From Dehalococcoidia bacterium (GTDB lineage: Bacteria; Chloroflexota; Dehalococcoidia; SpSt-223), in NCBI GenBank assembly GCA_025054935.1, contig JANWZD010000006.1:88228-152227 (forward strand): 64,000 nt of DNA, in the 5' to 3' direction. The notes under the pieces were generated by a model. The model ran no database searches. It saw nothing but the letters and a program-made list of their open reading frames with translations, and was not told where the DNA came from. Position 1 is the stretch's first letter. Every line of letters starts with the position of its first letter. The position numbers were made by a program, and so were the translations under genes. Shown here in pieces: positions 1-64,000 of the stretch.

Positions 1-733
1 CGACGCTCCACGGGTGGTCAGGCTGGGTGAGCGCGAGCAATTCATTCCCCTGCGGATGCGCCAGCTCCGGCGCCAGGGGCAGCACCGTGGCAACCGGCAG
101 GCGATAGGCTGCTTCAAATTCGCGCCGCAGCTGGAGCGGGCTCGCCGTTGCTGGAGCTTGGCTTACTACCAGCAGAATCCGGCGCGCCCCGAGCCGTTCG
201 GCGAGCCCCACCATCACTGCGGTCGCCTGCAGGTCTTGGGCATCCCGGCGCGCCAGCTCGATCAGGAGGTCAGCGGAAGCGACGGACAGCAGTGTCTCCT
301 CTCGGAGCCCCGCGCCGACCTCAATCAGCAGCCAGTCGAGCTCGAGACGCTCAGTCATGTGACGAAGCGCATCCTTGAACACCCCTTGGTCCAGCGCAGT
401 TGGAGCGGGCGGCGCCAGCCACTCACGCCAGAGCACGCGCGGCGCGACGACCAGCCGGCCCGCGCCCGAGAGCGGGAAGAGCCGGCCGGTCACATCGATC
501 GCAATCTCCTCGATGGGAATGCGTCCCCAGAAGTAGTCTGCTACCCGTTGCGCGAAGCGTGCCGCCTCAATGCCGAAGAGAGCAGGGATCCCCCCCGCTT
601 CATCGCCAAAATCCACGGCGCCGACCCGCTTGCCGTTGAGCGCGAGGAGCGCGGCGACATTCGCGGCGAGCGACGACCGCCCGACACCGGGACGGAACGA
701 ATGGAAGGCAACGAGGGTTGTCACTGCCGACAC
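1..733 (-). CDS. MinD/ParA-like ATPase with degenerate P-loop (3' end beyond window)
   Basis: Reading from a GTG at 733 the frame stays open to the left edge, giving about 244 residues. The N-terminus resembles MinD/ParA deviant Walker ATPases: a SFRPGVGRSS segment at residues 12-21 stands where KGGVGKT-type P-loops lie, and VDFGD with Asp41 follows. Both P-loop lysines are replaced by arginine. The switch II region reads LLIEVGAGLREETL, where relatives usually have an Asp in a DTHPG-like motif. The protein may therefore bind nucleotide weakly or not hydrolyse it. It starts 2 nt after the stop of the HAMP protein, so the two are probably co-transcribed and may work together at the membrane. 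A second GTG at 724 is an alternative start. Family membership is fairly clear; the cellular role is unknown. Confidence 0.75.
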   Translation of the reverse strand, partial: MSAVTTLVAFHSFRPGVGRSSLAANVAALLALNGKRVGAVDFGDEAGGIPALFGIEAARFAQRVADYFWGRIPIEEIAIDVTGRLFPLSGAGRLVVAPRVLWREWLAPPAPTALDQGVFKDALRHMTERLELDWLLIEVGAGLREETLLSVASADLLIELARRDAQDLQATAVMVGLAERLGARRILLVVSQAPATASPLQLRREFEAAYRLPVATVLPLAPELAHPQGNELLALTQPDHPWSV

Positions 734-735
734 GC

Positions 736-1944
736 CTACTCGCTCGGGGCAGGGGAAGGCGCCTCACCGGCAGGAGCGCGCTGTATCCCCCGACGCAGTT
801 CCCGCGCGCGCGCCTGCAGTGTCTGGAAGTAGTCGGTGCCGGTAATCTCCTCAACCTCGCGCGCTTTTTTCGCCTCGTCGATCTCAATCCGCAGTTCGAC
901 AATCTGCTGGCGCAAGCGCGCTTCGCGCTGGAGCACTTCCTCGGCCATCCGGCCAAACACCTTGGCCAGCTGCCCGATCTCGTCAGCGCCCTCCGTCGCT
1001 CTCAGCTGACGCGCCTCTGTCTCGCTCAGCTGCCCATTTTCCATCTGCTCGGCTGCCGCGGTGAGACGGAGCAACGGCCGCGAGAAGGCCTGAGCAACCA
1101 GCATCGCGTTTGCGATGGCGAACAGGAGCGAAACGAGCACGGTGAGCACAATCTGGGCAGTCAAGGTGTTCGTCGAGAGTGAGGGAGCACCCGACGCCGA
1201 CGCGGCCAACTGCTGGTTGAGCGAAAACTGCTGCGCCAAAAAATAGCCGAGCAGCAAGGTAGGCAGCGCCGCAGAGATCGTGATCGCAATGAGTAAGCGG
1301 CGCAGCAGCCCAGAACGCAGCCAGTTTCGATCGCGCAGATCAATACGCTCGGCGTTGTACATCACGATCGGAACGAGAATGAGGGTATTGATCGTGTTCG
1401 AGAGAAAAAGCGGAACGAAGCGGGCCGTCATCACGAATTCGAAGCTGGGACCAACTGCCCGACACCACGGTTGCGGCGCTTCGGCGCGGCAGAGCCAGAA
1501 GTCAAAAGCCGACAGGGTAAACATTCCCGCGGCGACGCCAAGCGCTGCAACCATGAGCGCGGCAACAACTTGCCCAACCGTACGATAGCGAGGCTTCAGC
1601 AGCCACGCATAGAGGCCGGGAATGAAGCCGAGAAGCCCATTGCCGAGATGAGCATGCCAGAAGGTGAACGCTCGCGGGATGAGTGCCGGGTTCGCCGCAT
1701 TGAAAATCAGCCAGTCGCCGAACGCATTGCCGAAGAAGCCCACCCCAATTCCGACGAGCGGTCCGTAGAAAAATCCCATCAGGATCGGCACAATGACGGC
1801 AGGACGAAGAACAAGACTGACATTGATCGCATTGATCGATAAGTTGATGAACGATGTTAACCAGGAAAAGACGCCATACAGGACAATTCCAACAAGGAGC
1901 GCAATCGCCTCACGCCGCCCAAATAACCGGACTTGCCGCTTCAT
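736..1944 (-). CDS. ECF S-component-like membrane protein with HAMP domain and coiled-coil tail
   Basis: 402 residues, starting at an ATG with GAGGAGG about 8 nt upstream. Residues about 14-240 form six or seven hydrophobic segments; the stretch with FGNAFGDWLIF resembles the S-component fold of ECF vitamin transporters. Another membrane helix at about 265-292 leads into a HAMP linker (SRPLLRLTAAAEQM then DEIGQLAKVFGRM, about 293-345). A charged helix with an EITGTDYFQTLQ motif follows. No kinase, cyclase or chemotaxis output domain comes after HAMP, so the tail probably contacts a partner protein. The MinD/ParA-like protein encoded 2 nt downstream is the obvious candidate. Reading it as a sensor rather than a transporter is inference. 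Confidence 0.7.
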   Translation of the reverse strand: MKRQVRLFGRREAIALLVGIVLYGVFSWLTSFINLSINAINVSLVLRPAVIVPILMGFFYGPLVGIGVGFFGNAFGDWLIFNAANPALIPRAFTFWHAHLGNGLLGFIPGLYAWLLKPRYRTVGQVVAALMVAALGVAAGMFTLSAFDFWLCRAEAPQPWCRAVGPSFEFVMTARFVPLFLSNTINTLILVPIVMYNAERIDLRDRNWLRSGLLRRLLIAITISAALPTLLLGYFLAQQFSLNQQLAASASGAPSLSTNTLTAQIVLTVLVSLLFAIANAMLVAQAFSRPLLRLTAAAEQMENGQLSETEARQLRATEGADEIGQLAKVFGRMAEEVLQREARLRQQIVELRIEIDEAKKAREVEEITGTDYFQTLQARARELRRGIQRAPAGEAPSPAPSE

Positions 1945-1979
1945 CGCTCTTCCTCCTCGATCGCTGCAACCTCTTCGGC

Positions 1980-3302
1980 TCAGAGGTCGATCTTCCTCAA
2001 CATTTCGCCGCGATTGCGCTGTCGCTGCAGTCTCCAGCTGAGCATGCTCGAGTCATAACTTCGGCGGAAATTCAAAACTGCCCAGAGCGCAGACGCCATC
2101 GTCACAATCCCGACGAGGAGAGCGAGCGCGCGCGCTTGTGCTGCGGTCACGGTGCCCGCCGCGGCAAGAGCGACACAGCCGCCCAGCACCCCCATCCCGA
2201 GAACGGCGCCGAAGGGATACAAGATCCCGTCGAGAAAGGCGCTCACCCGGCCCCGCCGCTCATCCGGCACCAGCCCCTGAAACGACTTGCGCGCCGGCAG
2301 CTCGACGCGCTGGAGGACGACACGGCAGAGGAAATTGCCGACGACCACCGGCCACAGCCCCGGCAGAAGCAGCGCCAGCAGCATTGCCAGCAGCAGGGTC
2401 GCCGGCATGATCGCGAACACCCCCTTAAACCCCAGCCGAGCGAGATAGGGGGTTGCAACCAACTGGAGCAGAACAATCGTGACGAGGGTAACGACCTTGA
2501 ACAGCCCATAAAACGACTGCAGAGCGCTTGGATCGGAAAACGCGGTCTGCACATCGTTCAGGAACACGTATTCGATCGTGGTATAGCCTGCTGAGATCCC
2601 GAGCACGATCAGGCCGAGGAAGCGGAAGGCCGGCACCTCACGCAGAAAGGCGATCCCCTCCCGGAGCGTGTCGACCACCCCACCGAGGTTGCCCGCTTGG
2701 CGCGAGCGGACGCCGACCGCCCGAAACCACGGGGGCAACGCAAGCCCGAGCAGTAGGCCGAGCGCGACATTGAGCAGCAGCGTAGGCGCGGGACCGGCGA
2801 GGCCGACAACGGCCAGTCCGGCGGCAGCGAAATTGCCGGCCATCCCGCCGACTAACCCGACAATGACCAGCACCGGGAAGAGCCGCCGCGACTCGTTCAC
2901 TGCGAAAGCATCGTTGCCGAAGGTCCAGAGCGCGAGCGGCAGCAACGCCATGTGCTGGACGATGACGACGTAGTAGACGAGAAAGCTGAGCAGCGGGGGC
3001 GCATCGACCGCGAACAGCAGCCAGACCACGCCATAGCAGGCCGCCCCTAGGAACGCCGCCGCCACGATCAACTGGCTGCGCTGCACCCGGTCGACGATGA
3101 GCGAGTAGGCGGTGGAGGTAAGCAGCACCGACAGCATGCCCCCCGCCCAAACCCAGAGAAGATTGGTCATTCCGACTTGGCTGAGCAGCCCGGAGGTCGC
3201 CGCCACTTCGTTCGACTGGAGCATGAAGGTGAAGGCGAAGAGGAGAAAGGCAAGGAGCAAGAACGGACCGCGCTCTTCCCGCGCCATCTGCGTTCCGATC
3301 AT
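1980..3302 (-). CDS. MFS transporter resembling the ATP/ADP-translocase (NTT) group
   Basis: 440 residues with about twelve hydrophobic segments and no signal peptide. The layout and the stretch around DGILYPFGAVLGMG (about residues 360-375) resemble MFS proteins annotated as NTT or Npt-type nucleotide transporters. The substrate cannot be read from the sequence. It lies 35 nt upstream of the ECF-S/HAMP gene on the same strand and probably heads that operon. An internal ATG (MAREERG, at 3287) is a possible shorter start. The upstream 105 bp separate it from the divergent acetyltransferase gene and should hold both promoters. Confidence 0.65.
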   Translation of the reverse strand: MIGTQMAREERGPFLLLAFLLFAFTFMLQSNEVAATSGLLSQVGMTNLLWVWAGGMLSVLLTSTAYSLIVDRVQRSQLIVAAAFLGAACYGVVWLLFAVDAPPLLSFLVYYVVIVQHMALLPLALWTFGNDAFAVNESRRLFPVLVIVGLVGGMAGNFAAAGLAVVGLAGPAPTLLLNVALGLLLGLALPPWFRAVGVRSRQAGNLGGVVDTLREGIAFLREVPAFRFLGLIVLGISAGYTTIEYVFLNDVQTAFSDPSALQSFYGLFKVVTLVTIVLLQLVATPYLARLGFKGVFAIMPATLLLAMLLALLLPGLWPVVVGNFLCRVVLQRVELPARKSFQGLVPDERRGRVSAFLDGILYPFGAVLGMGVLGGCVALAAAGTVTAAQARALALLVGIVTMASALWAVLNFRRSYDSSMLSWRLQRQRNRGEMLRKIDL

Positions 3303-3407
3303 CGCGTAACCTGCAGACTGCGGGCCGCCGCCGCTCCTATACTGGCGACCGAGGCAATTCTCCGAGCAAGCAGTTCCGTCATCTCTATCCTGCGTTCAGG
3401 AGGCGAA

Positions 3408-3962
3408 TTGTTCGGGCCCACCCTTCTCGGGCGGCGCGTCGTGCTCGGACAGCCGAGACACGAGTTCATCCCCGTCTACCTCCGCTGGCTTGCCGATATG
3501 CAGGTGACCCAATTTCTCCCCTATCGTCATCCACCGTCGGCCAAAATGGAAGAGGAATGGATCGAGTCCATGGCAAAAAGCCAACACGATGTTGTCTGGA
3601 CGGTCCTGCTCGAAGAGCGGCTGGTTGGAATGGTGGGGCTGCATCAAATCGACTGGATGAACCGCAACTGCATCCAAGGCGTGATGCTCGGCGAGCGCGA
3701 AACCTGGAATGGCGGCATCGGGAGCGATGCGGTGCTGCTCACCTTGCGCTACGCCTTTCTTGAGCTCGGGCTGGAAAAAGTCAAAGGGTATGTCGCGCTT
3801 CCGAACCGCGCCAGTTTGAAGATGGCGATGCGATGCGGCTATCGGGAAGTCGGGGTTTACCGCCGAGAGTGGTATCGCGGCGGGCAATGGATGGACCGCT
3901 GGGTGGGCGAAGTGCTGCGCGATGAGTGGATCGCCGAGTTCTGCGGCGGCGAGGGACAGTAG
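3408..3962 (+). CDS. GNAT-family N-acetyltransferase (RimJ/RimL type)
   Basis: 184 residues from a TTG start at 3408, chosen because AGGAGG lies at 3398-3403; longer in-frame starts would overlap the divergent transporter gene. The protein matches the RimJ/RimL acetyltransferase group: an N-terminal LLGRRVVLGQP segment, the acetyl-CoA side around ERETWNGGIGSDAV and LRYAFLELGLEKV, then LPNRASLKMAMRCGYREVGV near the C-terminus. Such enzymes transfer acetyl from acetyl-CoA to protein N-termini or to small amines; the substrate here is not known. A TATACT at 3338-3343 could be its -10 element, but no clear -35 is visible. Confidence 0.8.
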   Translation: MFGPTLLGRRVVLGQPRHEFIPVYLRWLADMQVTQFLPYRHPPSAKMEEEWIESMAKSQHDVVWTVLLEERLVGMVGLHQIDWMNRNCIQGVMLGERETWNGGIGSDAVLLTLRYAFLELGLEKVKGYVALPNRASLKMAMRCGYREVGVYRREWYRGGQWMDRWVGEVLRDEWIAEFCGGEGQ

Positions 3963-4000
3963 CCTCCAGCACGAGTCGTGCGGTACGATTACAAGAGAAC

Positions 4001-4075
4001 GCCAGCGTAGCTCAGCGGTAGAGCAGGGGACTCATAAGCCCTTGGCCGGGGGTTCGAATCCCTCCGCTGGCACCA
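4001..4075 (+). tRNA. tRNA-Met (anticodon CAT)
   Basis: A complete cloverleaf with CCA encoded at 4073-4075. The acceptor stem is a perfect 7 bp (4001-4007 with 4065-4071). The D stem is GCTC/GAGC, the anticodon loop is CTCATAA (4031-4037), and the T arm holds TTCGAAT. The anticodon stem ends in an A-G mismatch next to the loop and has one G-T pair. The base-paired first acceptor position argues against an initiator tRNA. An elongator Met tRNA is most likely; a lysidine-modified Ile tRNA with the same gene anticodon cannot be excluded. A TACGAT at 3984-3989 is a plausible -10 element. Confidence 0.93.
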
Positions 4076-4234
4076 TTTCTCCCGCCGCCCCCGCGCGAAC
4101 TGGCCCCGCTGACTGCTGCCAGTAATGACGCTCAGACTGCGGGGTCCTCCGCTCCCGTGCCTTGCTATCCGACCCGGTAGGCGTTGCCGCAGGTGCAGCT
4201 GTTGCGCGTCGCCCACTTATCGCCCTTGATTTTG

Positions 4235-4599
4235 GGACTGTCTGCGGCGCGCATTCGATCCTGAGAGGCAGCCGAAAGCTGTTCGGATAGCCTGCCTCAG
4301 CGAGCAGCCGCCGCGCCAGCAGCGGGTCGTAAGGAGTCGGCTCGGTGTCTGGGTTCAAAACCGAACTCGCCGACTGGCTGGGCGTAGCTCCTGCATAGGT
4401 CGTTGGCCACCACCTCCTTGTTGAGGGCATAGTTCAGCGCTCGCTGCACCCGCCGGTCGGTCAGCAGCGAGTTGCGCCCCCGCTCCTCCCACTGCGAGAT
4501 CGGGGCGAAGTTGTTCTCCGTCATCAGGGGAAGAATGACCAGCCCTGCCCGCTTCAGCTGCTCAGCTTGATCCGAGTTGAGACGGAGCGCGCGCGGCAA
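4235..4599 (-). pseudogene. Remnant of a peptide/nickel ABC-transporter substrate-binding protein
   Basis: Two minus-strand frames together resemble the middle of a family-5 solute-binding protein (DppA/OppA type). The first (to about 4380) has SDQAEQLKRAGLVILPL and then DRRVQRALNYALNKEVV. After a frameshift near 4365-4385 the match continues in another frame with LNPDTEPTPYDPLLARRLLA and EAGYPNSF. A stop lies just upstream of 4599, and there is no signal peptide or C-terminal lobe, so roughly 120 of more than 500 residues survive. No permease or ATPase genes adjoin it. The flanks (4076-4234 and 4600-4760) hold nothing else I can identify. Confidence 0.7.
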
Positions 4600-4763
4600 G
4601 CGCCAGCGCAGCAGCTAGAGAAGCTGCTCGCGACCTCGGGTGCTCCAGAAAGAGCGAGAGCGTGCCCATCGGCAGGCGCCTGCTTGGAGAGCGGTGCTCG
4701 CATTTCCGCTCGGCGCGCAGCGGGGACGCCGCAGCCTGAGAGCGCGCGGATCGCTTCCCGCTA

Positions 4764-4793
4764 TTGCTGGCCCTTTCGCAGCGGGCGTATACT
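4764..4793 (+). promoter_or_regulatory. Candidate promoter of the nuoE-F-G unit
   Basis: TATACT at 4788-4793 is a good -10 element. TTGCTG at 4764-4769 gives an 18-bp spacer and a weak -35. Predicted transcription would start near 4800, leaving about 50 nt before the nuoE start and its GGAGG at 4840-4844. Based on pattern only. Confidence 0.45.
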
Positions 4794-4850
4794 CGAAGCG
4801 CGCTTGTTCCATGCTTCACAAAGCGCGACGCGCCCAACCGGAGGATGCAG

Positions 4851-5387
4851 ATGTCAGGCGCCGACGCGGCCGAACTGGCTGCCTTGCTCGAGCCATTCGA
4901 AGGACAAAAAGGGGCGACGCTCGACGCCCTCAAGCAGGTGCAAGCCCACTTCGGCTACATCCCGAACGAAGCGATCGACGCCGTCGCCAAAACGCTTGGC
5001 GTCTCGCGCAACACCGTTTTCGGGGTGATCACCTACTACGAGTTCCTGAAACGAGAGCCGCCCGCCCAGCATACGATCCGCTTCTGCATGGGGACAACGT
5101 GCGATGCTCTCGGCGGCCGGGATGTCCTGCGTGAGATCTCTCGGATCCTCGGCATTCGTCCTTTCGAGACGACCCCGGACGGCGCTTGGCATCTCGAGCG
5201 GCTTCCCTGCTTCGGGACCTGCTCGCTTGCCCCGATGATGCAGATCGATGGCGAAGCGCATACGTTCCTGACCGTCGAGAAGGTGCGCCAGATCTTCGCG
5301 GACCATCTATCCGGCGAGCCTGCGCCGATCGCGGGTGACGGCAAGCCTGCTCCCACGGAGCAGCTCATCAAGGAGCTTGGATCATGA
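4851..5387 (+). CDS. nuoE: NADH dehydrogenase/diaphorase 24-kDa-type [2Fe-2S] subunit (NuoE-like)
   Basis: 178 residues from the ATG at 4851, chosen over the ATG at 4845 because GGAGG at 4840-4844 is then 6 nt away. It is a thioredoxin-like [2Fe-2S] protein of the NuoE/HoxE/FdsG family. The four ligands are visible as C79-x4-C84 (CMGTTC) and C120-x3-C124 (CFGTC). The N-terminal helical part (LDALKQVQAHFGYIP) is typical. It passes electrons between the flavin subunit and the rest of the complex. Its stop overlaps the next start as ATGA, so translation is coupled. A C-terminal extension of about 30 residues lies beyond the usual domain. No nuoA-D or nuoH-N genes are in the window. Confidence 0.93.
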   Translation: MSGADAAELAALLEPFEGQKGATLDALKQVQAHFGYIPNEAIDAVAKTLGVSRNTVFGVITYYEFLKREPPAQHTIRFCMGTTCDALGGRDVLREISRILGIRPFETTPDGAWHLERLPCFGTCSLAPMMQIDGEAHTFLTVEKVRQIFADHLSGEPAPIAGDGKPAPTEQLIKELGS

Positions 5388-7027
5388 CCCTATCTTTTGC
5401 TGAGATGGTTGAGCGCGCCAAGCGGCGCTGGGAGCAGCGGCAAAACCCAGGCAAGCCGGTGGTCCTTGTCAACATGGGAACGAGCGCCCTCTACGCCGGC
5501 GCCCGGCGGGTCAAAGCGGCGTTCGCTGAGGCATGCCGCGAGGCCGGAGTTGAGGTCGAGTTTCGGACCGTCGGCGGCTACGGCTTCTCCTTCCTCGAGC
5601 CCCAGCTTGACATCATCAAGCCGGGCCGGCCGCGGATCATGTACGGTCCCCTCACTCCCGAGACAGCGCGCGCGCTCGCCCAGAGCTACCTTGTCGACGA
5701 CGACCCACGCCCCGACCTCGCATTTGTCGCCTTCGCCGACGCCCCCTATCGCGGCATCCCCTGCACCGCGCAGCATCCGCTCTTCACAAAGCAGAAGCGC
5801 CTGACGATGGCACTCGCTGGGACCGTCACGCCCGACGACATCGATGACTACCTCGCCAACGGCGGCTACGCTGGGCTCGCCAAGGCGCTGACAATGGACC
5901 CTGACGAGATCATTGACTGGGTCACCAAGGCCGGCTTGCGCGGCTGCGGCGGGGCTGCCTTTCCCACAGGCGTCAAATGGCGCTTCAACCGCGCCCCCGC
6001 CGAGGAGAAATACTTCCTCTGCAACGCTGACGAGGGGAACGCGGGCACCTTCAAAGACCGCCTCCTTATGGAAGGCGTCCCCCATCAGCTCATCGAAGGG
6101 ATGATCATCGGCGCCTACGCCCAGCGCATTCCCTACGGCTATATCTACATCCGCGACGAGTACCCGCTGGCAGCGCATCTCCTCTCGGAGGCGATCAAGC
6201 AGGCCTACGAGTATGGCCTGCTTGGCGACAATATTCTCGGCTCCGGCTATTCGTTCCATCTCGGCATCAAGGAAGGCGCGGGCGCCTATCTCTGCGGTGA
6301 AGAGAGCGCCATGATCGCTTCGGTCGAGGGCTCCCGCGGGATGCCGCGCGCCCGCCCTCCTTTCCCCGCCCAGGCCGGGGTGTGGCTGAAGCCGACGACA
6401 GTCAACAACGTCGAGACGATCGCGAACGTTCCGAACATCATCCGCAACGGCTGGGAAGCGTATGCGGCGATCGGGACGGAGAAGAGCAAAGGGGTCCGCG
6501 TCTTGACCCTCTCGGGCGCCTGCGAGCGGCCGGGCGGCTACGAGGTGCCGTTCGGGATGACGTTCCGCGAGCTGATCGTCGACCTCGCCGGCGGCGACCC
6601 GGCCAAGATCAAGGCCGTTCAGATGGGCGGCCCCGCGACCGACATTCGGCCGATCGACTACATTCTCGACTTGCCGATCGCGCTCGACGAACTGCGGCCG
6701 CACGATACCGGCATCGGCTCAGGAGGGCTCGTCCTCATCCCGCACTCGACGTCGATCCCGGAGCTGGTGAAGTATCTCGCCGAGTTCCTGCGCGATGAGT
6801 CGTGCGGCAAATGTTTCCCGTGCCGCTACGGCACTCAACGCCAGTACGAGTTGATGGAGTGGATCTGCGCCGGCGCCGGCAGCCCGCTCGATATCCGCGA
6901 GCTCGAAAAGCTGATGCCGACCCTACAATACGGGTCGCTCTGCGGCCATGGCCAAGTGGCGCACCAGCCTGTCAAATACGCCTTGCTCCATTTCCGCAAC
7001 GAGTTCGATGCGCTGCTCGCGCGCTAA
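5384..7027 (+). CDS. nuoF: NADH-binding flavoprotein subunit (NuoF/FdsB-like)
   Basis: 547 residues, with its ATG overlapping the nuoE stop. An N-terminal domain of about 135 residues has the thioredoxin-like fold that precedes NuoF in bacterial NAD-linked formate dehydrogenases and hydrogenases, but not in ordinary complex I. It lacks a four-cysteine iron-sulfur set. The core has the glycine-rich GLRGCGGAAFPTG (184-196), which binds NADH/FMN. GAGAYLCGEE lies at 298-307, and the [4Fe-4S] ligands are C474, C477, C480 and C520. It should oxidise or reduce NAD(H) through FMN. The N-terminal fusion fits a soluble diaphorase better than a classical NDH-1 module. Confidence 0.93.
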   Translation: MTLSFAEMVERAKRRWEQRQNPGKPVVLVNMGTSALYAGARRVKAAFAEACREAGVEVEFRTVGGYGFSFLEPQLDIIKPGRPRIMYGPLTPETARALAQSYLVDDDPRPDLAFVAFADAPYRGIPCTAQHPLFTKQKRLTMALAGTVTPDDIDDYLANGGYAGLAKALTMDPDEIIDWVTKAGLRGCGGAAFPTGVKWRFNRAPAEEKYFLCNADEGNAGTFKDRLLMEGVPHQLIEGMIIGAYAQRIPYGYIYIRDEYPLAAHLLSEAIKQAYEYGLLGDNILGSGYSFHLGIKEGAGAYLCGEESAMIASVEGSRGMPRARPPFPAQAGVWLKPTTVNNVETIANVPNIIRNGWEAYAAIGTEKSKGVRVLTLSGACERPGGYEVPFGMTFRELIVDLAGGDPAKIKAVQMGGPATDIRPIDYILDLPIALDELRPHDTGIGSGGLVLIPHSTSIPELVKYLAEFLRDESCGKCFPCRYGTQRQYELMEWICAGAGSPLDIRELEKLMPTLQYGSLCGHGQVAHQPVKYALLHFRNEFDALLAR

Positions 7028-7054
7028 GACCGGCCCAGCCGGCGGAGGACGACG

Positions 7055-9877
7055 ATGCCCAAGGTTCGGGCAGATGCCAAGCCAATCACGCTAACGATCG
7101 ATGGCTACGAGGTCACTGTCCCCGAAGGGACAACCGTGCTCGACGCCGCAAAAGCGGCCGGCATCTTTATCCCCTACCTCTGCGCCCATCCGGCGCTTCG
7201 CCCTTGGGGCGCCTGCCGAATGTGCATGGTCGAGATTGAGAACATGCGGGGCGTCCCCACAGCCTGCAATACGCCGGTCGCGCCGAACATGGTCGTTCAC
7301 ACCAACACGCCGCAGGTGCTCACGCTCCGCCGCAACGTGATGGAGCTGATCCTGACCGAGCACCCCATCGGCTGCCTCTCCTGCCACAAGCGCGACCAGT
7401 GCGGCCCGCAGGAGACTTGTCTCCGCTCGGTTGCGGTCGACTTCCGCTGCGTCACCTGCCCGGCGAACTACCGCTGCGAGCTGCAGATGAACTGCGATTA
7501 CGTCGGGCTGGATGAGATCGCGATGCCAGTGCGGACGAAGAATATCCCCCTCCGCACCGACCCGCTCATTGCGCTCGACTGGAACCTCTGCATTGTCTGC
7601 GGACGCTGCGTGCGCGTCTGCGACGAAGTGCGCGCCCAGTCGGTCTACGCGATCATCGACCGCGCCGGCAAAACGATGATCGACACCGCCGAAGGCGCCT
7701 CGCTCGAAGAGGCAGGCTGCATCTTCTGCGGCGCGTGCATCGATGTCTGTCCGGTCGGCGCAATCGAGGAGCGGCGCAACCGCTTCGCCGGCGTCGCCGA
7801 CAGCACGACCGAATCGGTCTGCCACTACTGCTCGGACGGCTGTGTCTTCCGGCTCGAGCAGAAGCGCGGCACGCTGATCCGAGTTGGCCCCGTCTGGGAG
7901 GCCGAGGTCAACGGCGGCCAATACTGCATCAAGGGCCGCTTTGCCACCGCCGAGCCGATCGCCAGTCCCGCCCGCCTCGTAACACCCCTCATCCGCAAGA
8001 ACGGCCGGCTGGTCGACGCCTCATGGAGTGAAGCGCTCGACCTCGTCGCCCGCGAGTTCGGCGCGCGCATCGGCGGGCAGATCGGAGTCATCGGCTCGGT
8101 GCGGACGACGAACGAGGCGAGCTACCTCCTCCAGAAGCTCGCCCGCCTCGTGCTCCGCACCCCCCACATCGATACTCCCGCCCGGCTCAGTGACGCCGCC
8201 GGCCTGCTCGGCATGTACCGCGTGCTCGGCGCCGGCGCGTCCACCACCCTCCACGACGCGATCAACGAAACGCGCTGCATTCTGCTCGTCGGCAACAACC
8301 TGAGCCATACCAGCCCGATCACGGCGATGAAACTGCTGCAGGCAATCCGGCCCCAAGTGCAGGTGCCGCAGAACACGGGCTATTTCAGCTATCTGCCGGA
8401 CACGAGTGTCCGCGAAGCTCCTCGGCCGAAAGTGATCGTGATCGACCCGCGCGCCATTGAGCCGACGCGCTATGCCGACCTTTGGCTCCGGCCGAAGCCG
8501 GGCACCGACCGTGTCGTGCTCGGCGCGATGCTGAAACTGATCCTCGACGAAGGTCTTGCCGCTCTCGGCGCGAGCACCGCGAGCGTGCGCGGGGTCGATG
8601 ACCTACGGGAGTCGCTCGCGCCGTTCACGCTGGCGGAAGCCGAGCGGCTGAGCGGGGTGCCGGCTGAACAGATCGCCCAGGCGGCACGGCTCTATGCCAC
8701 GAGCGGGCCGGCGCTCGCGATCTTCGGCCGCGGTCTCACCCAGCAGCGCGACGGCGTCGCAGCGGTCGCAGCGCTCTGCGCGCTCGCCGTCCTCACCGGC
8801 AACATCGGCAAGCCGAACGCCGGGATCCTTTTCCCGGTCGGCGCGAACAACACCCGCGGGGCCTTCGACCTCGGTCTGCTTCCGGAATTCCTCCCCGGCT
8901 ATGCCCCGGCCGACGACGAGGCAGCGCGCCAACGCCTCGAAGCGATGTGGGGAGGCCCCATCGCCGCCAGCGGCGGGCTCACCCTGCAGGAGCAGTTGGA
9001 CGCCGCCCGCGAGAAGCGGCTGACCGCGATGTATATTGTGGGCGCAAACCCCGCGCAGTCCGCCGCCGAAGGACCCCGGGTGCGCGAGGCGCTCGACGCG
9101 CTCGAGTTCCTCGTTGTTCAGGACCTCTATCTGACGGAGACGGCGAAACTGGCCGACGTTGTGCTGCCGGCCGCCTCATTCGCCGAACAGGACGGCACCT
9201 TTACCAACGCCGAGCGGCGCGTCCAGCGCATCCGCAAGGCGATCGCGCCCCTCGGCAGCAGCCGGCCAGACTGGGAGATCATCGCCGAACTCGCCGCCCG
9301 CCTCGGCTCGCCCGCCTTCCCGTACGTCCATCCGACCGAGATCTTTGACGAGATCGCCCGCGTCTCTCCCCTCCACGCCGGCATGAGCTACGACCGGCTG
9401 GACGATGGTCCTCTTCCTTGGCCGTGTCCGAGCGCCGATGCCCCGGGCGCAGAGGTGCTGTTCACCGCGGAATCGAGCTTCACGCTGCACCCGCTCGATC
9501 CGCCCCAGGCAGTCGATGCTCCCGCCGGGTATCCGCTCCTGCTGGGGCTGACAAGCAGCTTCCAGCATTTCGGGACCGGCGTCCAAACTCGCCTTGTCAA
9601 GCAGTTCGCCCATTTCCAGAACGAGGAGCGGCTTGAACTGAATCCAGACGATGCTGCCGCTGCCGGCATCGTCGACGGCGCGGCCGTTCTCATCACGACA
9701 CCGTACGGTGTCGCCCGGGCGCGAGCGACGGTCACGTCGCTTCAGCCGCCCGGCACGGCGGCGGTGACGATCAACTTCCCTGAGAGCGGCGTTAACGGCC
9801 TCTTCGGGCCTGAGCGTGACCCCGCGGCCAAGAGCCCGGTGTTCAAGGCGGTTCCGGCGCGCATCAGCGCCGCCTAA
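7055..9877 (+). CDS. NuoG/formate-dehydrogenase-alpha-like iron-sulfur molybdopterin protein lacking the catalytic Cys/Sec
   Basis: 940 residues, ATG with GGAGG 6 nt upstream. Domains in order: [2Fe-2S] ferredoxin (C43, C54, C57, C71); a His-Cys segment (H103, C107, C110, C116) followed by further cysteines C122, C132, C135, C141 and C147; two [4Fe-4S] sets (C179-C182-C185-C189 and C222-C225-C228-C232); then the molybdopterin-oxidoreductase fold with its own cluster (C256, C259, C263, C291). In formate dehydrogenases the active Cys or Sec is followed by His in an ARLCH-type motif. Here that place reads ARLSD (Ser379-Asp380). The protein therefore probably does not oxidise formate and behaves like NuoG as an electron conduit, or it uses another substrate. 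It forms a complex with the preceding NuoE and NuoF. Confidence 0.85.
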   Translation: MPKVRADAKPITLTIDGYEVTVPEGTTVLDAAKAAGIFIPYLCAHPALRPWGACRMCMVEIENMRGVPTACNTPVAPNMVVHTNTPQVLTLRRNVMELILTEHPIGCLSCHKRDQCGPQETCLRSVAVDFRCVTCPANYRCELQMNCDYVGLDEIAMPVRTKNIPLRTDPLIALDWNLCIVCGRCVRVCDEVRAQSVYAIIDRAGKTMIDTAEGASLEEAGCIFCGACIDVCPVGAIEERRNRFAGVADSTTESVCHYCSDGCVFRLEQKRGTLIRVGPVWEAEVNGGQYCIKGRFATAEPIASPARLVTPLIRKNGRLVDASWSEALDLVAREFGARIGGQIGVIGSVRTTNEASYLLQKLARLVLRTPHIDTPARLSDAAGLLGMYRVLGAGASTTLHDAINETRCILLVGNNLSHTSPITAMKLLQAIRPQVQVPQNTGYFSYLPDTSVREAPRPKVIVIDPRAIEPTRYADLWLRPKPGTDRVVLGAMLKLILDEGLAALGASTASVRGVDDLRESLAPFTLAEAERLSGVPAEQIAQAARLYATSGPALAIFGRGLTQQRDGVAAVAALCALAVLTGNIGKPNAGILFPVGANNTRGAFDLGLLPEFLPGYAPADDEAARQRLEAMWGGPIAASGGLTLQEQLDAAREKRLTAMYIVGANPAQSAAEGPRVREALDALEFLVVQDLYLTETAKLADVVLPAASFAEQDGTFTNAERRVQRIRKAIAPLGSSRPDWEIIAELAARLGSPAFPYVHPTEIFDEIARVSPLHAGMSYDRLDDGPLPWPCPSADAPGAEVLFTAESSFTLHPLDPPQAVDAPAGYPLLLGLTSSFQHFGTGVQTRLVKQFAHFQNEERLELNPDDAAAAGIVDGAAVLITTPYGVARARATVTSLQPPGTAAVTINFPESGVNGLFGPERDPAAKSPVFKAVPARISAA

Positions 9878-9934
9878 CCGCTCCTACGAAGGTCCTATCA
9901 GGCCGGTCGCTTTCGGGCCGCATCGTGCCGGATG

Positions 9935-9960
9935 CTGCTCCTTGACGGGTCAAGGAGCAG
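9935..9960. promoter_or_regulatory. Perfect 12-bp inverted repeat, operator-like
   Basis: CTGCTCCTTGAC at 9935-9946 and its exact reverse complement at 9949-9960 flank a central GG. The site lies 57 nt after the nuoG-like stop and 27 nt before the rsfS start. The two-base centre and the lack of a T run argue against an intrinsic terminator, so binding by a dimeric regulator is more likely. It sits just upstream of the TATACT at 9982-9987. Confidence 0.6.
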
Positions 9961-9987
9961 AAAGGCAGCCTGCTCCCATGGTATACT

Positions 9988-10368
9988 GTGGCGAAATTGC
10001 CATCACCGCTGGAGCACGAAGCGCTGGATAGCCTGGAAATTGGCCGCCTCGCCGTTGAGGCTGCCGTCGATAAGCACGCAAGCAATATTGTCATGCTCGA
10101 TGTCCGCAAGGTCGTCAACATTGCGGACTACTTCGTGATCTGTACCGCCGAGACGGCCCGCCAAATCAACGCCGTTGTTGAAGGAATTGAAGAAGCCTTT
10201 GTCCGTGCTGGCATTGGCCGACGGCGGCGCGAAGGAGAAACGGAGTCGGGGTGGGTGCTGCTTGACTACGGCGACGTGATCGTCCACGTCTTCGCTCCCG
10301 CCGAGCGCGATTACTATCGGCTTGAGCGGCTGTGGCGCGACGCGCCTCCGGTCGTGCAGATTCAGTAA
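9988..10368 (+). CDS. rsfS: Ribosomal silencing factor RsfS
   Basis: 126 residues from a GTG at 9988. The core has the RsfS/Iojap signature: AVEAAVDKHASNIVMLDVRK, then IADYFVICTAETARQINAVV, and SGWVLLDYGDVIVHVF. RsfS binds ribosomal protein uL14 and blocks joining of the two ribosomal subunits during slow growth. TATACT at 9982-9987 touches the GTG. If that is the promoter -10, a leaderless start at the TTG at 9997 would be more natural. The next gene follows after 13 nt. Family assignment is secure; the exact start is not. Confidence 0.92.
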   Translation: MAKLPSPLEHEALDSLEIGRLAVEAAVDKHASNIVMLDVRKVVNIADYFVICTAETARQINAVVEGIEEAFVRAGIGRRRREGETESGWVLLDYGDVIVHVFAPAERDYYRLERLWRDAPPVVQIQ

Positions 10369-10381
10369 GAAAGGAGAACGC

Positions 10382-10558
10382 GTGGAGGCCAAAGACGTCA
10401 CCCGCGCATTCGCGATCGGCATCCTCGTTGGGGCGTTCGGCGGCCTCGTCCTCGGCTCGATTGCAGCGCTTGGGGTTGGGCCGCATCTTGCCAACCTGAT
10501 CAGCCAGCTCTTCTTCCGCCGGCAGCGCCAATTGCGATTTGACCTCTTCCTGCAGTAG
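10382..10558 (+). CDS. Small single-span membrane protein
   Basis: 58 residues from a GTG at 10382, with AAGGAG about 5 nt upstream. It has one hydrophobic segment (FAIGILVGAFGGLVLGSIAA, about residues 10-29) rich in glycine, then a basic stretch RRQRQLRFD. It follows rsfS by 13 nt and its stop is 3 nt from the stop of convergent ndk. I do not recognise a family. The good ribosome site and position make it a likely real gene. Confidence 0.6.
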   Translation: MEAKDVTRAFAIGILVGAFGGLVLGSIAALGVGPHLANLISQLFFRRQRQLRFDLFLQ

Positions 10559-10561
10559 CCC

Positions 10562-11038
10562 TCACCACGCTGGGGCGACGCCGTCCGGCAGCCGCAGGAT
10601 CCACGGGTCGGTCGCCCGGCGGTAGTCGAGGATCTCGCTCTCCGAGAAGAAGAGCGCGATCTCCCGTGCTGCGCTTTCTGGGCCGTCGGAGGCATGAACC
10701 AGATTGCGCTCCGTCTCCACCCCGAAGTCGCCGCGGATCGTGCCCGGCGCAGCCTCCAAGGGGTTGGTTTTGCCGAGCATGGCGCGCACTGTCGCGATGG
10801 CGCCGGGTCCCTCCAGCACCGCGGCGACAACAGGACCAGCCGTAATGTAGGCGATGAGGGTCGGATAAAACGGCTTGCCGACATGCTCGGCATAATGCCG
10901 CTCGGCGAGGTCACGGCTCACCCGCAGCAGCTTCAGGCCGACGATTTTGAACCCCCGCCGCTCGAAGCGTTCCAAGATTGGGCCGATCAACCCGCGCTGC
11001 ACGCCATCGGGCTTGACAAGAACGAGAGTACGTTCCAC
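10562..11038 (-). CDS. ndk: Nucleoside diphosphate kinase
   Basis: 158 residues from a GTG at 11038, chosen because family members start with [14 protein letters not shown] and AAAGGA lies just upstream. Longer upstream starts would add unrelated sequence. The phospho-accepting histidine is His115 in NLVHASDG. The enzyme moves the terminal phosphate between nucleoside tri- and diphosphates. The C-terminal part (about 131-158, ending [15 protein letters not shown]) is some 15-20 residues longer than the common 140-residue form. Confidence 0.96.
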
Positions 11039-11252
11039 TCGCGATCCTTTCGTATCGTACTCGGGTTCAGTTGTGGGGCACGCTGCAGCTGCCCGAAGAG
11101 GCGTTGCGCCGGCGCTCCTCTGCTTCGGGACAGCGGCCCAATCATATCGGCCCGCCGCCGCTGCGGCGACCGGGCTCCCCTCCCGCGCCAGTGGCCAGCA
11201 GAGCGCCCCTGCGCTACGATCGCGCTCAGACGCGATTGTCCCCGGAGGCGCT

Positions 11253-12086
11253 GTGCCCGGTCTCACTATTCTCGCTGTTCTTGCTCATCCGGATGACGAA
11301 GGCGTGTGCGCGGGAACGCTCGTTAAGAACGTCCGCCTCGGCGGCCGGTCGATCCTGATTTGCGCCACGCGCGGCGAGGTCGGCGAGATCAGCGACCCTG
11401 CGCTCGCCACCCCAGAGACCCTCGGCGAAGTGCGTGAGCGTGAACTGCGCGAAGCGTGCGCAATCCTCGGGATCGACCCGCCGATTTTCCTCGGCTACCG
11501 CGACTCCGGCATGGAAGGCACTGAGCCCAACCACGACCCGCGCGCCTTCATCAACGGCGACCGGAGCGAGATGCTGCAGCGGTTGGTGCGCGAGGTGCGG
11601 CGCCTCCGTCCCGACCTCATCATCACGTTCGAGCCGTTCGGCATTTACGGTCATCCCGACCACCGGCTCGTCTCCCAGCTTGCGACGGATGCCTTCGCCG
11701 AAGCCGGAACGCCGGAGCTGTTTCCTGAGGAAGGCGACCCCTGGCAGCCCGCGAAGCTGTATTACGCTACCTTCGTGCGGGAATGGTTTCAGCGGTGGAT
11801 CGAGTCGCGCCGGCGCGACGGCGAAGACGCGCCGCCATCTCGCCGCGCACTCGGCACGCCCGAAGCGGAGATCACGACCTTTGTCGACATTAGTGACGTG
11901 CTCGAGATCAAACGCCGGGCACTACAGGCCCACCGCACCCAGCTCCGCCCGGACGGCGCGTGGAATCGCGAGTGGAGCGAGGAGCAGAAGCGGCTGTTTG
12001 GTATCGAGGCGTTCATTCGCGCCGCGCCGCCGCTCGCTCCGGGCGAGCGGGACGAGATCTTCGCTCCTGTCTCCTCAGCGGCGTGA
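11253..12086 (+). CDS. PIG-L (LmbE-like) zinc N-deacetylase
   Basis: 277 residues from a GTG at 11253 with CGGAGG at 11243-11248. Frame upstream of this start has no family match. The zinc motifs are AHPDDE (residues 11-16) and HPDH (134-137), as in MshB, BshB and GlcNAc-PI de-N-acetylases. These remove acetyl groups from N-acetylglucosaminyl substrates. The stretch [10 protein letters not shown]-like ([10 protein letters not shown] here, 38-47) and [13 protein letters not shown] (79-91) are typical of the MshB-like branch, but mycothiol synthesis cannot be inferred without its partner genes. The membrane protein gene begins 25 nt downstream, so they may be co-transcribed. Confidence 0.88.
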
Positions 12087-12111
12087 GCCCGGTCGCTGAC
12101 CGCGGGAGCGA

Positions 12112-14487
12112 GTGACCACGCTCTCCTTCCGGTCGCTCCTCGGCGCTGTTGCTCTTCTCCTTGCGGGCGGGTTCGTCTTCTGGGCGGCCGTCACTGCGGA
12201 GCGCCCACTCTGGCCGGAGCCTGCCAGTCCGACCAGCTATCCTCGCGGCGTGTGGATGCTCCAGCCGGGGATGTCCTTCGACACGCCGCTGGACCCTCGC
12301 GGCGAACGCTGGCACGGGCTTGAGATCCGGCTCGGCGACGGCGCGAGCGGCACCCTCGACTACACGATCCTCGACGGCGAGACGCCGCGCGCTGCCGGCC
12401 GCCTCGTAGCGGACGGCGCGTCTGCGCTCTTTCTCCCCGTTGAGGTTGCGCCGGAGGACGGCGCGCTCCGTCTTCGCCTGAGCCGGCCGGCAGACAGCCC
12501 TCCCCTCGCGGTCCGAGTTCAGCACCGAGATGACCCCCCTCTCGCTGTCTACCAGTGGTTTCGGCGGTGGACATGGCGCGAGATCGCGGCCGCCGCGCTG
12601 AGCGGGCTCGGTCGGCACGCTCTGCTCGCCGGCGCCACCATCGTCTGGCTGCTCGCGCCCGGCTGGCTCCTCTGGCGCTGGATCGGCTGCCCGCTCAGCG
12701 GCCGATCCAGCGTCAATGGGGTCGCTGTGCTCGCGCTCTGGACCGCGCTCTCCGCCGCCCTGCTGACTGTCCTTGGCGCCCTCTGGAGCTTCGGTCCGTG
12801 GCGTCTCCCCACCGACCTCGCTACTCTTGCGCTGCGCGGCGTCGCCTTCGCTCTGGCAGCGCTTGGCGCGGTCGCGCTCGCGCGGTGGGCGTGGGAGCGC
12901 ATTCCCCGCCGCCGACCGGTCGGCTGGGGACGCCGCCGGCTGCGCGATGGCTCCTTCGCGCTTGTCATTGTGGCAGCGGCCGTCGTTACCACGCGTCTCG
13001 GCGCGCTCGTCGGCATCGGCGGCGCGCCTGGGGTCGATTCGACCTCGATCACCGATTTCGCGCGCACGATCCAGCAGCGGGGCGCCCTTCTCGACATCTC
13101 CCCCGCCGCGATCGCCAACCGCGCCGATTTCTATCACCTGGGGCTCTCGGGACTGGTGGCGCTCGTGAGCGGGACCGCCGCTGCGCCGCTCGACTGGAGC
13201 TTGCTCGCGGTCGGGCAAGCGCTGCAGGTTGCCGCGCTGTTCGGCGTCGTTCTCCTTGTGCGCCAGTGGGGTGGCGGCGCATGGCCGGCAGCAGCGGCCC
13301 TTTTTGTCACAGGGCTCGTTCTGCCGCTTCCAGGCTTTGTGCTCGCTTGGTCACGCTTCACCCAGATCGCGGGGCTGGCCATCCTTCCTGCTCTCTTCGC
13401 GGTCGCGACATGGACGCTCGCAGCAGCACGACCGGCTCGCTTCGCAATCGCGCTCGCGCTGCTCGGGGGCGGGCTTGCGCTGACGCACTACCGCGCTCTT
13501 GCCTTCGCCGTCAGCGCCGCGCCGGCGCTGCTGCTCTTCCCGCCGCCGCGCTTGCCGGTCCGACGGCGCAACATCGGGGTCGCGCTGCTCGCCGGGGGAG
13601 GCGCAGTGCTCCTCCTCGCGCCGTGGCTGGTTGGCGTGGTTGCAACGTTCTGGATCCCCGCGGTTGCCGAGGGTCCCGCCGGACCGCAGGAGTTCCCCGC
13701 CTGGACCCTTCAGTACGACGGCACGGATTGGGTCTTGGCCGCCCTCTGTTTCGCCAGCGGCGCGGCGCTCCTGCTCGGCCGGAACCTCACGGTCGCTCGG
13801 CCGCTGCTGCCGATCGGCTGGGCAGCGGGAGTGCTCGCCCTTTTTACCTGGTTCGGCGTCGCCGGCCTTCGGCTCGGGCTCGCGGTCAACCCCCTCTCAG
13901 CAGCGATCGCCTACTACCTTCCGGTCGGGCTTTGGGCAGCGTGGACGGTCGCTGCGCTCGGCGCGCTCCGTCTCGGCACCGCGGTCCTCGCCCCGGCAGC
14001 GACACTCGCACTCCTCGGCCTCACATTTCTGACGGCAGCCCGGCCCGGGACGCTGGGAGCGCGGCTTGGCGACCTCCTCTTCTACAACGACGCCGACCGG
14101 CGTGCCCTAGCGTGGGCAGCGCAGCATCTCCCTCCCGGGGCGCGGATCGCCAACAACGGGGAGCCCTGGGCCTATTCGCTCTACGTCGGCGTCGACGGCG
14201 GCTATTGGATTCGTATTGTCACCGGCCGCGAGTCGCTTGTGCCGCCGCTCAGCTACTCGTTTCGGTCCTCGGCCGAGGTACTCGCCCGCAATGCGACGAT
14301 TGCAGAGGCGCTTCGGCTGGCGAGCCAGCCAGAAGCGCTTGTGGCCTTCCTTCGCCAGGACGGCTGGACGCATCTCTACCTCGGCAGACGCGGCGGCGCG
14401 ATCGATCCCGCGGCGATCGCCCGCCAGCCCGGGGTCCTCCTTCTCTATGAGCGCGAGGGGGTAACGATTTGGGCGCTTGGTCCGTAG
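12112..14487 (+). CDS. Large polytopic membrane protein, GT-C-like, unknown function
   Basis: 791 residues from a GTG at 12112 with GGGAG nearby. One N-terminal helix (about 6-28) is followed by a soluble beta-rich region (about 35-150), then a dozen or more hydrophobic segments to about residue 640, and a soluble C-terminal part of about 130 residues. A short acidic loop, GVDSTSITDFA (about 304-314), comes between membrane segments in the place where GT-C glycosyltransferases carry catalytic acids. The overall plan resembles bacterial membrane proteins of the GT39/DUF6541 type. It does not carry the C-terminal module shared by other membrane proteins here. Function unknown. Confidence 0.6.
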   Translation: MTTLSFRSLLGAVALLLAGGFVFWAAVTAERPLWPEPASPTSYPRGVWMLQPGMSFDTPLDPRGERWHGLEIRLGDGASGTLDYTILDGETPRAAGRLVADGASALFLPVEVAPEDGALRLRLSRPADSPPLAVRVQHRDDPPLAVYQWFRRWTWREIAAAALSGLGRHALLAGATIVWLLAPGWLLWRWIGCPLSGRSSVNGVAVLALWTALSAALLTVLGALWSFGPWRLPTDLATLALRGVAFALAALGAVALARWAWERIPRRRPVGWGRRRLRDGSFALVIVAAAVVTTRLGALVGIGGAPGVDSTSITDFARTIQQRGALLDISPAAIANRADFYHLGLSGLVALVSGTAAAPLDWSLLAVGQALQVAALFGVVLLVRQWGGGAWPAAAALFVTGLVLPLPGFVLAWSRFTQIAGLAILPALFAVATWTLAAARPARFAIALALLGGGLALTHYRALAFAVSAAPALLLFPPPRLPVRRRNIGVALLAGGGAVLLLAPWLVGVVATFWIPAVAEGPAGPQEFPAWTLQYDGTDWVLAALCFASGAALLLGRNLTVARPLLPIGWAAGVLALFTWFGVAGLRLGLAVNPLSAAIAYYLPVGLWAAWTVAALGALRLGTAVLAPAATLALLGLTFLTAARPGTLGARLGDLLFYNDADRRALAWAAQHLPPGARIANNGEPWAYSLYVGVDGGYWIRIVTGRESLVPPLSYSFRSSAEVLARNATIAEALRLASQPEALVAFLRQDGWTHLYLGRRGGAIDPAAIARQPGVLLLYEREGVTIWALGP

Positions 14488-14551
14488 ACAAGCGCCCAGC
14501 GCGCGGCGTATCCTGAGCCCATTCGTAAGACCGCAGAAACCGGAAGGGCTG

Positions 14552-15580
14552 ATGACGACGAAGATAGTCGATGTCCACCGTCACCTTTGGGATGTAGGCT
14601 GGTTCCCGCCGACGCACCTGCGCCAAACTGCCGAGGCGAATGCCTACTCGGTCTACCCCCCCAAGAACGTTGACGAGGTGTTGGAACGGATCAAGCGCGC
14701 CCCGACGATGGACCCTACCTGCGACGGCGCAATGCGGGAGCAGGAGCAGTACGGGATCGACGTGGGAATTATCCAGACGCTGGACTGGGGCCTTGCCTAC
14801 GGACCGGAAGAAGACGCGCCGGTGCCCGTGGAGGAGATCAACCGCATTACCCTCCGAAATGCCGCCAAGTACAAGGGGCGCCTCTACGCCATGGCAGGGA
14901 TCGATCCTCGCCGGCCGCGGGCAGTGAAGCTGTTCGAAGAGATGGTCGTTGAGCACGGCGCGGTGGGCCTGAAGGTGTACCCGCCGTGCGGCTTCCAGCC
15001 GAACGACGAGATCTGCTGGCCGATGTACAAGAAGGCGATCGAGCTCGATGTTCCGGTGCTGATCCACACCGGCGGGGCTGGGAAGTCGAGCCGGACGCGC
15101 TGGACTTGGCCTGAGTGGGTGGAAGAGGTGGCCGTTATGTTCCCCGAACTGCGGGTGATCATGGGCCACACTAATTTGCAGGGCCCCTTCGAGACCGGCG
15201 CCTATTGGCGGGGGCTGACAGCGGCGCGCAACAAACCGAACATCTATCTCGATCTCTGCGACTGGCAGGTGCTGGGCGCGGTGAAGGATGAGAACATCCC
15301 GGAACTGCTGCGGGTCATCCGTGTCTTCCTCGACACCGTCGGGCCGTACCGCATCGTGTGGGGCACCGACCTGCCGCAAACGGGCGTCGGCCGGCGCCGC
15401 CAGCAGGAGACCCAGCGGTGGACCGACATCTTCAAGAACCTGCCCGAGTGGGGCGAGCGCTACGGCATCCGCTTCACGGAGGAGGAGCGCGACGGCATCT
15501 GTCACCTCGCCGCGATGCGCTGCTTCTCGAACATCGACTGGTCGGAGACCCCGCTAGCGGACGTGCAGCGGCGCTGGTAG
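14552..15580 (+). CDS. Amidohydrolase-2 family metal-dependent hydrolase
   Basis: 342 residues from the ATG at 14552 with GGAAGGG upstream; a longer in-frame start at 14477 overlaps the previous gene and adds no family sequence. It is a TIM-barrel hydrolase of the ACMSD/amidohydrolase-2 group: DVHRHLWD at residues 6-13 supplies the HxH metal ligands, LIHTGG and IMGHTN supply later histidines, and WGTDLPQTG gives the catalytic Asp. Members decarboxylate or hydrolyse small organic acids and lactones; the substrate is unknown. Its last 27 bases overlap the convergent DUF2079 gene. Confidence 0.85.
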   Translation: MTTKIVDVHRHLWDVGWFPPTHLRQTAEANAYSVYPPKNVDEVLERIKRAPTMDPTCDGAMREQEQYGIDVGIIQTLDWGLAYGPEEDAPVPVEEINRITLRNAAKYKGRLYAMAGIDPRRPRAVKLFEEMVVEHGAVGLKVYPPCGFQPNDEICWPMYKKAIELDVPVLIHTGGAGKSSRTRWTWPEWVEEVAVMFPELRVIMGHTNLQGPFETGAYWRGLTAARNKPNIYLDLCDWQVLGAVKDENIPELLRVIRVFLDTVGPYRIVWGTDLPQTGVGRRRQQETQRWTDIFKNLPEWGERYGIRFTEEERDGICHLAAMRCFSNIDWSETPLADVQRRW

Positions 15581-17461
15581 GTCGACGCTGTTCCCTCCGC
15601 CGACGATTCCGAGGCGCCGCTGGCTGTTGACGTCGTAGAGGCCGACAACGATGCGGTAGTCGCCCGGCGGCGCAGTCGTTGGGAGTGTAAGCTCATACGG
15701 CACGCGGAACCGGCGTCCCGCCTTCCACCGAGATGTCCCGAACCAATCTTCGGTCGGCTGCTTGTCCAGCTGAGTCCAGCGCTCTCCATCTGGACCGATC
15801 AGGTGGATGAACAGCACGACATCCTGCGGGACGTCGATCAGCGCTCGCCACCAGAGCGTCACCGTGACGGTCTCGCCGGCACGGAGCGTCGTCGGCGTCA
15901 CGTCTGCCCCATCGAGCGCGATCCGGCGCGCGAAATTGACCTCCAGCGGGAATGTCGGCGCGATTGGGACGACGCGGCGGCGCAAGACGAGGATATTGTC
16001 GCGGTCGAAGATCGTCTCGAAATCCGGGTTCAAAAGAAACTGCTGCAGTTCGCGGTCGTAGTCGTCCTCAGGATTAGAGAGCGGATACTTATTCCCCTCG
16101 AGGTCGAGCAGGACGTAGTCCGCCCCGGCAAACACCGGCGCGTCCGGGAACATATAAATCTGGCGCCGCTGCGAGACATGAGGCACAAGGTCGGTCTGGG
16201 CGAGCAGGCTGGCATCGCGCGGAATAAGCGCGATCGCCTCGCGGATAACCGGCGCGCGCGGGTTGGGCGCGAACCGCTCCGGGTCGTAGCTGCGCGCCGG
16301 CGGCCCCGGCGCGATCAGGTAGTAGGCCGCTCCAGACGCGCCAAGAAGCGCCGTGACCCCGCCTGCGAGGAGCCGGGGCGAGCGCATCCCAAGCCGATGC
16401 AGCGCCTGAGCCGCGCCAAATGCGAGAAACGGCAGGAGCAGGACGCTGTAATGCTTCTCGATGAAGGCAAAGGGGAATTCAGGACTGAGCAGATGATAGC
16501 CGAGCGTCGGCAGCGCCATCAGGCTGGCGAGGCCAGCGAAGGGCAGCAGCGCAAACGGCACCGTCAGGTGACCGACATAAGCGGCCTTCTCTGCCGTGAA
16601 GAGCCCCGGGATAAGCTGAAGGAAGCGCTCAACTGACACTGCCGCCTCGCCGCCCGGCGCGCCGGTATCAAAGTAGCGGCGGAGGTAGTAGTACTGCCCC
16701 TCTGGATTGAAGAGCGGCACGAGCAGAAAGATAACGACGACAAAGGTGACCGCTCCTGTTGTCGCGACGAGAAGGCCAGTTCGCTTGAAGCGCGTGAACA
16801 GCAGGGTCCACGCCCCCACCGCCGCAACAACCAGCCCCATCTCCTCTTTGATCAGCAGGATTGGGAGCAGGGAAGCAGTGAAGGCGCCCGGCCGGCCGAG
16901 CAGCAGGAAGCGCAGGGCAAGCGCGATCAGCGGCGGCGCGAAGACGATGTCGTGAAAGTCGAAGAGTGCCGTAAACGCATTGCCCGGATGCAGGAGATAG
17001 GCGACGCCGAGCGCAAGACCGGCCGCTGCGCACTTCAGCAGCCGCGCCGCGAGATAGCCCAGCGGAAGAGCTGCCGCCGGCAGCGCGAACGCCTGGAGAA
17101 TGAGCAGCGCTCGCGGGTCGGGCCAGACCCAGTAGATCGGCGCGAGCAGCAGCAAGCCGAGTGAGAAATGGTCCCCGAGAAAGTGGGGGAGAAAATGCAT
17201 GATCGAGTTCTCGAACAGCCGCCCTTGGCTCGTGTTCCAGATCACTTGGTCGTAGATCCCAAGGTCATAGGCGTGGGTCCGAAAGGCGTCGTGCTTGGCG
17301 ACCGACAGCCAGGCGTAGAGAGCGCCCCAGCCCGCAGCAAGCACCGGCAGGAGATGGATCGACCAGGTGGGCAGCCGCAGCCACGGGGCGAGCAGCCAGC
17401 CAGCGACGCCAAGCCCCCCCGCGACGGCCAGCGCCAGCGCGAAATCAGCAAAGACGCTCAT
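15554..17461 (-). CDS. DUF2079 membrane protein with C-terminal beta-sandwich module
   Basis: 635 residues from an ATG at 17461 that overlaps the preceding stop as ATGA; a longer in-frame start lies inside that gene. The DUF2079 mark is clear: AYDLGIYDQVIWNTSQGRLF after the second hydrophobic segment, then about eleven membrane segments to about residue 385. A soluble part follows. The last 125 residues carry the module shared with eight other proteins here: VTVTLWWRALIDVPQDVVLF then IHLIGPDGERW, PPGDYRIVVGLYD. DUF2079 proteins resemble GT-C transferases but have no proven reaction. Last gene of the aroA-containing operon. It overlaps the convergent amidohydrolase by 27 bp. Confidence 0.85.
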   Translation of the reverse strand: MSVFADFALALAVAGGLGVAGWLLAPWLRLPTWSIHLLPVLAAGWGALYAWLSVAKHDAFRTHAYDLGIYDQVIWNTSQGRLFENSIMHFLPHFLGDHFSLGLLLLAPIYWVWPDPRALLILQAFALPAAALPLGYLAARLLKCAAAGLALGVAYLLHPGNAFTALFDFHDIVFAPPLIALALRFLLLGRPGAFTASLLPILLIKEEMGLVVAAVGAWTLLFTRFKRTGLLVATTGAVTFVVVIFLLVPLFNPEGQYYYLRRYFDTGAPGGEAAVSVERFLQLIPGLFTAEKAAYVGHLTVPFALLPFAGLASLMALPTLGYHLLSPEFPFAFIEKHYSVLLLPFLAFGAAQALHRLGMRSPRLLAGGVTALLGASGAAYYLIAPGPPARSYDPERFAPNPRAPVIREAIALIPRDASLLAQTDLVPHVSQRRQIYMFPDAPVFAGADYVLLDLEGNKYPLSNPEDDYDRELQQFLLNPDFETIFDRDNILVLRRRVVPIAPTFPLEVNFARRIALDGADVTPTTLRAGETVTVTLWWRALIDVPQDVVLFIHLIGPDGERWTQLDKQPTEDWFGTSRWKAGRRFRVPYELTLPTTAPPGDYRIVVGLYDVNSQRRLGIVGGGNSVDLPAPLHVR

Positions 17462-19614
17462 CGCCGCACCACTCCTACACTCCCTGCGGCCGACTTCCCA
17501 TCGACGGTCGCCATCAGGCGCACGTGATAGTCGCCATCCTCCAGCCAAGGAGGAAGATCAAGGTCAAGCTCATCGACGAATCGGTCGCCCGCCCGCCACT
17601 GCTCGACGAGATGCCAGCTCCCAAGTCCGCGGTCTGCAGCGACGACGACCCGTCCCGCAGGGTCGAGCAGTTCGATGCGCGCCGCCGCCGTCCGCGCCCG
17701 CGCCTCTGCCGTCCACGCAAGCAGCAGCGCGAGCGACCCCCCGCTCGCCGCCTGCTCGGGAGGATACTGCTCGATGCGGACCCCATCGAGGCGCAACGCG
17801 CCGGGGATGGCAAGCTCCGCCTGCGTCATCCCCTTCGGCGGCCACACTCCGCCCGTCACGCGAAGTGGTCCGACAGTGACCATGCCTCGCTCGCTCACGA
17901 TCGCCGCTCTACTGCGACGCTCCAGCAGCGCGATTTCGACTCGAAGATAATCGGGCGCGTCGAGCGTATGCGGGACACGGAAATAATGGTGGTCGGCGAG
18001 CACGGTGCCGGCCGCGTGCTGGTCGAACGTGGTGCTGCCGGCTGCAGGATAGCTGCGCACCTCCGCCACCGGACGAAAGTCGCGGGCGAGCACGCGCAGC
18101 TGCACGGCGAGATCGCTGTCGACCGGCCGGTCGACACGCCACCACAGCCAGAGCGTCGCGACCTCGCCCGGCACGACGCGCTCCGGCGCGAAGCGGTAGC
18201 CGACCAGCTCAAGGCCGGGAGAGAACGGTGCGCGGATGTTCTCGGGAACCGGCCCCGGCGGCGGGAGAGGAGCGGCGTAGGCAGGACGGATAACTGCCCA
18301 CGGGGCAGCGGCGGCAAGAGCGCCGAGGCTTGCGACAACGAGCAAGGGGAGGGCAAGCCGGCGGCGCGGCAGGAGACCGGCAAGCCCGCTGACGAGCAGG
18401 ATCGCGAACGGCACAAGCGCAGGAAACCAGAGCCGGCCTTGGCCGCCGTGCTCAAACGCCGCAATCCAGCGTCCCAGCGCGACGGCGAATGCGGCACACC
18501 AGCTGAGGAGAAGCAGCGCCGCACGCGGCTGCGGCGTCACCCCGTCGTTCTGCAGAGCAGGGCGACGCCGCAGCCGGAGGAGCCAGCCGGCAAGCCCCAG
18601 CAGCACCACGGCGTCGAAGACGAGGTACGCCCAATCGGGCAGGCCGACGTTTCCCCAGCCGAACAGGGCCCAGCTTGAGTGGCGCAGCGTCAGCAGTTCC
18701 GCGGCGATCGCCGCCGGCGAGAGGTCGCGCCGGACAATCGCGTCAGCGAGAACGACAAGCTCTCGCCATGCCAGCGGGTCGCCGTAGAGCGCGAGGTTGC
18801 GGACAAACCACCAGCCGCTCAGCGCTGCCGCCGGCACGGCGAGGAGCAGGAGGTCGCGAGCGAGCGAGCGCCCGCGGGCGCGACCTCCCCAGTGCGCCAG
18901 CAGCAGCCCTGCCAGCGCCAGCGCCGCGACGATCGCCCCCGACATCTTCGCGAGCGTCGCCAGCCCGCCGGCGATGCCGAGCGCGACCACTCCCGCCGTC
19001 GTCACCCCGCGGCGGAGCAGCCGCAGCGACACGTAGACGGCTGCGGCGGCCGCAGCGATGACGGCGTTGTCGCTGTTAGTTACGGCGGAGAGGAAGACGA
19101 ATTGCGGAAGCGTCGCGATAAATCCGGCGACGAGCAGTGCGGCGCCATCAGCGAGGCCAGCCTCTCGCGCCGCCAGCCCGCCCAAGACGACGGTCACTAC
19201 GCCGCAGAGCACCGAGGCGAGCCGCGCAAGGTGAACGGCGAGCGTCGGCCCGCGGAACGGCAGCAGCCCGCTCTGTTCATGGATGACGACATTCTTGTTG
19301 CCGGGCAGCGAACGGTCGAACTGCTGGAACCAGTTGATCCGCTGCGCCTCGCGGTAGCCGCTCGGGTCGGCAGGGAGCGTGAGCAGGGCCGCGAGCGCGT
19401 AGTAGAGCGGCGGATGAAACGCTTGTTGACCGCCCACGGTCGTCGCCGGGTCGCCCGTCATCACCGGCAGAGCAGCGCGCAGGCGGAGATGAAAGACATA
19501 GTCGAGATGGATCGTCTCATCCGGCGCTTCGTACGGGGGGATAGCGATGCTGGTCAGCGCGGCGAGGGCGGCAAAGGCGGCCGCCACGAGCGCGAGGCGC
19601 AGGTGAACCCTCAT
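17458..19614 (-). CDS. DUF2142-like membrane protein with two divergent C-terminal modules
   Basis: 718 residues; the ATG overlaps the aroA stop as ATGA. After one N-terminal helix a loop reads PPYEAPDETIHLDYVF (about 26-41), which resembles the acidic first loop of DUF2142 and GT39 proteins. About eleven membrane segments follow to about residue 440. The last 270 residues hold two weaker copies of the shared module: GYRFAPERVVPGEVATLWLW at about 478, and a second copy with DGVRIEQYPPEQAASGGSLA at about 605. It is probably a GT-C-type transferase or a flippase-like partner in surface glycan assembly. Substrate unknown. Confidence 0.75.
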   Translation of the reverse strand: MRVHLRLALVAAAFAALAALTSIAIPPYEAPDETIHLDYVFHLRLRAALPVMTGDPATTVGGQQAFHPPLYYALAALLTLPADPSGYREAQRINWFQQFDRSLPGNKNVVIHEQSGLLPFRGPTLAVHLARLASVLCGVVTVVLGGLAAREAGLADGAALLVAGFIATLPQFVFLSAVTNSDNAVIAAAAAAVYVSLRLLRRGVTTAGVVALGIAGGLATLAKMSGAIVAALALAGLLLAHWGGRARGRSLARDLLLLAVPAAALSGWWFVRNLALYGDPLAWRELVVLADAIVRRDLSPAAIAAELLTLRHSSWALFGWGNVGLPDWAYLVFDAVVLLGLAGWLLRLRRRPALQNDGVTPQPRAALLLLSWCAAFAVALGRWIAAFEHGGQGRLWFPALVPFAILLVSGLAGLLPRRRLALPLLVVASLGALAAAAPWAVIRPAYAAPLPPPGPVPENIRAPFSPGLELVGYRFAPERVVPGEVATLWLWWRVDRPVDSDLAVQLRVLARDFRPVAEVRSYPAAGSTTFDQHAAGTVLADHHYFRVPHTLDAPDYLRVEIALLERRSRAAIVSERGMVTVGPLRVTGGVWPPKGMTQAELAIPGALRLDGVRIEQYPPEQAASGGSLALLLAWTAEARARTAAARIELLDPAGRVVVAADRGLGSWHLVEQWRAGDRFVDELDLDLPPWLEDGDYHVRLMATVDGKSAAGSVGVVRR

Positions 19615-20924
19615 CCGGCAATCAGCCGTCCGAAGCGCTCAAAGAAGTCGGGGAACGTTTTGGCGACGCAACGCGGGTCACGGATGACGACGCCGGGCGT
19701 CCGGAGGCTGAGGACGGCAAAACTCATCGCCATCCGGTGGTCATCGTAGGTGTCCACCTCGCCGCCGCGCGGCTGCGCCGGCGCGATTGTCCATCCGTCC
19801 GGGTGCTCCTCCACCGGCACGCCGAGCTTGCGCAGCTCCGTTGCCATCGCCGCAACTCGGTCGCTCTCTTGCAAGCGCGCGTGGGCAATCCCTCGCACCC
19901 GCACCGGCGAGTCGGCAAACGGTGCGATTGCTGCCAGCGTCAGCGCAGTGTCGGAGATTGCCCCGAAATCGGCATCGACCCCGCGAAGTCGTTCCGGGCC
20001 GCGCACTGTCACCCCCGCTGCGCCTCGCTCAACGCGGCAGCCCATCCGCTCCAGCACCTCGACAAAGCGAAGGTCGCCCTGAGCCGACGCCTCGCTCAGC
20101 CCGGCGACCGTGACCGTGCCGCCCGTCAGCGCGGCGGCGGCGAAGAAGTAGGAGGCGGCCGTGGCGTCGGGCTCGACCCGGAAGTGCCGCCCGCGATAGC
20201 GTTGGCCGCCCGGAACAACGATGCGACGATACGCCTCATGCTCGCCGGCAGCGCCGAAGGCGGCCATCACCGCAAGCGTCAGGTCGAGAAACGGCCGGCT
20301 GACCAGCTCACCTTCAACCTCGATGACCACTCCGTTCTCGGTCAGCGGCGCCGCCATCATCAACGCCGAGAAATACTGGCTCGAGCGGTTCCCGGGCATG
20401 CGGACAGCGCCGCCGCGCAGCCCATTCGCCTCGATCAGGACGGGCGGACAGCCGTTGTCGAACTCGGCGCGCACCGATGCACCCAACTGGCGGAGGCCAT
20501 CGAGCAGCGGGCCGATCGGCCGTTGACGCATCCGCGGCACGCCATCGACCCGAAAGCGGCCATGGCCGAGCGGCAGGGCGCCGACGAGGAACCGCATCGC
20601 TGTCCCGGCGTTGCCGACGAACAGGTCGGCCGCCCGCGCCGGAAACGGTCCCCCCGCGCCGGTGACTACAAACCGCTCGGAAGCAGGGTCCTCGCTGACG
20701 GCGCAGCCGAGCGCGCGCAGGGCCGCGCTCAGATAGTGGGTGTCGTCGCTGAAAAGCGCGCCCTCAATCGTCGACTGTCCGTCAGCAAGGCCGGCGATCA
20801 GCAGCGCGCGGTTCGTAATGCTCTTCGACCCGGGCAGGTGGACCGTCCCCGAGACCGGCCGCTCCGCCGGCGGGATTGCGATAGCTGCAGGATACGCGGC
20901 TGTCACATCCGGATTATCGCCCAC
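19611..20924 (-). CDS. aroA: 3-phosphoshikimate 1-carboxyvinyltransferase (EPSP synthase)
   Basis: 437 residues. It joins shikimate-3-phosphate and phosphoenolpyruvate in the chorismate pathway. The signatures are LPGSKSITNRALLIAGLADG (30-49) and GNAGTAMRFL (104-113). EPDATAASYFFAAAALTGG follows in the second half and LQESDRVAAMATELRKLG near the C-terminus. The residue after GTAMR is Phe112, where E. coli has Pro101; this position affects glyphosate binding, but Phe occurs naturally in many AroA. No other shikimate gene is nearby. It is flanked on both sides by GT-C-type membrane protein genes in one overlapping operon, which is unusual. Confidence 0.96.
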   Translation of the reverse strand: MGDNPDVTAAYPAAIAIPPAERPVSGTVHLPGSKSITNRALLIAGLADGQSTIEGALFSDDTHYLSAALRALGCAVSEDPASERFVVTGAGGPFPARAADLFVGNAGTAMRFLVGALPLGHGRFRVDGVPRMRQRPIGPLLDGLRQLGASVRAEFDNGCPPVLIEANGLRGGAVRMPGNRSSQYFSALMMAAPLTENGVVIEVEGELVSRPFLDLTLAVMAAFGAAGEHEAYRRIVVPGGQRYRGRHFRVEPDATAASYFFAAAALTGGTVTVAGLSEASAQGDLRFVEVLERMGCRVERGAAGVTVRGPERLRGVDADFGAISDTALTLAAIAPFADSPVRVRGIAHARLQESDRVAAMATELRKLGVPVEEHPDGWTIAPAQPRGGEVDTYDDHRMAMSFAVLSLRTPGVVIRDPRCVAKTFPDFFERFGRLIAG

Positions 20925-20941
20925 CGCGGCGACCGCTGCCG

Positions 20942-23416
20942 CTACGGGAGAACGGCGAGGGCCGCAAGCGTCGCCGAGCGGTCGGGATTGCCGGGCTCGG
21001 CCAGCAGGCGCTCGCCATCGCCGCGGTAGAGGCCGACCCGAATTTGATAGCGTCCTGGCGCGAGCGTCGGCGGCAAGTCCAAGTCGTAGAAGTCGCGGAG
21101 ATATTCGCCGGGCTGCCAGCGATCAGTCGGGTAGCCGCCAGCCGCCGGCTCGCTATCCTTCTGCGCCGCCAAGGCGCCCTCGGCGTCGACCAGGTGGACA
21201 AAGACGGTCAGCCCGGGCGCGGGCGTCCGCGCCCGCCAGTGGAGCGTGAGGCGGAGGCGGCTGCCGGGTCGGGCCGTGCCGGCGAGGTCGTAACCGAGGA
21301 GGTCGGCCACGTCGCCAAAGCGGACCGCCACGGGATGCTCGGGATTGGGAAGGCCGCCGCTCCGCGCAATCCGCACTGGACCGAGGAGGAGGTCGGTTCG
21401 GTCGCCGCCATCGACACGGAGCCGCTGACCGGTCGCCTCGTCATAGACGCCGATCGACAGCTGGTATTCGCCTGGCGGCGTGCCGGAGAGCAGGACAAGA
21501 CGGTACTCGTCGATAACGGCCGTGCCGACTGGCCAGCTGGTCGTTGGGAAGCGGTCGTCGACCGGGCGGTTATCCTTGGCAGCGTAGACGTGATAGACCG
21601 GATTGACGAGCTGGACAACGACGCGGTAGCTCGCCGCGAGCGGGCGCAGCGCCTCCCAGAACAGCCGAACGCGCACGACCCCGGCCCGGCGCGCCGGATT
21701 GTCGGGCGGGTCGGCGACGAGGTCATAGCCGAGCAGCCGGATCTCGCCCCCGAACTCAGCGCGGCGGACGACGCTCGGCGCCGCGCCCGGAGGGAACGGG
21801 CGGAGCAGCAGGTAGCGAGCGACGTTGACGCCGTGGAACGCCCTCCCATCGATTTGGATGCCGTCGCGCTCGAGGGTGCGCTGCACAACCCCTCTCGGAT
21901 CGCTGTAGTAATCCTGCCAGAGCACCAGCCACGCTCGCGGCGCGCCTGCTCCTGCCCGCGTCGTCGCCTCCTCAAGGCGGGGGTCGTCCGGCGGGTGGGG
22001 AGCCGGCAGCGCGATCACGGGAGCGTCACCCACGAAGTAGTGCTCGAACGCCTTGAAAGCGTAGCCGGCGTTCAGCAGCACGATGTCGCCGGGCTCGAGG
22101 TGGGCTGAGACGTACGCCGCTGCAGCGCGGAAATCGTCGCGAGCGTACGCCGGCTCGTGATAGCGCGCGAGCGCCACCACTGCCGGCCCGGCAACGGCGA
22201 CTACACCCACGATCCCAAGGGGACGCCACCATCGCGCCAGCCGCGTGACGCCGACCCCGAGCAGGAGCCAGAGTGGCGGAGCGACGACCATCAGGTAGCG
22301 CGAGACAAAATCGCGTCCAGTCAGCAGCGGGACGGCGATACCAACGATCGGAACGAGCAGAGCTGGCGCCAGCACCGGCCAGCCGTCGCGCCGCGAGGGG
22401 ATCAGTCCAACCAGCAGCACAAGGAGCAGCGGCAGCAGCAGGTAGAGGCTGAGGAGATGGTCGGCGGTCGCCAGCCCGTCGCGCACCACTGCCGTCACGC
22501 GCTCGAGATGATGGCCGAGCAGCAGCCCAACGGCGCCACGCCAGACAGCCGCGACGAGCGTGAGGTCCCCCGCCGAAGCCGACTGATAGGCGCTCGCCGC
22601 GCTGAGACGAACTAGGACGAGCGGGAGGGTGAGAGCTGCCACCGCGGCTTGCGCCGCAGCCCACCCCGCTCGCCATCGTCCTCCGCCGCTCAGCGCTGCG
22701 CGGCCAAGCGCCAGCGCCCAGCTGACCGGGATGAAGAGCGCCCCGAAAAAGTGGAGGTGCGCCAGCGCCGTCAGCGAGGCAGCATGGACGATCCACCACC
22801 TCCGCCTCCCGTTTGCTGCCTCGAGGAAGCTGCCAAGAGCGAGGATGGCAAGCGGCGGCAGCAGCGCGTACATGCGGATCTCTTGGCCGTAGTAAAGCGC
22901 GGCGGGAGAGAGCGCCGCCACGAGCGCGGCAGTTCCCGCGGCGACCGCACTGACAAGCCGCCGGCCCAGCCACCAGATGAGCGGCACCGTCAGCACGCTC
23001 GGCAGCAGGCTCGAGAACCGCGCCGCGAAATCGCTCGCGCCGGCAAGGGCGACCCAGCCTTTCAGCAAGAGAAAGTACAGCGGGAGGTGATCTGGCTCCA
23101 CGCCGGCGACAATCGCGGCAACAGGCTGGCGCGCGTGCCAGAGGCTCCCCGCCTCATCGTTCCAGACACTTTGCGCGGTGAGGGTGGTAACCCGAAGGGC
23201 AAAGGCGAGCAGCGTCAGTCCGCAAGGCACAAGCAGGGCGAGCGCCTGCGCCGCGCGCCCCGGCACCGACCGGCCAGGGGGCGGCCGAGAGGCCGGGTCC
23301 TCGCGCTGGCCGTCTCCGCTTTGGCGCCGCGCTGCTGGCCGTGCGGAGGGGATGCGTGCGGCGGCGGAGGAAAGCCGGGGGAAGAAAAGCGGAGAACGAG
23401 GGGAAGGCTCAGCCAC
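20942..23416 (-). CDS. GT39-type membrane glycosyltransferase with two C-terminal modules
   Basis: About 824 residues from a GTG at 23416, which overlaps the stop of the RskA-like gene by 8 bp; a longer frame (to 23515) lies wholly in that gene. A proline- and arginine-rich N-tail precedes the first helix. The GT39 acidic loop is QSVWNDEAGSLW (about residue 83-94), then come AALSPAALYYGQEIRMYALL and about ten membrane segments. The soluble part after residue about 420 has a GT39-like domain, then two shared modules with FVHLVDAEG and PPGEYQLSIGVYDEATGQRL. It likely transfers a sugar from a polyprenyl-phosphate donor on the outer face. Acceptor unknown. Confidence 0.8.
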   Translation of the reverse strand: MAEPSPRSPLFFPRLSSAAARIPSARPAARRQSGDGQREDPASRPPPGRSVPGRAAQALALLVPCGLTLLAFALRVTTLTAQSVWNDEAGSLWHARQPVAAIVAGVEPDHLPLYFLLLKGWVALAGASDFAARFSSLLPSVLTVPLIWWLGRRLVSAVAAGTAALVAALSPAALYYGQEIRMYALLPPLAILALGSFLEAANGRRRWWIVHAASLTALAHLHFFGALFIPVSWALALGRAALSGGGRWRAGWAAAQAAVAALTLPLVLVRLSAASAYQSASAGDLTLVAAVWRGAVGLLLGHHLERVTAVVRDGLATADHLLSLYLLLPLLLVLLVGLIPSRRDGWPVLAPALLVPIVGIAVPLLTGRDFVSRYLMVVAPPLWLLLGVGVTRLARWWRPLGIVGVVAVAGPAVVALARYHEPAYARDDFRAAAAYVSAHLEPGDIVLLNAGYAFKAFEHYFVGDAPVIALPAPHPPDDPRLEEATTRAGAGAPRAWLVLWQDYYSDPRGVVQRTLERDGIQIDGRAFHGVNVARYLLLRPFPPGAAPSVVRRAEFGGEIRLLGYDLVADPPDNPARRAGVVRVRLFWEALRPLAASYRVVVQLVNPVYHVYAAKDNRPVDDRFPTTSWPVGTAVIDEYRLVLLSGTPPGEYQLSIGVYDEATGQRLRVDGGDRTDLLLGPVRIARSGGLPNPEHPVAVRFGDVADLLGYDLAGTARPGSRLRLTLHWRARTPAPGLTVFVHLVDAEGALAAQKDSEPAAGGYPTDRWQPGEYLRDFYDLDLPPTLAPGRYQIRVGLYRGDGERLLAEPGNPDRSATLAALAVLP

Positions 23417-23918
23417 GCGTCCAGCGCGCGACGACTTGGCCGGTCGGCACGCGGAGATGCTCCTGCTCCCGCGTGATGCGGATCTCGTCGTAGAAGCCGG
23501 GCTCGCCGAGATCAAGCGCCACCCGCGCGCTCCCCTCGGCGTCCGGGCGGACGCGCTGGCTCTCGTAATAGCGGCCGTTCTTCATGAACCACATCATATA
23601 GCGCTCATCGCCCGTCAAGGGCGGCAGCCCGGTGACCGCCACGAGGATTGTCGGCGCGCTTGGACGCTCATAGACTGCCCCGACAATCGCGCCGTCGCCG
23701 CTGAAGCGCGAGATGCGGATATCGGGCGCGGTGGCGAACCGAAGCAGCCGGGCGTTTCGATCGGACACCGACTGCGCACTGAAGGCGAACGCGAGCGCGA
23801 CGAACAGGAGCGCGGAGAGGAGAGCGAGGGAAGCGATGACAATTGCCTGCGAGAGCGGACGGCCAAACACTGTCCGCGCCGGCGCTCCCGTCCTCTCCGG
23901 AGCAACAGAGTAGGTCAT
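23409..23918 (-). CDS. Membrane-anchored protein with RskA-type C-terminal domain
   Basis: 169 residues. A short cytoplasmic N-tail leads to one helix (AIVIASLALLSALLFVALAF, about 25-44), then an outer domain with TGLPPLTGDERYMMWFMKNG (about 95-114). That segment is the hallmark of the C-terminal domain of anti-sigma-K factors. The zinc-type anti-sigma domain that normally occupies the N-terminus is absent, and no sigma-factor gene adjoins it. The ATG overlaps the crotonase stop and its own stop overlaps the next start. A sensory or scaffold role outside the cytoplasm is inference. Confidence 0.7.
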   Translation of the reverse strand: MTYSVAPERTGAPARTVFGRPLSQAIVIASLALLSALLFVALAFAFSAQSVSDRNARLLRFATAPDIRISRFSGDGAIVGAVYERPSAPTILVAVTGLPPLTGDERYMMWFMKNGRYYESQRVRPDAEGSARVALDLGEPGFYDEIRITREQEHLRVPTGQVVARWTRG

Positions 23919-24712
23919 CGGCCTGTCCAGACGGGACGGCGCTTTTCGAGAAAAGCCCGAACTCCTTCACGAAAATCTTCGCTCAGATAGCAGAAGAAGA
24001 GCAAGTCACGGCCGTCGACCGCCCGACGCGCCGCCGCAAGCCGGCGGATTCCTTCTTTGGTCGCCTGCAAGGTGCGGGGCGCATGCCCGGCAAGCTCCCG
24101 CGCAAGCGCATCAACGCGGCGGTCAAGGTCATCGGGCCGGGTCACTTCCGTCAAAAAACCGGCGGCGAGCGCCTCTTGGGCGGAGAGCAGCCGTCCGGTG
24201 AAGAGGAGCGCCTTGGCATGGGCTGGCCCGATAAGGTCAACCAGCCGCGAGAGGTTGCCCAAGGGGAGGCAGTTGCCGAGCGTGCGGGCGATTGGAATGC
24301 CGACCTGGGCATCATCAGCAGCGATGCGCAGGTCGCAGGCAGCGGCCAACGAACAGCCCCCGCCGGTCGCGACGCCGCGGATCTTGGCGATCACCGGCTT
24401 GGCGAGCCGCTCCAGCGCATCGAGCATGCCTTCTACCTCCTGCTCATAGGCGAGGACATCCGCCTCGGTGCGCAGGGAAGCGAACTCGGCGATATCCGCC
24501 CCCGCCGCAAACGCTTTGTCGCCCGCGCCAGTGAGAACGACGACCCGAATATCAGCGCGCTCATTGAGCGCCTCGAACAGCGCACGCAAGAGCCGATACA
24601 TCGCGCGGTTCATGGCATTCCGCGCTGCCGGGCGGTTCAGCGTGATTGTGGCAATAGGGCCATCCTCGGCGAGGAGAACCTCGTCGGTCGCCGCGAGCGC
24701 ATCTGCATTCAC
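23915..24712 (-). CDS. Enoyl-CoA hydratase/isomerase-family protein lacking both catalytic glutamates
   Basis: 265 residues. The crotonase fold is clear: LNRPAARNAMN (25-35), AFAAGADI (67-74) and GVATGGG (113-119), the last two forming the oxyanion hole that holds the thioester. In hydratases two glutamates activate water. Here the first position is Ile141 (GIPIARTLGNC) and the second is Ala168 (PAHAKALLFTG). So simple hydration is unlikely. A known crotonase subgroup with an IARTLGNC motif shares this lack. It may act as an isomerase, thioesterase or similar on an acyl-CoA. It overlaps both neighbours by 4 bp inside the glycosyltransferase/aroA operon. Confidence 0.85.
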   Translation of the reverse strand: MNADALAATDEVLLAEDGPIATITLNRPAARNAMNRAMYRLLRALFEALNERADIRVVVLTGAGDKAFAAGADIAEFASLRTEADVLAYEQEVEGMLDALERLAKPVIAKIRGVATGGGCSLAAACDLRIAADDAQVGIPIARTLGNCLPLGNLSRLVDLIGPAHAKALLFTGRLLSAQEALAAGFLTEVTRPDDLDRRVDALARELAGHAPRTLQATKEGIRRLAAARRAVDGRDLLFFCYLSEDFREGVRAFLEKRRPVWTGR

Positions 24713-26190
24713 TGGTCGTACTCATCCTCGGCCGCCTCTTCAGCGGCGCCGTTCGCTCGAGCAGTATAGCCGGCCCGGCCGACAAACTCGTAGAGCACGT
24801 AGCGCCCTGCCTGGTCGACCTTTCGATAGTTCGCCCGGAGCGCTTCCCAGACCGGCGGCGGCATGCAGAGACAGTCGCCGGCGAGCGGGTCGTCATCGCC
24901 GAGCAGGATGAGGCGCGGGTAGCGTCCCGCGTCGAGGTCGGCGACCAGCTCGTCCTCCCGCCAGCGCCCTTCGTTCCACAGGATCGAGAAGATGACATAC
25001 TCAAAGGCGAGGGGCTTGCCGGCGAGCGCCGTGATCGCGAGGTCCTCGCTCAAAACATCCCCTGGCGCTTCGCGGGCCGCTTGGATTGCCCATTCGACCG
25101 CGGGACGGTCCGCCGCCGCGAGCGCAGGACCGCGCCGCACTGTTTCAGCGGCCGACGTCGCCGACGGAGCGATGACGAGGAAGACCGCCGCCGCGCCGGC
25201 GAGCGCGAACCGCGGCCGAGTTGCGAAGAGCAGCGCGAGGGTCCCGCCCGCGAGCAGGGACGCCGCTGCCAGCGGCTCGAGCCAGTAGTTGAACGAAGCA
25301 CCGTCTTTGCCAAGCGCCACCACGTTCGGTGTGGTGAAAACGAAGTACAGCTTCCAGAGCAGCCACGAGCGCGGCAGGACGAGGAGCCCGACAAGTCCAG
25401 TGATGAAGAGCGGCCCGGCGACGGTCGTCGCCCAGCCGATCCAGTCGAGAACGAGGCTTGCGGAGTAGGGATTCAGGTTCGCCCAGACAATATGGCGGAG
25501 AAAATTGCCGCCCGTTGTCCAGTCGAGGGTGAGCACAATCGTCGCGAGCGGGGAAATGAACGCGCCAAAGAAGAGCGCGGCGTCGCGCCAGCGCCGTTCC
25601 AGCATCAGCCAAGCAACGATCGCCGCCGGAGCAGCAAGATAGGTCTGTTTCGTCATCACGGAGAGCAGCAGGAGCGCCGCCGCGGGAAGGAGGCGGCCCC
25701 GGGCCCCGACGACGAGCCCGGCGAGCGAGAGAGCAAGGGCGAGGCTATCTACCCGATGCAGCCCGATCCACTCGGTCGCGGCAGGCTGCGCGAGGAAGGC
25801 GAAGGCTGCCAGCATCCCCCACGCCCACGTCGTTTGGCGCCGCACCGCGAGAGCAATGCAGAACGCTGCAAGCGCGAAGGCCGCCAACGAGAGCAGCCGA
25901 CCAGGGACGAGCGAAGGACCGGTAAGAGCGGAGAGCAGGGCGACGATCAGGTAGTACAGCGGGGTATAGGCGGTCACGGCATACGGCGGCTGCCCGAGCG
26001 GGGGATAGAGGGGCTGGCCGGCGGCAACGGCGAGCGCTTGGGAGAGGACAATCCCTTCGCCGTACAGCGCCTCAGTGGGGCGCATCGCGACAACGACCCC
26101 AAGCGCGAGAGTTGCGAGAGCGGGAACCGCTGCGAGCGCAAGCCCCGCCGCGAGAAGAAAGGACCGCCAAGGAGCCGCGACGCCCGTCAG
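24709..26190 (-). CDS. GT39/RgtA-like membrane glycosyltransferase, start uncertain
   Basis: About 493 residues if it starts at the CTG at 26190, which lies 9 nt after a GAGGGG in the end of the hydrolase gene; no ATG, GTG or TTG is well placed there, and the frame upstream to 26469 only shadows that gene. About eleven hydrophobic segments are visible. After the first comes RPTEALYGEGIVLSQALAV, with acidic residues where GT-C catalysts lie, then YTPLYYLIVALLSALTGPS. The C-terminal soluble part is short and ends in an acidic tail. It lacks the shared beta module. Probably a sugar transferase using a lipid-linked donor. Confidence 0.65.
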   Translation of the reverse strand: MTGVAAPWRSFLLAAGLALAAVPALATLALGVVVAMRPTEALYGEGIVLSQALAVAAGQPLYPPLGQPPYAVTAYTPLYYLIVALLSALTGPSLVPGRLLSLAAFALAAFCIALAVRRQTTWAWGMLAAFAFLAQPAATEWIGLHRVDSLALALSLAGLVVGARGRLLPAAALLLLSVMTKQTYLAAPAAIVAWLMLERRWRDAALFFGAFISPLATIVLTLDWTTGGNFLRHIVWANLNPYSASLVLDWIGWATTVAGPLFITGLVGLLVLPRSWLLWKLYFVFTTPNVVALGKDGASFNYWLEPLAAASLLAGGTLALLFATRPRFALAGAAAVFLVIAPSATSAAETVRRGPALAAADRPAVEWAIQAAREAPGDVLSEDLAITALAGKPLAFEYVIFSILWNEGRWREDELVADLDAGRYPRLILLGDDDPLAGDCLCMPPPVWEALRANYRKVDQAGRYVLYEFVGRAGYTARANGAAEEAAEDEYDQ

Positions 26191-26191
26191 A

Positions 26192-27019
26192 TCAGCGCAC
26201 CCCTCGGAAGCCGAGGAAATCCTCGAGAGCGGTTTGAACCGCCTCGGGATTGTCCTCGTGCAGCGTGTGGAATGACTCGGGGATCTCAACGTACCGGCCG
26301 TCGCGCAGCTCCGCCGCCATCCGCTCCGCGACCTCGGCGTCGAGCACCGGGCTGAATGCGCCGCGCAGGATGAGGGTCGGCGCTTGAATGTCGCGCACGA
26401 TCTGCCACCAGTCGATCTCGGCGCCGATGCCAGAGCGCTGACGGATCGTCGGGCTCCACTTCCAGACAAGCGCGCCGTCTTCGCGCCGCTTCAAGCTGTG
26501 GGAGACAACCCAGCGGAAATAATGGATGCCCGGATAGGGATTGCTCCGATGGAGATGACGAGCAGCATGCTCAATGCTCTCCCACGTCTCCGGCTCGGGC
26601 GGTCCCGCCATTTCGCTCGCTCGGCGGCTCACTTCCGGACCGATATCGATCACCACAAGCCGCGTCACTCGATGAGGCCGGGTCGCAGCGTAATACATCG
26701 CATTGCGTCCGCCCATTGACAGCCCGATCAGGATCAGCCGCTCGATCCCGAGCTGGTCGAGAATGCCATCAATGTCGCTCGCCGTGAATGTCGGACCGTA
26801 CTGATCGGCCGGGTCGCTGTCCCCATGGCCGCGCTGATCCAGCGCCAGAACACGAAAATGCGGCTGAAGCGCGATCGCTAAGGTATCCCACGCATGGGCA
26901 TGGGAAGCGAACCCGTGAAGGAGAAGGAGCGGCTCCCGCTCCTCTCCTCCCCAATCAAGGAGGTGGAGCTTCAGGCCGTTGACGAAAAAATCGCGCTCAA
27001 TCGGCGCGAGGAGGTTCAC
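26192..27019 (-). CDS. Alpha/beta hydrolase
   Basis: 275 residues. The fold is marked by LLLHGFASHAHAW (32-44, oxyanion HG), LDQRGHGDS (60-68), the nucleophile elbow GLSMGG with Ser101, and SFHTLHEDNP near the C-terminus, where His251 should be catalytic. The acid is usually the Asp in a GxxSDxL motif after strand 6; here that reads RGAFSPVL with Pro, and Asp227 nearby is a possible substitute. The substrate cannot be told from the sequence. It lies 60 nt after the zinc-ribbon gene and is followed at once by the GT39-like gene. Confidence 0.87.
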   Translation of the reverse strand: MNLLAPIERDFFVNGLKLHLLDWGGEEREPLLLLHGFASHAHAWDTLAIALQPHFRVLALDQRGHGDSDPADQYGPTFTASDIDGILDQLGIERLILIGLSMGGRNAMYYAATRPHRVTRLVVIDIGPEVSRRASEMAGPPEPETWESIEHAARHLHRSNPYPGIHYFRWVVSHSLKRREDGALVWKWSPTIRQRSGIGAEIDWWQIVRDIQAPTLILRGAFSPVLDAEVAERMAAELRDGRYVEIPESFHTLHEDNPEAVQTALEDFLGFRGVR

Positions 27020-27079
27020 CTCTTCCTCCGCACGTAGGCACTCCCACCAATGGTACCAGACCGAGCGGAGGAGCGGCGC

Positions 27080-27232
27080 TCACCTCCGGCCGACGCTCGG
27101 CCGCGGCCGGCGAGGTGGAGGCAGCGGTGAGGACGCCGTCCACGCCCGTCCGCAGGCAGGACAGAGGCTATAACCGCCGGGGACCGCCCGCCCGCAGGCC
27201 GCACACACCCATAGCCCAAGGTTGACCGCCAT
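27080..27232 (-). CDS. 50-residue double-CxxC zinc-ribbon protein
   Basis: Starts at ATG 27232, with GGAGG about 6 nt upstream. Residues about 9-25 form CAAC-x10-CPAC, a classic zinc ribbon or rubredoxin-like knuckle. The tail is proline- and arginine-rich (PLPPPRRPRPSVGRR), suggesting RNA, DNA or protein contact. A good promoter lies just upstream, so this tiny gene probably heads the operon that runs to 15554. No family name can be assigned. Confidence 0.65.
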   Translation of the reverse strand: MAVNLGLWVCAACGRAVPGGYSLCPACGRAWTASSPLPPPRRPRPSVGRR

Positions 27233-27282
27233 GACCGTCCTCCACGAGTCGGGAGCTCGGATCGACACCTGGCGCCTGCGGC

Positions 27283-27312
27283 AGTATACCAACCAGCCAA
27301 GCAAGGGATCAA
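27283..27312 (-). promoter_or_regulatory. Candidate promoter for the zinc-ribbon/glycosyltransferase/aroA operon
   Basis: On the minus strand TTGATC (27312-27307) and TATACT (27288-27283) are 18 bp apart. Transcription would begin near 27276, about 44 nt before the zinc-ribbon start. No other convincing promoter is seen between it and 15554, where genes mostly overlap. Confidence 0.5.
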
Positions 27313-27736
27313 CGCAGCAGGCGGTCCTTCACTTCACCGAGCACAAAAATCCGATCAATGACGTAGCAGCCGCCAACGGCCGATGTTCATGCCATCGCGA
27401 ACGGGCGCGTGCGGCGCCGGCTGCTGCTGGGAACGCCCCCATCACCCGCCAGCGAACTGGGCTGACCACTGAAGCGTAGCGGCGCTCCCCCGTCCGGAAC
27501 GAGGCGAGCAGCGCCGCCGGGACCGGTGCTGGGCTGTGGCAGACGGCATGACAGCTCCCGCGCGCAGCAGCGCGCTCTTCCCTCATCCGGCTTCTCGCGC
27601 CGCAGGTGACACTACGGCTGCTGCAGCGCAGCTGCTCCGCCTCGGCGCGGCGCTTCCCGCATCCGCCATTGGCGCAGCAGGGGAGCCGCCTTAGAGCACT
27701 CTCGCGCCTAGGAAAGCCGGGCAGTCTTTGGCCGTA
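27313..27736. other. Intergenic stretch without recognisable genes
   Basis: About 420 bp between the promoter of the zinc-ribbon operon and the end of the convergent-side foldase gene. Short open frames exist on both strands but have no ribosome site, no family match and atypical composition. I see no RNA gene, clear hairpin terminator or repeat. Confidence 0.5.
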
Positions 27737-28933
27737 TCAGCGGTTCTGCTGCGCAAGCCGGCGCTGCTGGGCGGTCTTTTCCTTCTCGATCCGGTCTTGG
27801 GCCCAGAGCTGGCGATCAGAGGTGATCCGATATTCGATCACATTCTGACCGTTCTTCTTCTGCTCATCGAGCCAGCGGGAGAAGGCATTGCCCCGTATGG
27901 TCTCGAGGGTCTCGCTGTCGAGTTCGCGGACTTGCGGTCCGTCCAGCCGCTGGAGCACCCAGTAGCCCAAGCGCGTGCTGAAGGGGCCTTCGATGCCAGA
28001 GCCAGTCAAACCGAAGGCTGCTTTATCGAAATCGAGGTCTTTGACCCCGCGGGCCACCCAGCCCAGGTCGCCGGCTTTGTCGCGCGACATCGAGTCGAGC
28101 GATTTCTCCGCGGCAAGCTGTTCCCACGACCCGCCGTTTCGGAGCTGCTCGAGCACCTCCCGCGCCTCCGACTCCTGCGAGAGGAGAATGCCGCGGAGAT
28201 GCACCTGCTCGGCGCTGGTCGGCACCTCGGCTTTCAGCTTCTCTTCGAGTTTCTGGCGCAACAGGCGGGTCCGTACTTGCTCGCGATACTCGGCGTCCGA
28301 CAGGCCCGAGAAGGAGAGAACGTTGCGGTACCGCTCCTCAAAGGGGGCCGGGACCGGCGTCGGAGTGGGCTGCGGTGTCGGCGTCGCGAACGGGTCGGCC
28401 GGCCCCATCGTCGGCTCAGGGGTTGGGGCGGGAAGCGGTTCGAGGTCTTTGCGCAGCTGCGCATCAACCTCTTCCGGCGTGACGACGATGCCCATCTTCG
28501 GCGCAAGCTGGCGCACCAGTTCATCATCGACCCAGTCGAAGACGATCTGCGTCGGCAGCACTGAGCGCTGGCTCGCGATCTGCTGCGCAAACTGCTGCCC
28601 CCCGAACTGATTGAACAGGTCGGCCTGCGAGTCGATCTGCCGCTGGCGGTAGCGAAGCTGGCGGATGTAGTCATCCATCTTGAAGCCGACCCCGTTGACC
28701 CGCGCGATCTCTTCTTGGCCCCGGGCGACTACTTCGCGGTAGTAGCCGAAAAGCGGGATCGCGACCACCAGGAGGATGGCGACGACGCTGAGAGCGATCG
28801 CAAGCTGCTGCAGCCGTCGCTCGCGCTCCCACCGGGAGGCGTACCGATTGCCCCGACGTTTTGTCGCCTCGGGGCGGCGAAAGAGGTTACGAAGGCGGCT
28901 GAGGAACCCGGAGGAGGTCGGTGTCGGTTGCAC
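27737..28933 (-). CDS. Membrane-anchored SurA/PrsA-like peptidyl-prolyl isomerase
   Basis: 398 residues from a GTG at 28933. A basic N-tail leads to one membrane helix (about 45-65), so the bulk lies outside the membrane. A SurA_N-like helical part contains VNGVGFKMDDYIRQLRYRQ and an insert of PTPTPxP repeats (about 170-200). The parvulin domain follows at about 245-345, with VHLRGILLSQESEAREVL, GDLGWVARG and the end of the fold at FSTRLGYWVLQRLDG. It should help fold exported proteins. It is 50 nt downstream of rpsR and could share that transcript. Confidence 0.85.
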   Translation of the reverse strand: MQPTPTSSGFLSRLRNLFRRPEATKRRGNRYASRWERERRLQQLAIALSVVAILLVVAIPLFGYYREVVARGQEEIARVNGVGFKMDDYIRQLRYRQRQIDSQADLFNQFGGQQFAQQIASQRSVLPTQIVFDWVDDELVRQLAPKMGIVVTPEEVDAQLRKDLEPLPAPTPEPTMGPADPFATPTPQPTPTPVPAPFEERYRNVLSFSGLSDAEYREQVRTRLLRQKLEEKLKAEVPTSAEQVHLRGILLSQESEAREVLEQLRNGGSWEQLAAEKSLDSMSRDKAGDLGWVARGVKDLDFDKAAFGLTGSGIEGPFSTRLGYWVLQRLDGPQVRELDSETLETIRGNAFSRWLDEQKKNGQNVIEYRITSDRQLWAQDRIEKEKTAQQRRLAQQNR

Positions 28934-28983
28934 GGTTCATCTCGCCCTTGACGCGGCAGCGCGCCGCATCCTTTTAACTCAGC

Positions 28984-29460
28984 CTACGGCTCAGTCTCGC
29001 CGGTTGGATTGGCAGCAGCCGGCGCGCTCTCGTCAGCAGGCTCTTCCGCGAGGTCTCCTTCAAGCACCTCTGCAGCCTCGCCTTCTTCCACCTCGCGGAG
29101 AGCGGCCGCCGGCCGGCGCTCATCTCGAGCGCGCCGCCGCTCCTCAGGCGGTCGGACCCCCACTCCTCCCGACCAGCGGATGTGATCGCCCGTGAACGGC
29201 AGCATGGCCAGCAGGCGAGCGCGCTTGATCGCGGTTGTCAGTTTGCGCTGATGCCGCGCGCAGGTGCCCGTCTTGCGACGAGGCTCGATCTTGGCACGGT
29301 CGGTAAGAAAGCGCCGCAGCTTCGACGGGTCCTTGTAGTCGATGACCAGATTCTTGTCCGCGCAGAAAGCGCACACTTTCCGGCGCGCCGAGTAACGCCG
29401 ATAGCCATCTCCACGCCGGCTTTTCGCCTTCTGGCGCTCTGTCGTCACGCTGTTTTCCAT
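28984..29460 (-). CDS. rpsR: Ribosomal protein bS18 with long acidic C-terminal tail
   Basis: 158 residues, about twice the common 75-90. Residues about 20-95 are bS18: [60 protein letters not shown] cysteine trio (C30, C33, C67 approximately) fits the zinc-carrying form. The last 60 residues are low-complexity and acidic, rich in Glu, Ala and Pro. It is the last ribosomal gene of rpsF-ssb-rpsR; rplI, often next in this operon, is not here. Confidence 0.95.
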
Positions 29461-29489
29461 CGCGACAATCCCTCGCTTCTTTTCGCCTC

Positions 29490-29888
29490 TTAGTAGTCAC
29501 TCTCGTCGGCGTCGGCGTCGTCTCCAGACGGGAACTCCCCGCTGCTGAGAGGCGGGCGCCGCTGGCCGAGAAAGATCACATCGGTCGCCACCACCTCGAG
29601 CACCTTGCGCGCTTGGCCATCAGGTCCCGCCCAGGTCCGAGTTTGGAGCTTGCCTTCAACGTAGACCCGCTGTCCTTTCGTCAGCTGCTGGTCGCAGCGC
29701 TCAGCAAGTTTGCTGAACGTTACCACTTGAAACCATTCGGTCTCTTCGCGCCGCTCGCCGTCAGCTCCCGTCGCCAGCCGATTGACGGCTACATTGAACG
29801 TTGTTACCGGCTTGCCTGCCGGCGTATAGCGAAGCTCCGGGTCCTTCCCGAGATTCCCGATGATCATCACTTTACAGAGCCCAGCCAT
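29490..29888 (-). CDS. ssb: Single-stranded DNA-binding protein
   Basis: 132 residues. The OB fold is clear: [51 protein letters not shown] and [16 protein letters not shown]. The linker is very short and the tail reads [10 protein letters not shown]. It is acidic as in SSBs that recruit repair proteins, but ends in Tyr instead of the usual Pro-Phe. It sits between rpsF and rpsR, the standard bacterial order. Confidence 0.95.
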
Positions 29889-29934
29889 AGGTTCCTCGCC
29901 GCGAGCTCTTCTTCCTCAGCCAAACGCCAGCGCC

Positions 29935-30225
29935 TTACCTCTTGTCTAACCGAATGACGAGATGCCGAAGCACATCTTCGGAGATACGAAGCTGACCTTC
30001 GATCTCTTTCGTCGCATTAGGCGGGCAGGAAAAGTTTGTCAGCACATAGATCCCCTCACGATGGTGCTGGAGGGGATATGCCAAGCGCCGCCGACCCCAG
30101 ATATCAGTCTTCTGGACTGTTCCTCCACGGCTTTCAATCAAACTCGTGACACGACCGACCGTTTGATCGATCTCCTCATCAGGAATTGTCGGCCGCAAGA
30201 CGTAGACCATTTCGTAGTTAGGCAA
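29935..30225 (-). CDS. rpsF: Ribosomal protein bS6
   Basis: 96 residues from a TTG at 30225, supported by a GAGGAGGAAGG upstream and by the family N-terminus (xxYEMVYVLRP). A later ATG would remove the first beta strand. The body has ESRGGTVQKTDIWGRRRLAY and YVLTNFSCPP. bS6 pairs with bS18 on the small-subunit platform, and the two are encoded together here with ssb between. The leader carries two hairpins (see separate entry). Confidence 0.95.
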   Translation of the reverse strand: MPNYEMVYVLRPTIPDEEIDQTVGRVTSLIESRGGTVQKTDIWGRRRLAYPLQHHREGIYVLTNFSCPPNATKEIEGQLRISEDVLRHLVIRLDKR

Positions 30226-30251
30226 ACTGGGCCTTCCTCCTCACGGGTTTA

Positions 30252-30304
30252 CCCTTGCCACTGCAGGGCAAGGGCGAAAAGGATGCGCCGGCCCGGAGGC
30301 CGGC
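30252..30304 (-). promoter_or_regulatory. Two hairpins in the rpsF leader, possible autoregulatory or attenuator RNA
   Basis: In transcript order: GCCGGCC-TCCG-GGCCGGC (30304-30287), a 7-bp stem with a tetraloop, followed by GCATCCTTTTC. Then CCCTTGCC-7 nt-GGCAAGGG (30274-30252), an 8-bp stem ending about 26 nt before the TTG start. Leaders of rpsF operons often bind the S6-S18 complex for feedback control. The first hairpin with its T-rich flank could instead act as an attenuator. Confidence 0.5.
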
Positions 30305-30336
30305 GGGTATGCGCGAAACAGTCGGCTCGCAAACGA

Positions 30337-30345
30337 AGTATATCA
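30337..30345 (-). promoter_or_regulatory. Extended -10 promoter of the rpsF-ssb-rpsR operon
   Basis: On the minus strand the sequence TGATATACT gives an extended -10 (TGn then TATACT). No good -35 is seen, as expected for the extended type. Transcription would begin near 30330 and give a leader of about 105 nt that includes both hairpins. Confidence 0.5.
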
Positions 30346-30469
30346 GATGCGTTTGGCTATCGCGGCGGGATCACTCTCAGCGCTTTATCCGCTCTCTCTT
30401 ATCAATGGCTTAGAAACTGCTCGTACCATTTGAATGTGTTAGGGAAATGAACACCAAGGAGCGCCTTCC

Positions 30470-31621
30470 ATGCAGGAGCTGGAACAGCAACCACTCTGGA
30501 GCAGCAGCACGCCGGCATCGCCGCCGCCGATGCCGCCGGCAGCACCGCCAGCCCAGCCACGGACGAGTGTCTGGAAACCGCTTGGCATCGGGCTCCTGAT
30601 CGGAACCCTTCTGATCGGCGCGCCAATCGGCGGCATCACTGGAGGAGTAGCAGGCAGCTTCCTCGCCTCGCGGGCCGCAGCCGGCCGAGCGAGCACTATT
30701 GCCGTGCCCAATCCGGTGCAGGTGCAGGCGGTCGCCGTCGCCCCCAATTCCGATCTCACCGCCATCTACGAGCGCGCCGTCAAGTCGGTCGTTCAGGTGA
30801 ATGCGCGCGGCGGACGCGGCGGCGGGATCGGGTCCGGCTTCGTTATCGACCACGAGGGCCGCATCCTGACCAACAACCATGTCATCGACGGCGCAAGCCG
30901 GATTACCGTCCGCTTCAATGACGGCACCGAGATCGAGGCGCGCGTTCTCGGGCGCGACCCGGCCGGCGATTTGGCGCTTCTTCAGGCGCGCGTGCCGGCA
31001 GAAGTGCCGCCGCTGCCGCTCGCCGACTCCGATCTCGTCAAGCCGGGTGAAGTCGCTGTCGCGATCGGCAGTCCGCAAGGCCTTGGCTATTCGATCACGG
31101 CGGGGATCGTCTCTGGCATCGACCGCACCGCCGGCTCCGGCAGCGGGCGACCGCTGAGCGGTCTGATCCAGACCGACGCCGCGATCAATCCCGGCAACTC
31201 TGGCGGTCCGCTCTTGAACGGCCGCGGCGAAGTGATCGGCATCACCACGCTCGGCAGCACCGGCGTTCAGAACATCGGCTTCGCTGTCCCGATCAATGCC
31301 GCAAAGCGCATTCTTCCGCGGCTGATCGCCGGGGAGGTGATCCAGCACGCCTGGCTCGGCATCACCGCGGCGACGGCGCAGCCAAACAGCAGCGGGGTCG
31401 AAATCGCAGAGGTGATCGCCGGCTCGCCCGCTGCACGCGCCGGCCTCAGCCGCGGCGACATCATCACCTCCGTCGCGGGCAAGCCGGTGCGCGATGTCAA
31501 TGAACTGCGCAGGGTGCTGGAAGAGCAGCGGGTCGGCCAGACGGTCACCGTCGAGTTCACGCGCGGGGGGCGACCACAGTCAGCGCAAGTGACGCTCCAA
31601 GCGTGGCCGACGACCTCCTAG
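30470..31621 (+). CDS. HtrA/DegP-family serine protease
   Basis: 383 residues, ATG with AGGAG 8 nt upstream. A proline-rich cytoplasmic tail (1-34) and one helix (about 38-68) anchor it with the protease domain outside. The triad is His137 (NNHVIDG), Asp167 (DPAGDLALL) and Ser244 (GNSGGPLL). One PDZ domain follows (about 290-378; GSPAARAGLSRGDIITSVAG). It degrades or refolds damaged exported proteins. It is divergent from rpsF and followed by a good hairpin. Confidence 0.94.
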   Translation: MQELEQQPLWSSSTPASPPPMPPAAPPAQPRTSVWKPLGIGLLIGTLLIGAPIGGITGGVAGSFLASRAAAGRASTIAVPNPVQVQAVAVAPNSDLTAIYERAVKSVVQVNARGGRGGGIGSGFVIDHEGRILTNNHVIDGASRITVRFNDGTEIEARVLGRDPAGDLALLQARVPAEVPPLPLADSDLVKPGEVAVAIGSPQGLGYSITAGIVSGIDRTAGSGSGRPLSGLIQTDAAINPGNSGGPLLNGRGEVIGITTLGSTGVQNIGFAVPINAAKRILPRLIAGEVIQHAWLGITAATAQPNSSGVEIAEVIAGSPAARAGLSRGDIITSVAGKPVRDVNELRRVLEEQRVGQTVTVEFTRGGRPQSAQVTLQAWPTTS

Positions 31622-31645
31622 CCGACAAGCACGCCCGCCCAAAGA

Positions 31646-31679
31646 GAGCGCCCCGCCGGCACTCCCGAGCGGGGCGCTC
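31646..31679. terminator. Hairpin terminator between htrA and the convergent small gene
   Basis: A perfect 10-bp stem, GAGCGCCCCG with CGGGGCGCTC, and a 14-nt loop. AGTTTCG follows on the plus side and CTCTTT on the minus side. It lies 25 nt after the htrA stop and 21 nt after the end of the opposing gene, so it can serve both. Confidence 0.7.
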
Positions 31680-31699
31680 AGTTTCGAGGAACGCGACGG

Positions 31700-31978
31700 T
31701 TAGGCAAAGCCAAAGGTCGGCGCCGGCTCACCTCGCCAAGCAGGGACGGCGACGCCGAGGATCACTTGGTCTCGCCAGACATCGTACTGAATGCTGACCA
31801 CGGTCCCGTCCCGCTCCCGATAGATCACGTCACGGCCGCCATACGTTCCCAGCCGGTCACCGGAACGGATCAATTCGCCGGGACGAAAGATCCGCGCCCC
31901 GCGTCCGTCGAGGTAATACCACGCCACATCGTTCACATCGGTTCCCATCATCGCATCACTGCGCGCTTTCGGCGCCAT
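31700..31978 (-). CDS. Hypothetical 92-residue protein
   Basis: No signal peptide, helix or known domain is apparent. The sequence is rich in short beta-like stretches (WYYLDGRGARIFRPGELIRS, then VIYRERDGTVVSIQYDVW), suggesting a small beta-barrel or SH3-like fold. It is flanked by a terminator and by another SH3-type protein gene. Two early Met codons (31978 and near 31951) are possible starts. I do not recognise a family. Confidence 0.5.
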   Translation of the reverse strand: MAPKARSDAMMGTDVNDVAWYYLDGRGARIFRPGELIRSGDRLGTYGGRDVIYRERDGTVVSIQYDVWRDQVILGVAVPAWRGEPAPTFGFA

Positions 31979-32057
31979 CTCTCTTGCATTATCTCGACAA
32001 GTATGGAGGCATGACGTAAGGAAGGGGTTTGACTTCTGTAAACAACTGGTAAGGGCT

Positions 32058-32666
32058 CTACTCTGCAGGGAGAAGATATTCCCGCAGAATCCAGCCCACG
32101 TTGCCGCGCGGGTCTTTCACGTTGCGCCAGACCCTCCCATCGAACTGGCGGTCTGGGCCCACAATCTCGAGGACAGAACCATCCGGCCAAGCGACGATCC
32201 CGCGGGCTTGGAGACTTGGCTCCGGCCGCAGGTAGGCGCCGAGCCCGTCGGTGTTGCCGATCTTGACCCGGATGACCGCCGGCGTCGGACTGGGAACTGG
32301 CGTCGGCGCTACCTGCGCTGCTGCAGGAGTTGGGGACGGCGCAGCGGTGTGCGGTCGAGCGAAAAGGGTCGCAAAGGTCACCGCGCTGAGGACAACCAGC
32401 AGCAGGAGCGAGGCGCCTGCCATCGCGACACCCCCCGCGACCTTGCTCAGGGGAAGCGGCCCGAGATTCGGAAGCGGCGCTATCTGGAACGTCGCGCGTC
32501 TCGGCTCCCAGAAATCGAACAGCCGGCGGCTGCAGGCGAGCTCGGTCCGGTTGACAACCTGCCGCTCGCGCACCGTCTTCAGCTTCGGATTGACGCACCA
32601 ACCGAGAGCACGCACGGGCGACCGCCGGAAGTGGCGGCAGGTGCCACATTCTCGTCGAACGGCCAT
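32058..32666 (-). CDS. Cys-motif protein with one membrane span and outer SH3-like domain
   Basis: 202 residues from the ATG at 32666, chosen for the purine-rich AGAGAGGCG upstream; an upstream in-frame start at 32753 is possible. The cytoplasmic N-part has CGTCRHFRRS, GWCVNP and LACSRR (C6, C9, C22 and C42 approximately), a pattern that could hold a metal or iron-sulfur cluster. One helix (about 80-102) leads to a PTPxP linker and a bacterial SH3 (SH3b) domain (LGAYLRPEPSLQARGIV, GWILREYLLPAE). SH3b domains often bind cell wall. This looks like a transmembrane redox or metal sensor, by inference only. Confidence 0.6.
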   Translation of the reverse strand: MAVRRECGTCRHFRRSPVRALGWCVNPKLKTVRERQVVNRTELACSRRLFDFWEPRRATFQIAPLPNLGPLPLSKVAGGVAMAGASLLLLVVLSAVTFATLFARPHTAAPSPTPAAAQVAPTPVPSPTPAVIRVKIGNTDGLGAYLRPEPSLQARGIVAWPDGSVLEIVGPDRQFDGRVWRNVKDPRGNVGWILREYLLPAE

Positions 32667-32846
32667 CTCGGCGCCTCTCTTCACCCACTGCGATTCTAGA
32701 ACCGAGCAAGCAGCGGAACAACCACCTTCAGGCCTTGCGGCGCAGGCAGGCATGCGCGCGATTCCACGGATTTTTCCTCGTGAAGTGCTAGCAATCGCAG
32801 TCCGTCCGGACTAGGCTGTTCGCCGCAGACAACCGCCGCGTCGCAC

Positions 32847-33236
32847 TTGGAGGGGCCTACGGCATCGTACGCGTCGTATCGAGGCTTCGGATCGCGCGGG
32901 AGCGACCTCCGCCGCCGCGTTGCGCTCGCCTTCATCGCAATCCTGTCGGTCGTGCTCCTTTTCGATCTCACCGCCTCCGGCGCCCTTGCCCGCATCGCCG
33001 GCCCAGACTCGACTCAATACGGATGGGCGATGCACGAATTTGCGCTGCGCGAAGCGCCGCGGATGACCTCGCCCCGGGTGCAGATGGTGCGTCCGGGCAC
33101 GCGGCTGAAGCTGATCGACAGCGCCGGAGGCGAGATCCTCGACCCAAGCGGGCCTTCTCCCTCGAAATGGTATCTCGTCAAACCTGCCGATGGCGGCGAG
33201 GCGGGCTGGGTCTACTCCGGCTGGATCCGCCGCTAG
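32847..33236 (+). CDS. Exported SH3-like domain protein
   Basis: 129 residues from a TTG at 32847; no clear ribosome site, so the start is uncertain. A basic segment and a hydrophobic helix (ALAFIAILSVVLLFDLTASG, about 26-45) act as signal anchor. The remaining 80 residues form an SH3b-like domain (FALREAPRMTSPRVQMVRPG, GWVYSGWIRR). It is divergent from the other SH3b gene, and its stop overlaps that of convergent hisB by 4 bp. Confidence 0.6.
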   Translation: MEGPTASYASYRGFGSRGSDLRRRVALAFIAILSVVLLFDLTASGALARIAGPDSTQYGWAMHEFALREAPRMTSPRVQMVRPGTRLKLIDSAGGEILDPSGPSPSKWYLVKPADGGEAGWVYSGWIRR

Positions 33237-33838
33237 GCCTCGAGGTACTCCTTTGTCGAGGGCAGCGCGCCAGCGCGCCGCGGATCTTCGGTCAGAGCGT
33301 CGGAGAGCGCGCGCGCGAGGCCTTTGAACGCCGCCTCTGCCCGGTGATGGTCATTGCCGGGGACAAGCAGCCGACAGTGGAGATTGAAGCGCCCCTCAGC
33401 GGCGAAGCTCTCGAGAAAATGCGGGATCAGGTCGGTCGGCAGCGACCCCAGCCGGTCCGTCGCGAACGGCAGGTCGATCACTGCCTTGCCTCGGCCGCCC
33501 AGATCAACCGCAACGAGGACTAAGCACTCATCCATCGGCATGATGCTGTGGCCCATGCGGCGAATCCCTTTGCGGTCGCCTGCCGCCTCAAGGAGGGCCT
33601 GCCCAAGCACAATCGCGACATCCTCGACTGTGTGATGCGCATCGACGTGAAGGTCGCCCGAGGCGCGGATCGTCATATCGATGCCGCTGTGCCGCGCAAG
33701 CTGGGCGAGCATGTGATCAAGAAAACCGATGCCAGTTGCAATGTCGGCATGGCCGCCGCCATCAAGATCGAGGCGCACTTCGACAGTCGTCTCGGCCGTC
33801 GTTCGGCGGCGTTCTGCCACTCGGCGCGGCGCACTCAT
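33233..33838 (-). CDS. hisB: Imidazoleglycerol-phosphate dehydratase
   Basis: 201 residues. It makes imidazole-acetol phosphate in step six of histidine synthesis. The manganese-binding motifs are visible as IGFLDHMLAQLARHSG (37-52), HHTVEDVAIVLGQAL, and later NDHHRAEAAFKGLARAL. No phosphatase domain is fused, unlike the E. coli bifunctional form. The ATG overlaps the hisC stop by one base. Confidence 0.96.
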   Translation of the reverse strand: MSAPRRVAERRRTTAETTVEVRLDLDGGGHADIATGIGFLDHMLAQLARHSGIDMTIRASGDLHVDAHHTVEDVAIVLGQALLEAAGDRKGIRRMGHSIMPMDECLVLVAVDLGGRGKAVIDLPFATDRLGSLPTDLIPHFLESFAAEGRFNLHCRLLVPGNDHHRAEAAFKGLARALSDALTEDPRRAGALPSTKEYLEA

Positions 33839-34953
33839 CAGGCGGCAACCTCCTCCGGCAGGATGGTCGCGAGCGCGGCTGCCAGCCGGTCGGTATCTTC
33901 AGGCCGCCCTACGCTCACCCGGAGCGCATTCGCGAGCAAGGGGGTATCGTAATACCGGACAAGCACCCCCCGACGACGCAGCGCATCGCGCAAGGCGCGC
34001 GCGCTGGCGCCGACGACAGAACAGAAGATGAAATTCGCCGCGCTCTCGACCGGACGAAGATAGGGGCAGGCGGCGAGGGTGGCGGCCACGCGGGCGCGCT
34101 CGGCGAGCAGAGCGCCGATCGTCCGGGCACGATAGTCGGCATCGTCGAGGGCAGCACGGGCAGCCACCGCCGCCGCCACATTGACGTTGTAGGGCGGTTT
34201 GATCCGCAGCAGGGTCTCAGCAACGACCGGCGGGAAGACGCCGTAGCCGACCCGAAGGCCTGCCAAGCCCGCCCACTTGCTGAAGGTGCGCAAGAGGAAG
34301 ACGTGGTCGTAGCGCGCGGTCAGGTCGAGCAGCGTTGTGCCGCTGAACTCGGCGTATGCCTCATCGATCACGAGAGGGACGCCCAGCTCAGCCAGCGCCA
34401 CCGCGCTCGCGCGATCGAGGGGCGTGCCGGTCGGGTTGTTCGGCGCGGCGACCCAGATCAGCTTAGTGCGCGGCGTGATGGCAGCGCGAACCGCCGCCAC
34501 GTCGACAGTGAAATCCGGGCGCCGCGCGACCGGGCGGTAGACCGCGCCGGCATTCTCGATCGAGAAGCGGTACATTCCGAAGGTCGGCACTAGATCAATC
34601 GCCTCGTCCTCGGCAGCGAGAAAGAGCCGGCAGAGGAGATCGATCAGTTCGTCGGCGCCGGCGCCCAACACGACCCGCTCCGGCGCCGTTCCGAGGTAGT
34701 CAGCGACCGCCCGCCGCAGGTCGTTATGGAGCGGGTCGGGGTAGAGGTGGTAGCCGCGGTAGGCCGCGAGCGCTTCGAGCACGCGCGGCGACGGCCCGTA
34801 CGGATTTTCGTTCGCGTCGAGCTTCGCGATCTGGTCGGCAGGAATGCCCAGCTCAGCGCTGAGCGCGGCGAGCGAAGGCACCGGATGATACGGCTCTGCC
34901 GCGCGCAAGTGCGGGCGCATCAGCCGCGCGAGGTCAAGCTGGGTCTGGGTCAC
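33838..34953 (-). CDS. hisC: Histidinol-phosphate aminotransferase
   Basis: 371 residues of the fold-type I PLP family. LDANENPYGPSPRVLEAL (45-62) is the usual N-terminal mark, APNNPTGTPLD lies at 170-180, and the cofactor lysine is Lys226 in RTFSKWAGLAGLRVGYG. It transfers the amino group from glutamate to imidazole-acetol phosphate. Overlaps hisD by 4 bp. Confidence 0.96.
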   Translation of the reverse strand: MTQTQLDLARLMRPHLRAAEPYHPVPSLAALSAELGIPADQIAKLDANENPYGPSPRVLEALAAYRGYHLYPDPLHNDLRRAVADYLGTAPERVVLGAGADELIDLLCRLFLAAEDEAIDLVPTFGMYRFSIENAGAVYRPVARRPDFTVDVAAVRAAITPRTKLIWVAAPNNPTGTPLDRASAVALAELGVPLVIDEAYAEFSGTTLLDLTARYDHVFLLRTFSKWAGLAGLRVGYGVFPPVVAETLLRIKPPYNVNVAAAVAARAALDDADYRARTIGALLAERARVAATLAACPYLRPVESAANFIFCSVVGASARALRDALRRRGVLVRYYDTPLLANALRVSVGRPEDTDRLAAALATILPEEVAA

Positions 34954-36296
34954 GCCTCCCGCTCCGCGCGAATTTCGACCGAGCGCGCATGGGCCGTCAA
35001 TCCTTCCGCGCGCGCGAGCGTCGCGGTGGCCGGGATGAGCGCCGCCATCTTCTCCTTGCTGAGCGCGATCACGCTGATCAGCTTGACAAAATCATCGACG
35101 GTGAGGGGCGAATTAAAGCGCGCCGTTCCTCCCGTCGGCATCACGTGGCTCGGCCCTACAACATAATCGCCGAGCGCTTCCGTTGAATGCTCGCCGACAA
35201 ACACCCCCCCCGCATTTTTGACCGCCGGCAGCCACTGCCACGGGTCGCGCAGATGAAGGCAGAGATGCTCAGGACCGTACTCATTCATCAGCGCGAACGC
35301 TGTGGCGAGGTCGGGGGTGACGACGATCCCGCCGCGGTCAGCGACTGCAGCGCGCGCGATTGGCGCCCGATCGAGCTGCGGCAGCTGGCGTTCGATCTCC
35401 TTGGCCGTCTGCTCGGCGAGGACGCGCGAGTCCGTCAGCAGGATCGGCTGGGCTAAGATATCGTGCTCGGCCTGCGCGAGCAGGTCCGCGGCGCAGAGCG
35501 ACGGGTCGGCGTGGCCATCGGCGATGATCATCGTCTCCGTTGGGCCAGCGAGCGCGTCAATCGCGACCAGCCCATACACCTTCCGTTTGGCAAGAGTGAC
35601 AAACAGGTTGCCCGGACCGAGGATTTTATCTACGCGCGGCACGCTCTCCGTGCCGAACGCCAGCGCGCCGATTGCCTGCGCGCCGCCGACCCGAAAGATC
35701 CGATCGACCCCGGCGATATCTGCCGCGACCAGCGTTGTCGCCGGGAGAGAGCCGTCCCGCCCGCAGGGCGACGTCAGCACAACCTCGCGAACCCCGGCGA
35801 CCCGCGCCGGAACTGCGGACATAATCACCGTTGAGGGGTAGGCTGCTGTGCCGCCCGGCACGTAGATGCCGACGCGATCGAGAGGGCGGATGAGTTGACC
35901 GTAGCCCTCCTCGAAGTCGATCCAGCTGTTCCGCCGCTGCCGCTCATGGAAGGCGCGCACCCGCGCTGCCGCGAAGCGCAGCGCTTCAACGACGGCGGCG
36001 TCGAGGGCCGCGTACGCGCGCTCGATCTCGTCGCGCCCAACTTCAAGCGAGGAAAGGGCGACACCGTCAATGCGGCGTGCAAGGTCAATCAAGGCATGGT
36101 CGCCATCGACTCGAACCGCGGTCAGGATCCGGTCGACAACTTCGTCGGCGCTCAGTTCCTCGCCCCACTGCTCGCGGATGCGGGCACGCACGCTCTCGGG
36201 GAGGGCAACTGCCTCCATCGGCGTGCGCTCGATGAGCTGACGGCGCGCCTCAGCGAGGTCGACGAACACGCGGATGCCGCGCTCAGTGGTTGTCAT
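34950..36296 (-). CDS. hisD: Histidinol dehydrogenase
   Basis: 448 residues. Oxidises histidinol to histidine in two NAD-dependent steps with zinc. Seen: YVPGGTAAYPSTVIMSAVPA, ILGPGNLFVTLAKRKVYG, GPTETMIIADGHADPSL, EHDILAQPILLTDS, and the C-terminal active-site region NEYGPEHLCLHL with VGPSHVMPTGGTARF. Length is normal. It starts 9 nt after hisG ends and overlaps hisC by 4 bp. Confidence 0.97.
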   Translation of the reverse strand: MTTTERGIRVFVDLAEARRQLIERTPMEAVALPESVRARIREQWGEELSADEVVDRILTAVRVDGDHALIDLARRIDGVALSSLEVGRDEIERAYAALDAAVVEALRFAAARVRAFHERQRRNSWIDFEEGYGQLIRPLDRVGIYVPGGTAAYPSTVIMSAVPARVAGVREVVLTSPCGRDGSLPATTLVAADIAGVDRIFRVGGAQAIGALAFGTESVPRVDKILGPGNLFVTLAKRKVYGLVAIDALAGPTETMIIADGHADPSLCAADLLAQAEHDILAQPILLTDSRVLAEQTAKEIERQLPQLDRAPIARAAVADRGGIVVTPDLATAFALMNEYGPEHLCLHLRDPWQWLPAVKNAGGVFVGEHSTEALGDYVVGPSHVMPTGGTARFNSPLTVDDFVKLISVIALSKEKMAALIPATATLARAEGLTAHARSVEIRAEREA

Positions 36297-36305
36297 GCTT
36301 CGTCC

Positions 36306-37340
36306 TCAAGACCGCGCGCGCACCGGCGCAGCGGAAGGAAGGTCTAACTCGTCAAGCAAGCGCTCGTAGTGGAGAGAACGGCTTTCGAAGACATAAGTCG
36401 CCGGGAGGACGGTCACGCCGCTGCCTCCAACCGCCCGCAGGTGTTCGACCGCCTCAAGCAGGAAGTCCTCGCGGACGACGATCGCAACGGCGTACCACCG
36501 GTCGGGGCCTTGGCCATACACCCGGCTCACCGTCGGCCCGGCGAGGCCCGCAAGTTCGGGCCGCGCCCAAATCTGCTCCGCCACCTGCTCTTCGGACTCC
36601 CCGCGAATATTAGCGGTGATGCGCAGAAAGCCGGTGGCGCGGCGGCGCGCCTCGATCAGTTCGAGAACTTTGCGGACCCCTGCTAAGCGTTCGGGGCAGG
36701 CGCGCAGCGTCCGCCGATTGGCGATCAGGCAGGCTTGGGAGCGGAGGATCGTCCCGCCGATGATTGTCTTCAAATGGTTCTCGCGGAGGGTGGTGCCGCT
36801 TGAGGTGAGGTCGGCGATCAAGTCTGCGTTGCCGATATTCGGCGCTGCCTCCATTGCTCCCTGCGAGTCGACGAGCGTGAAGTGCGTGATCCCGTTCTGC
36901 AGCAGAAACTCGCTCGTCAAGTTGCGGTACTTCGTCGCGATCCGGAGGTCGCGCCCGCGCTCATGGAATTCAAGCGCGACATCCGCGAGGTCCCCGATAG
37001 TCGTCACGTCGATCCACGCATCGGGAACGGCGAGCACCAGTTCGCAGTTGCTGTAGCCGAGATCGTCGATGACGATGACGAGGGAGTCGCGGCCGCGCTG
37101 GCTCTCGCGAACGTTGTTCAAGCCGGTGATCCCGATGTCGGCGCTGCCGTCCGCCACTTGGGTAACGACATCATCGACGCGCTGAAAGACGACGGACGCG
37201 TTCGGCACGGCCGGGATCGTCGCCTGATACTGACGAGGATTTGGGCGCAAGACGGGCAGGCCGGCTGCGGCCAAGAAGCTGAGCGTCGGCGCCTCCATCT
37301 CGCCTTTGCTCGGCAAGACGATGCGAAGCGAGCAGGTCAT
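36306..37340 (-). CDS. hisG: ATP phosphoribosyltransferase, long form
   Basis: 344 residues, longer than the short form (about 210) and the E. coli long form (299). It catalyses the first step, joining ATP and PRPP. The catalytic domains hold LRIVLPSKGEME (4-16), GSADIGITGLNNVRE (90-105 approx) and NADLIADLTSSGTTLRENH. The last 80-100 residues (TVSRVYGQGPDRWYAVAIVV onward) look like the HisG_C regulatory domain that binds histidine. A HisZ-like gene overlaps upstream by 4 bp, although HisZ normally partners the short form. Confidence 0.93.
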   Translation of the reverse strand: MTCSLRIVLPSKGEMEAPTLSFLAAAGLPVLRPNPRQYQATIPAVPNASVVFQRVDDVVTQVADGSADIGITGLNNVRESQRGRDSLVIVIDDLGYSNCELVLAVPDAWIDVTTIGDLADVALEFHERGRDLRIATKYRNLTSEFLLQNGITHFTLVDSQGAMEAAPNIGNADLIADLTSSGTTLRENHLKTIIGGTILRSQACLIANRRTLRACPERLAGVRKVLELIEARRRATGFLRITANIRGESEEQVAEQIWARPELAGLAGPTVSRVYGQGPDRWYAVAIVVREDFLLEAVEHLRAVGGSGVTVLPATYVFESRSLHYERLLDELDLPSAAPVRARS

Positions 37341-38542
37341 GCGCAGCCTGCCCGCGCCGCCGCGAAGGCGCTCGCCGTCTCACGCAGCGCCTCAGCGAGA
37401 GCGTTGACGTTATAGGCAAAGCCGGCAGCAGGGACATCGGGGCCGCCGAGCGCGCGGACCAGCCCATCGTAGCGTCCGCCGCCGCAGAGGGGCTGCCCAC
37501 CGTCGTGGGGATGACGGATGTCGAAGACAAAGCCCGTGTAGTAGCCCAACTCGCGCGACAGGCCGAAATCGACGTCGATTTCCTCTACTCCCCCGCGCCG
37601 CGCGGCAGCGACCAACGCCTCTAAGTCGCTCAAGGAAGGAGCAGCGAGCCCCTCGGCGGCAAGAAGGGCGCGCGCCCGCTGGATGGTCGGCTCGGCCGCG
37701 CCGTGAAGCGCGGCAAAGCGGCCGGCAAACTGCAGCGCTCGCTCGACCGTCGCCGGGTCGTCCCAGCCGCCCAGCTTGCGCAGCAGCCGCCCCACAATCT
37801 GATCCGGATGGCGGCCGCCGAGCAGGTCGATATTCATGCTGCTGAGCAAGCCGCGCACAACGGTCCGCGCCTGCTCGTCGCCAAGCCCTTGGATCGCCTG
37901 TTTTACTTTCGCGGCATCGGGGTCACTCGCGGTCAGGCCAAGCTCATTGAGGCGTGTTCGCAGCTCCTCTCGTCCCGCTGGCAGCCGCAACCGGTCGATC
38001 CCCGCCACGATCGTCGCCGTCGTCCGCTCTCCGAGGCCGAACCCGCCTATCGCCTCACCGAAGACCCCGACATGCCCCAGAACGAGCCGCCATCCCCCAA
38101 CGCCGAGCCGGCGCAGGCCGCCCGCCGCCAGCCCCAGCAGGTCGGCATCGGCTTCCACGCCAGACAGCCCGATCGCCTCCACGCCGGCCTGAGTCCAGAT
38201 CCGCATCTCCGCCCGCGGATCGAAGCGGAACACTGGACCTGCGTAGTGCCAGCGGACCGCTGCGCCGGCAGGCTGAACGCCGGCGAGGTAAGCGCGCACC
38301 GCCGAGGCAGTGAACTCCGGGCGCAGACTGACGCGGGTGCCGTCCGGCTCCACAAAGGAGTACAGCCGAGTGAGGAGCCCCCCGCCTCCCTTGCGGACGT
38401 AGAGTTCGGTCGGCTCAATGATCGGCAGCTCAACCCCAGCGTATCCGTGCTCTTCAAACCACGTCCGGAACGCATCGAGAATTCGCTGGCGAGCAGCATG
38501 CTCCGGCGGCAGATAATCGCGGGCACCACGGACACGATTCAC
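37337..38542 (-). CDS. hisZ: HisRS-like ATP phosphoribosyltransferase regulatory subunit
   Basis: 401 residues from a GTG at 38542. It has the class II synthetase core of HisRS: GARDYLPPEHAARQRIL, SLRPEFTASAVRAYLAG, and the histidine-A motif ELGYYTGFVFDIRHP with GGGRYDGLVRALG. The protein ends soon after motif 3, so the anticodon-binding domain of a true HisRS is missing. The motif 2 loop (RFDPRAEMRIWTQAGVEAIG) lacks the RQFHQ typical of a charging enzyme. Hence HisZ is preferred over hisS. First gene of the his operon. Confidence 0.85.
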   Translation of the reverse strand: MNRVRGARDYLPPEHAARQRILDAFRTWFEEHGYAGVELPIIEPTELYVRKGGGGLLTRLYSFVEPDGTRVSLRPEFTASAVRAYLAGVQPAGAAVRWHYAGPVFRFDPRAEMRIWTQAGVEAIGLSGVEADADLLGLAAGGLRRLGVGGWRLVLGHVGVFGEAIGGFGLGERTTATIVAGIDRLRLPAGREELRTRLNELGLTASDPDAAKVKQAIQGLGDEQARTVVRGLLSSMNIDLLGGRHPDQIVGRLLRKLGGWDDPATVERALQFAGRFAALHGAAEPTIQRARALLAAEGLAAPSLSDLEALVAAARRGGVEEIDVDFGLSRELGYYTGFVFDIRHPHDGGQPLCGGGRYDGLVRALGGPDVPAAGFAYNVNALAEALRETASAFAAARAGCA

Positions 38543-38590
38543 GAGGACGGCACTCCCGACCGAGGCTGCTCAGTCGTTTCCATTTGACCG

Positions 38591-38620
38591 ATTGTACCGG
38601 CGCGAGGCGCTCGCAGACAA
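38591..38620 (-). promoter_or_regulatory. Candidate his operon promoter
   Basis: On the minus strand TTGTCT (38620-38615) and TACAAT (38596-38591) are separated by 18 bp. A start near 38584 leaves about 42 nt before hisZ, too little for a classical His-codon leader peptide attenuator. Confidence 0.45.
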
Positions 38621-38908
38621 ACAGTGGGCGCCGGTCGCGTTCCCGAGTATGCAGCGGCGTCTCCCTTAGGTGAAGCGGCGGACGATGCCGCAGCCGGCAG
38701 TCCCCCTGCACTCTGCGACCGCGAAGAACGGACAGGAACATGCGGGCCGCTCCGGCAAGCGGCGCCCGCCGAGAGGCGCCACGATGGGCGTGCCGCGTCG
38801 GAACGGCCGTTCGTCGGCCGCGGCCGGTTTCGGCCAGAAGCGGAACTTGTCGTCAGCCGCCGAGCCGTTGTGTACGATTCAGCGGCCTTCTCGGCCCCTG
38901 GAGGCTTC
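38621..38908. other. Intergenic region upstream of the lipoprotein/glycan cluster
   Basis: No gene is supported in the gap between hisZ and the lipoprotein apart from the two promoter regions. A possible plus-strand promoter is TTGTCG (38847-38852) with TACGAT (38873-38878), but the 20-bp spacer is long. GGAGG at 38900-38904 serves the lipoprotein start. Confidence 0.45.
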
Positions 38909-40129
38909 GTGCTCCCGCGAGCGCCACTCATCGCGTTGCTACTTTCGACCCTGCTTCCTGTCTCGGCCGGCTGCCAGCCGACACCGTTGCTCTCCGGGGT
39001 CGCGATCTCCGCGCCGGTGATCTCGCCGAATGGCGATTCGATCGACGATGAGGCGATCATCACCTATACCGTCGGCCGCCAGGCGTTTGTCTCTATTCTC
39101 TTCCGAGATGGAGCGGGACGCGAGTACCTCTTCCGCGACCGGGAGCCTCGCTCGGCCGGCAGCTACCAGGCGCGCTTCAATGGCGTTGCGCCGGTCGATG
39201 ACGGCAAGGCGACGCGGCGCGTGATGCCGGACGGCCCGTACACCTTCACTGTCATTGCCGAAGACCTCGCCGGCGAGCGGGCCGAAGCGACGGGACAGGT
39301 CACCCTCGTCAACGGCGACCATCGCCCGGTGATGATCACCAACCTCGTCCTCTCCCTCCCCGGCGCAGCAGGGCAAGTGGCAACCCGGAGCGCCGAGGTC
39401 GTCGAGATCTCGCCGAACGGCGACGGCGTGGATGACGAGGCGATCATCTCCTACGGCATCTCAAAAGACGCCGAGGTGGTCGTGTTCGCGAAGGATGCAA
39501 ACGGGCGGGTGATCCTGATCGACGAGCGCACGCCGCGCAAAGCGGCGCTCTATACCCATTACTGGAACGGAACTGCCAGCGGCCGGCTTGTTCCCGATGG
39601 AGCGTACACCATCCACGTCCAAGCGTTCGACAAGGCGGGCAATGTCTCTGAGGAGGTCCGCACCCTCGTCGTCCGCGGCGCTGGCAAACCCGACCTGCGG
39701 ATCACCCGGGTTGAGTTCACTCCGACTGCGATCCCCATCGGGGGAACGCTCAACGTGACGATCCACGTCCGCAATTTCGGGGAGGTGCCGATCAAGACGA
39801 TGGGGCCGCCCCCCGGCACCCACTACCGGACCGACCAGACGTTCAACTACTGGACCGACGAAACGGGCACGCCCAAGTACTACGAGCGTCCCGGCCGCTG
39901 GCGCGTCGCTGTCAGCTGGAATACTGCCGGTAGTCCCTATCCCATCCGTTGGGGGCTGTTCGAGGACCTCGACCGCGAACTGCTGCCCGGCGAAGAAGCC
40001 GTCATCACCGGGACGATCACGGTCCTGCCCCGTCAGCGCGAATTTCGTGTCTGGGCAGCGGTCGAGCAGGGCGGCGTCGGCTTCCCCGGCGGCGAAGTGG
40101 GACTCAAAACAATTATCGTCAACTACTGA
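38909..40129 (+). CDS. Lipoprotein with two FlgD-like Ig repeats and a CARDB-type domain
   Basis: 406 residues from a GTG at 38909, with GGAGG 4 nt upstream. A type II signal peptide ends in the lipobox VSAGC, so the mature protein starts at a lipidated Cys near residue 22. Two repeats begin with ISPNGDSIDDEAIITYTV and ISPNGDGVDDEAIISYGI. Each ends in a PDGAYTI or PDGPYTF turn, as in FlgD-like and gliding-motility C-terminal domains. The last 130 residues (PDLRITRVEFTPTAIPIGG onward) resemble CARDB adhesion domains. It shares one base with the first glycosyltransferase start, so it probably belongs to the same surface-glycan operon, perhaps as an anchor or sensor. Confidence 0.8.
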   Translation: MLPRAPLIALLLSTLLPVSAGCQPTPLLSGVAISAPVISPNGDSIDDEAIITYTVGRQAFVSILFRDGAGREYLFRDREPRSAGSYQARFNGVAPVDDGKATRRVMPDGPYTFTVIAEDLAGERAEATGQVTLVNGDHRPVMITNLVLSLPGAAGQVATRSAEVVEISPNGDGVDDEAIISYGISKDAEVVVFAKDANGRVILIDERTPRKAALYTHYWNGTASGRLVPDGAYTIHVQAFDKAGNVSEEVRTLVVRGAGKPDLRITRVEFTPTAIPIGGTLNVTIHVRNFGEVPIKTMGPPPGTHYRTDQTFNYWTDETGTPKYYERPGRWRVAVSWNTAGSPYPIRWGLFEDLDRELLPGEEAVITGTITVLPRQREFRVWAAVEQGGVGFPGGEVGLKTIIVNY

Positions 40130-41070
40130 TGCTCGATCTCGCCGTCGTGATCGTCTCGTACAACACCCGCGAGCTGCTGCGCGGCTGTCTGCGCTCGCTC
40201 GCGGCCGATGCGCCCGCCGAGATTTGGGTCGTCGATAACGGCTCGAGCGACGGCTCGCGGGAGATGGTGCAGGCGGAGTTTCCAGCCGTTCACCTGCTCT
40301 GCCCCGAGGAGAACCTCGGTTTCGCGGCCGGAAACAATCTCGCGCTCGCGCAAACCCGGGCGCGCTACGTCTGCCTGCTCAATCCGGACACGGTGGTGCA
40401 CGACCGGGCGCTGACCGTGCTGGTCGAGTTTCTGGAGCGGACGCCGGACGCAGCGGTCGCCGGACCGCAGCTGCTCAACCCCGACGGCAGCTACCAGCAC
40501 TCGGCCTTCCGCTTTCCGGGGCTCGCGCAAGCCGTCCTCGACCTCGTGCCAGTCCCGCCGCGGCTGCTCCACAGCCGGCTGAACGGCCGCTATCGTCAGG
40601 GCGGCACAGTCCCCTTCGAAATCGATCATCCGCTCGGCGCCTGCTTCGTCGTCCGGCGCGCTGTTATCGACGAGGTGGGTCTGCTCGATCCTGCCTTCTT
40701 CATGTACTGCGAGGAGGTCGACTGGTGCTGGCGGATCAAACGTGCAGGCTGGCGGATCTTCGCTGTGCCGGCCGCCCGAGTGACCCACTTCGGCGGCCAG
40801 AGCACGGGGCAGCGGCGCGACGAGATGTTCGTCGAGTTGTACCGCAGCCGCCTCCTGCTCTACGACCGCTACCACGGCCCGCTCACCCGCCGTCTCTACC
40901 GCTGGCTGGTCCGCTGGGGGATCGGCGACGAGCGTTTCAGGAAAGCGGCCTCCCCGCGCCGCGCCGACGCGGAGGCCGGAACACCGGCTACGGCAGACGA
41001 GCGGCTGCGCGAGGCACCCCCGGCCCCGCCTGCCGCCGAGCGTGCAGAAGGAGGCAGACTACCGCTATGA
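40129..41070 (+). CDS. Family 2 glycosyltransferase (rhamnosyltransferase-like)
   Basis: 313 residues from the ATG at 40129, which shares a base with the preceding stop; a longer frame from 39949 is antisense-free but overlaps the lipoprotein and is rejected. GT-A fold: VVIVSYNTRELLRGCLRSL (6-24), VVDNGSSDGS (34-43), the NPD metal-binding variant at 85-87, and MYCEEVDWCWRIKRAGWRI (about 198-216). It transfers a nucleotide-sugar-derived residue, probably to a lipid-linked acceptor on the cytoplasmic face. A proline- and alanine-rich tail follows. ATGA overlap with the next gene. Confidence 0.88.
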   Translation: MLDLAVVIVSYNTRELLRGCLRSLAADAPAEIWVVDNGSSDGSREMVQAEFPAVHLLCPEENLGFAAGNNLALAQTRARYVCLLNPDTVVHDRALTVLVEFLERTPDAAVAGPQLLNPDGSYQHSAFRFPGLAQAVLDLVPVPPRLLHSRLNGRYRQGGTVPFEIDHPLGACFVVRRAVIDEVGLLDPAFFMYCEEVDWCWRIKRAGWRIFAVPAARVTHFGGQSTGQRRDEMFVELYRSRLLLYDRYHGPLTRRLYRWLVRWGIGDERFRKAASPRRADAEAGTPATADERLREAPPAPPAAERAEGGRLPL

Positions 41071-41822
41071 CTCCAACGCCCCGCGTGACCGGCGCCGTGA
41101 TCGCGCGCGACGAGGAGACAACTATCGCCGGCTGCCTCCGCAGCCTCGCCTGGACGGACGAGCTGCTGGTGATTGATAGCGGCAGCCGAGACCGGACGGT
41201 CGAGATCGCGCGCCGTAGCGGCGCGCGCGTTGAGCACCGCCCGTTCACCAACTTCGCTGAGCAGCGCAATGCCGCGCTCGACTGGGCGGAGACAGAGTGG
41301 GTCTTCTTTCTCGATGCCGATGAGCGGATTAGTCGGCAGCTCGCCGCCGAGGCGCGGGCCGCGCTCGAGCGGCCGGAGGCAGGGTTCTGGATCCCGCGCC
41401 GCAATATCATCCTCGGCCACCGGATGCGCGGCGGGGGCTGGTGGCCGGACAAGCAGCTCCGCCTGCTCCGTCGCGAGCGCGCGCGCTACGACCCAGCCCA
41501 GGGCGTTCACGAAGTCGCTCGCCTCGACGGTCCTGCTGGCGAACTGACGAGCCCGATCATCCACTACAACTATCGGCACCTCCGCCAGCTGTTCGTCAAG
41601 CAGTGGCGCTACGCCCAGCAGGACGCGCTCGACCGCGTTCGGCGTGGCGAGCGGGTGCGTCCGCATCATCTGCTCGCCCAGCCGGCGCGTGCCTTCCACC
41701 GGCGTTTCATCCAGTGGCACGGCTATCGCGACGGTCTCCTCGGCCTCTTCCTTGCCGGGCTGCTCGCTTGGTACGAGCTGGTAACGCTGCTTCTGGTGCG
41801 GCGCTTGGAGCAGAATGCCTGA
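41067..41822 (+). CDS. Family 2 glycosyltransferase (WaaE/KdtX-like)
   Basis: 251 residues. GAVIARDEETTIAGCLRSLA (9-28), VIDSGSRDRTVEIARRSGA, and FFLDADERIS with its DAD metal motif are typical of the WaaE/LPS-core beta-glucosyltransferase-like group. GGGWWPDKQLRLLRR and VHEVARLDG also fit. A hydrophobic segment near the C-terminus (LLGLFLAGLLAWYELVTLLL) may attach it to the membrane. It overlaps both neighbours, so order and level of synthesis are probably fixed by coupling. Confidence 0.88.
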   Translation: MTPTPRVTGAVIARDEETTIAGCLRSLAWTDELLVIDSGSRDRTVEIARRSGARVEHRPFTNFAEQRNAALDWAETEWVFFLDADERISRQLAAEARAALERPEAGFWIPRRNIILGHRMRGGGWWPDKQLRLLRRERARYDPAQGVHEVARLDGPAGELTSPIIHYNYRHLRQLFVKQWRYAQQDALDRVRRGERVRPHHLLAQPARAFHRRFIQWHGYRDGLLGLFLAGLLAWYELVTLLLVRRLEQNA

Positions 41823-42772
41823 TGACCCTCGATCTGTCGGTCGTGATCGTCAACTGGAACGTCCGCGACCTGCTCGACGCCTGCCTCGCCTCGCTCCACG
41901 GTCGCGCCGCTGATGATGCGCCGAACGAGATCATCGTCGTTGACAACGGCTCGCGCGACGGTTCCGTCGCGATGGTGAAAGCGCGCTATCCGGGTGTCCG
42001 GCTCATCGAAGCGCCGCACAACCCGGGCTTTGCGGGCGGTACGAACCTCGGGGCGAGCGTCGCCTCGGGCCGCGCCCTCTTTCTGCTCAATCCGGACACC
42101 GTCGTCGAACCGGGCGCGCTCCGGCTGCTGACGCGGGCGCTCCGCAACGACCCGACGCTCGGCGCGGTCGGGCCGCAGCTGATTGCAAGCGACGGCTCGA
42201 CACAGTCGTCGCGCCGCCGCTTCCCAACTCCGGCGACGCTCTTCGTTGAAAGCACGCCGCTGCAGGGCGCGCTGGCGCGCCGAGCGATCCGCCGCTACTA
42301 CTTCGATGACGTGCCGCCTTCCGCGCGCGCGCAGCCCGACTGGCTTGTTGGCGCGGCAGTGATGATCCGGCGGAGCGCCTGGGACGACGTTGGACCGCTC
42401 GACGAAGGCTACTTCATGTATTTCGAGGAGACGGATTGGTTCCGCCGGGCAGCCGCTCGGGGCTGGCGCGCCGCCTATATTCCCGAGGCGCGGGTCATCC
42501 ACCATTCCGGGAAGAGCAGCGAGCAGAACATCGCCGCCCGTCACCTTCGCTTCACGGCGAGCAAGCTGCGGTATGCCGAGCGCTATCACGGCACGGCCCT
42601 CGCCCGCGTCCTTGGGGTGTGGCTGCGGCTCCTCTTCCTCGAGCAGCTGGCCGAGGAAGCAGGAAAGTGGGTGCTCGGCCACAAGCGGCCGCTCCGCACT
42701 CGCCGGATCAGTGAACTCAGCCGCGTCGTGACGAGGCGATGGAGCCGTGAAGCGAGCGTCTCTGCTGGGTAG
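41822..42772 (+). CDS. Family 2 glycosyltransferase (rhamnosyltransferase-like)
   Basis: 316 residues. Close in plan to the GT2 at 40129: VVIVNWNVRDLLDACLASL, VVDNGSRDGS, PHNPGFAGGTNLG, the NPD motif, and FMYFEETDWFRRAAARGWR. HHSGKSSEQN replaces the HFGGQST of the first GT2, which may reflect a different acceptor. One-base overlap with the preceding stop. Probably adds a second or third sugar in the same chain. Confidence 0.88.
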   Translation: MTLDLSVVIVNWNVRDLLDACLASLHGRAADDAPNEIIVVDNGSRDGSVAMVKARYPGVRLIEAPHNPGFAGGTNLGASVASGRALFLLNPDTVVEPGALRLLTRALRNDPTLGAVGPQLIASDGSTQSSRRRFPTPATLFVESTPLQGALARRAIRRYYFDDVPPSARAQPDWLVGAAVMIRRSAWDDVGPLDEGYFMYFEETDWFRRAAARGWRAAYIPEARVIHHSGKSSEQNIAARHLRFTASKLRYAERYHGTALARVLGVWLRLLFLEQLAEEAGKWVLGHKRPLRTRRISELSRVVTRRWSREASVSAG

Positions 42773-42775
42773 CTG

Positions 42776-43948
42776 ATGGCAACCGTCTGCATGGTAACAG
42801 GCGAATACCCGCCGATGGTCGGCGGCATCGCCGACTACACGGCGCGGCTCGTCGCTGCGCTGCGGGAGAGTGGTGAGACTGTCGCGGTGCTGACCGACCG
42901 CCGGGCGCTCGCGAGCGGAGCGTGCCACGGGGTCGACGCCGTACCTGGCTGGGGGTTCCGCCGCCTTCCTGCCGTCATTCGCGCTATTCGCCGCCGCGCG
43001 CCCGATCTTGTCCATATCCAATATCAGGCCGCCGCCTACGCGCTGCGCGGCGCGATCAGCTTTCTTCCTGCGCTTCTCCGTCCCACCCCGTGCCTCACCA
43101 CCTTCCACGACACCCGCCAGCCGTATCTTTTCCCCAAAGCAGGGCCGCTCCGCCGCTGGGCAAACGCCGTCCTTGCCCGCGACTCGCGCGCCGCTCTCTG
43201 CACCAACGCCGCCGACTGGCAGGTCATCGCCGGCTACGGCCAGCCGCTGGTCCGCCTGATCCCGCTTGGGAACAATGTGCCCCGCCAGCCCGTGACCGCG
43301 CGCGAGCGGCAGGCGGCGCGGGCACGGCTCGGCGCGGATGAGAACGACCTGCTCGTCGGCCATTTCGGCCTGATGGGCGCAACAAAGGGCGTCGAGACGC
43401 TGATCGCGGCGGTGGCGGCGCTCCCCCGCGCTCGGCTCGCCTTCATCGGCGCAGCAGCAGGAGCGAGCGACCCTCAGAACGCGGTCGCGGCCGAACGCGC
43501 GCGGGCGGCGATCGCAGCGGCCGGGCTGGAGCAGCGCGTGGCGTGGTCGGGGAAGGTTCCGCTCGCCGAGCTGTCGCATCTCCTCCAAGCGTGCGATCTG
43601 GTTGTGCTCCCCTACCATGATGGCGCCTCGTTCCGGCGGACGACGCTGATCGCTGCGCTCGCGAACGGCTGTGCGACGATCACGACGGCGCCGCCGCCAG
43701 GGTCACGCGCCCTCGCCGCGGTCGCGGGACTGCCGGAGCTCCGCCATGGCGAGAACCTCTGGCTTGTTCCTCCCGGCGACCCGCGGGCGCTCGCCGAAGC
43801 GATCCGCTTTCTTGGCGAGCAGCCAGCAGCGCGAGCTCGGCTCGGCGAGGCAGCGGCGCGGGCAGCAGCCGCTTTCGATTGGAAGAGGATTGCCGAGCAG
43901 CATCGGCAGCTTTACCGAGAGACGCTCGGCGGGGACCGATATGATTGA
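42776..43948 (+). CDS. Family 4 glycosyltransferase
   Basis: 390 residues, GT-B fold. Donor and acceptor domain marks are GEYPPMVGGIADYTARLVAA (9-28), LVHIQYQAAAYALRG, and later GHFGLMGATKGVETLIAAVA and VVLPYHDGASFRRTTLIAAL. The usual ExxxxxxxE catalytic motif of GT4 is hard to place: the segment near GASFRRTTLIAALANG has no first Glu, which may mean altered chemistry. Starts 3 nt after the previous gene. Confidence 0.85.
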   Translation: MATVCMVTGEYPPMVGGIADYTARLVAALRESGETVAVLTDRRALASGACHGVDAVPGWGFRRLPAVIRAIRRRAPDLVHIQYQAAAYALRGAISFLPALLRPTPCLTTFHDTRQPYLFPKAGPLRRWANAVLARDSRAALCTNAADWQVIAGYGQPLVRLIPLGNNVPRQPVTARERQAARARLGADENDLLVGHFGLMGATKGVETLIAAVAALPRARLAFIGAAAGASDPQNAVAAERARAAIAAAGLEQRVAWSGKVPLAELSHLLQACDLVVLPYHDGASFRRTTLIAALANGCATITTAPPPGSRALAAVAGLPELRHGENLWLVPPGDPRALAEAIRFLGEQPAARARLGEAAARAAAAFDWKRIAEQHRQLYRETLGGDRYD

Positions 43949-46380
43949 GCGGACCGCCATGCAGGCAGAGCGCGCGCGTGTGGTTCGACCCTTTTTCCGT
44001 TCGGAGCGCGGCCGCCGTGCGGACGATGGCCGCTAACGCTGCCCCCTCGGCGCTGCAGCGTCCTGCGGCGCAGCGGGCGCGCTCTGGCGCGGCTGCGGCG
44101 CGCGCGCTTGATGCCGCGCTCGGCCTAGGCGCAGCACTCCTCGCCCTAGCGCTCTACGTTCGGACACTGCTGCCGACGGTGGGGATCGGCGACACCGCCG
44201 AGTTCCAGTATGCGCTGACGACGCTGACGGTACCGCATCCCACCGGCTATCCGCTCTATGTCTTCCTCGGCAAAGCGTTCACTTTTCTCCCCTTCGGCAA
44301 CGAGGCGTACCGCGTCAATCTGCTCTCTGCCGTCTGCGCCGCCGGCGCGGTGGGGATGGCCTACGTCTTCGCTCGCCTCGTTGGGGCGCGGCCGCTGCCG
44401 GCTGCAGTCGGGGCGCTTGCTTTTGCCGTCGCCCCGGCGAACTGGTCGTGGGCGACGATCGCCGAGGTGTACGCGCTCCACGTCTTCTTCGTCGGCCTAG
44501 TGTTCGTTCTCTTTGCCCTGTGGGCGGTCGGCCGGGTCGAGCTCTGGGTTGCGGCTTTTGTCCTCGGGCTCAGTTTCGGCAACCACCGCGGCATGCTGCT
44601 CGTCGTCCCGGCGCTCGCCGTGCTCTGGTTTGTGGTCCGGCGGCCGCGGCCTCGCGACCTGCTCCGCCGCTACCGGCCCGACTGGCGCGTGATTATCGCC
44701 TTTGCGCTCCCGTGGCTGCTCTATCTCTTCATCCCGATCCGCGGCATCCCCGGCTACGACAGCTGGTGGGAGACCCTCAACTACGGCGCCTCCGGCTCGT
44801 CGCTGATCGCCCAGATCATTCTGATGAGCCGCGACCCCGTCGTCTCAGCACGAGACTATGTTTTCTCGATGCTGCCGGCACAGTTTGGGCTGCTGACGCC
44901 GCTCGCTGTCGCGGGGCTACCGCTGCTCGCCGCCGGCATACCGCGCGGCGGGGTGGTCCCAGCGCGCTGGGCCGCGGTGCTCATCGGCGTCGGCTGGGCT
45001 GGCATTCTCGCCTTTCACATCCCCGTTTACGGCGGCGACATCACCGGCTTTATGGCACCGACCTTCTGGATGCTCGCAGCATGCCTTGCTGCCACGCTTG
45101 AAGCGCTGGGCCGCGGCGGCGGCGCCCTCCTCAGCCGGGGAATAGCGGCGCGCCAGTCACGGCGCCTCAGCCCGCTCGCCGGAGCGGCCGTCGCGGCGAT
45201 CGCCTTCTGGGTCGGCCCGCGCGCCGTCGGAGAAGCGAACTTCCCGACCCAGGATTTGAGCGGCCATGTCATGCACGAACTGCGGGCAACCCAATTGCTC
45301 GAAGCGCTCGATCCCGGCGCGATCCTCGTCCTCAACGACGATTGGCTTCAGATCTGGCAGCTCAAGTACCAGCGCTACATCGCCGGCGTCCGCCCCGACA
45401 CGATCGTCATCCACGGCGAGCCGGAGCCGATCCTCCGCGCCGCGCTCGCTGAGGGACGGCCGGGCTATTCGATGAACTACGTGCCGGGCCTTGCTGCCGA
45501 GGGGCGGCTGATCCCGGTGCTCGGCTTCTGGCGCGCCCTCGAGCAGCCGGTGAACTATCAGCTGCGGCGCACGAGCGATATCGTCTTCGGCGATGCAATC
45601 GAACTCGCAGCGTGGTCGACGATCACCGACACGTTGCAGCCCGGCGGATTGTTTCCGCTCGTGCTGGAATGGCGGGTGCTGAAGGATGTGACAACCGATT
45701 ACGTGGTCTTCGTCCACCTCCTTGACGCCGCCGAGCGCAGCCCGGCCGGCTGGGACTCGCAGCCGCTGCGGGCAGAGAACCCGACGTCTCGCTGGAGAGC
45801 AGGTGAGCGCCACCTCGACCCCCACGGCTTGCTGCTGCCGAAGAACCTGCGGCCGGGCCGCTATATGGTCGAAGTCGGTCTCTATCCGGAAGGGTCCACC
45901 GACCGGCTGGTCGCGAAAAGCCCTGCCGGCCCCCCCGCCGACCGCGCGCTGCTCGGCCCCTTCCGAGTCGGGATCGGCACGCCATCGGTCGCGCCGGCGA
46001 CGCCTGCTCATGTCTCTGTCAGCGGCATGCTCACCCTGATCGGCTACGACCGCTCGGAGCGCACCGACCGCGGGACGCTTCCCGTCACCCTCTATTGGCG
46101 CGCCGACGCCGTTATGGACCTCGACTATACCGTCACGGTCCAGCTGCTCGACGGAGCGGGGCGACTGGTCGCTCAGCGTGACAGCCAGCCCCTTGACGGC
46201 AGCTACCCAACCACGATCTGGCGCCCCGGCGAGGTGGTCCCAGATCCGCACCGGGTCCCGGTGGCGGCCCTTCCGCCCGGCGATTATCGCCTGATCGCGG
46301 CGGTCTATGGCCCTGGCGGCGCGCGGCTTCCCGTCGGCGAAACCGACCTTATCGATCTCGGCCTGGTGCGCCTGCCATGA
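43945..46380 (+). CDS. DUF2723 membrane protein with two C-terminal modules
   Basis: 811 residues if it starts at the TTG at 43945 that overlaps the GT4 stop; an ATG at 44026 would give 784 and a cleaner N-terminus. DUF2723 is a GT-C relative: GIGDTAEFQYALTTL (about 79-93) holds acidic residues in the first loop, then HPTGYPLYVFLGKAF and WATIAEVYALHVFFV. Some eleven segments end near residue 440. The soluble part includes DWLQIWQLKYQRYIAGVRPD. Two shared modules follow (DYVVFVHLLDAAERS; YTVTVQLLDGAGRLVAQRDS). Likely an outer-face sugar transferase. Confidence 0.82.
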   Translation: MSGPPCRQSARVWFDPFSVRSAAAVRTMAANAAPSALQRPAAQRARSGAAAARALDAALGLGAALLALALYVRTLLPTVGIGDTAEFQYALTTLTVPHPTGYPLYVFLGKAFTFLPFGNEAYRVNLLSAVCAAGAVGMAYVFARLVGARPLPAAVGALAFAVAPANWSWATIAEVYALHVFFVGLVFVLFALWAVGRVELWVAAFVLGLSFGNHRGMLLVVPALAVLWFVVRRPRPRDLLRRYRPDWRVIIAFALPWLLYLFIPIRGIPGYDSWWETLNYGASGSSLIAQIILMSRDPVVSARDYVFSMLPAQFGLLTPLAVAGLPLLAAGIPRGGVVPARWAAVLIGVGWAGILAFHIPVYGGDITGFMAPTFWMLAACLAATLEALGRGGGALLSRGIAARQSRRLSPLAGAAVAAIAFWVGPRAVGEANFPTQDLSGHVMHELRATQLLEALDPGAILVLNDDWLQIWQLKYQRYIAGVRPDTIVIHGEPEPILRAALAEGRPGYSMNYVPGLAAEGRLIPVLGFWRALEQPVNYQLRRTSDIVFGDAIELAAWSTITDTLQPGGLFPLVLEWRVLKDVTTDYVVFVHLLDAAERSPAGWDSQPLRAENPTSRWRAGERHLDPHGLLLPKNLRPGRYMVEVGLYPEGSTDRLVAKSPAGPPADRALLGPFRVGIGTPSVAPATPAHVSVSGMLTLIGYDRSERTDRGTLPVTLYWRADAVMDLDYTVTVQLLDGAGRLVAQRDSQPLDGSYPTTIWRPGEVVPDPHRVPVAALPPGDYRLIAAVYGPGGARLPVGETDLIDLGLVRLP

Positions 46381-47147
46381 CGACTGCCAAGCGACGGGCA
46401 GCCGCAGCCCGACAGGCGCGTCGAGGGCGCCATTGGTCGAACGTCATCCCAGCGATCCTGATCATCCTGCTTGTCGGTGCGCTGCCGCTCTGGCTGCTCG
46501 CCGGGCGCGTCGAACTGAGCGAACTGGCCGGCTCGACGGTGGGAGAAATCGCCGTCTCGGCGCAGCCGACGGTCCGCTTCGTCGGCGCAGCAGATGGTCT
46601 GCGCTGGGTCGACGTTCGCGCCCGGCCGGCCGAGAGCGCCCCGGCAGCCATCCGCACCACGCTGATCGACGAGCGTCAGCCGGAGCGCCCGGTCGCGCGG
46701 TGGACGGTGACCCTTACGGGGCCGGGACCAGTGTGGATGGAAATGCCCCCGATCGCCCGCTCGGCCGGTGTTCCGTATCGCGTCGTCGTCGAGCCGGCCG
46801 CACCGGAACAGCCGGAAGTGTTTCTCCGCCTCGTTCTTGATCGGGAAGGGCAGCCTATCGTCGCGGTCCAGCGGTTCTACCGCGTCTCGCCGCTCACGTG
46901 GCTTGTCGTCATGGGCTCGCGACTCAGCGAAGCCGGAACGCTGATCCCCGTCCTCGTTGCCGGCGGAGCCCTCATGACGCTGTTCTGTTCGATCTTCGGC
47001 CTGCTCCTCTGGCGCTTCGGGTGGCCGGGAGCGCCGAGCTGGACGCTGGTCGGGCTGCTCGCCGCCGCGTGGGGCGTCGTCGCCATCCACGCCGCTGCCT
47101 CGGCTCAACTCTGGGCCCAGCTCACCGTCGCCTGGCCGGACGGATGA
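46377..47147 (+). CDS. Three-span membrane protein of unknown function
   Basis: 256 residues. A basic N-tail, a helix at about 24-43, an outer beta-rich domain of about 140 residues (around RFVGAADGLRWVDVRARPAE), then two helices at about 190-212 and 222-240. It is not the shared module, but sits exactly between two proteins that carry it and overlaps both by 4 bp. I do not recognise a family. It could be a partner subunit of one of the transferases. Confidence 0.6.
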   Translation: MTTAKRRAAAARQARRGRHWSNVIPAILIILLVGALPLWLLAGRVELSELAGSTVGEIAVSAQPTVRFVGAADGLRWVDVRARPAESAPAAIRTTLIDERQPERPVARWTVTLTGPGPVWMEMPPIARSAGVPYRVVVEPAAPEQPEVFLRLVLDREGQPIVAVQRFYRVSPLTWLVVMGSRLSEAGTLIPVLVAGGALMTLFCSIFGLLLWRFGWPGAPSWTLVGLLAAAWGVVAIHAAASAQLWAQLTVAWPDG

Positions 47148-49804
47148 TGAGCGCTGCAGCGTCCCCGCGCACGGTGCCGGCCGAGACGGCGGTGGCGGCG
47201 CGCCGGCCGTCGAGCGTCGGCATCATCGCCTGGGCGGCGGTTGGGCTTGTTCTTGCCGGTTTTGCGCTGCGGATCGTCGCGACGGGGGAGCCCTCCTACT
47301 GGGGCGACGAGATGGTGAGCGTCACCGTGGCGCGGATGCCCGCCGCGGCGATCCCCGGCTGGCTCGCCGAGAACGACCCCCACCCGCCGCTCTATTACCT
47401 CGCGCTCCACGGCTGGGTGCGCCTCGCCGGCGAGCGCGAGCTGGCGACCCGGGCGCTCTCGGCGCTGCTGGGCGCGCTCGCGATCCCGCTCGTCGGCGCG
47501 CTCGCCCGGCGGCTGCTCAGCCCGGCTGCCGCGGTTGTCGCGATGACCCTGATCGCCCTGAACCCGCTCCAGGTCGATCAAGCGCGCGACGCCCGCATGT
47601 ATCCCCTCCTCGTGGCACTCACCCTCGGCGCGACCCTTGTCCTCTGGCGGCAACTCAGCCGGCCAAGCGTCGCCGGCTGGACGGCCTACGCCCTTTTGGG
47701 TGCGGCAGCGCTCTACACCCACTACTACGGCGGACTGGCGCTGATCGCCCACGGCCTGTGGGTGCTGACGCTGCTCCCCGCAAACCGCCGCATCGTGCTC
47801 CAGTTCGCCGCTGCTGGGGCAGGGATCACGCTGCTCTACCTCCCGTGGCTGCTCCCTGGCCTCATCGTCATTACGGCGTACGAGGGATACGGCTGGGCGA
47901 CCGGCGAGAGCGGCATCGGGTCGTGGCCGCAGGCAGTGGCACGCTGCCTGCAGGTCTTCCTCACCGGGCCATGGACCCCTGATGCGCCGTGGAACAGCGT
48001 CGCCGCCGGTTTCGCGGTAGCGCTCGCTGCCGGCGGAGCGGTCGCCGCCTTCCGCTGTGACCGCCGCGCCGCGCTGCTGCTGACGCTGCTGCTGCTCGTT
48101 CCCATCACGATCATCTATGTCGCCTCGCTCCAGCGGCCGCTCTTCATGCCCCGCTATCTGATCATCGCCAGCCCCGCCTTTCTGCTACTTGCTGCCGCCG
48201 TGATCGCGGCACTGCGCGGCTGGCTCGCGCCGGCGGGTGTCGCCCTTGCTGCGAGCGTCTTGCTCGTTCAGGGGGTGGGGGTCGACCGCCTGCTCACCGA
48301 TCCCCGCTATGCCAACGCCGATTGGCGCGCTGCGGCGCGCTTCGTCGCGGCGCGCGAGCGCCCGAATGACGGCATCGTCTACGGTCACGACGGCATGAAA
48401 TGGCTGTTCGGCTTCTACCATCCTGGCGGGCCTGGGGAGTATATCCCGCCCTTCGCGGGGAAAGAGCGGCGGCAGGAGATCGAGGAAATGCTGCGGCGCT
48501 TCACTGCCGTTCACGAGCGCGTCTGGTTCGTGCCGTGGTGGAACAGCGACACCGACGTCATAGTCGAGCGCTGGCTGACGGACAATGCGTATCTCGCGCT
48601 CGACCGCTGGATCGACCGCAGTGTCCGACTCCTCCTGTTTGCCTCCCCAAGCGGCACCGCGCCGCTGCAGCCGAGCGGCACCGCCTTCGGCGGCATCCTC
48701 CAGCTTGACAGCTGGGCAATCGACCGGACCACAGCGAGCCAAGGCGACGTGCTGCGCGTTGACCTTCGCTGGATGGCGCTCGAGCCAGTCGAGGAGGAGG
48801 TTCGCCGGCTGCTCGTGCTCCGCGACCGCGCGGGGCGCCGCTTTGCCGTCAGCGACCGCGCCCCGCGCAACGCCCCGACCGCCGGCTGGCCCAAGGGGCG
48901 CGCCTTGACGGACCGGGTCGGGCTGCTCGTTCCGCCGGGAACGCCGGCGGGCGAATATGAACTGGCGGTCGGCCTCTACGCCGCTGCGACCGGCGCGCCG
49001 CTCGTCCCGACTGCCCCCGCGCCGGGCGGACTGCTGCGGCTGGGGACTGTTCGCGTCAGTGCCGAGACGCCGCGCTTCGACCCGGCCGCGGTCGATGCCG
49101 ACCGACCGCTTGCCATTGAGGTGGAGCCCGGCATCCGTCTCGTCGGGGTGAGCGTGGCGCCCGGCCCGCGCCGCCAAGGCGACCGGCTCGAGATCACGAC
49201 CTTCTGGCAGCCGCTCGCCGACGGGGCCGCAGCGACGATCCGCCTCGGCCTTGCCGACCGCGCCATCGCGAGCCGCGTCGGCGGCCTGCCCGCTGGCGCG
49301 GTCGAGCGGCGCGACCTTACGCTGCGCGTTCCGCCAACCCTCCCTCCCGGGCGGTACGCGCTCTGGGTCGCCGGCGAGGGCAGCCGGGTCACCATCGAGA
49401 CGATCGAGGTTGTGGCGGCGCCCCCTCTGCCGGCCCCCGCGCCGCCTGCCCAGATCATTGAGGCGCGGTTCGGCGACATTGCGACCCTCGTAGGCGCGAC
49501 GATCCGGCGCGAGGGCGGGGCGACCGAGGTGCGGCTGCTCTGGCAGGCCGAGCGCGAGGTCGACCAGGAACTGGCCGTCTTCGTCCACCTGCTCGACGAG
49601 GCCGGCCGGATCGTCGCCCAAGCGGACGGCCTGCCGGCGAACGGCGCTGCCCCGACCAGCCGCTGGACGCCGGGGCTGCGCTTCGACGACATCCGCCGGA
49701 TCGCCTCGGATGCGCCTGGGCGGATCATCGTCGGACTCTACGACCCCGCGACCCTTGAGCGCGTGCCGACGGGCAGCGGCGACAGCGTGCAGGTTGCGCC
49801 GTGA
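47144..49804 (+). CDS. GT39 membrane glycosyltransferase with the long C-terminal half shared with the SpeE-like proteins
   Basis: 886 residues from the first of two adjacent ATGs. GT39 marks: GEPSYWGDEMVSVTVARMP (about 43-61) with the catalytic acid pair, DPHPPLYYLALHGWVRLAG, and LIALNPLQVDQARDARMYPL. About ten membrane segments end near residue 380. The soluble part starts with ERPNDGIVYGHDGMKWLF (about 404-421) and has VWFVPWWNSDTDVIVERWL. Three shared modules follow (515-886). This whole C-terminal half closely matches that of the three following proteins. It should transfer a sugar from a lipid carrier outside the membrane. Confidence 0.82.
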   Translation: MMSAAASPRTVPAETAVAARRPSSVGIIAWAAVGLVLAGFALRIVATGEPSYWGDEMVSVTVARMPAAAIPGWLAENDPHPPLYYLALHGWVRLAGERELATRALSALLGALAIPLVGALARRLLSPAAAVVAMTLIALNPLQVDQARDARMYPLLVALTLGATLVLWRQLSRPSVAGWTAYALLGAAALYTHYYGGLALIAHGLWVLTLLPANRRIVLQFAAAGAGITLLYLPWLLPGLIVITAYEGYGWATGESGIGSWPQAVARCLQVFLTGPWTPDAPWNSVAAGFAVALAAGGAVAAFRCDRRAALLLTLLLLVPITIIYVASLQRPLFMPRYLIIASPAFLLLAAAVIAALRGWLAPAGVALAASVLLVQGVGVDRLLTDPRYANADWRAAARFVAARERPNDGIVYGHDGMKWLFGFYHPGGPGEYIPPFAGKERRQEIEEMLRRFTAVHERVWFVPWWNSDTDVIVERWLTDNAYLALDRWIDRSVRLLLFASPSGTAPLQPSGTAFGGILQLDSWAIDRTTASQGDVLRVDLRWMALEPVEEEVRRLLVLRDRAGRRFAVSDRAPRNAPTAGWPKGRALTDRVGLLVPPGTPAGEYELAVGLYAAATGAPLVPTAPAPGGLLRLGTVRVSAETPRFDPAAVDADRPLAIEVEPGIRLVGVSVAPGPRRQGDRLEITTFWQPLADGAAATIRLGLADRAIASRVGGLPAGAVERRDLTLRVPPTLPPGRYALWVAGEGSRVTIETIEVVAAPPLPAPAPPAQIIEARFGDIATLVGATIRREGGATEVRLLWQAEREVDQELAVFVHLLDEAGRIVAQADGLPANGAAPTSRWTPGLRFDDIRRIASDAPGRIIVGLYDPATLERVPTGSGDSVQVAP

Positions 49805-49847
49805 CCGCTAGCCGAGCGAGCGGGCATCGCCTAGATTCCGGCCCGCA

Positions 49848-52800
49848 ATGACTGTCGCTCCCCGCGAAACTTCTTGGCCTCGCGCCGCGAGTGTCGCCCC
49901 TTCCTTCCAGCGCGCTTTTCCCCTCCTGCTGACGTTCAGCCTCGTTCTGACAGGCGCGAGCGGGCTGATCTATCAGGTAGTCTGGTTCCGCACTCTCGGC
50001 TTGACCTTTGGGGTAACGGTTCAGGCGACAAGCGCCGTGCTCGCCGCCTTCATGGCCGGCCTCGCGATCGGCAGCCTCCTGATGGCGCGCTATGGCGGCC
50101 GCATCGCCAATCCGTTGCGCGCCTATGCCGTCGCCGAGATCGTCATCGGGCTGGCCGGCTTCGCCAGCCTCTGGGCGCTCGACGCCCTCCAGCCGCTCTA
50201 CCGCTGGTTTGCGATGACCGTTACCGACTCGCTCCCCGTGCTCACCACCGCCCGCTTTGCGCTCGCTTTTCTGATCATGCTGATCCCGACTACCCTGATG
50301 GGCGCAACGCTGCCGCTCGTCGTCAAAGCGACAGCACTTCGCTCCGGGTTCGCGGCGAGCCACGTCGGACTGCTCTACGCGGGCAACACGGCTGGCGCAA
50401 TTGCCGGAGCGTTCTTCGCCGGCTTTTACCTCATCGGCCTCTCTGGCCTGACAACGACGACCGCGATTGCCGCAACACTTAACCTCGCCGTCGGCGTCGC
50501 GTGGCTAGGCGCTTCGCGGGGAAAGCATGCTGCCTCCACCGAAAGACCGCGCGCTGCGGTGAGCGCCTCACGAGACGCTGCCTTTCCGCCGCCCCTCGTT
50601 GGAGCCGTCGTTGCCGTCTACGGCCTCTCCGGCTTCATTGCCCTTGCCTATGAAGTGGTCTGGGTGCGGGTGCTGGCCGGCATCTTCCCCGGCACGGTCT
50701 ACGCCTTCACCCTGATGCTCTGCGCCATTCTCTTCGGGATCGCGGCGGGAAGCTGGCTGATCTCGCCGCTGCTGCACCGCCGCTGGAACTGGCCGCTCAT
50801 CTTCGCCGCTCTTGAAGGGCTGCTCGGGCTGCTCGGTCTGCTCTCGATCGCTGTCCTCGCCAACGCCTACAGCATCGAGCGAACCGTGCGCGCCTTCGTC
50901 GGGCAGCGCGACCCGCTGCTCGGCGAGCCGTGGTTCATGGCAGGCTTCGGGCTCGTCGCGCTCGGTCCGGCCGCGCTGGTAATGGGCGCCCTCTTTCCAG
51001 TGGCAGCGAAGATTGTCGGAACGGGGCATCCCGACGCGGGGCGGCGGGTCGGGCTCGTCTACGGCGCGAACGTGCTCGGCGCGATCGCCGGGTCACTGGC
51101 AGGAGGCTTGATCTTGATCCCGCTGCTGGGAGCGCAGCGCACCCTCTGGCTGCTCGCGGCGGGCAACCTCCTCGCCGGAGCAGCAGTGCTCGCGTTCGCT
51201 CCAGCGCCCCTGAAGCGAAAGGCAGCCTTCGGCGGCGCAGCGGCAGCAGTCGCCCTCGCCGCCGCGCTCCTGACACCCGACTTGTACGGGACCTTGTTCG
51301 CAACCATCCCGTGGAACGAGCGCACCATCTGGTATCACGAAGGGCAAGACGCGACGGTACGCGTTGCAGACTCGCTCGCCGACGGAACGCGGGTGCTCTA
51401 CATCAACAGCGAGCATCAAGGGACCGATCGCGGGAGCGGGCTCCAGTTTCACTATCGGCTCGGCCATCTCGGCTCGCTCCTCCATCCCGAGCCGCGGGAC
51501 GTGCTGGTGATCGGCATGGGGGTGGGCGCGACGCCGGGCGCTGCCGCGCTCTACCCCGAATCGCGCGTCCGAGTGGTCGAGCTGTATCCCGGCGTCGTCG
51601 AGGCGGCGCGCCTCTTTCGCCACATCAACTACGACGTCCACCGCCGGCCGAATGTCGCGATCGAGGTGAACGACGGACGGAATTTCCTGCTCCTCAGCCG
51701 CCAAAAGTTCGATGTCATCCAAGCGGACCCCATTCTGCCGACGAATGCCGGCGCGGCCAACCTGTACTCGACCGACTACTACAAGCTGGCCCGAAGCGCC
51801 CTGAACGACGACGGGCTGATGGTCCAATGGCTGACGAACACCCTGCCCGGCGCGGCCTATCGGATGCTCTTACGCTCGTTTCTCGACGCTTTCCCCTACG
51901 CAACCCTCTGGCATAACGGCGCGATCCTCGTCGGCTCGCCGCAGCCGATTGTGCCCGACCCGGAGGCGATCGCCCGCAAGTTCAACCACCCCGAACTGCG
52001 CCAGGCGCTCGCCGCCCTTGGCTATACCAACGCCAGCGAGGTGCTCCGCGATTTCACTGCCGGCCCCGACGACCTGTGGGCCTTCGCGGGGGCCGGTCCG
52101 CAGGTAACCGACCGGTTCCCAGCCGTCGAGTACATCCGGACCGTGCCGTTCGAGGGGCCAGGCGCAACGCCGCAGTGGGCACGAGCCGCGCGCTATATCG
52201 AGCTGCGCCAGGGGCCGAATGACGGCATCGTCTACGGCGCGGGCGACGTCCGGGAGCGGCTGCGCGAGTATTACCGCGGGACGCTGTCCGAGTTCATCCT
52301 GCCGCCGACCGTTGAAGGACGCGAGCGCGCTCTCGAGGCGGACCTCCGCCGCTTTGCCGAAGGCAAGGAGGGGATCTGGCTAGTGCCGTGGTGGCAGAGC
52401 GACAGCGATGTGCTCGCCGAGGCGGTCTTGAACGGCAGCGCCTATCTGATTGCAGACCGCTGGCTTGGCGGCGTGCGCGTCCTCCGCTACGCCGGCCCCG
52501 CCTCGCTCCCCCTGCGGCCGGCGGATGTCAGCTTCGGGGATACCGTCCGGCTGCGCGGCTGGGGTATCGAGCGCGAGCAGGCAGCGGCGGGCGAAGCCGT
52601 TCGGGTAGCGCTCGAGGTCGAGGCGCAGACGGATATCCGCGAGAACATCAAGGCCTCGCTCCGCCTTGTCGATCGCAGCGGCCGGGTGCTCGCGGAAGTC
52701 GACCGGCTGCCGCGCAACGCGCCGATTGAGGAGTGGCGGCGCGGTCAGCGGGTCGTCGACCGGATTGGACTGCTCATTCCCCCGGGAACGCCGGCCGGCG

Positions 52801-53684
52801 ACTACCGCCTCGACCTGACCTACTATCGCGAGGCGACGGGCGGACCGCTGCCCGCCGCCGGAGGCGATGCCGCCGGCCGGGTCACCCTTGCCTCGTTCAC
52901 CGTGCTTCCTGATGCGCGGCCGTTTCCGGCCGGCGCCATCGAGGCGAACACCCCGCTCATCGTCCGCTACGGTCCGGCGCAACTGGTCGGCTACTCGCTC
53001 TCGCCGGCAACGCGCCGTCCCGGCGATCTGGTGCCGGTGACCCTCTTTTGGCAGCCGCTCGACCGCGCCGCCCGTCCCCCCGCCCGCCTTCTCTTCGGCG
53101 ACCCAAGCGCGCCGCTCACCGCTGCGACACTGCCTGCGGGGAGCGCGCGCGAGCCGGGCACAATCGAGCGGGTGGATCTCGCGCTGCGGATCCCGCCGAC
53201 TGCCGCCGCAGGGCGCTACGGCGTCTGGCTGATCGTCGAGCAGGCAGGGTCGGCGCCGCTGCGGCTTGGGACCGTGCCGCTCATCCCATGGCCGCCCCTC
53301 CCTGCCCCGGCGCCGCCGGCGCTGGCAGTCGGCGCGCGATTTGGCGACATTGCCACCCTCGACGGCCTGACCGCGCAGCGTGACAGCGCCGGCCTCCTTC
53401 TCGACCTCGTCTGGACGCCCGAACGGGACATCGCGCGCAGCTACCTTGTCTTCGTCCACGCCCTCGATGCCGAGGGACGGATCGTCGCTCAGTCAGACCG
53501 GGTGCCGGCAGACGGCGCGGCCCCAACGACAAGCTGGGTGCCGGGACGGCAAGTCGGCGACCGCCACCGCCTTGCCCTCGCCCCTCCGGCCGACGGGGCG
53601 ATCGCGATCGGCCTCTACGATCCGCTGACCGGCGAACGCGTCGCCGTCGGCGGAGAGAGCGCGGTTCGGCTGCCGCCCCCCTAG
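49848..53684 (+). CDS. Fused MFS-like / spermidine-synthase-like / GT39-tail membrane protein, paralogue 1
   Basis: 1,278 residues. Residues 24-480 hold about 13 membrane segments in two similar halves, opened by TGASGLIYQVVWFRTLG and YGLSGFIALAYEVVWVRVLA. A SpeE-type SAM fold follows: DVLVIGMGVGATPG (about 551-564), VVELYPGVVEAA, DGRNFLLL (about 609) and QADPILPTNAGAANLYS (about 624). The typical DSTDP polyamine motif is altered. From about 787 (GPNDGIVYGAGDVRERL) to the end it matches the GT39 neighbour, ending in three shared modules. TAGATT 10 nt before the ATG may be a -10 element. Reaction unknown; polyamine or other alkyl transfer is possible. Confidence 0.78.
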   Translation: MTVAPRETSWPRAASVAPSFQRAFPLLLTFSLVLTGASGLIYQVVWFRTLGLTFGVTVQATSAVLAAFMAGLAIGSLLMARYGGRIANPLRAYAVAEIVIGLAGFASLWALDALQPLYRWFAMTVTDSLPVLTTARFALAFLIMLIPTTLMGATLPLVVKATALRSGFAASHVGLLYAGNTAGAIAGAFFAGFYLIGLSGLTTTTAIAATLNLAVGVAWLGASRGKHAASTERPRAAVSASRDAAFPPPLVGAVVAVYGLSGFIALAYEVVWVRVLAGIFPGTVYAFTLMLCAILFGIAAGSWLISPLLHRRWNWPLIFAALEGLLGLLGLLSIAVLANAYSIERTVRAFVGQRDPLLGEPWFMAGFGLVALGPAALVMGALFPVAAKIVGTGHPDAGRRVGLVYGANVLGAIAGSLAGGLILIPLLGAQRTLWLLAAGNLLAGAAVLAFAPAPLKRKAAFGGAAAAVALAAALLTPDLYGTLFATIPWNERTIWYHEGQDATVRVADSLADGTRVLYINSEHQGTDRGSGLQFHYRLGHLGSLLHPEPRDVLVIGMGVGATPGAAALYPESRVRVVELYPGVVEAARLFRHINYDVHRRPNVAIEVNDGRNFLLLSRQKFDVIQADPILPTNAGAANLYSTDYYKLARSALNDDGLMVQWLTNTLPGAAYRMLLRSFLDAFPYATLWHNGAILVGSPQPIVPDPEAIARKFNHPELRQALAALGYTNASEVLRDFTAGPDDLWAFAGAGPQVTDRFPAVEYIRTVPFEGPGATPQWARAARYIELRQGPNDGIVYGAGDVRERLREYYRGTLSEFILPPTVEGRERALEADLRRFAEGKEGIWLVPWWQSDSDVLAEAVLNGSAYLIADRWLGGVRVLRYAGPASLPLRPADVSFGDTVRLRGWGIEREQAAAGEAVRVALEVEAQTDIRENIKASLRLVDRSGRVLAEVDRLPRNAPIEEWRRGQRVVDRIGLLIPPGTPAGDYRLDLTYYREATGGPLPAAGGDAAGRVTLASFTVLPDARPFPAGAIEANTPLIVRYGPAQLVGYSLSPATRRPGDLVPVTLFWQPLDRAARPPARLLFGDPSAPLTAATLPAGSAREPGTIERVDLALRIPPTAAAGRYGVWLIVEQAGSAPLRLGTVPLIPWPPLPAPAPPALAVGARFGDIATLDGLTAQRDSAGLLLDLVWTPERDIARSYLVFVHALDAEGRIVAQSDRVPADGAAPTTSWVPGRQVGDRHRLALAPPADGAIAIGLYDPLTGERVAVGGESAVRLPPP

Positions 53685-53718
53685 CCTCCTCCGCCGGGAT
53701 ACGCTACCGTTCCGCGCG

Positions 53719-56700
53719 ATGTTCAGCCGGGCTCCACGCCGGACATACGGTATGGTGTCCACGAGCACTCTGCTCCGGACGGCCCTGCCGTGGCTGCTGG
53801 CGCTCTCACTCATCGCCACCGGCGCAAGCGGCCTCATCTACCAGGTAGTCTGGTTTCGCCTCCTCGGCACGATCTTCGGCGTCACTGTCCAAGCGACAAG
53901 CGCCGTGCTCGCTGCCTTCATGGCCGGCCTTGCGCTTGGGAGCTTTCTCGCCGCCCGCGTTGCCGACCGCCTGCGCGACCCACTCCGCGGCTATGGTCTT
54001 GTTGAGATCGGGATCGGAATAGCAGGGCTCGCCAGTCTGCCGTTGCTCGACGGGCTGCAGCCGCTCTACCGCTCTACGGCCAGCGTGCTCGGCGAAGGCA
54101 ACCCGCTCCTGATCGGCCTGCGCTTCGCGCTCGGCTTTCTCGTCATGATGATCCCCACGACCCTCATGGGAACGACGCTTCCGCTGGTCGTGCGGGCATC
54201 GGCGCTCCATTCCCCTGCCGTCGCCCGCAACATCGGCCTGCTCTACGCCGGCAACACCTTGGGCGCGATCGTTGGCGCGTTCACCGCCGGTTTCTTCCTG
54301 ATCGGGGTCTACGGGCTGACGGTAGCAGTTGCAGTCGCCGCCGCCTTCAACATCGGTATCGGGGTGACCTGGGCGGTCGCGGCGCGCGGGCTCGAGCCGT
54401 TGGCACCGCCGCCCGAGACGGGCCGCGCCCCGGCGCTGCCAGATCCCCTCCGCCCGAACCAGACGCTCGCCAATGTCGTGCTCGGCACCTACGCCCTCTC
54501 CGGCGCCACCGCGCTCGCCAACGAAGTGATTTGGACGCGGGTGCTCTCCGGCATTTTCCCGGGCACGGTCTACGCCTTCACCCTGATGCTCTGCGCGATC
54601 CTCGCCGGGATCGCGCTCGGCAGCTGGCTTGTCACGCCTTTCCTCCAGCGCGCCCGCAACTGGGCGCTGGTCTACGCCGGCTGCCAGCTGGGGCTTGCCG
54701 TCACTGCTCTTCTGTCGATCGCAACGCTCGCGAGCGCGTTTCAGCTGGAAGGCCTGCTTGGCCAGCTCCTAGGAGTGAGTGGAGGGCTGCTCCTCGAAGA
54801 GCCGGCGGTGATGGCGCTGATTGCATTCGCGGCGATCGGTCCAGCGGCGATTGCGATGGGGGTGACGTTTCCCGTTGCAGCCCGGCTCTACGCCTCGACC
54901 AGCAGCCGCCTTGGAGACCGGGTGGGCCGAATCTACGGCGCGAACACGCTCGGCGCGATTGCTGGGTCGCTTGCCGGCGGTCTGATCCTCATCCCGCTCG
55001 TCGGCGCAGAGCGAGCCCTCTGGCTGACGGCGCTGGGCAACGCCGTCATCGCGCTCCTCGTTCTCGGTGTCGCGCCCGGCCAGCGGCGAGTGCGGGCCGC
55101 AATCGCCCTCGCCGGAGCCGTCTCGCTCGCCGGCACGGCGCTGCTGACGCCGAGCCTCTACGCCAAGCTGTCTGCAACCGACCCGCGCGGCGAGCGCACC
55201 ATCTGGCTTGCTGAAGGGCCAGATGCCACGGTGCGTGTCGTTCGCAATCCGAGCCAGCAGCAAATCCTCTACATCAACAGCGAAGGCCAAGCGAGCGACG
55301 ATGAGAAGATCCTCAGCTTTCACTACCTGCTCGGCCACCTCGGGCTGCTGCTGCATCCGCGGCCGCGCGACGTGCTCGCGATCGGCCTCGGCGGCGGCGC
55401 GACGCCGGGGGCAGCGGCGCTGCACGAGCGCGCCACGGTCACGGTGGTCGAGCTGTATCCCGGGGTTATCGAGGGAGCGCGGTTCTTTCGCGAGGTGAAC
55501 TTTGGGATCCACGACCGGCCGAATGTGCGCATGATTGTCAATGATGGGCGCAACTTCTTGATGTTCCGCGAGCGGGAGTACGATGTGATCGTCGCCGACA
55601 TCATTCGCGCCAAGAATGCGGGCGCAGCGAACCTCTACTCTGCCGATTACTACCGGCTCGCTCGCCAAGCGCTGCGCGACGACGGCATGATGGTGCAATG
55701 GATCGACGACACGCTGCCCGAATACGCCTACAAACTGATGGTCCGCACCTTTCTCACCGTCTTTCCGGAAACGACCATGTGGTTTAACGGCTCGGTGCTG
55801 ATCGGCACGAAGCAGCCGCTTCGGCTCGACCGCCTGACCGTTGAGGAGAATCTGCAGCAGCCCGGTCCGCGCCAGCATCTCGCGCGGCTCGGCTTCCACA
55901 ACAGCTACGACGTGCTCCGCGAGTATGTCGCCGGGCCCGACGAGATTCGCGCCTATGTCGGCGAGGGACCGATTATCACTGACCGCCATCCGTCCATCGA
56001 GTTCATGCGCACCCTGCCAACGGACGGCGGCGTCGCCGACTTGCGCTGGGAGCGCGTCGCTCGCTTTGTCGCGGCGTTCGAGGAGCCGACTGACGCCGCC
56101 GTCTTCACCCATGCCGGAGTTCGCTGGCAGTTTCACCGCTACCACCGCGAGATGGCTGCCGAATATCAGGCCCCCTGGCCGCTCAATGGACGCAACGCGG
56201 AGGTGGCGCGCGAACTGCAGCGTCTGCTCGACCGGCACCGGCGGGTCTGGTATGTGCCGGCGTGGCAGAGCGACAGCGATATCTTCGTCGAGCGGTGGCT
56301 TAGTGCCGCCGCCTACCGTGCCCTCGACACCGCACTCGGCAACACGCGCGTTCTGCTCTTCCTGTCCGCGGCTGGCGAGCCCGCTCCTCAGGCGCGCCGA
56401 GCTGAGTTCGGCCAGCGCATCCGCTTGACCGCATGGGCTATCGACCGGACAGAACTGGCGCCAGGCGAGTTTGGACGCATCCTCCTCGACTGGGAGACGA
56501 TCGCCCCGCTCGATGACAACTACAAGACGAGCCTCCGCCTTGTTGATGAGCGTGGTCGGCTGATCGCCGAGGTGAACCGCCAGCCGCGCGATCAGGAGTC
56601 TGCCGGGCTCGGCGCCGGCTTCCGCTGGCGCGAGCGGACCGCCCTGCTGATCCCGCCGGGCACGCCGCCCGGCGACTACCGGCTGGAGACGTCGGTCTAT

Positions 56701-57567
56701 CGCGAGGACGACGGCCAGCCTCTTCGGCCGACGGCGGGCGCAGCTGACGGGCGCGTCATCCTCGGCCGACTGACCGTGCGCCCGAGCGACCGCGCCTTCG
56801 CGCCAGAAGCGATCGTCGCCGACACCCACCCTCGGCTTGTCCGGGCAGGGCTTCGCCTTGCCGGACTGTCGATCAGCACGCTGACCGCGCGGCCCGGCGA
56901 CCTTGTCGGCCTAACCACCTTCTGGCAGCCGGTCGAGCCGGACGCAGCGGCGACGCTGAAGATTGTGCTCGGCGAGCCGGCTCGGCCTCTCGCGCAGCTC
57001 GATCTCCGCGTCGGCGAAGCCGGTCGTCCTGTCGGCACGGTGCAGCGCCTCGACCGCGACCTGCGCATTCCCCCGGCGACCCCGCCAGGACGCTATGACC
57101 TTTGGCTTGCTGACGGCGGCCAACCGGCTTGGCTGGGACGCCTCGCCGTTGTGGCACGCCCCCCCTTGCCACCCCCCTCCCCTCCCGCGATCACCTTGAA
57201 TGCGCCCGTCGGCGATTTTGCCACCCTCATCGGCGCCACCGTGACGGCGCAGAGCGACCGCCTCGAAGTCCGTCTGGTGTGGCAGGCACGGAAAGAGACC
57301 GAGCGCAATGCCACCGTCTTTGTCCACGTGCTTGACGCCGCAAACCGGATCCTGACCCAGTCTGACCAGCTTCCTGCCGGCGGAGCCGCCCCGACAACGG
57401 CTTGGCTGCCCGGCCAAGCAATTGAGGATCTCCATCTGCTGCGGATCGGGGAGATCCCTCCCGAGAGCCGCGTCATCGTCGGGCTGTATGACAGTGCCAC
57501 TCTCATCCGCTTTCCCATCGGGGAAAGCGACTTCGTGGTCCTGCCTTGGCCATCGCTAGCCGGCTGA
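53719..57567 (+). CDS. Fused MFS-like / spermidine-synthase-like / GT39-tail membrane protein, paralogue 2
   Basis: 1,282 residues; an alternative ATG at 53752 would remove a short tail. Same architecture as its two neighbours: 13 or so membrane segments (TGASGLIYQVVWFRLLG, YALSGATALANEVIWTRVL), the SAM fold with GLGGGATPGAAALHERA (about 552) and VADIIRAKNAGAANLYS (about 624), and the shared C-terminal half (HRRVWYVPAWQSDSDIFVER) with three modules. The SAM loop differs from its paralogues in having Ile where they have Pro after the acidic residue. Probably produced as part of one long transcript or from its own promoter. Confidence 0.77.
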   Translation: MFSRAPRRTYGMVSTSTLLRTALPWLLALSLIATGASGLIYQVVWFRLLGTIFGVTVQATSAVLAAFMAGLALGSFLAARVADRLRDPLRGYGLVEIGIGIAGLASLPLLDGLQPLYRSTASVLGEGNPLLIGLRFALGFLVMMIPTTLMGTTLPLVVRASALHSPAVARNIGLLYAGNTLGAIVGAFTAGFFLIGVYGLTVAVAVAAAFNIGIGVTWAVAARGLEPLAPPPETGRAPALPDPLRPNQTLANVVLGTYALSGATALANEVIWTRVLSGIFPGTVYAFTLMLCAILAGIALGSWLVTPFLQRARNWALVYAGCQLGLAVTALLSIATLASAFQLEGLLGQLLGVSGGLLLEEPAVMALIAFAAIGPAAIAMGVTFPVAARLYASTSSRLGDRVGRIYGANTLGAIAGSLAGGLILIPLVGAERALWLTALGNAVIALLVLGVAPGQRRVRAAIALAGAVSLAGTALLTPSLYAKLSATDPRGERTIWLAEGPDATVRVVRNPSQQQILYINSEGQASDDEKILSFHYLLGHLGLLLHPRPRDVLAIGLGGGATPGAAALHERATVTVVELYPGVIEGARFFREVNFGIHDRPNVRMIVNDGRNFLMFREREYDVIVADIIRAKNAGAANLYSADYYRLARQALRDDGMMVQWIDDTLPEYAYKLMVRTFLTVFPETTMWFNGSVLIGTKQPLRLDRLTVEENLQQPGPRQHLARLGFHNSYDVLREYVAGPDEIRAYVGEGPIITDRHPSIEFMRTLPTDGGVADLRWERVARFVAAFEEPTDAAVFTHAGVRWQFHRYHREMAAEYQAPWPLNGRNAEVARELQRLLDRHRRVWYVPAWQSDSDIFVERWLSAAAYRALDTALGNTRVLLFLSAAGEPAPQARRAEFGQRIRLTAWAIDRTELAPGEFGRILLDWETIAPLDDNYKTSLRLVDERGRLIAEVNRQPRDQESAGLGAGFRWRERTALLIPPGTPPGDYRLETSVYREDDGQPLRPTAGAADGRVILGRLTVRPSDRAFAPEAIVADTHPRLVRAGLRLAGLSISTLTARPGDLVGLTTFWQPVEPDAAATLKIVLGEPARPLAQLDLRVGEAGRPVGTVQRLDRDLRIPPATPPGRYDLWLADGGQPAWLGRLAVVARPPLPPPSPPAITLNAPVGDFATLIGATVTAQSDRLEVRLVWQARKETERNATVFVHVLDAANRILTQSDQLPAGGAAPTTAWLPGQAIEDLHLLRIGEIPPESRVIVGLYDSATLIRFPIGESDFVVLPWPSLAG

Positions 57568-57595
57568 TCAGGGGTCTGCTATAACTCGCGCCTGA

Positions 57596-60500
57596 ATGGA
57601 ACTCGCGAAGACGCCGGCACGCAGCAGTCTGCTGACAGGAGCGGCTGGGCTCGTCGGCCTGCTCGTCCTCTCCCTCATCCTGAGCGGCGCAAGCGGCCTC
57701 ATCTATCAAGTCATCTGGTTTCGCGTTCTCGGCCTCATCTTCGGGGTGACGGTGCACGCGACAAGCGCCGTGCTCGCCGCCTTCATGGCTGGCTTGGCGG
57801 TCGGCAGCGTTCTCGCCGGCCGCTTTGCCGACCGCATGAAGCGCCCCCTCCTTGCCTACGGCATCGTCGAGATCGCTATCGGGGTCTTCGGGCTCGGCAG
57901 CCTGTGGGCATTCGACCTGCTCCAGCCGATCTACAAGGCGCTTGCGCTTTCAGTGACCGATTCCGTGCTGGTGCTCTCGGTCATTCGCTTCGTCCTTGCC
58001 TTTCTGATCATGCTCCTCCCCACAACGCTGATGGGCGCCACGATGCCGCTTGTCGTCCGCTCGTCGCTTCTGCGGGCGGGCAGCTTGTCGCGCAATGTAA
58101 GTCTCCTCTACGCCGCCAACACCTTCGGCGCAGTGGCCGGCGCCTTCACGTCGGCGTTCTACTTGATCGGCTGGTACGGCGTCACCGCGACGACAGCGAT
58201 TGCCGCCGGGATCAACCTCCTCGTCGGAGGGCTGTGGATCGCGCTCTCCCTCGCTGCTCCCCGCGAGACTGAAGCTGCGCCGCCGAATGTCGACGCAGTG
58301 GCAGAGCTCCGTCCGAGCGAGCGGATCTCCCCCGCAACGGCGCGCTTGGTGCTCATCGTCTACGGCCTGTCCGGCGCGATCGCTCTCGCCTATGAGGTTG
58401 TCTGGACGCGTCTCCTCGCCGGGATCTTCCCGAGCACGGTCTACGCCTTCGCGATGATGCTGTGCGCCATTCTCAGCGGGATCGCCCTCGGCAGCTGGGC
58501 AGTGAACGGCATCATCACCCGGCGCGCGAACTGGCTGTTCTGGTTCGCCATCCTCGAGGTCGCCCTCGGCCTGACCGCCGTCCTCTCCCTCACCGCCATC
58601 GCCCACGCCTATCGCGTCGAGGGGCTGGTGCGCGGCTGGCTCGGCTGGACGGCGGAGACGCTCGTTGTCAACGAGCCGTGGTTCATGCTGGCATTCGCTT
58701 TCTTCTGCATCGGGCCGACGGCCTTCCTCATGGGCGTCACCTTTCCCGTCGCGACCAAGCTGTATGCGAGCGGCTTCACCGATGTCGGCCGGCGGGTCGG
58801 CACAATCTACGGCGTCAATGTGCTCGGCGCGCTCGCCGGTTCGCTCGGCGGAGGATTGGTCCTGATCCCGCTGCTCGGCGCTCAGCGCGCCCTCTGGGCG
58901 CTCGCGATCGGCAACGCCCTGCTTGGGGTTGGGATTCTGCTCGCCACCCCCGAGCGCGTCAGACCGCGCCTCGCTGTCGCTGCGGCGAGCGCGGCGCTCT
59001 TTCTCCTGCTCGCGTTCCTCTCGCCCGATGTCTACCGCACGCTCTTCTCGACCGACCCCCAAACAACCGAGACGATCTGGTTCCACGAAGGGCAGGACGC
59101 TAACGTCCGGGTAGCGCGCGACCTTGAGGGCAACCTCGTCCTCTTCACCAACAGCGCCGGACAGAACAATGACTCGCGGGCGGAAGCAGTCTTCCACTAC
59201 CAGCTTGGGCTGCTTGGTCCGCTGCTCCACCCCAATCCGACCGAGGTGCTCGTCGTCGGGCTGGGGGTTGGACAGACCGCCGGCGCAGCGTCGCTCCACC
59301 CCGGAACGCGCACCACCGTTGTCGAGCTGCTGCCGGGAGTGATCGAGGCGGCGCCCCTGTTCAGCCATGTCAACTTCAATCTGCATCAGAACCCTGCCGT
59401 CACCATCGTCGCCGCCGACGGGCGCAACTTCCTGCTCCTTGCCGGCCAGCGGTTTGATGTCATCGAGTCTGACCCGATTTGGCCCACCCACGCCGGCGCG
59501 GCGAACCTCTATTCAGTCGACTACTACCGCCTCGCCCGCCAAGCGCTGAAGGACGACGGCATCATGGTCCAATGGGTAGACGCTTCGCTGCCCGAGCACG
59601 CCTACAAGATGATGGTGCGCTCGTTCTACGAGGTGTTCCCCGAAGCGACGATGTGGTATCACGGCACGATCCTCGTCGGCGCGAAAGGGCCGCTGCGGCT
59701 CGACTACGACGCGATCGAGGCAAAATTTCAGCATCCCCGTCTTCGGGCAGTGCTGGACGACTTGGGCATTCGCGGGGTCAACGACCTGATGCGCGAATTT
59801 GTCGCGCGCCCGGAAGAAGTGCGCGCATTTCTGGGGCCGGGCCCGGTCATTTCGGACCGCTATCCCGTCATCGAGTACATCAACAGCATTCCCTCCGGAA
59901 CGCTTGGCGCCGACCTGCGCTGGCGGCGCGTCGCCTCCTACATCTCGGCGCGCGAACGGCCCGACGATGCCATTGTTTTCAGCGAAGCGTCGGTGGCCCG
60001 ACTCTTCCGCTCCTTCCACGCCGCCAAGCTGGCCGAGTACTATCCGCCGAGCGGCGTCGCCGGCCGCGAGAGCGAGGTCGCTGCGGCGCTCAAGGCGCTC
60101 CTCGACCGGCATGAGCGGCTCTGGTTCATCCCTTGGTGGCAGAATGAGAACGACCAGTTCTTCGAGCGCTGGCTCAACGGCAATGCCTACCAAGTGTCGA
60201 ACCGGCTGATCGGCAACATCCGCGTCCACCTCTATGCGAGCGCGCGCGGTGAGCCGGCGCTCCAGCCGTCGCGTCTCGACTTCGGCAACACGATCCGCAT
60301 TGTCGGCTGGGCGGTTGACCGGCGCGAGCTGAGCGTAGGCGACATCCTTCGCGTGGCGCTCCACGTCGAAGCGCTGCAGGATCTCGACAGTGACGTCAAG
60401 ATCGCCGTCCGCCTGATCGGGCCGACCGGACAGGTCGTTGCTGCCTCTGACCGGCTCCCGCGCGACGCGCCGACGTCCTCGTGGAAGGCCGGGACGCGCG

Positions 60501-61438
60501 TCCTCGACCGGATCGGCATCCTCATCCCGCCGGGAACGCCGGCAGGGCGCTATCGTCTCGACCTCGATCTCTACCGTCCAGCGGATGGCAGCCGGCTGGT
60601 GCCTGCCGCCCCGAACGCGCCGGGACAGCGCGTCCTTCTTGGCGACGTCACGGTCCTAGAGACGACCCGTCTCTTCCCAGCTGAAGCTGTCGAAGCGGCG
60701 GCCCTTTCGAGCGCAACATTCGGCGACGCTGTCCGCCTTGCCGGCTTCACCCTCGACCTCGCTCCGCGCCGGCCGGGCGACGAGATCGAAGCGGCACTCT
60801 ACTGGCAGCAGCTCGCCGACGGCGCAACGCGGACAGTCCGGCTCGTGGTCGGCAGCCCAGAGCGTCCCGCGGGCGCCGCCGAGCTTGATGTGGGACGGCG
60901 AGACAGCCGAGCCGGCACGATCAGCCGCCAAGACGGGCGGGTGCGGGTGCGCCCGGGGACGCCGTCCGGCCGCTATGACGTCTGGATCGTCGACCGGGCG
61001 GCCCCCGACAACCGAGAATGGCTCGGCCGCGTCGACATCATCGCGCCGCCGCCCCTGCCTGCTCCCGCTCCTCCTGAGATCCCCCTCGGGGCGCACTTCG
61101 GCGAGTTGATCGCCCTCGAGGGGCTTTCGATCCGCCGCGAGGGCGCAGACCTTGCCGTGACGCTGGTTTGGCGCGCGGAGCGCGACGTGCCGACGAACTA
61201 CGTCGTCTTTGTCCACTTGCTCGACGAGCGCGGAACGATTGTGGCCCAGTCGGACCAGCCGCCGGCAGCAGGCGGAGCGCCGACCGGCGGATGGCTGCCC
61301 GGCCAACGCATCGGCGACCTCCACCGTCTCCGCGCCGACCCTGCCGGCGCGCGCCTTGCGGTTGGGCTTTATGACCCCCGAACCGGGCAGCGGCTCCCGA
61401 CCGCCGAAGGCGATGCCGTCGTGCTCCCGCTCCCCTGA
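57596..61438 (+). CDS. Fused MFS-like / spermidine-synthase-like / GT39-tail membrane protein, paralogue 3
   Basis: 1,280 residues. Opens with SGASGLIYQVIWFRVLGLIF and a second-half copy YGLSGAIALAYEVVWTRLLA. SAM fold: GLGVGQTAGAASLHPG (about 552), VVELLPGVIEAA, ADGRNFLLLAGQRFDVIESD and SDPIWPTHAGAANLYSVDYY. C-terminal half: ERLWFIPWWQNENDQFFERW and three modules ending in the GLYDPRTGQRLPT type. TATAAC ends 10 nt before the ATG. The SAM-loop Asp is preserved, but other substrate residues differ from bona fide SpeE. It is the end of the cluster. Confidence 0.77.
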   Translation: MELAKTPARSSLLTGAAGLVGLLVLSLILSGASGLIYQVIWFRVLGLIFGVTVHATSAVLAAFMAGLAVGSVLAGRFADRMKRPLLAYGIVEIAIGVFGLGSLWAFDLLQPIYKALALSVTDSVLVLSVIRFVLAFLIMLLPTTLMGATMPLVVRSSLLRAGSLSRNVSLLYAANTFGAVAGAFTSAFYLIGWYGVTATTAIAAGINLLVGGLWIALSLAAPRETEAAPPNVDAVAELRPSERISPATARLVLIVYGLSGAIALAYEVVWTRLLAGIFPSTVYAFAMMLCAILSGIALGSWAVNGIITRRANWLFWFAILEVALGLTAVLSLTAIAHAYRVEGLVRGWLGWTAETLVVNEPWFMLAFAFFCIGPTAFLMGVTFPVATKLYASGFTDVGRRVGTIYGVNVLGALAGSLGGGLVLIPLLGAQRALWALAIGNALLGVGILLATPERVRPRLAVAAASAALFLLLAFLSPDVYRTLFSTDPQTTETIWFHEGQDANVRVARDLEGNLVLFTNSAGQNNDSRAEAVFHYQLGLLGPLLHPNPTEVLVVGLGVGQTAGAASLHPGTRTTVVELLPGVIEAAPLFSHVNFNLHQNPAVTIVAADGRNFLLLAGQRFDVIESDPIWPTHAGAANLYSVDYYRLARQALKDDGIMVQWVDASLPEHAYKMMVRSFYEVFPEATMWYHGTILVGAKGPLRLDYDAIEAKFQHPRLRAVLDDLGIRGVNDLMREFVARPEEVRAFLGPGPVISDRYPVIEYINSIPSGTLGADLRWRRVASYISARERPDDAIVFSEASVARLFRSFHAAKLAEYYPPSGVAGRESEVAAALKALLDRHERLWFIPWWQNENDQFFERWLNGNAYQVSNRLIGNIRVHLYASARGEPALQPSRLDFGNTIRIVGWAVDRRELSVGDILRVALHVEALQDLDSDVKIAVRLIGPTGQVVAASDRLPRDAPTSSWKAGTRVLDRIGILIPPGTPAGRYRLDLDLYRPADGSRLVPAAPNAPGQRVLLGDVTVLETTRLFPAEAVEAAALSSATFGDAVRLAGFTLDLAPRRPGDEIEAALYWQQLADGATRTVRLVVGSPERPAGAAELDVGRRDSRAGTISRQDGRVRVRPGTPSGRYDVWIVDRAAPDNREWLGRVDIIAPPPLPAPAPPEIPLGAHFGELIALEGLSIRREGADLAVTLVWRAERDVPTNYVVFVHLLDERGTIVAQSDQPPAAGGAPTGGWLPGQRIGDLHRLRADPAGARLAVGLYDPRTGQRLPTAEGDAVVLPLP

Positions 61439-61459
61439 CACCGCTCGCCGGGTCGGGAG

Positions 61460-61488
61460 CAGCGCGCTGGCCGCGGAAAGGCGCGCTG
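61460..61488 (+). terminator. Weak candidate terminator after paralogue 3
   Basis: CAGCGCGC and GCGCGCTG form an 8-bp stem around a 13-nt loop, 22 nt after the stop. Only TT follows, so termination would be weak or protein-assisted. Confidence 0.3.
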
Positions 61489-61617
61489 TTGCCGGGCGGA
61501 GCGCCGTCTGGTACAGTTCGGCAACGAAAGACATAAACCGGAATGCCAGGAGCGTGCCTGGCCCGGGTCCGGGACCGGTCTTTCCCCCACACCCACACCT
61601 CCGGGAGGAGCTGCTCC

Positions 61618-61956
61618 TTGGCGTTGCAAGACAAAACCCTCACCTGTCGAGATTGCGGCCACCAGTTTGTGTTCACCGTCAGCGAACAGGAATTCTTCTT
61701 CTCCAAAGGGTTCCTGAACAACCCAAGCCGCTGCCAAGACTGTCGAGCGAGCCGCAAGGCGCGAATTGCTGCGCAGGCGGCCTCGGGAGGCGCCGGCCCG
61801 TTCTCAGGAACTAGGGTGACCAGCAACGGGAGGCGCGAATACACACGCGCAACCTGCTCCTCCTGCGGCGGCGAAGCGCTGCTCCCCTTCACTCCACGCG
61901 GGGACCGGCCCGTCTATTGCTCCGACTGCTTCGACCAAGTGCGCTCTTTCCGCTGA
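61618..61956 (+). CDS. Two-zinc-ribbon protein (zf-trcl type)
   Basis: 112 residues from a TTG at 61618, with GGAGGAG at 61604-61610; a second TTG at 61624 is also possible, and the longer upstream frame is not supported. The first ribbon is CRDCGHQFVFTVSEQEFF followed by SRCQDCR, the pattern of the zinc-ribbon family called zf-trcl. The second is CSSCGGEALLPFTPRGDRP then YCSDCF. Such proteins are common in Chloroflexota and spirochaetes and probably touch nucleic acid or the translation apparatus. A hairpin follows the gene, and infA is next. Confidence 0.8.
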   Translation: MALQDKTLTCRDCGHQFVFTVSEQEFFFSKGFLNNPSRCQDCRASRKARIAAQAASGGAGPFSGTRVTSNGRREYTRATCSSCGGEALLPFTPRGDRPVYCSDCFDQVRSFR

Positions 61957-61986
61957 GCTCTGCTCTTCTTCGGTTCTGATCGCCTT

Positions 61987-62005
61987 GGCCCGCTTCTAGC
62001 GGGCC
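61987..62005 (+). terminator. Hairpin terminator after the zinc-ribbon gene
   Basis: GGCCCGCT, TCT loop, AGCGGGCC: a perfect 8-bp stem followed by ATTCTCAT. It lies 31 nt after the stop and upstream of infA's likely TATTAT (62031-62036). Confidence 0.6.
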
Positions 62006-62134
62006 ATTCTCATCGCCGCAATCAGTCGGGTATTATTTGAAAGACCAGGGCAGCAGATGGCAGCTCGCCCGTTTGACGGAATGAGCGCTGCCCTTTGCGC
62101 AGCCCCGGCAGCGATCAGTCGATTCAGGAGGGTT

Positions 62135-62353
62135 ATGGCTAAATCAGAGACGATTGAAGTTGAAGGGACAGTCGTCGATACCTTGCCGAACGCGATGTTT
62201 CGTGTCCGGCTGGCGAACGATCACGAAGTGCTCGCTCATGTTTCGGGAAAGATCCGAAAAAATTACATCCGTGTCCTGCTTGGAGACCGCGTTCTCGTCG
62301 AACTTTCTCCGTATGACCTGACCCGGGGGCGGATCACCTATCGATTCAAGTAA
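62135..62353 (+). CDS. infA: Translation initiation factor IF-1
   Basis: 72 residues from the ATG at 62135 with AGGAGG at 62126-62131, 3 nt before it. The OB fold is complete: [39 protein letters not shown] and [22 protein letters not shown]-1 binds the A site of the small subunit during initiation. Here it stands alone, apart from the ribosomal-protein operon where many Gram-positives keep it. Its stop is 2 nt from that of the convergent membrane protein. Confidence 0.97.
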
Positions 62354-62354
62354 G

Positions 62355-64000
62355 TCAGCGGATCACTACCATCTCCTGCCCGTCAGCAGTCATGAGGCGA
62401 ACCCCGCGCTCCGGGATGTAAAGCCCGACCGCGACGGTGCCATCGAGGGGGACCTCCCCGATCCAGCGCCGCTCTCGAACTGTTTCTCCCACTGACCAGA
62501 GCGCAAACGGATAGTTTCCCCTGAGGGGGGCGCCATCAGCTTGGCGAACGATCTGCCCAGCAGCGTCACGGACGTGAACAAAGGCATGGATCGGCTCCCA
62601 AACCGGCTGGCGAAGCTGCCAGACGAGGTCGAGACTGTCGCCGGCGCGCGCCGCCTCGAGAAGCGCTACCCGGCCGTCGAAGAGCGCAATCCCTTCTTCC
62701 GGCGGGCGGACTGGACCCGGCACCCGCAGGCGCGCTGCCGTGAACGCGCTCGCCGGGCCGCCGTTGAGAGGCAGACGTTCAAGGTCAGCGAGCAGGTACC
62801 AGCCGATATCGATCTGGTACACCCCGGGCAGCGCATCGCGCGGCAGGCGCAAGCGATAGGGGTCGGCGACCGCCACGCCGCGCTGCCAACTCGTTGTTGG
62901 GGCGAAGCCGCCGCCGGGCTGATTATCTTGCTGGGCGACCCGCCGCCCAAGCGGATCAAGGAGATGGACGAACACGGTGTATCCCTGGTCGACATCGCGG
63001 AGGAGCTGCCAGTGCAGCGTCAGGTCGATCACTGCTCCCCCGCTCCCCGCCGCGTCTGCCGCTGGCGCCGGGTCGGCTCGGCGCCCTCCCACGGCGAAGG
63101 TAATCCCTTCCAGCAAGAAGGTCTCGCCGAAGCGCGCAGTCCGCTCGATCAGAGGGCGCGGCGCGGCGTGGGGGCTCGCGAGGACGACGTCGCCAGCGCG
63201 GTGCCACTCCTCAGGACGCAGCGCAACGTCGACGCGATAGCGTCCTGCCGGCGCCCCATCCGGCAGCCGTAAGACCCGGAGGTCACGCACGAGCTCATTG
63301 CGGTGCCACGCCTCGGTGGTGCTGGTCGAGAAAATCGGGCGGCTCCACTTCTCAGCGACCGTCTGCCCAGCAGCGTCGACGAGACGCATGCCGAAGCGGC
63401 GGTCGGAGGGCGCTTCTTCAGCAGCAAGCCAAAAGAGTTCCGCCTCGGCAAACGCGCCGCTCGCTCGGAGCCGGCCTCCCGCAAGCGCAACCGGCGTGTC
63501 CGGCACAGGCGGGATCGCTGTCCAGGCGGCTGCCGCCGCGCTCTGCACCAGCCGGAGCGCGATCGTCAGGGCAAGGAGGCCGCTCCCCAGTGCGACCACA
63601 CCCCGCCGCCCCGCCACAAGTGCCATCCCGAGCCCAAGCCCGCCGAGGGAGAGCGCGAGGCAGAAGAGGCGAAGGGGTGTCGGCCCGAATGCGACCTCAA
63701 CAACGTGAGTTCCGGGGGGGAGGTCAACGGTGAGCAGCCCGAGGGGAGTGCTCGGCCGGGGCTCGACCGGTCGGCCATCGACGGTCGCCCGCCAGCCGGG
63801 AAAATAGAAGGCGTGAAGGCGCAGCGGCGCAGGACGGTCGGCGGTCGTCTCCAGCCGCAGCGAGAGCGGGCCCGCGGCCACGACCGCCGCCCCCACGGCC
63901 GGATCGTCCTTCGTGCCGACGGGCGGCGCGAACCCTTCGGTGGGCGGAACGAAGCCTGCCCGCGCCCACACCGGCAGATACTCGGCGGCGGTCGTTGTTC
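62355..64000 (-). CDS. YfhO-like membrane protein with three C-terminal modules (5' end beyond window)
   Basis: The frame is open to the right edge, leaving about 548 residues of the C-terminal part. The first region has AFYFPGWRATVDGRPVEPRP and GLLTVDLPPGTHVVEVAFGP, the end of YfhO-type membrane proteins, which act in glycosylation of teichoic acids in Bacillus. Three membrane-like segments follow. The rest carries three shared modules (first a divergent one, then VDQGYTVFVHLLDPLGRRVA, then EPIHAFVHVRDAAGQIV). It runs against the end of infA. Likely an outer-face sugar transferase of the GT-C kind. Confidence 0.7.
   Translation of the reverse strand, partial: TTTAAEYLPVWARAGFVPPTEGFAPPVGTKDDPAVGAAVVAAGPLSLRLETTADRPAPLRLHAFYFPGWRATVDGRPVEPRPSTPLGLLTVDLPPGTHVVEVAFGPTPLRLFCLALSLGGLGLGMALVAGRRGVVALGSGLLALTIALRLVQSAAAAAWTAIPPVPDTPVALAGGRLRASGAFAEAELFWLAAEEAPSDRRFGMRLVDAAGQTVAEKWSRPIFSTSTTEAWHRNELVRDLRVLRLPDGAPAGRYRVDVALRPEEWHRAGDVVLASPHAAPRPLIERTARFGETFLLEGITFAVGGRRADPAPAADAAGSGGAVIDLTLHWQLLRDVDQGYTVFVHLLDPLGRRVAQQDNQPGGGFAPTTSWQRGVAVADPYRLRLPRDALPGVYQIDIGWYLLADLERLPLNGGPASAFTAARLRVPGPVRPPEEGIALFDGRVALLEAARAGDSLDLVWQLRQPVWEPIHAFVHVRDAAGQIVRQADGAPLRGNYPFALWSVGETVRERRWIGEVPLDGTVAVGLYIPERGVRLMTADGQEMVVIR

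Follow-up and report, generated by a model that had tools for sequence, protein, structure and literature searches.

Three tandem MFS/spermidine-synthase fusions with a GT39-type tail in a Chloroflexota glycosyltransferase locus, with a predicted role outside the cytoplasm

We found three consecutive forward-strand genes (F1–F3) encoding large membrane proteins in a 64,000-nucleotide window of a contig from a Dehalococcoidia bacterium (genome G000, 3.57 Mb in 93 contigs): F1 (49848..53684, 1278 aa), F2 (53719..57567, 1282 aa) and F3 (57596..61438, 1280 aa). Their frames are intact and co-directional, with gaps of only 34 and 28 bp between them, and their GC content per codon position is that of real genes. 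They share 49–51% pairwise identity over the full-length alignment and one common architecture, namely a 12-helix MFS fold, a 13th helix, a spermidine-synthase (SpdSyn) fold, an α/β lid and three Ig-like β modules. The preliminary description, which had recognized three tandem genes of these lengths and a single architecture, is thus borne out by the open reading frames and the alignment. That the three frames are an artefact of assembly or of frame calling is next to impossible, even with a genome assembled as 93 contigs: the same three genes occur in the same order in two other assemblies (61–84% identity), and dN/dS is about 0.1 (0.09–0.12 overall for the G000 versus G002 orthologues). We rule out an assembly artefact on the strength of these orthologous tandem sets.

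The genes lie at the end of a glycosyltransferase run on the same strand, which comprises two GT2 glycosyltransferases (39949..41070 and 41441..42772), a Glycos_transf_1/Glyco_transf_4 glycosyltransferase (42776..43948), a TMEM260-like protein (PF11028; 43945..46380, start uncertain) with two related β modules and a GT39-type protein (PMT_2; 47144..49804, start inferred at 47144), which ends 43 bp before F1. In G000 and G002 the conserved order is GT2-GT2-GT4-TMEM260-GT39-F1-F2-F3, followed by a YfhO/PTPS-like gene on the opposite strand and a fourth paralogue (F4); G001 has the same order from GT39 to F4, its contig beginning inside the GT39 gene. F4 lies past the window end (G000:C6:154517-157051; L013:2886-5615), combines the SpdSyn-like domain with the lid, is devoid of β modules and has orthologues in G001 and G002. 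A shorter family member lacking the lid is encoded on contig C2 of G000. The gene between F3 and F4 (window 62358-63998, reverse strand, running past the window end) encodes a PTPS-related/YfhO-like membrane protein with the same β modules; it is present at this position in all three species and codes for about 1000–1100 aa. Elsewhere in the window, a DUF2079 membrane protein (15554-17548, reverse strand) ends in one copy of the same β module, and a PMT_2 protein (20942-23515, reverse strand), adjoining an EPSP synthase gene (19611-20924), displays the lid with two related β modules.

The N-terminal 770 residues of F1–F3 can be assigned by profile matches to the already named but uncharacterized family of fused MFS/spermidine synthases (NF037959), which they match at 103–134 bits against a curated cut-off of 40 bits. 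The MFS profile PF07690 is matched at E=6e-4, below its own cut-off, and the spermidine synthase profile PF01564 at E = 6e-13 to 4e-16; the spermidine-synthase-like domain had been noticed from the letters of the sequence, as had about 13 membrane segments in two similar halves, and we recovered 13 hydrophobic segments with halves 31–33% identical to each other. An AF2 model of F3 residues 1–892 (79-row alignment, pLDDT 90.8) predicts a complete 12-helix MFS fold for residues 14–454 (57635..58957, +), with SLC37A4 as a close structural match (9w1r, Z 32.3, 369 aligned, rmsd 3.3; VIA), followed by a hydrophobic 13th helix at residues 455–475 (58958..59020, +), seen in both the model and the hydrophobic segments and predicted to exit the cytoplasm. 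Residues 485–767 (59048..59896, +) form the SpdSyn-like domain, which is modeled with a fold close to the Thermus aminopropyltransferase (1uir, Z 29.1, 274 aligned, rmsd 3.0; VIA) and displays the GxGxxT motif, E577, D608 and D626, with no Asp of the GGGDGG type. By alignment to F3, the MFS and SpdSyn parts of F1 span residues 1–479 and 480–767. A PMT match, the mark of a GT-C membrane core (PMT/PMT_2), was not obtained in F1–F3, which feature the MFS fold in its place.

The SpdSyn-like domain departs from SpeE in its active site. The acidic residue of the GGGDGG-type motif in SpeE holds the aminopropyl amine. The equivalent position (558) is acidic in none of the 76 family members, whereas the acid is kept both in the genome's own soluble SpeE and in its 7-TM SpeE. 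The second acid of the catalytic loop (DxxDP) is likewise nearly always replaced, including in F1–F4, and the first is present in 58/76 members, F1–F3 included, with F4 also displaying a D. Acids occupy the ribose position E577 and position D608 in all 76 members, and the ribose and adenine acids are kept in F1–F4. Judged by these motifs, the domain, although conserved and likely to bind a nucleoside-like ligand, fails two defining features of SpeE. The soluble SpeE adjoins SpeD elsewhere in the genome, which indicates that dcSAM is made and that spermidine synthesis does not depend on the fusions.

The C-terminal ~490 residues were described beforehand as ending in three β modules, and an AF2 model of the F3 tail (residues 768–1280, pLDDT 93) resolves them into a lid and three such modules. 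The predicted α/β lid (residues 774–884; 59915..60247, +) shares homology with the stretch that follows the last TM helix in the adjacent GT39-type protein; downstream of it are β modules 1 (residues 890–1027; 60263..60676, +), 2 (1028–1150; 60677..61045, +; AF2) and 3 (1169–1280; 61100..61435, +). The corresponding borders in F1, from alignment to F3, are 772–886 for the lid and 890–1028, 1029–1150 and 1160–1278 for the modules. In a fold comparison of the tail that barely covered the lid, the modeled β module 1 came closest to the Wzt C-terminal O-antigen-binding domain (Z 9.4–10.4) and the FN3 folds of the biofilm protein RbmA (Z 10.6), with matches to 7k2t (Z 10.2), 2r5o (Z 9.4) and 4kkp (Z 10.6), and β module 3 an Ig-like domain of GH2 enzymes (6b6l, Z 10.8, 96 aligned). 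The Wzt-C and RbmA matches extend over 110–131 residues at Z 9.4–10.6 and Ig-like folds are common; a Z of about 10 to such folds is no proof of sugar binding. The F1–F3 tails show no Pfam match of the Wzt-C/RbmA type above cut-off, related tails show weak sub-cut-off matches to Wzt_C and RbmA-like FnIII, and a sequence search of the PDB with the tail returned no match, the ArnT C-terminal domain included.

The label 'GT39 tail' given to this region at the outset proves literal: over ~490 residues the F1–F3 tails align with the C-terminus of the adjacent PMT_2 protein at 42–43% identity (E about 1e-97 to 1e-105). In a tree, they group with the adjacent GT39 tails in a single clade (100/100) that excludes four other GT-C tails, a pattern in keeping with local recruitment between neighbors; the tree is compatible with transfer in either direction between the GT39 protein and the fusion. 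Across the class, PMT_2 proteins carry tail-like segments, as do other membrane proteins resembling glycosyltransferases. The tail, which had been deemed unfamiliar, is thus not new in itself and can be recognized from these homologies as a common extension of Chloroflexota GT-C enzymes; with its occurrence on PMT_2 proteins being common and on others established, we rule out a tail of unknown origin.

What is new is the combination of MFS-SpdSyn with the GT39 tail. The earlier impression of an unfamiliar fusion is supported for this union, which among the genomes sampled we found in a single genus. With a query spanning the SpdSyn-like domain and the lid, both were recovered in one match in this genus only, among overlapping samples of 393 genomes of the class and 400 of the phylum; in other sampled genomes, the matches cover one half of the query, either SpdSyn or lid. 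Similarly, among the best 78 loci of a species-level genome collection the tail is found only on same-genus contigs. A widespread fusion is hence ruled out for the sampled Chloroflexota and these 78 loci. Within the genus, the survey proposed in the preliminary description reveals the fusion to be both recurrent and syntenic: F1–F3 have 1:1:1 orthologs across three species with conserved order, a pairing which implies that the duplication is older than the species split. In each of F1, F2 and F3, constraint is stronger on the SpdSyn part (dN/dS 0.03–0.07) than on the MFS part. F1–F3 are accordingly a genus-restricted architectural variant, under selection, of a known uncharacterized family. 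In the wider family, mostly from other phyla, C-terminal extensions match TPR_2 in 35/52 cases. Long extensions are also borne by further MFS/SpdSyn proteins of Chloroflexota, namely G709:C147 (open frame of 1839 aa), G059:C99 (1163 aa) and G040:C11 (1386 aa). G002 contains one more fusion copy (C7:1681-6008; L134), split over three frames and probably a pseudogene. We set aside the N-terminal extension of L083, as this reading lies upstream of the start and is probably non-coding.

Several lines of evidence bear on the side of the membrane on which the soluble part resides. Even-numbered loops, which are inside if the N-terminus is inside, contain more K+R than odd-numbered loops in 76/76 family members (mean 23.0 vs 4.25), and the loop preceding helix 13 is also positive. 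Both ends of MFS cores are cytoplasmic. Helix 13 follows such a core in these proteins and is a hydrophobic stretch of 21 residues, so the rest of the chain should be outside; with no helix between the SpdSyn-like domain and the lid, both must lie on one side. Thus, 13 helices with the N-terminus inside strongly predict that the SpdSyn-like domain, the lid and the β modules are all extracytoplasmic. The loop charges of the adjacent GT39-type protein, whose helix borders are rough, fit the same orientation with the last helix leading out, and ArnT combines 13 TM helices with a periplasmic domain (PMC7801869). Our main doubt about sidedness comes from a membrane SpeE with seven helices encoded in the same genome (G000:C1:577438; L015:1158-3158), which has the same odd helix count and intact SpeE active-site acids: by the same reasoning it too would be placed outside, where dcSAM is not expected. 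Either it does lie outside or its last helix does not cross, so that the extra helix of the fusions might not span the membrane. The cysteine content of the SpdSyn domain gave no pointer to sidedness.

We lean, with slightly better than even confidence, towards the view that F1–F3 are fused MFS/SpdSyn proteins that have exchanged their customary C-terminus for the extracytoplasmic tail of a GT39-type protein, and that they act outside the cell on a surface glycan. Under this proposal, the tail, comprising the lid and three Ig-like modules, would take the place of TPRs or of nothing, and the fusion would have been ancestral to one genus and then duplicated before the species split. The MFS core might move a lipid/glycan intermediate across the membrane, or else a cytosolic donor, perhaps one bearing a nucleoside (e.g., SAM or dcSAM); the SpdSyn-like domain could then bind this molecule outside, and transfer a group from it or process it, while the lid and β modules might hold the surface-glycan acceptor or dock beside glycosyltransferases. 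We infer the donor, acceptor and reaction from the architecture and its context. Put differently, the proteins are best read as membrane-embedded group transferases of the extracytoplasmic side, or as transporters with a processing domain, stationed beside glycosyltransferases and directed at a surface glycan. The modification of a surface polymer, suggested earlier from the location of the genes, is plausible in light of the conserved GT2-GT2-GT4-TMEM260-GT39 neighbors and the Wzt-C/RbmA-like modules. Two further points count against an outside-acting enzyme: the invariance of the nucleoside-binding acids is more readily understood for a cytosolic domain, and Wzt-C, to which β module 1 comes close in fold, has its function in the cytoplasm.

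In an unlikely alternative, the SpdSyn-like domain stays in the cytoplasm, helix 13 being re-entrant or surface-bound, and transfers aminopropyl or methyl groups from cytosolic dcSAM or SAM while tethered to the membrane; the tail would then serve as a cytosolic docking module. The invariant ribose and adenine acids, the presence of SpeD and SpeE to make dcSAM and the 7-helix SpeE with its intact active site and odd helix count are all in keeping with it; it has to contend with the positive-inside pattern in 76/76 members and the K/R ahead of helix 13, the two inside ends of the MFS core followed by 21 hydrophobic residues, the extracytoplasmic placement of the same tail on GT39-type proteins and the loss of the GGGDGG Asp. 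The loss of aminopropyl recognition could also mean that the SpdSyn-like domain is a non-catalytic ligand sensor or scaffold. The protein would then be a glycan-precursor transporter or flippase of the MFS type, linked by its tail as an adaptor to the neighboring glycosyltransferases. This reading, which we hold to be rather improbable, draws on the complete MFS fold and on the presence of the first catalytic-loop acid in only 58/76 members, but sits poorly with purifying selection that is stronger on the SpdSyn part (dN/dS 0.03–0.07) than on the MFS part, and with the retention of the ribose, adenine and first catalytic acids in F1–F4. A bolder generalization, which we regard as quite a long shot, is that the whole MFS/SpdSyn family consists of trans-membrane group transferases, with the MFS part feeding a nucleoside-bearing donor (SAM- or dcSAM-like) to an outside SAM-fold domain that decorates surface glycans, the acceptor being held here on the glycosyltransferase-derived tail.

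Fused MFS/spermidine synthases are found in many bacterial phyla, and their naming as polyamine enzymes rests on homology; we found no characterized member in the literature searched, which took in few subscription papers. The fusions described here amount to a natural experiment, in which the extracytoplasmic tail of a glycosyltransferase has been joined to a SpdSyn-like domain with no membrane helix in between. In combination with the 13 helices and the loss of the SpeE aspartate, this helix-free junction speaks against the family being a polyamine synthase and for its action outside the cell, with glycans as the probable target. Their main value is hence the added evidence on the side of the membrane where the MFS/SpdSyn family works.

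With respect to known systems, F1–F3 share the membrane MFS part, helix 13 and the SpdSyn-like domain with the NF037959 (MFS_SpdSyn) family, whose other members stop after the SpdSyn domain or bear TPRs, whereas F1–F3 bear the GT39-type lid and three β modules. Conversely, they share the whole C-terminal ~490 residues with the Chloroflexota GT39/PMT_2 GT-C enzymes, but have MFS and SpdSyn parts instead of the GT-C core. The likeness to SpeE is confined to the fold of the central domain (1uir, Z 29.1) and the ribose and adenine acids; unlike SpeE, the family of F1–F3 is membrane-bound, lacks the GGGDGG Asp (76/76) and has almost always lost the second Asp of DxxD. In AT3-SGNH acyltransferases, an extra helix puts the transferase domain outside and the donor passes through the membrane core (PMC9833829). 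The likeness to these enzymes (e.g., OafB, OatA and PglI) would be one of logic only, namely a donor-handling membrane core, an extra helix and an outside transferase acting on glycans; their folds are unrelated to those of F1–F3 and their donor is acyl-CoA, and we claim no family membership. TMTC-type GT-C proteins, in which an odd number of helices puts the lumenal C-terminal TPRs outside the cytosol (PMC7801869), differ in having a GT-C catalytic core, and their TPR tails parallel those of the MFS-SpdSyn-TPR proteins.
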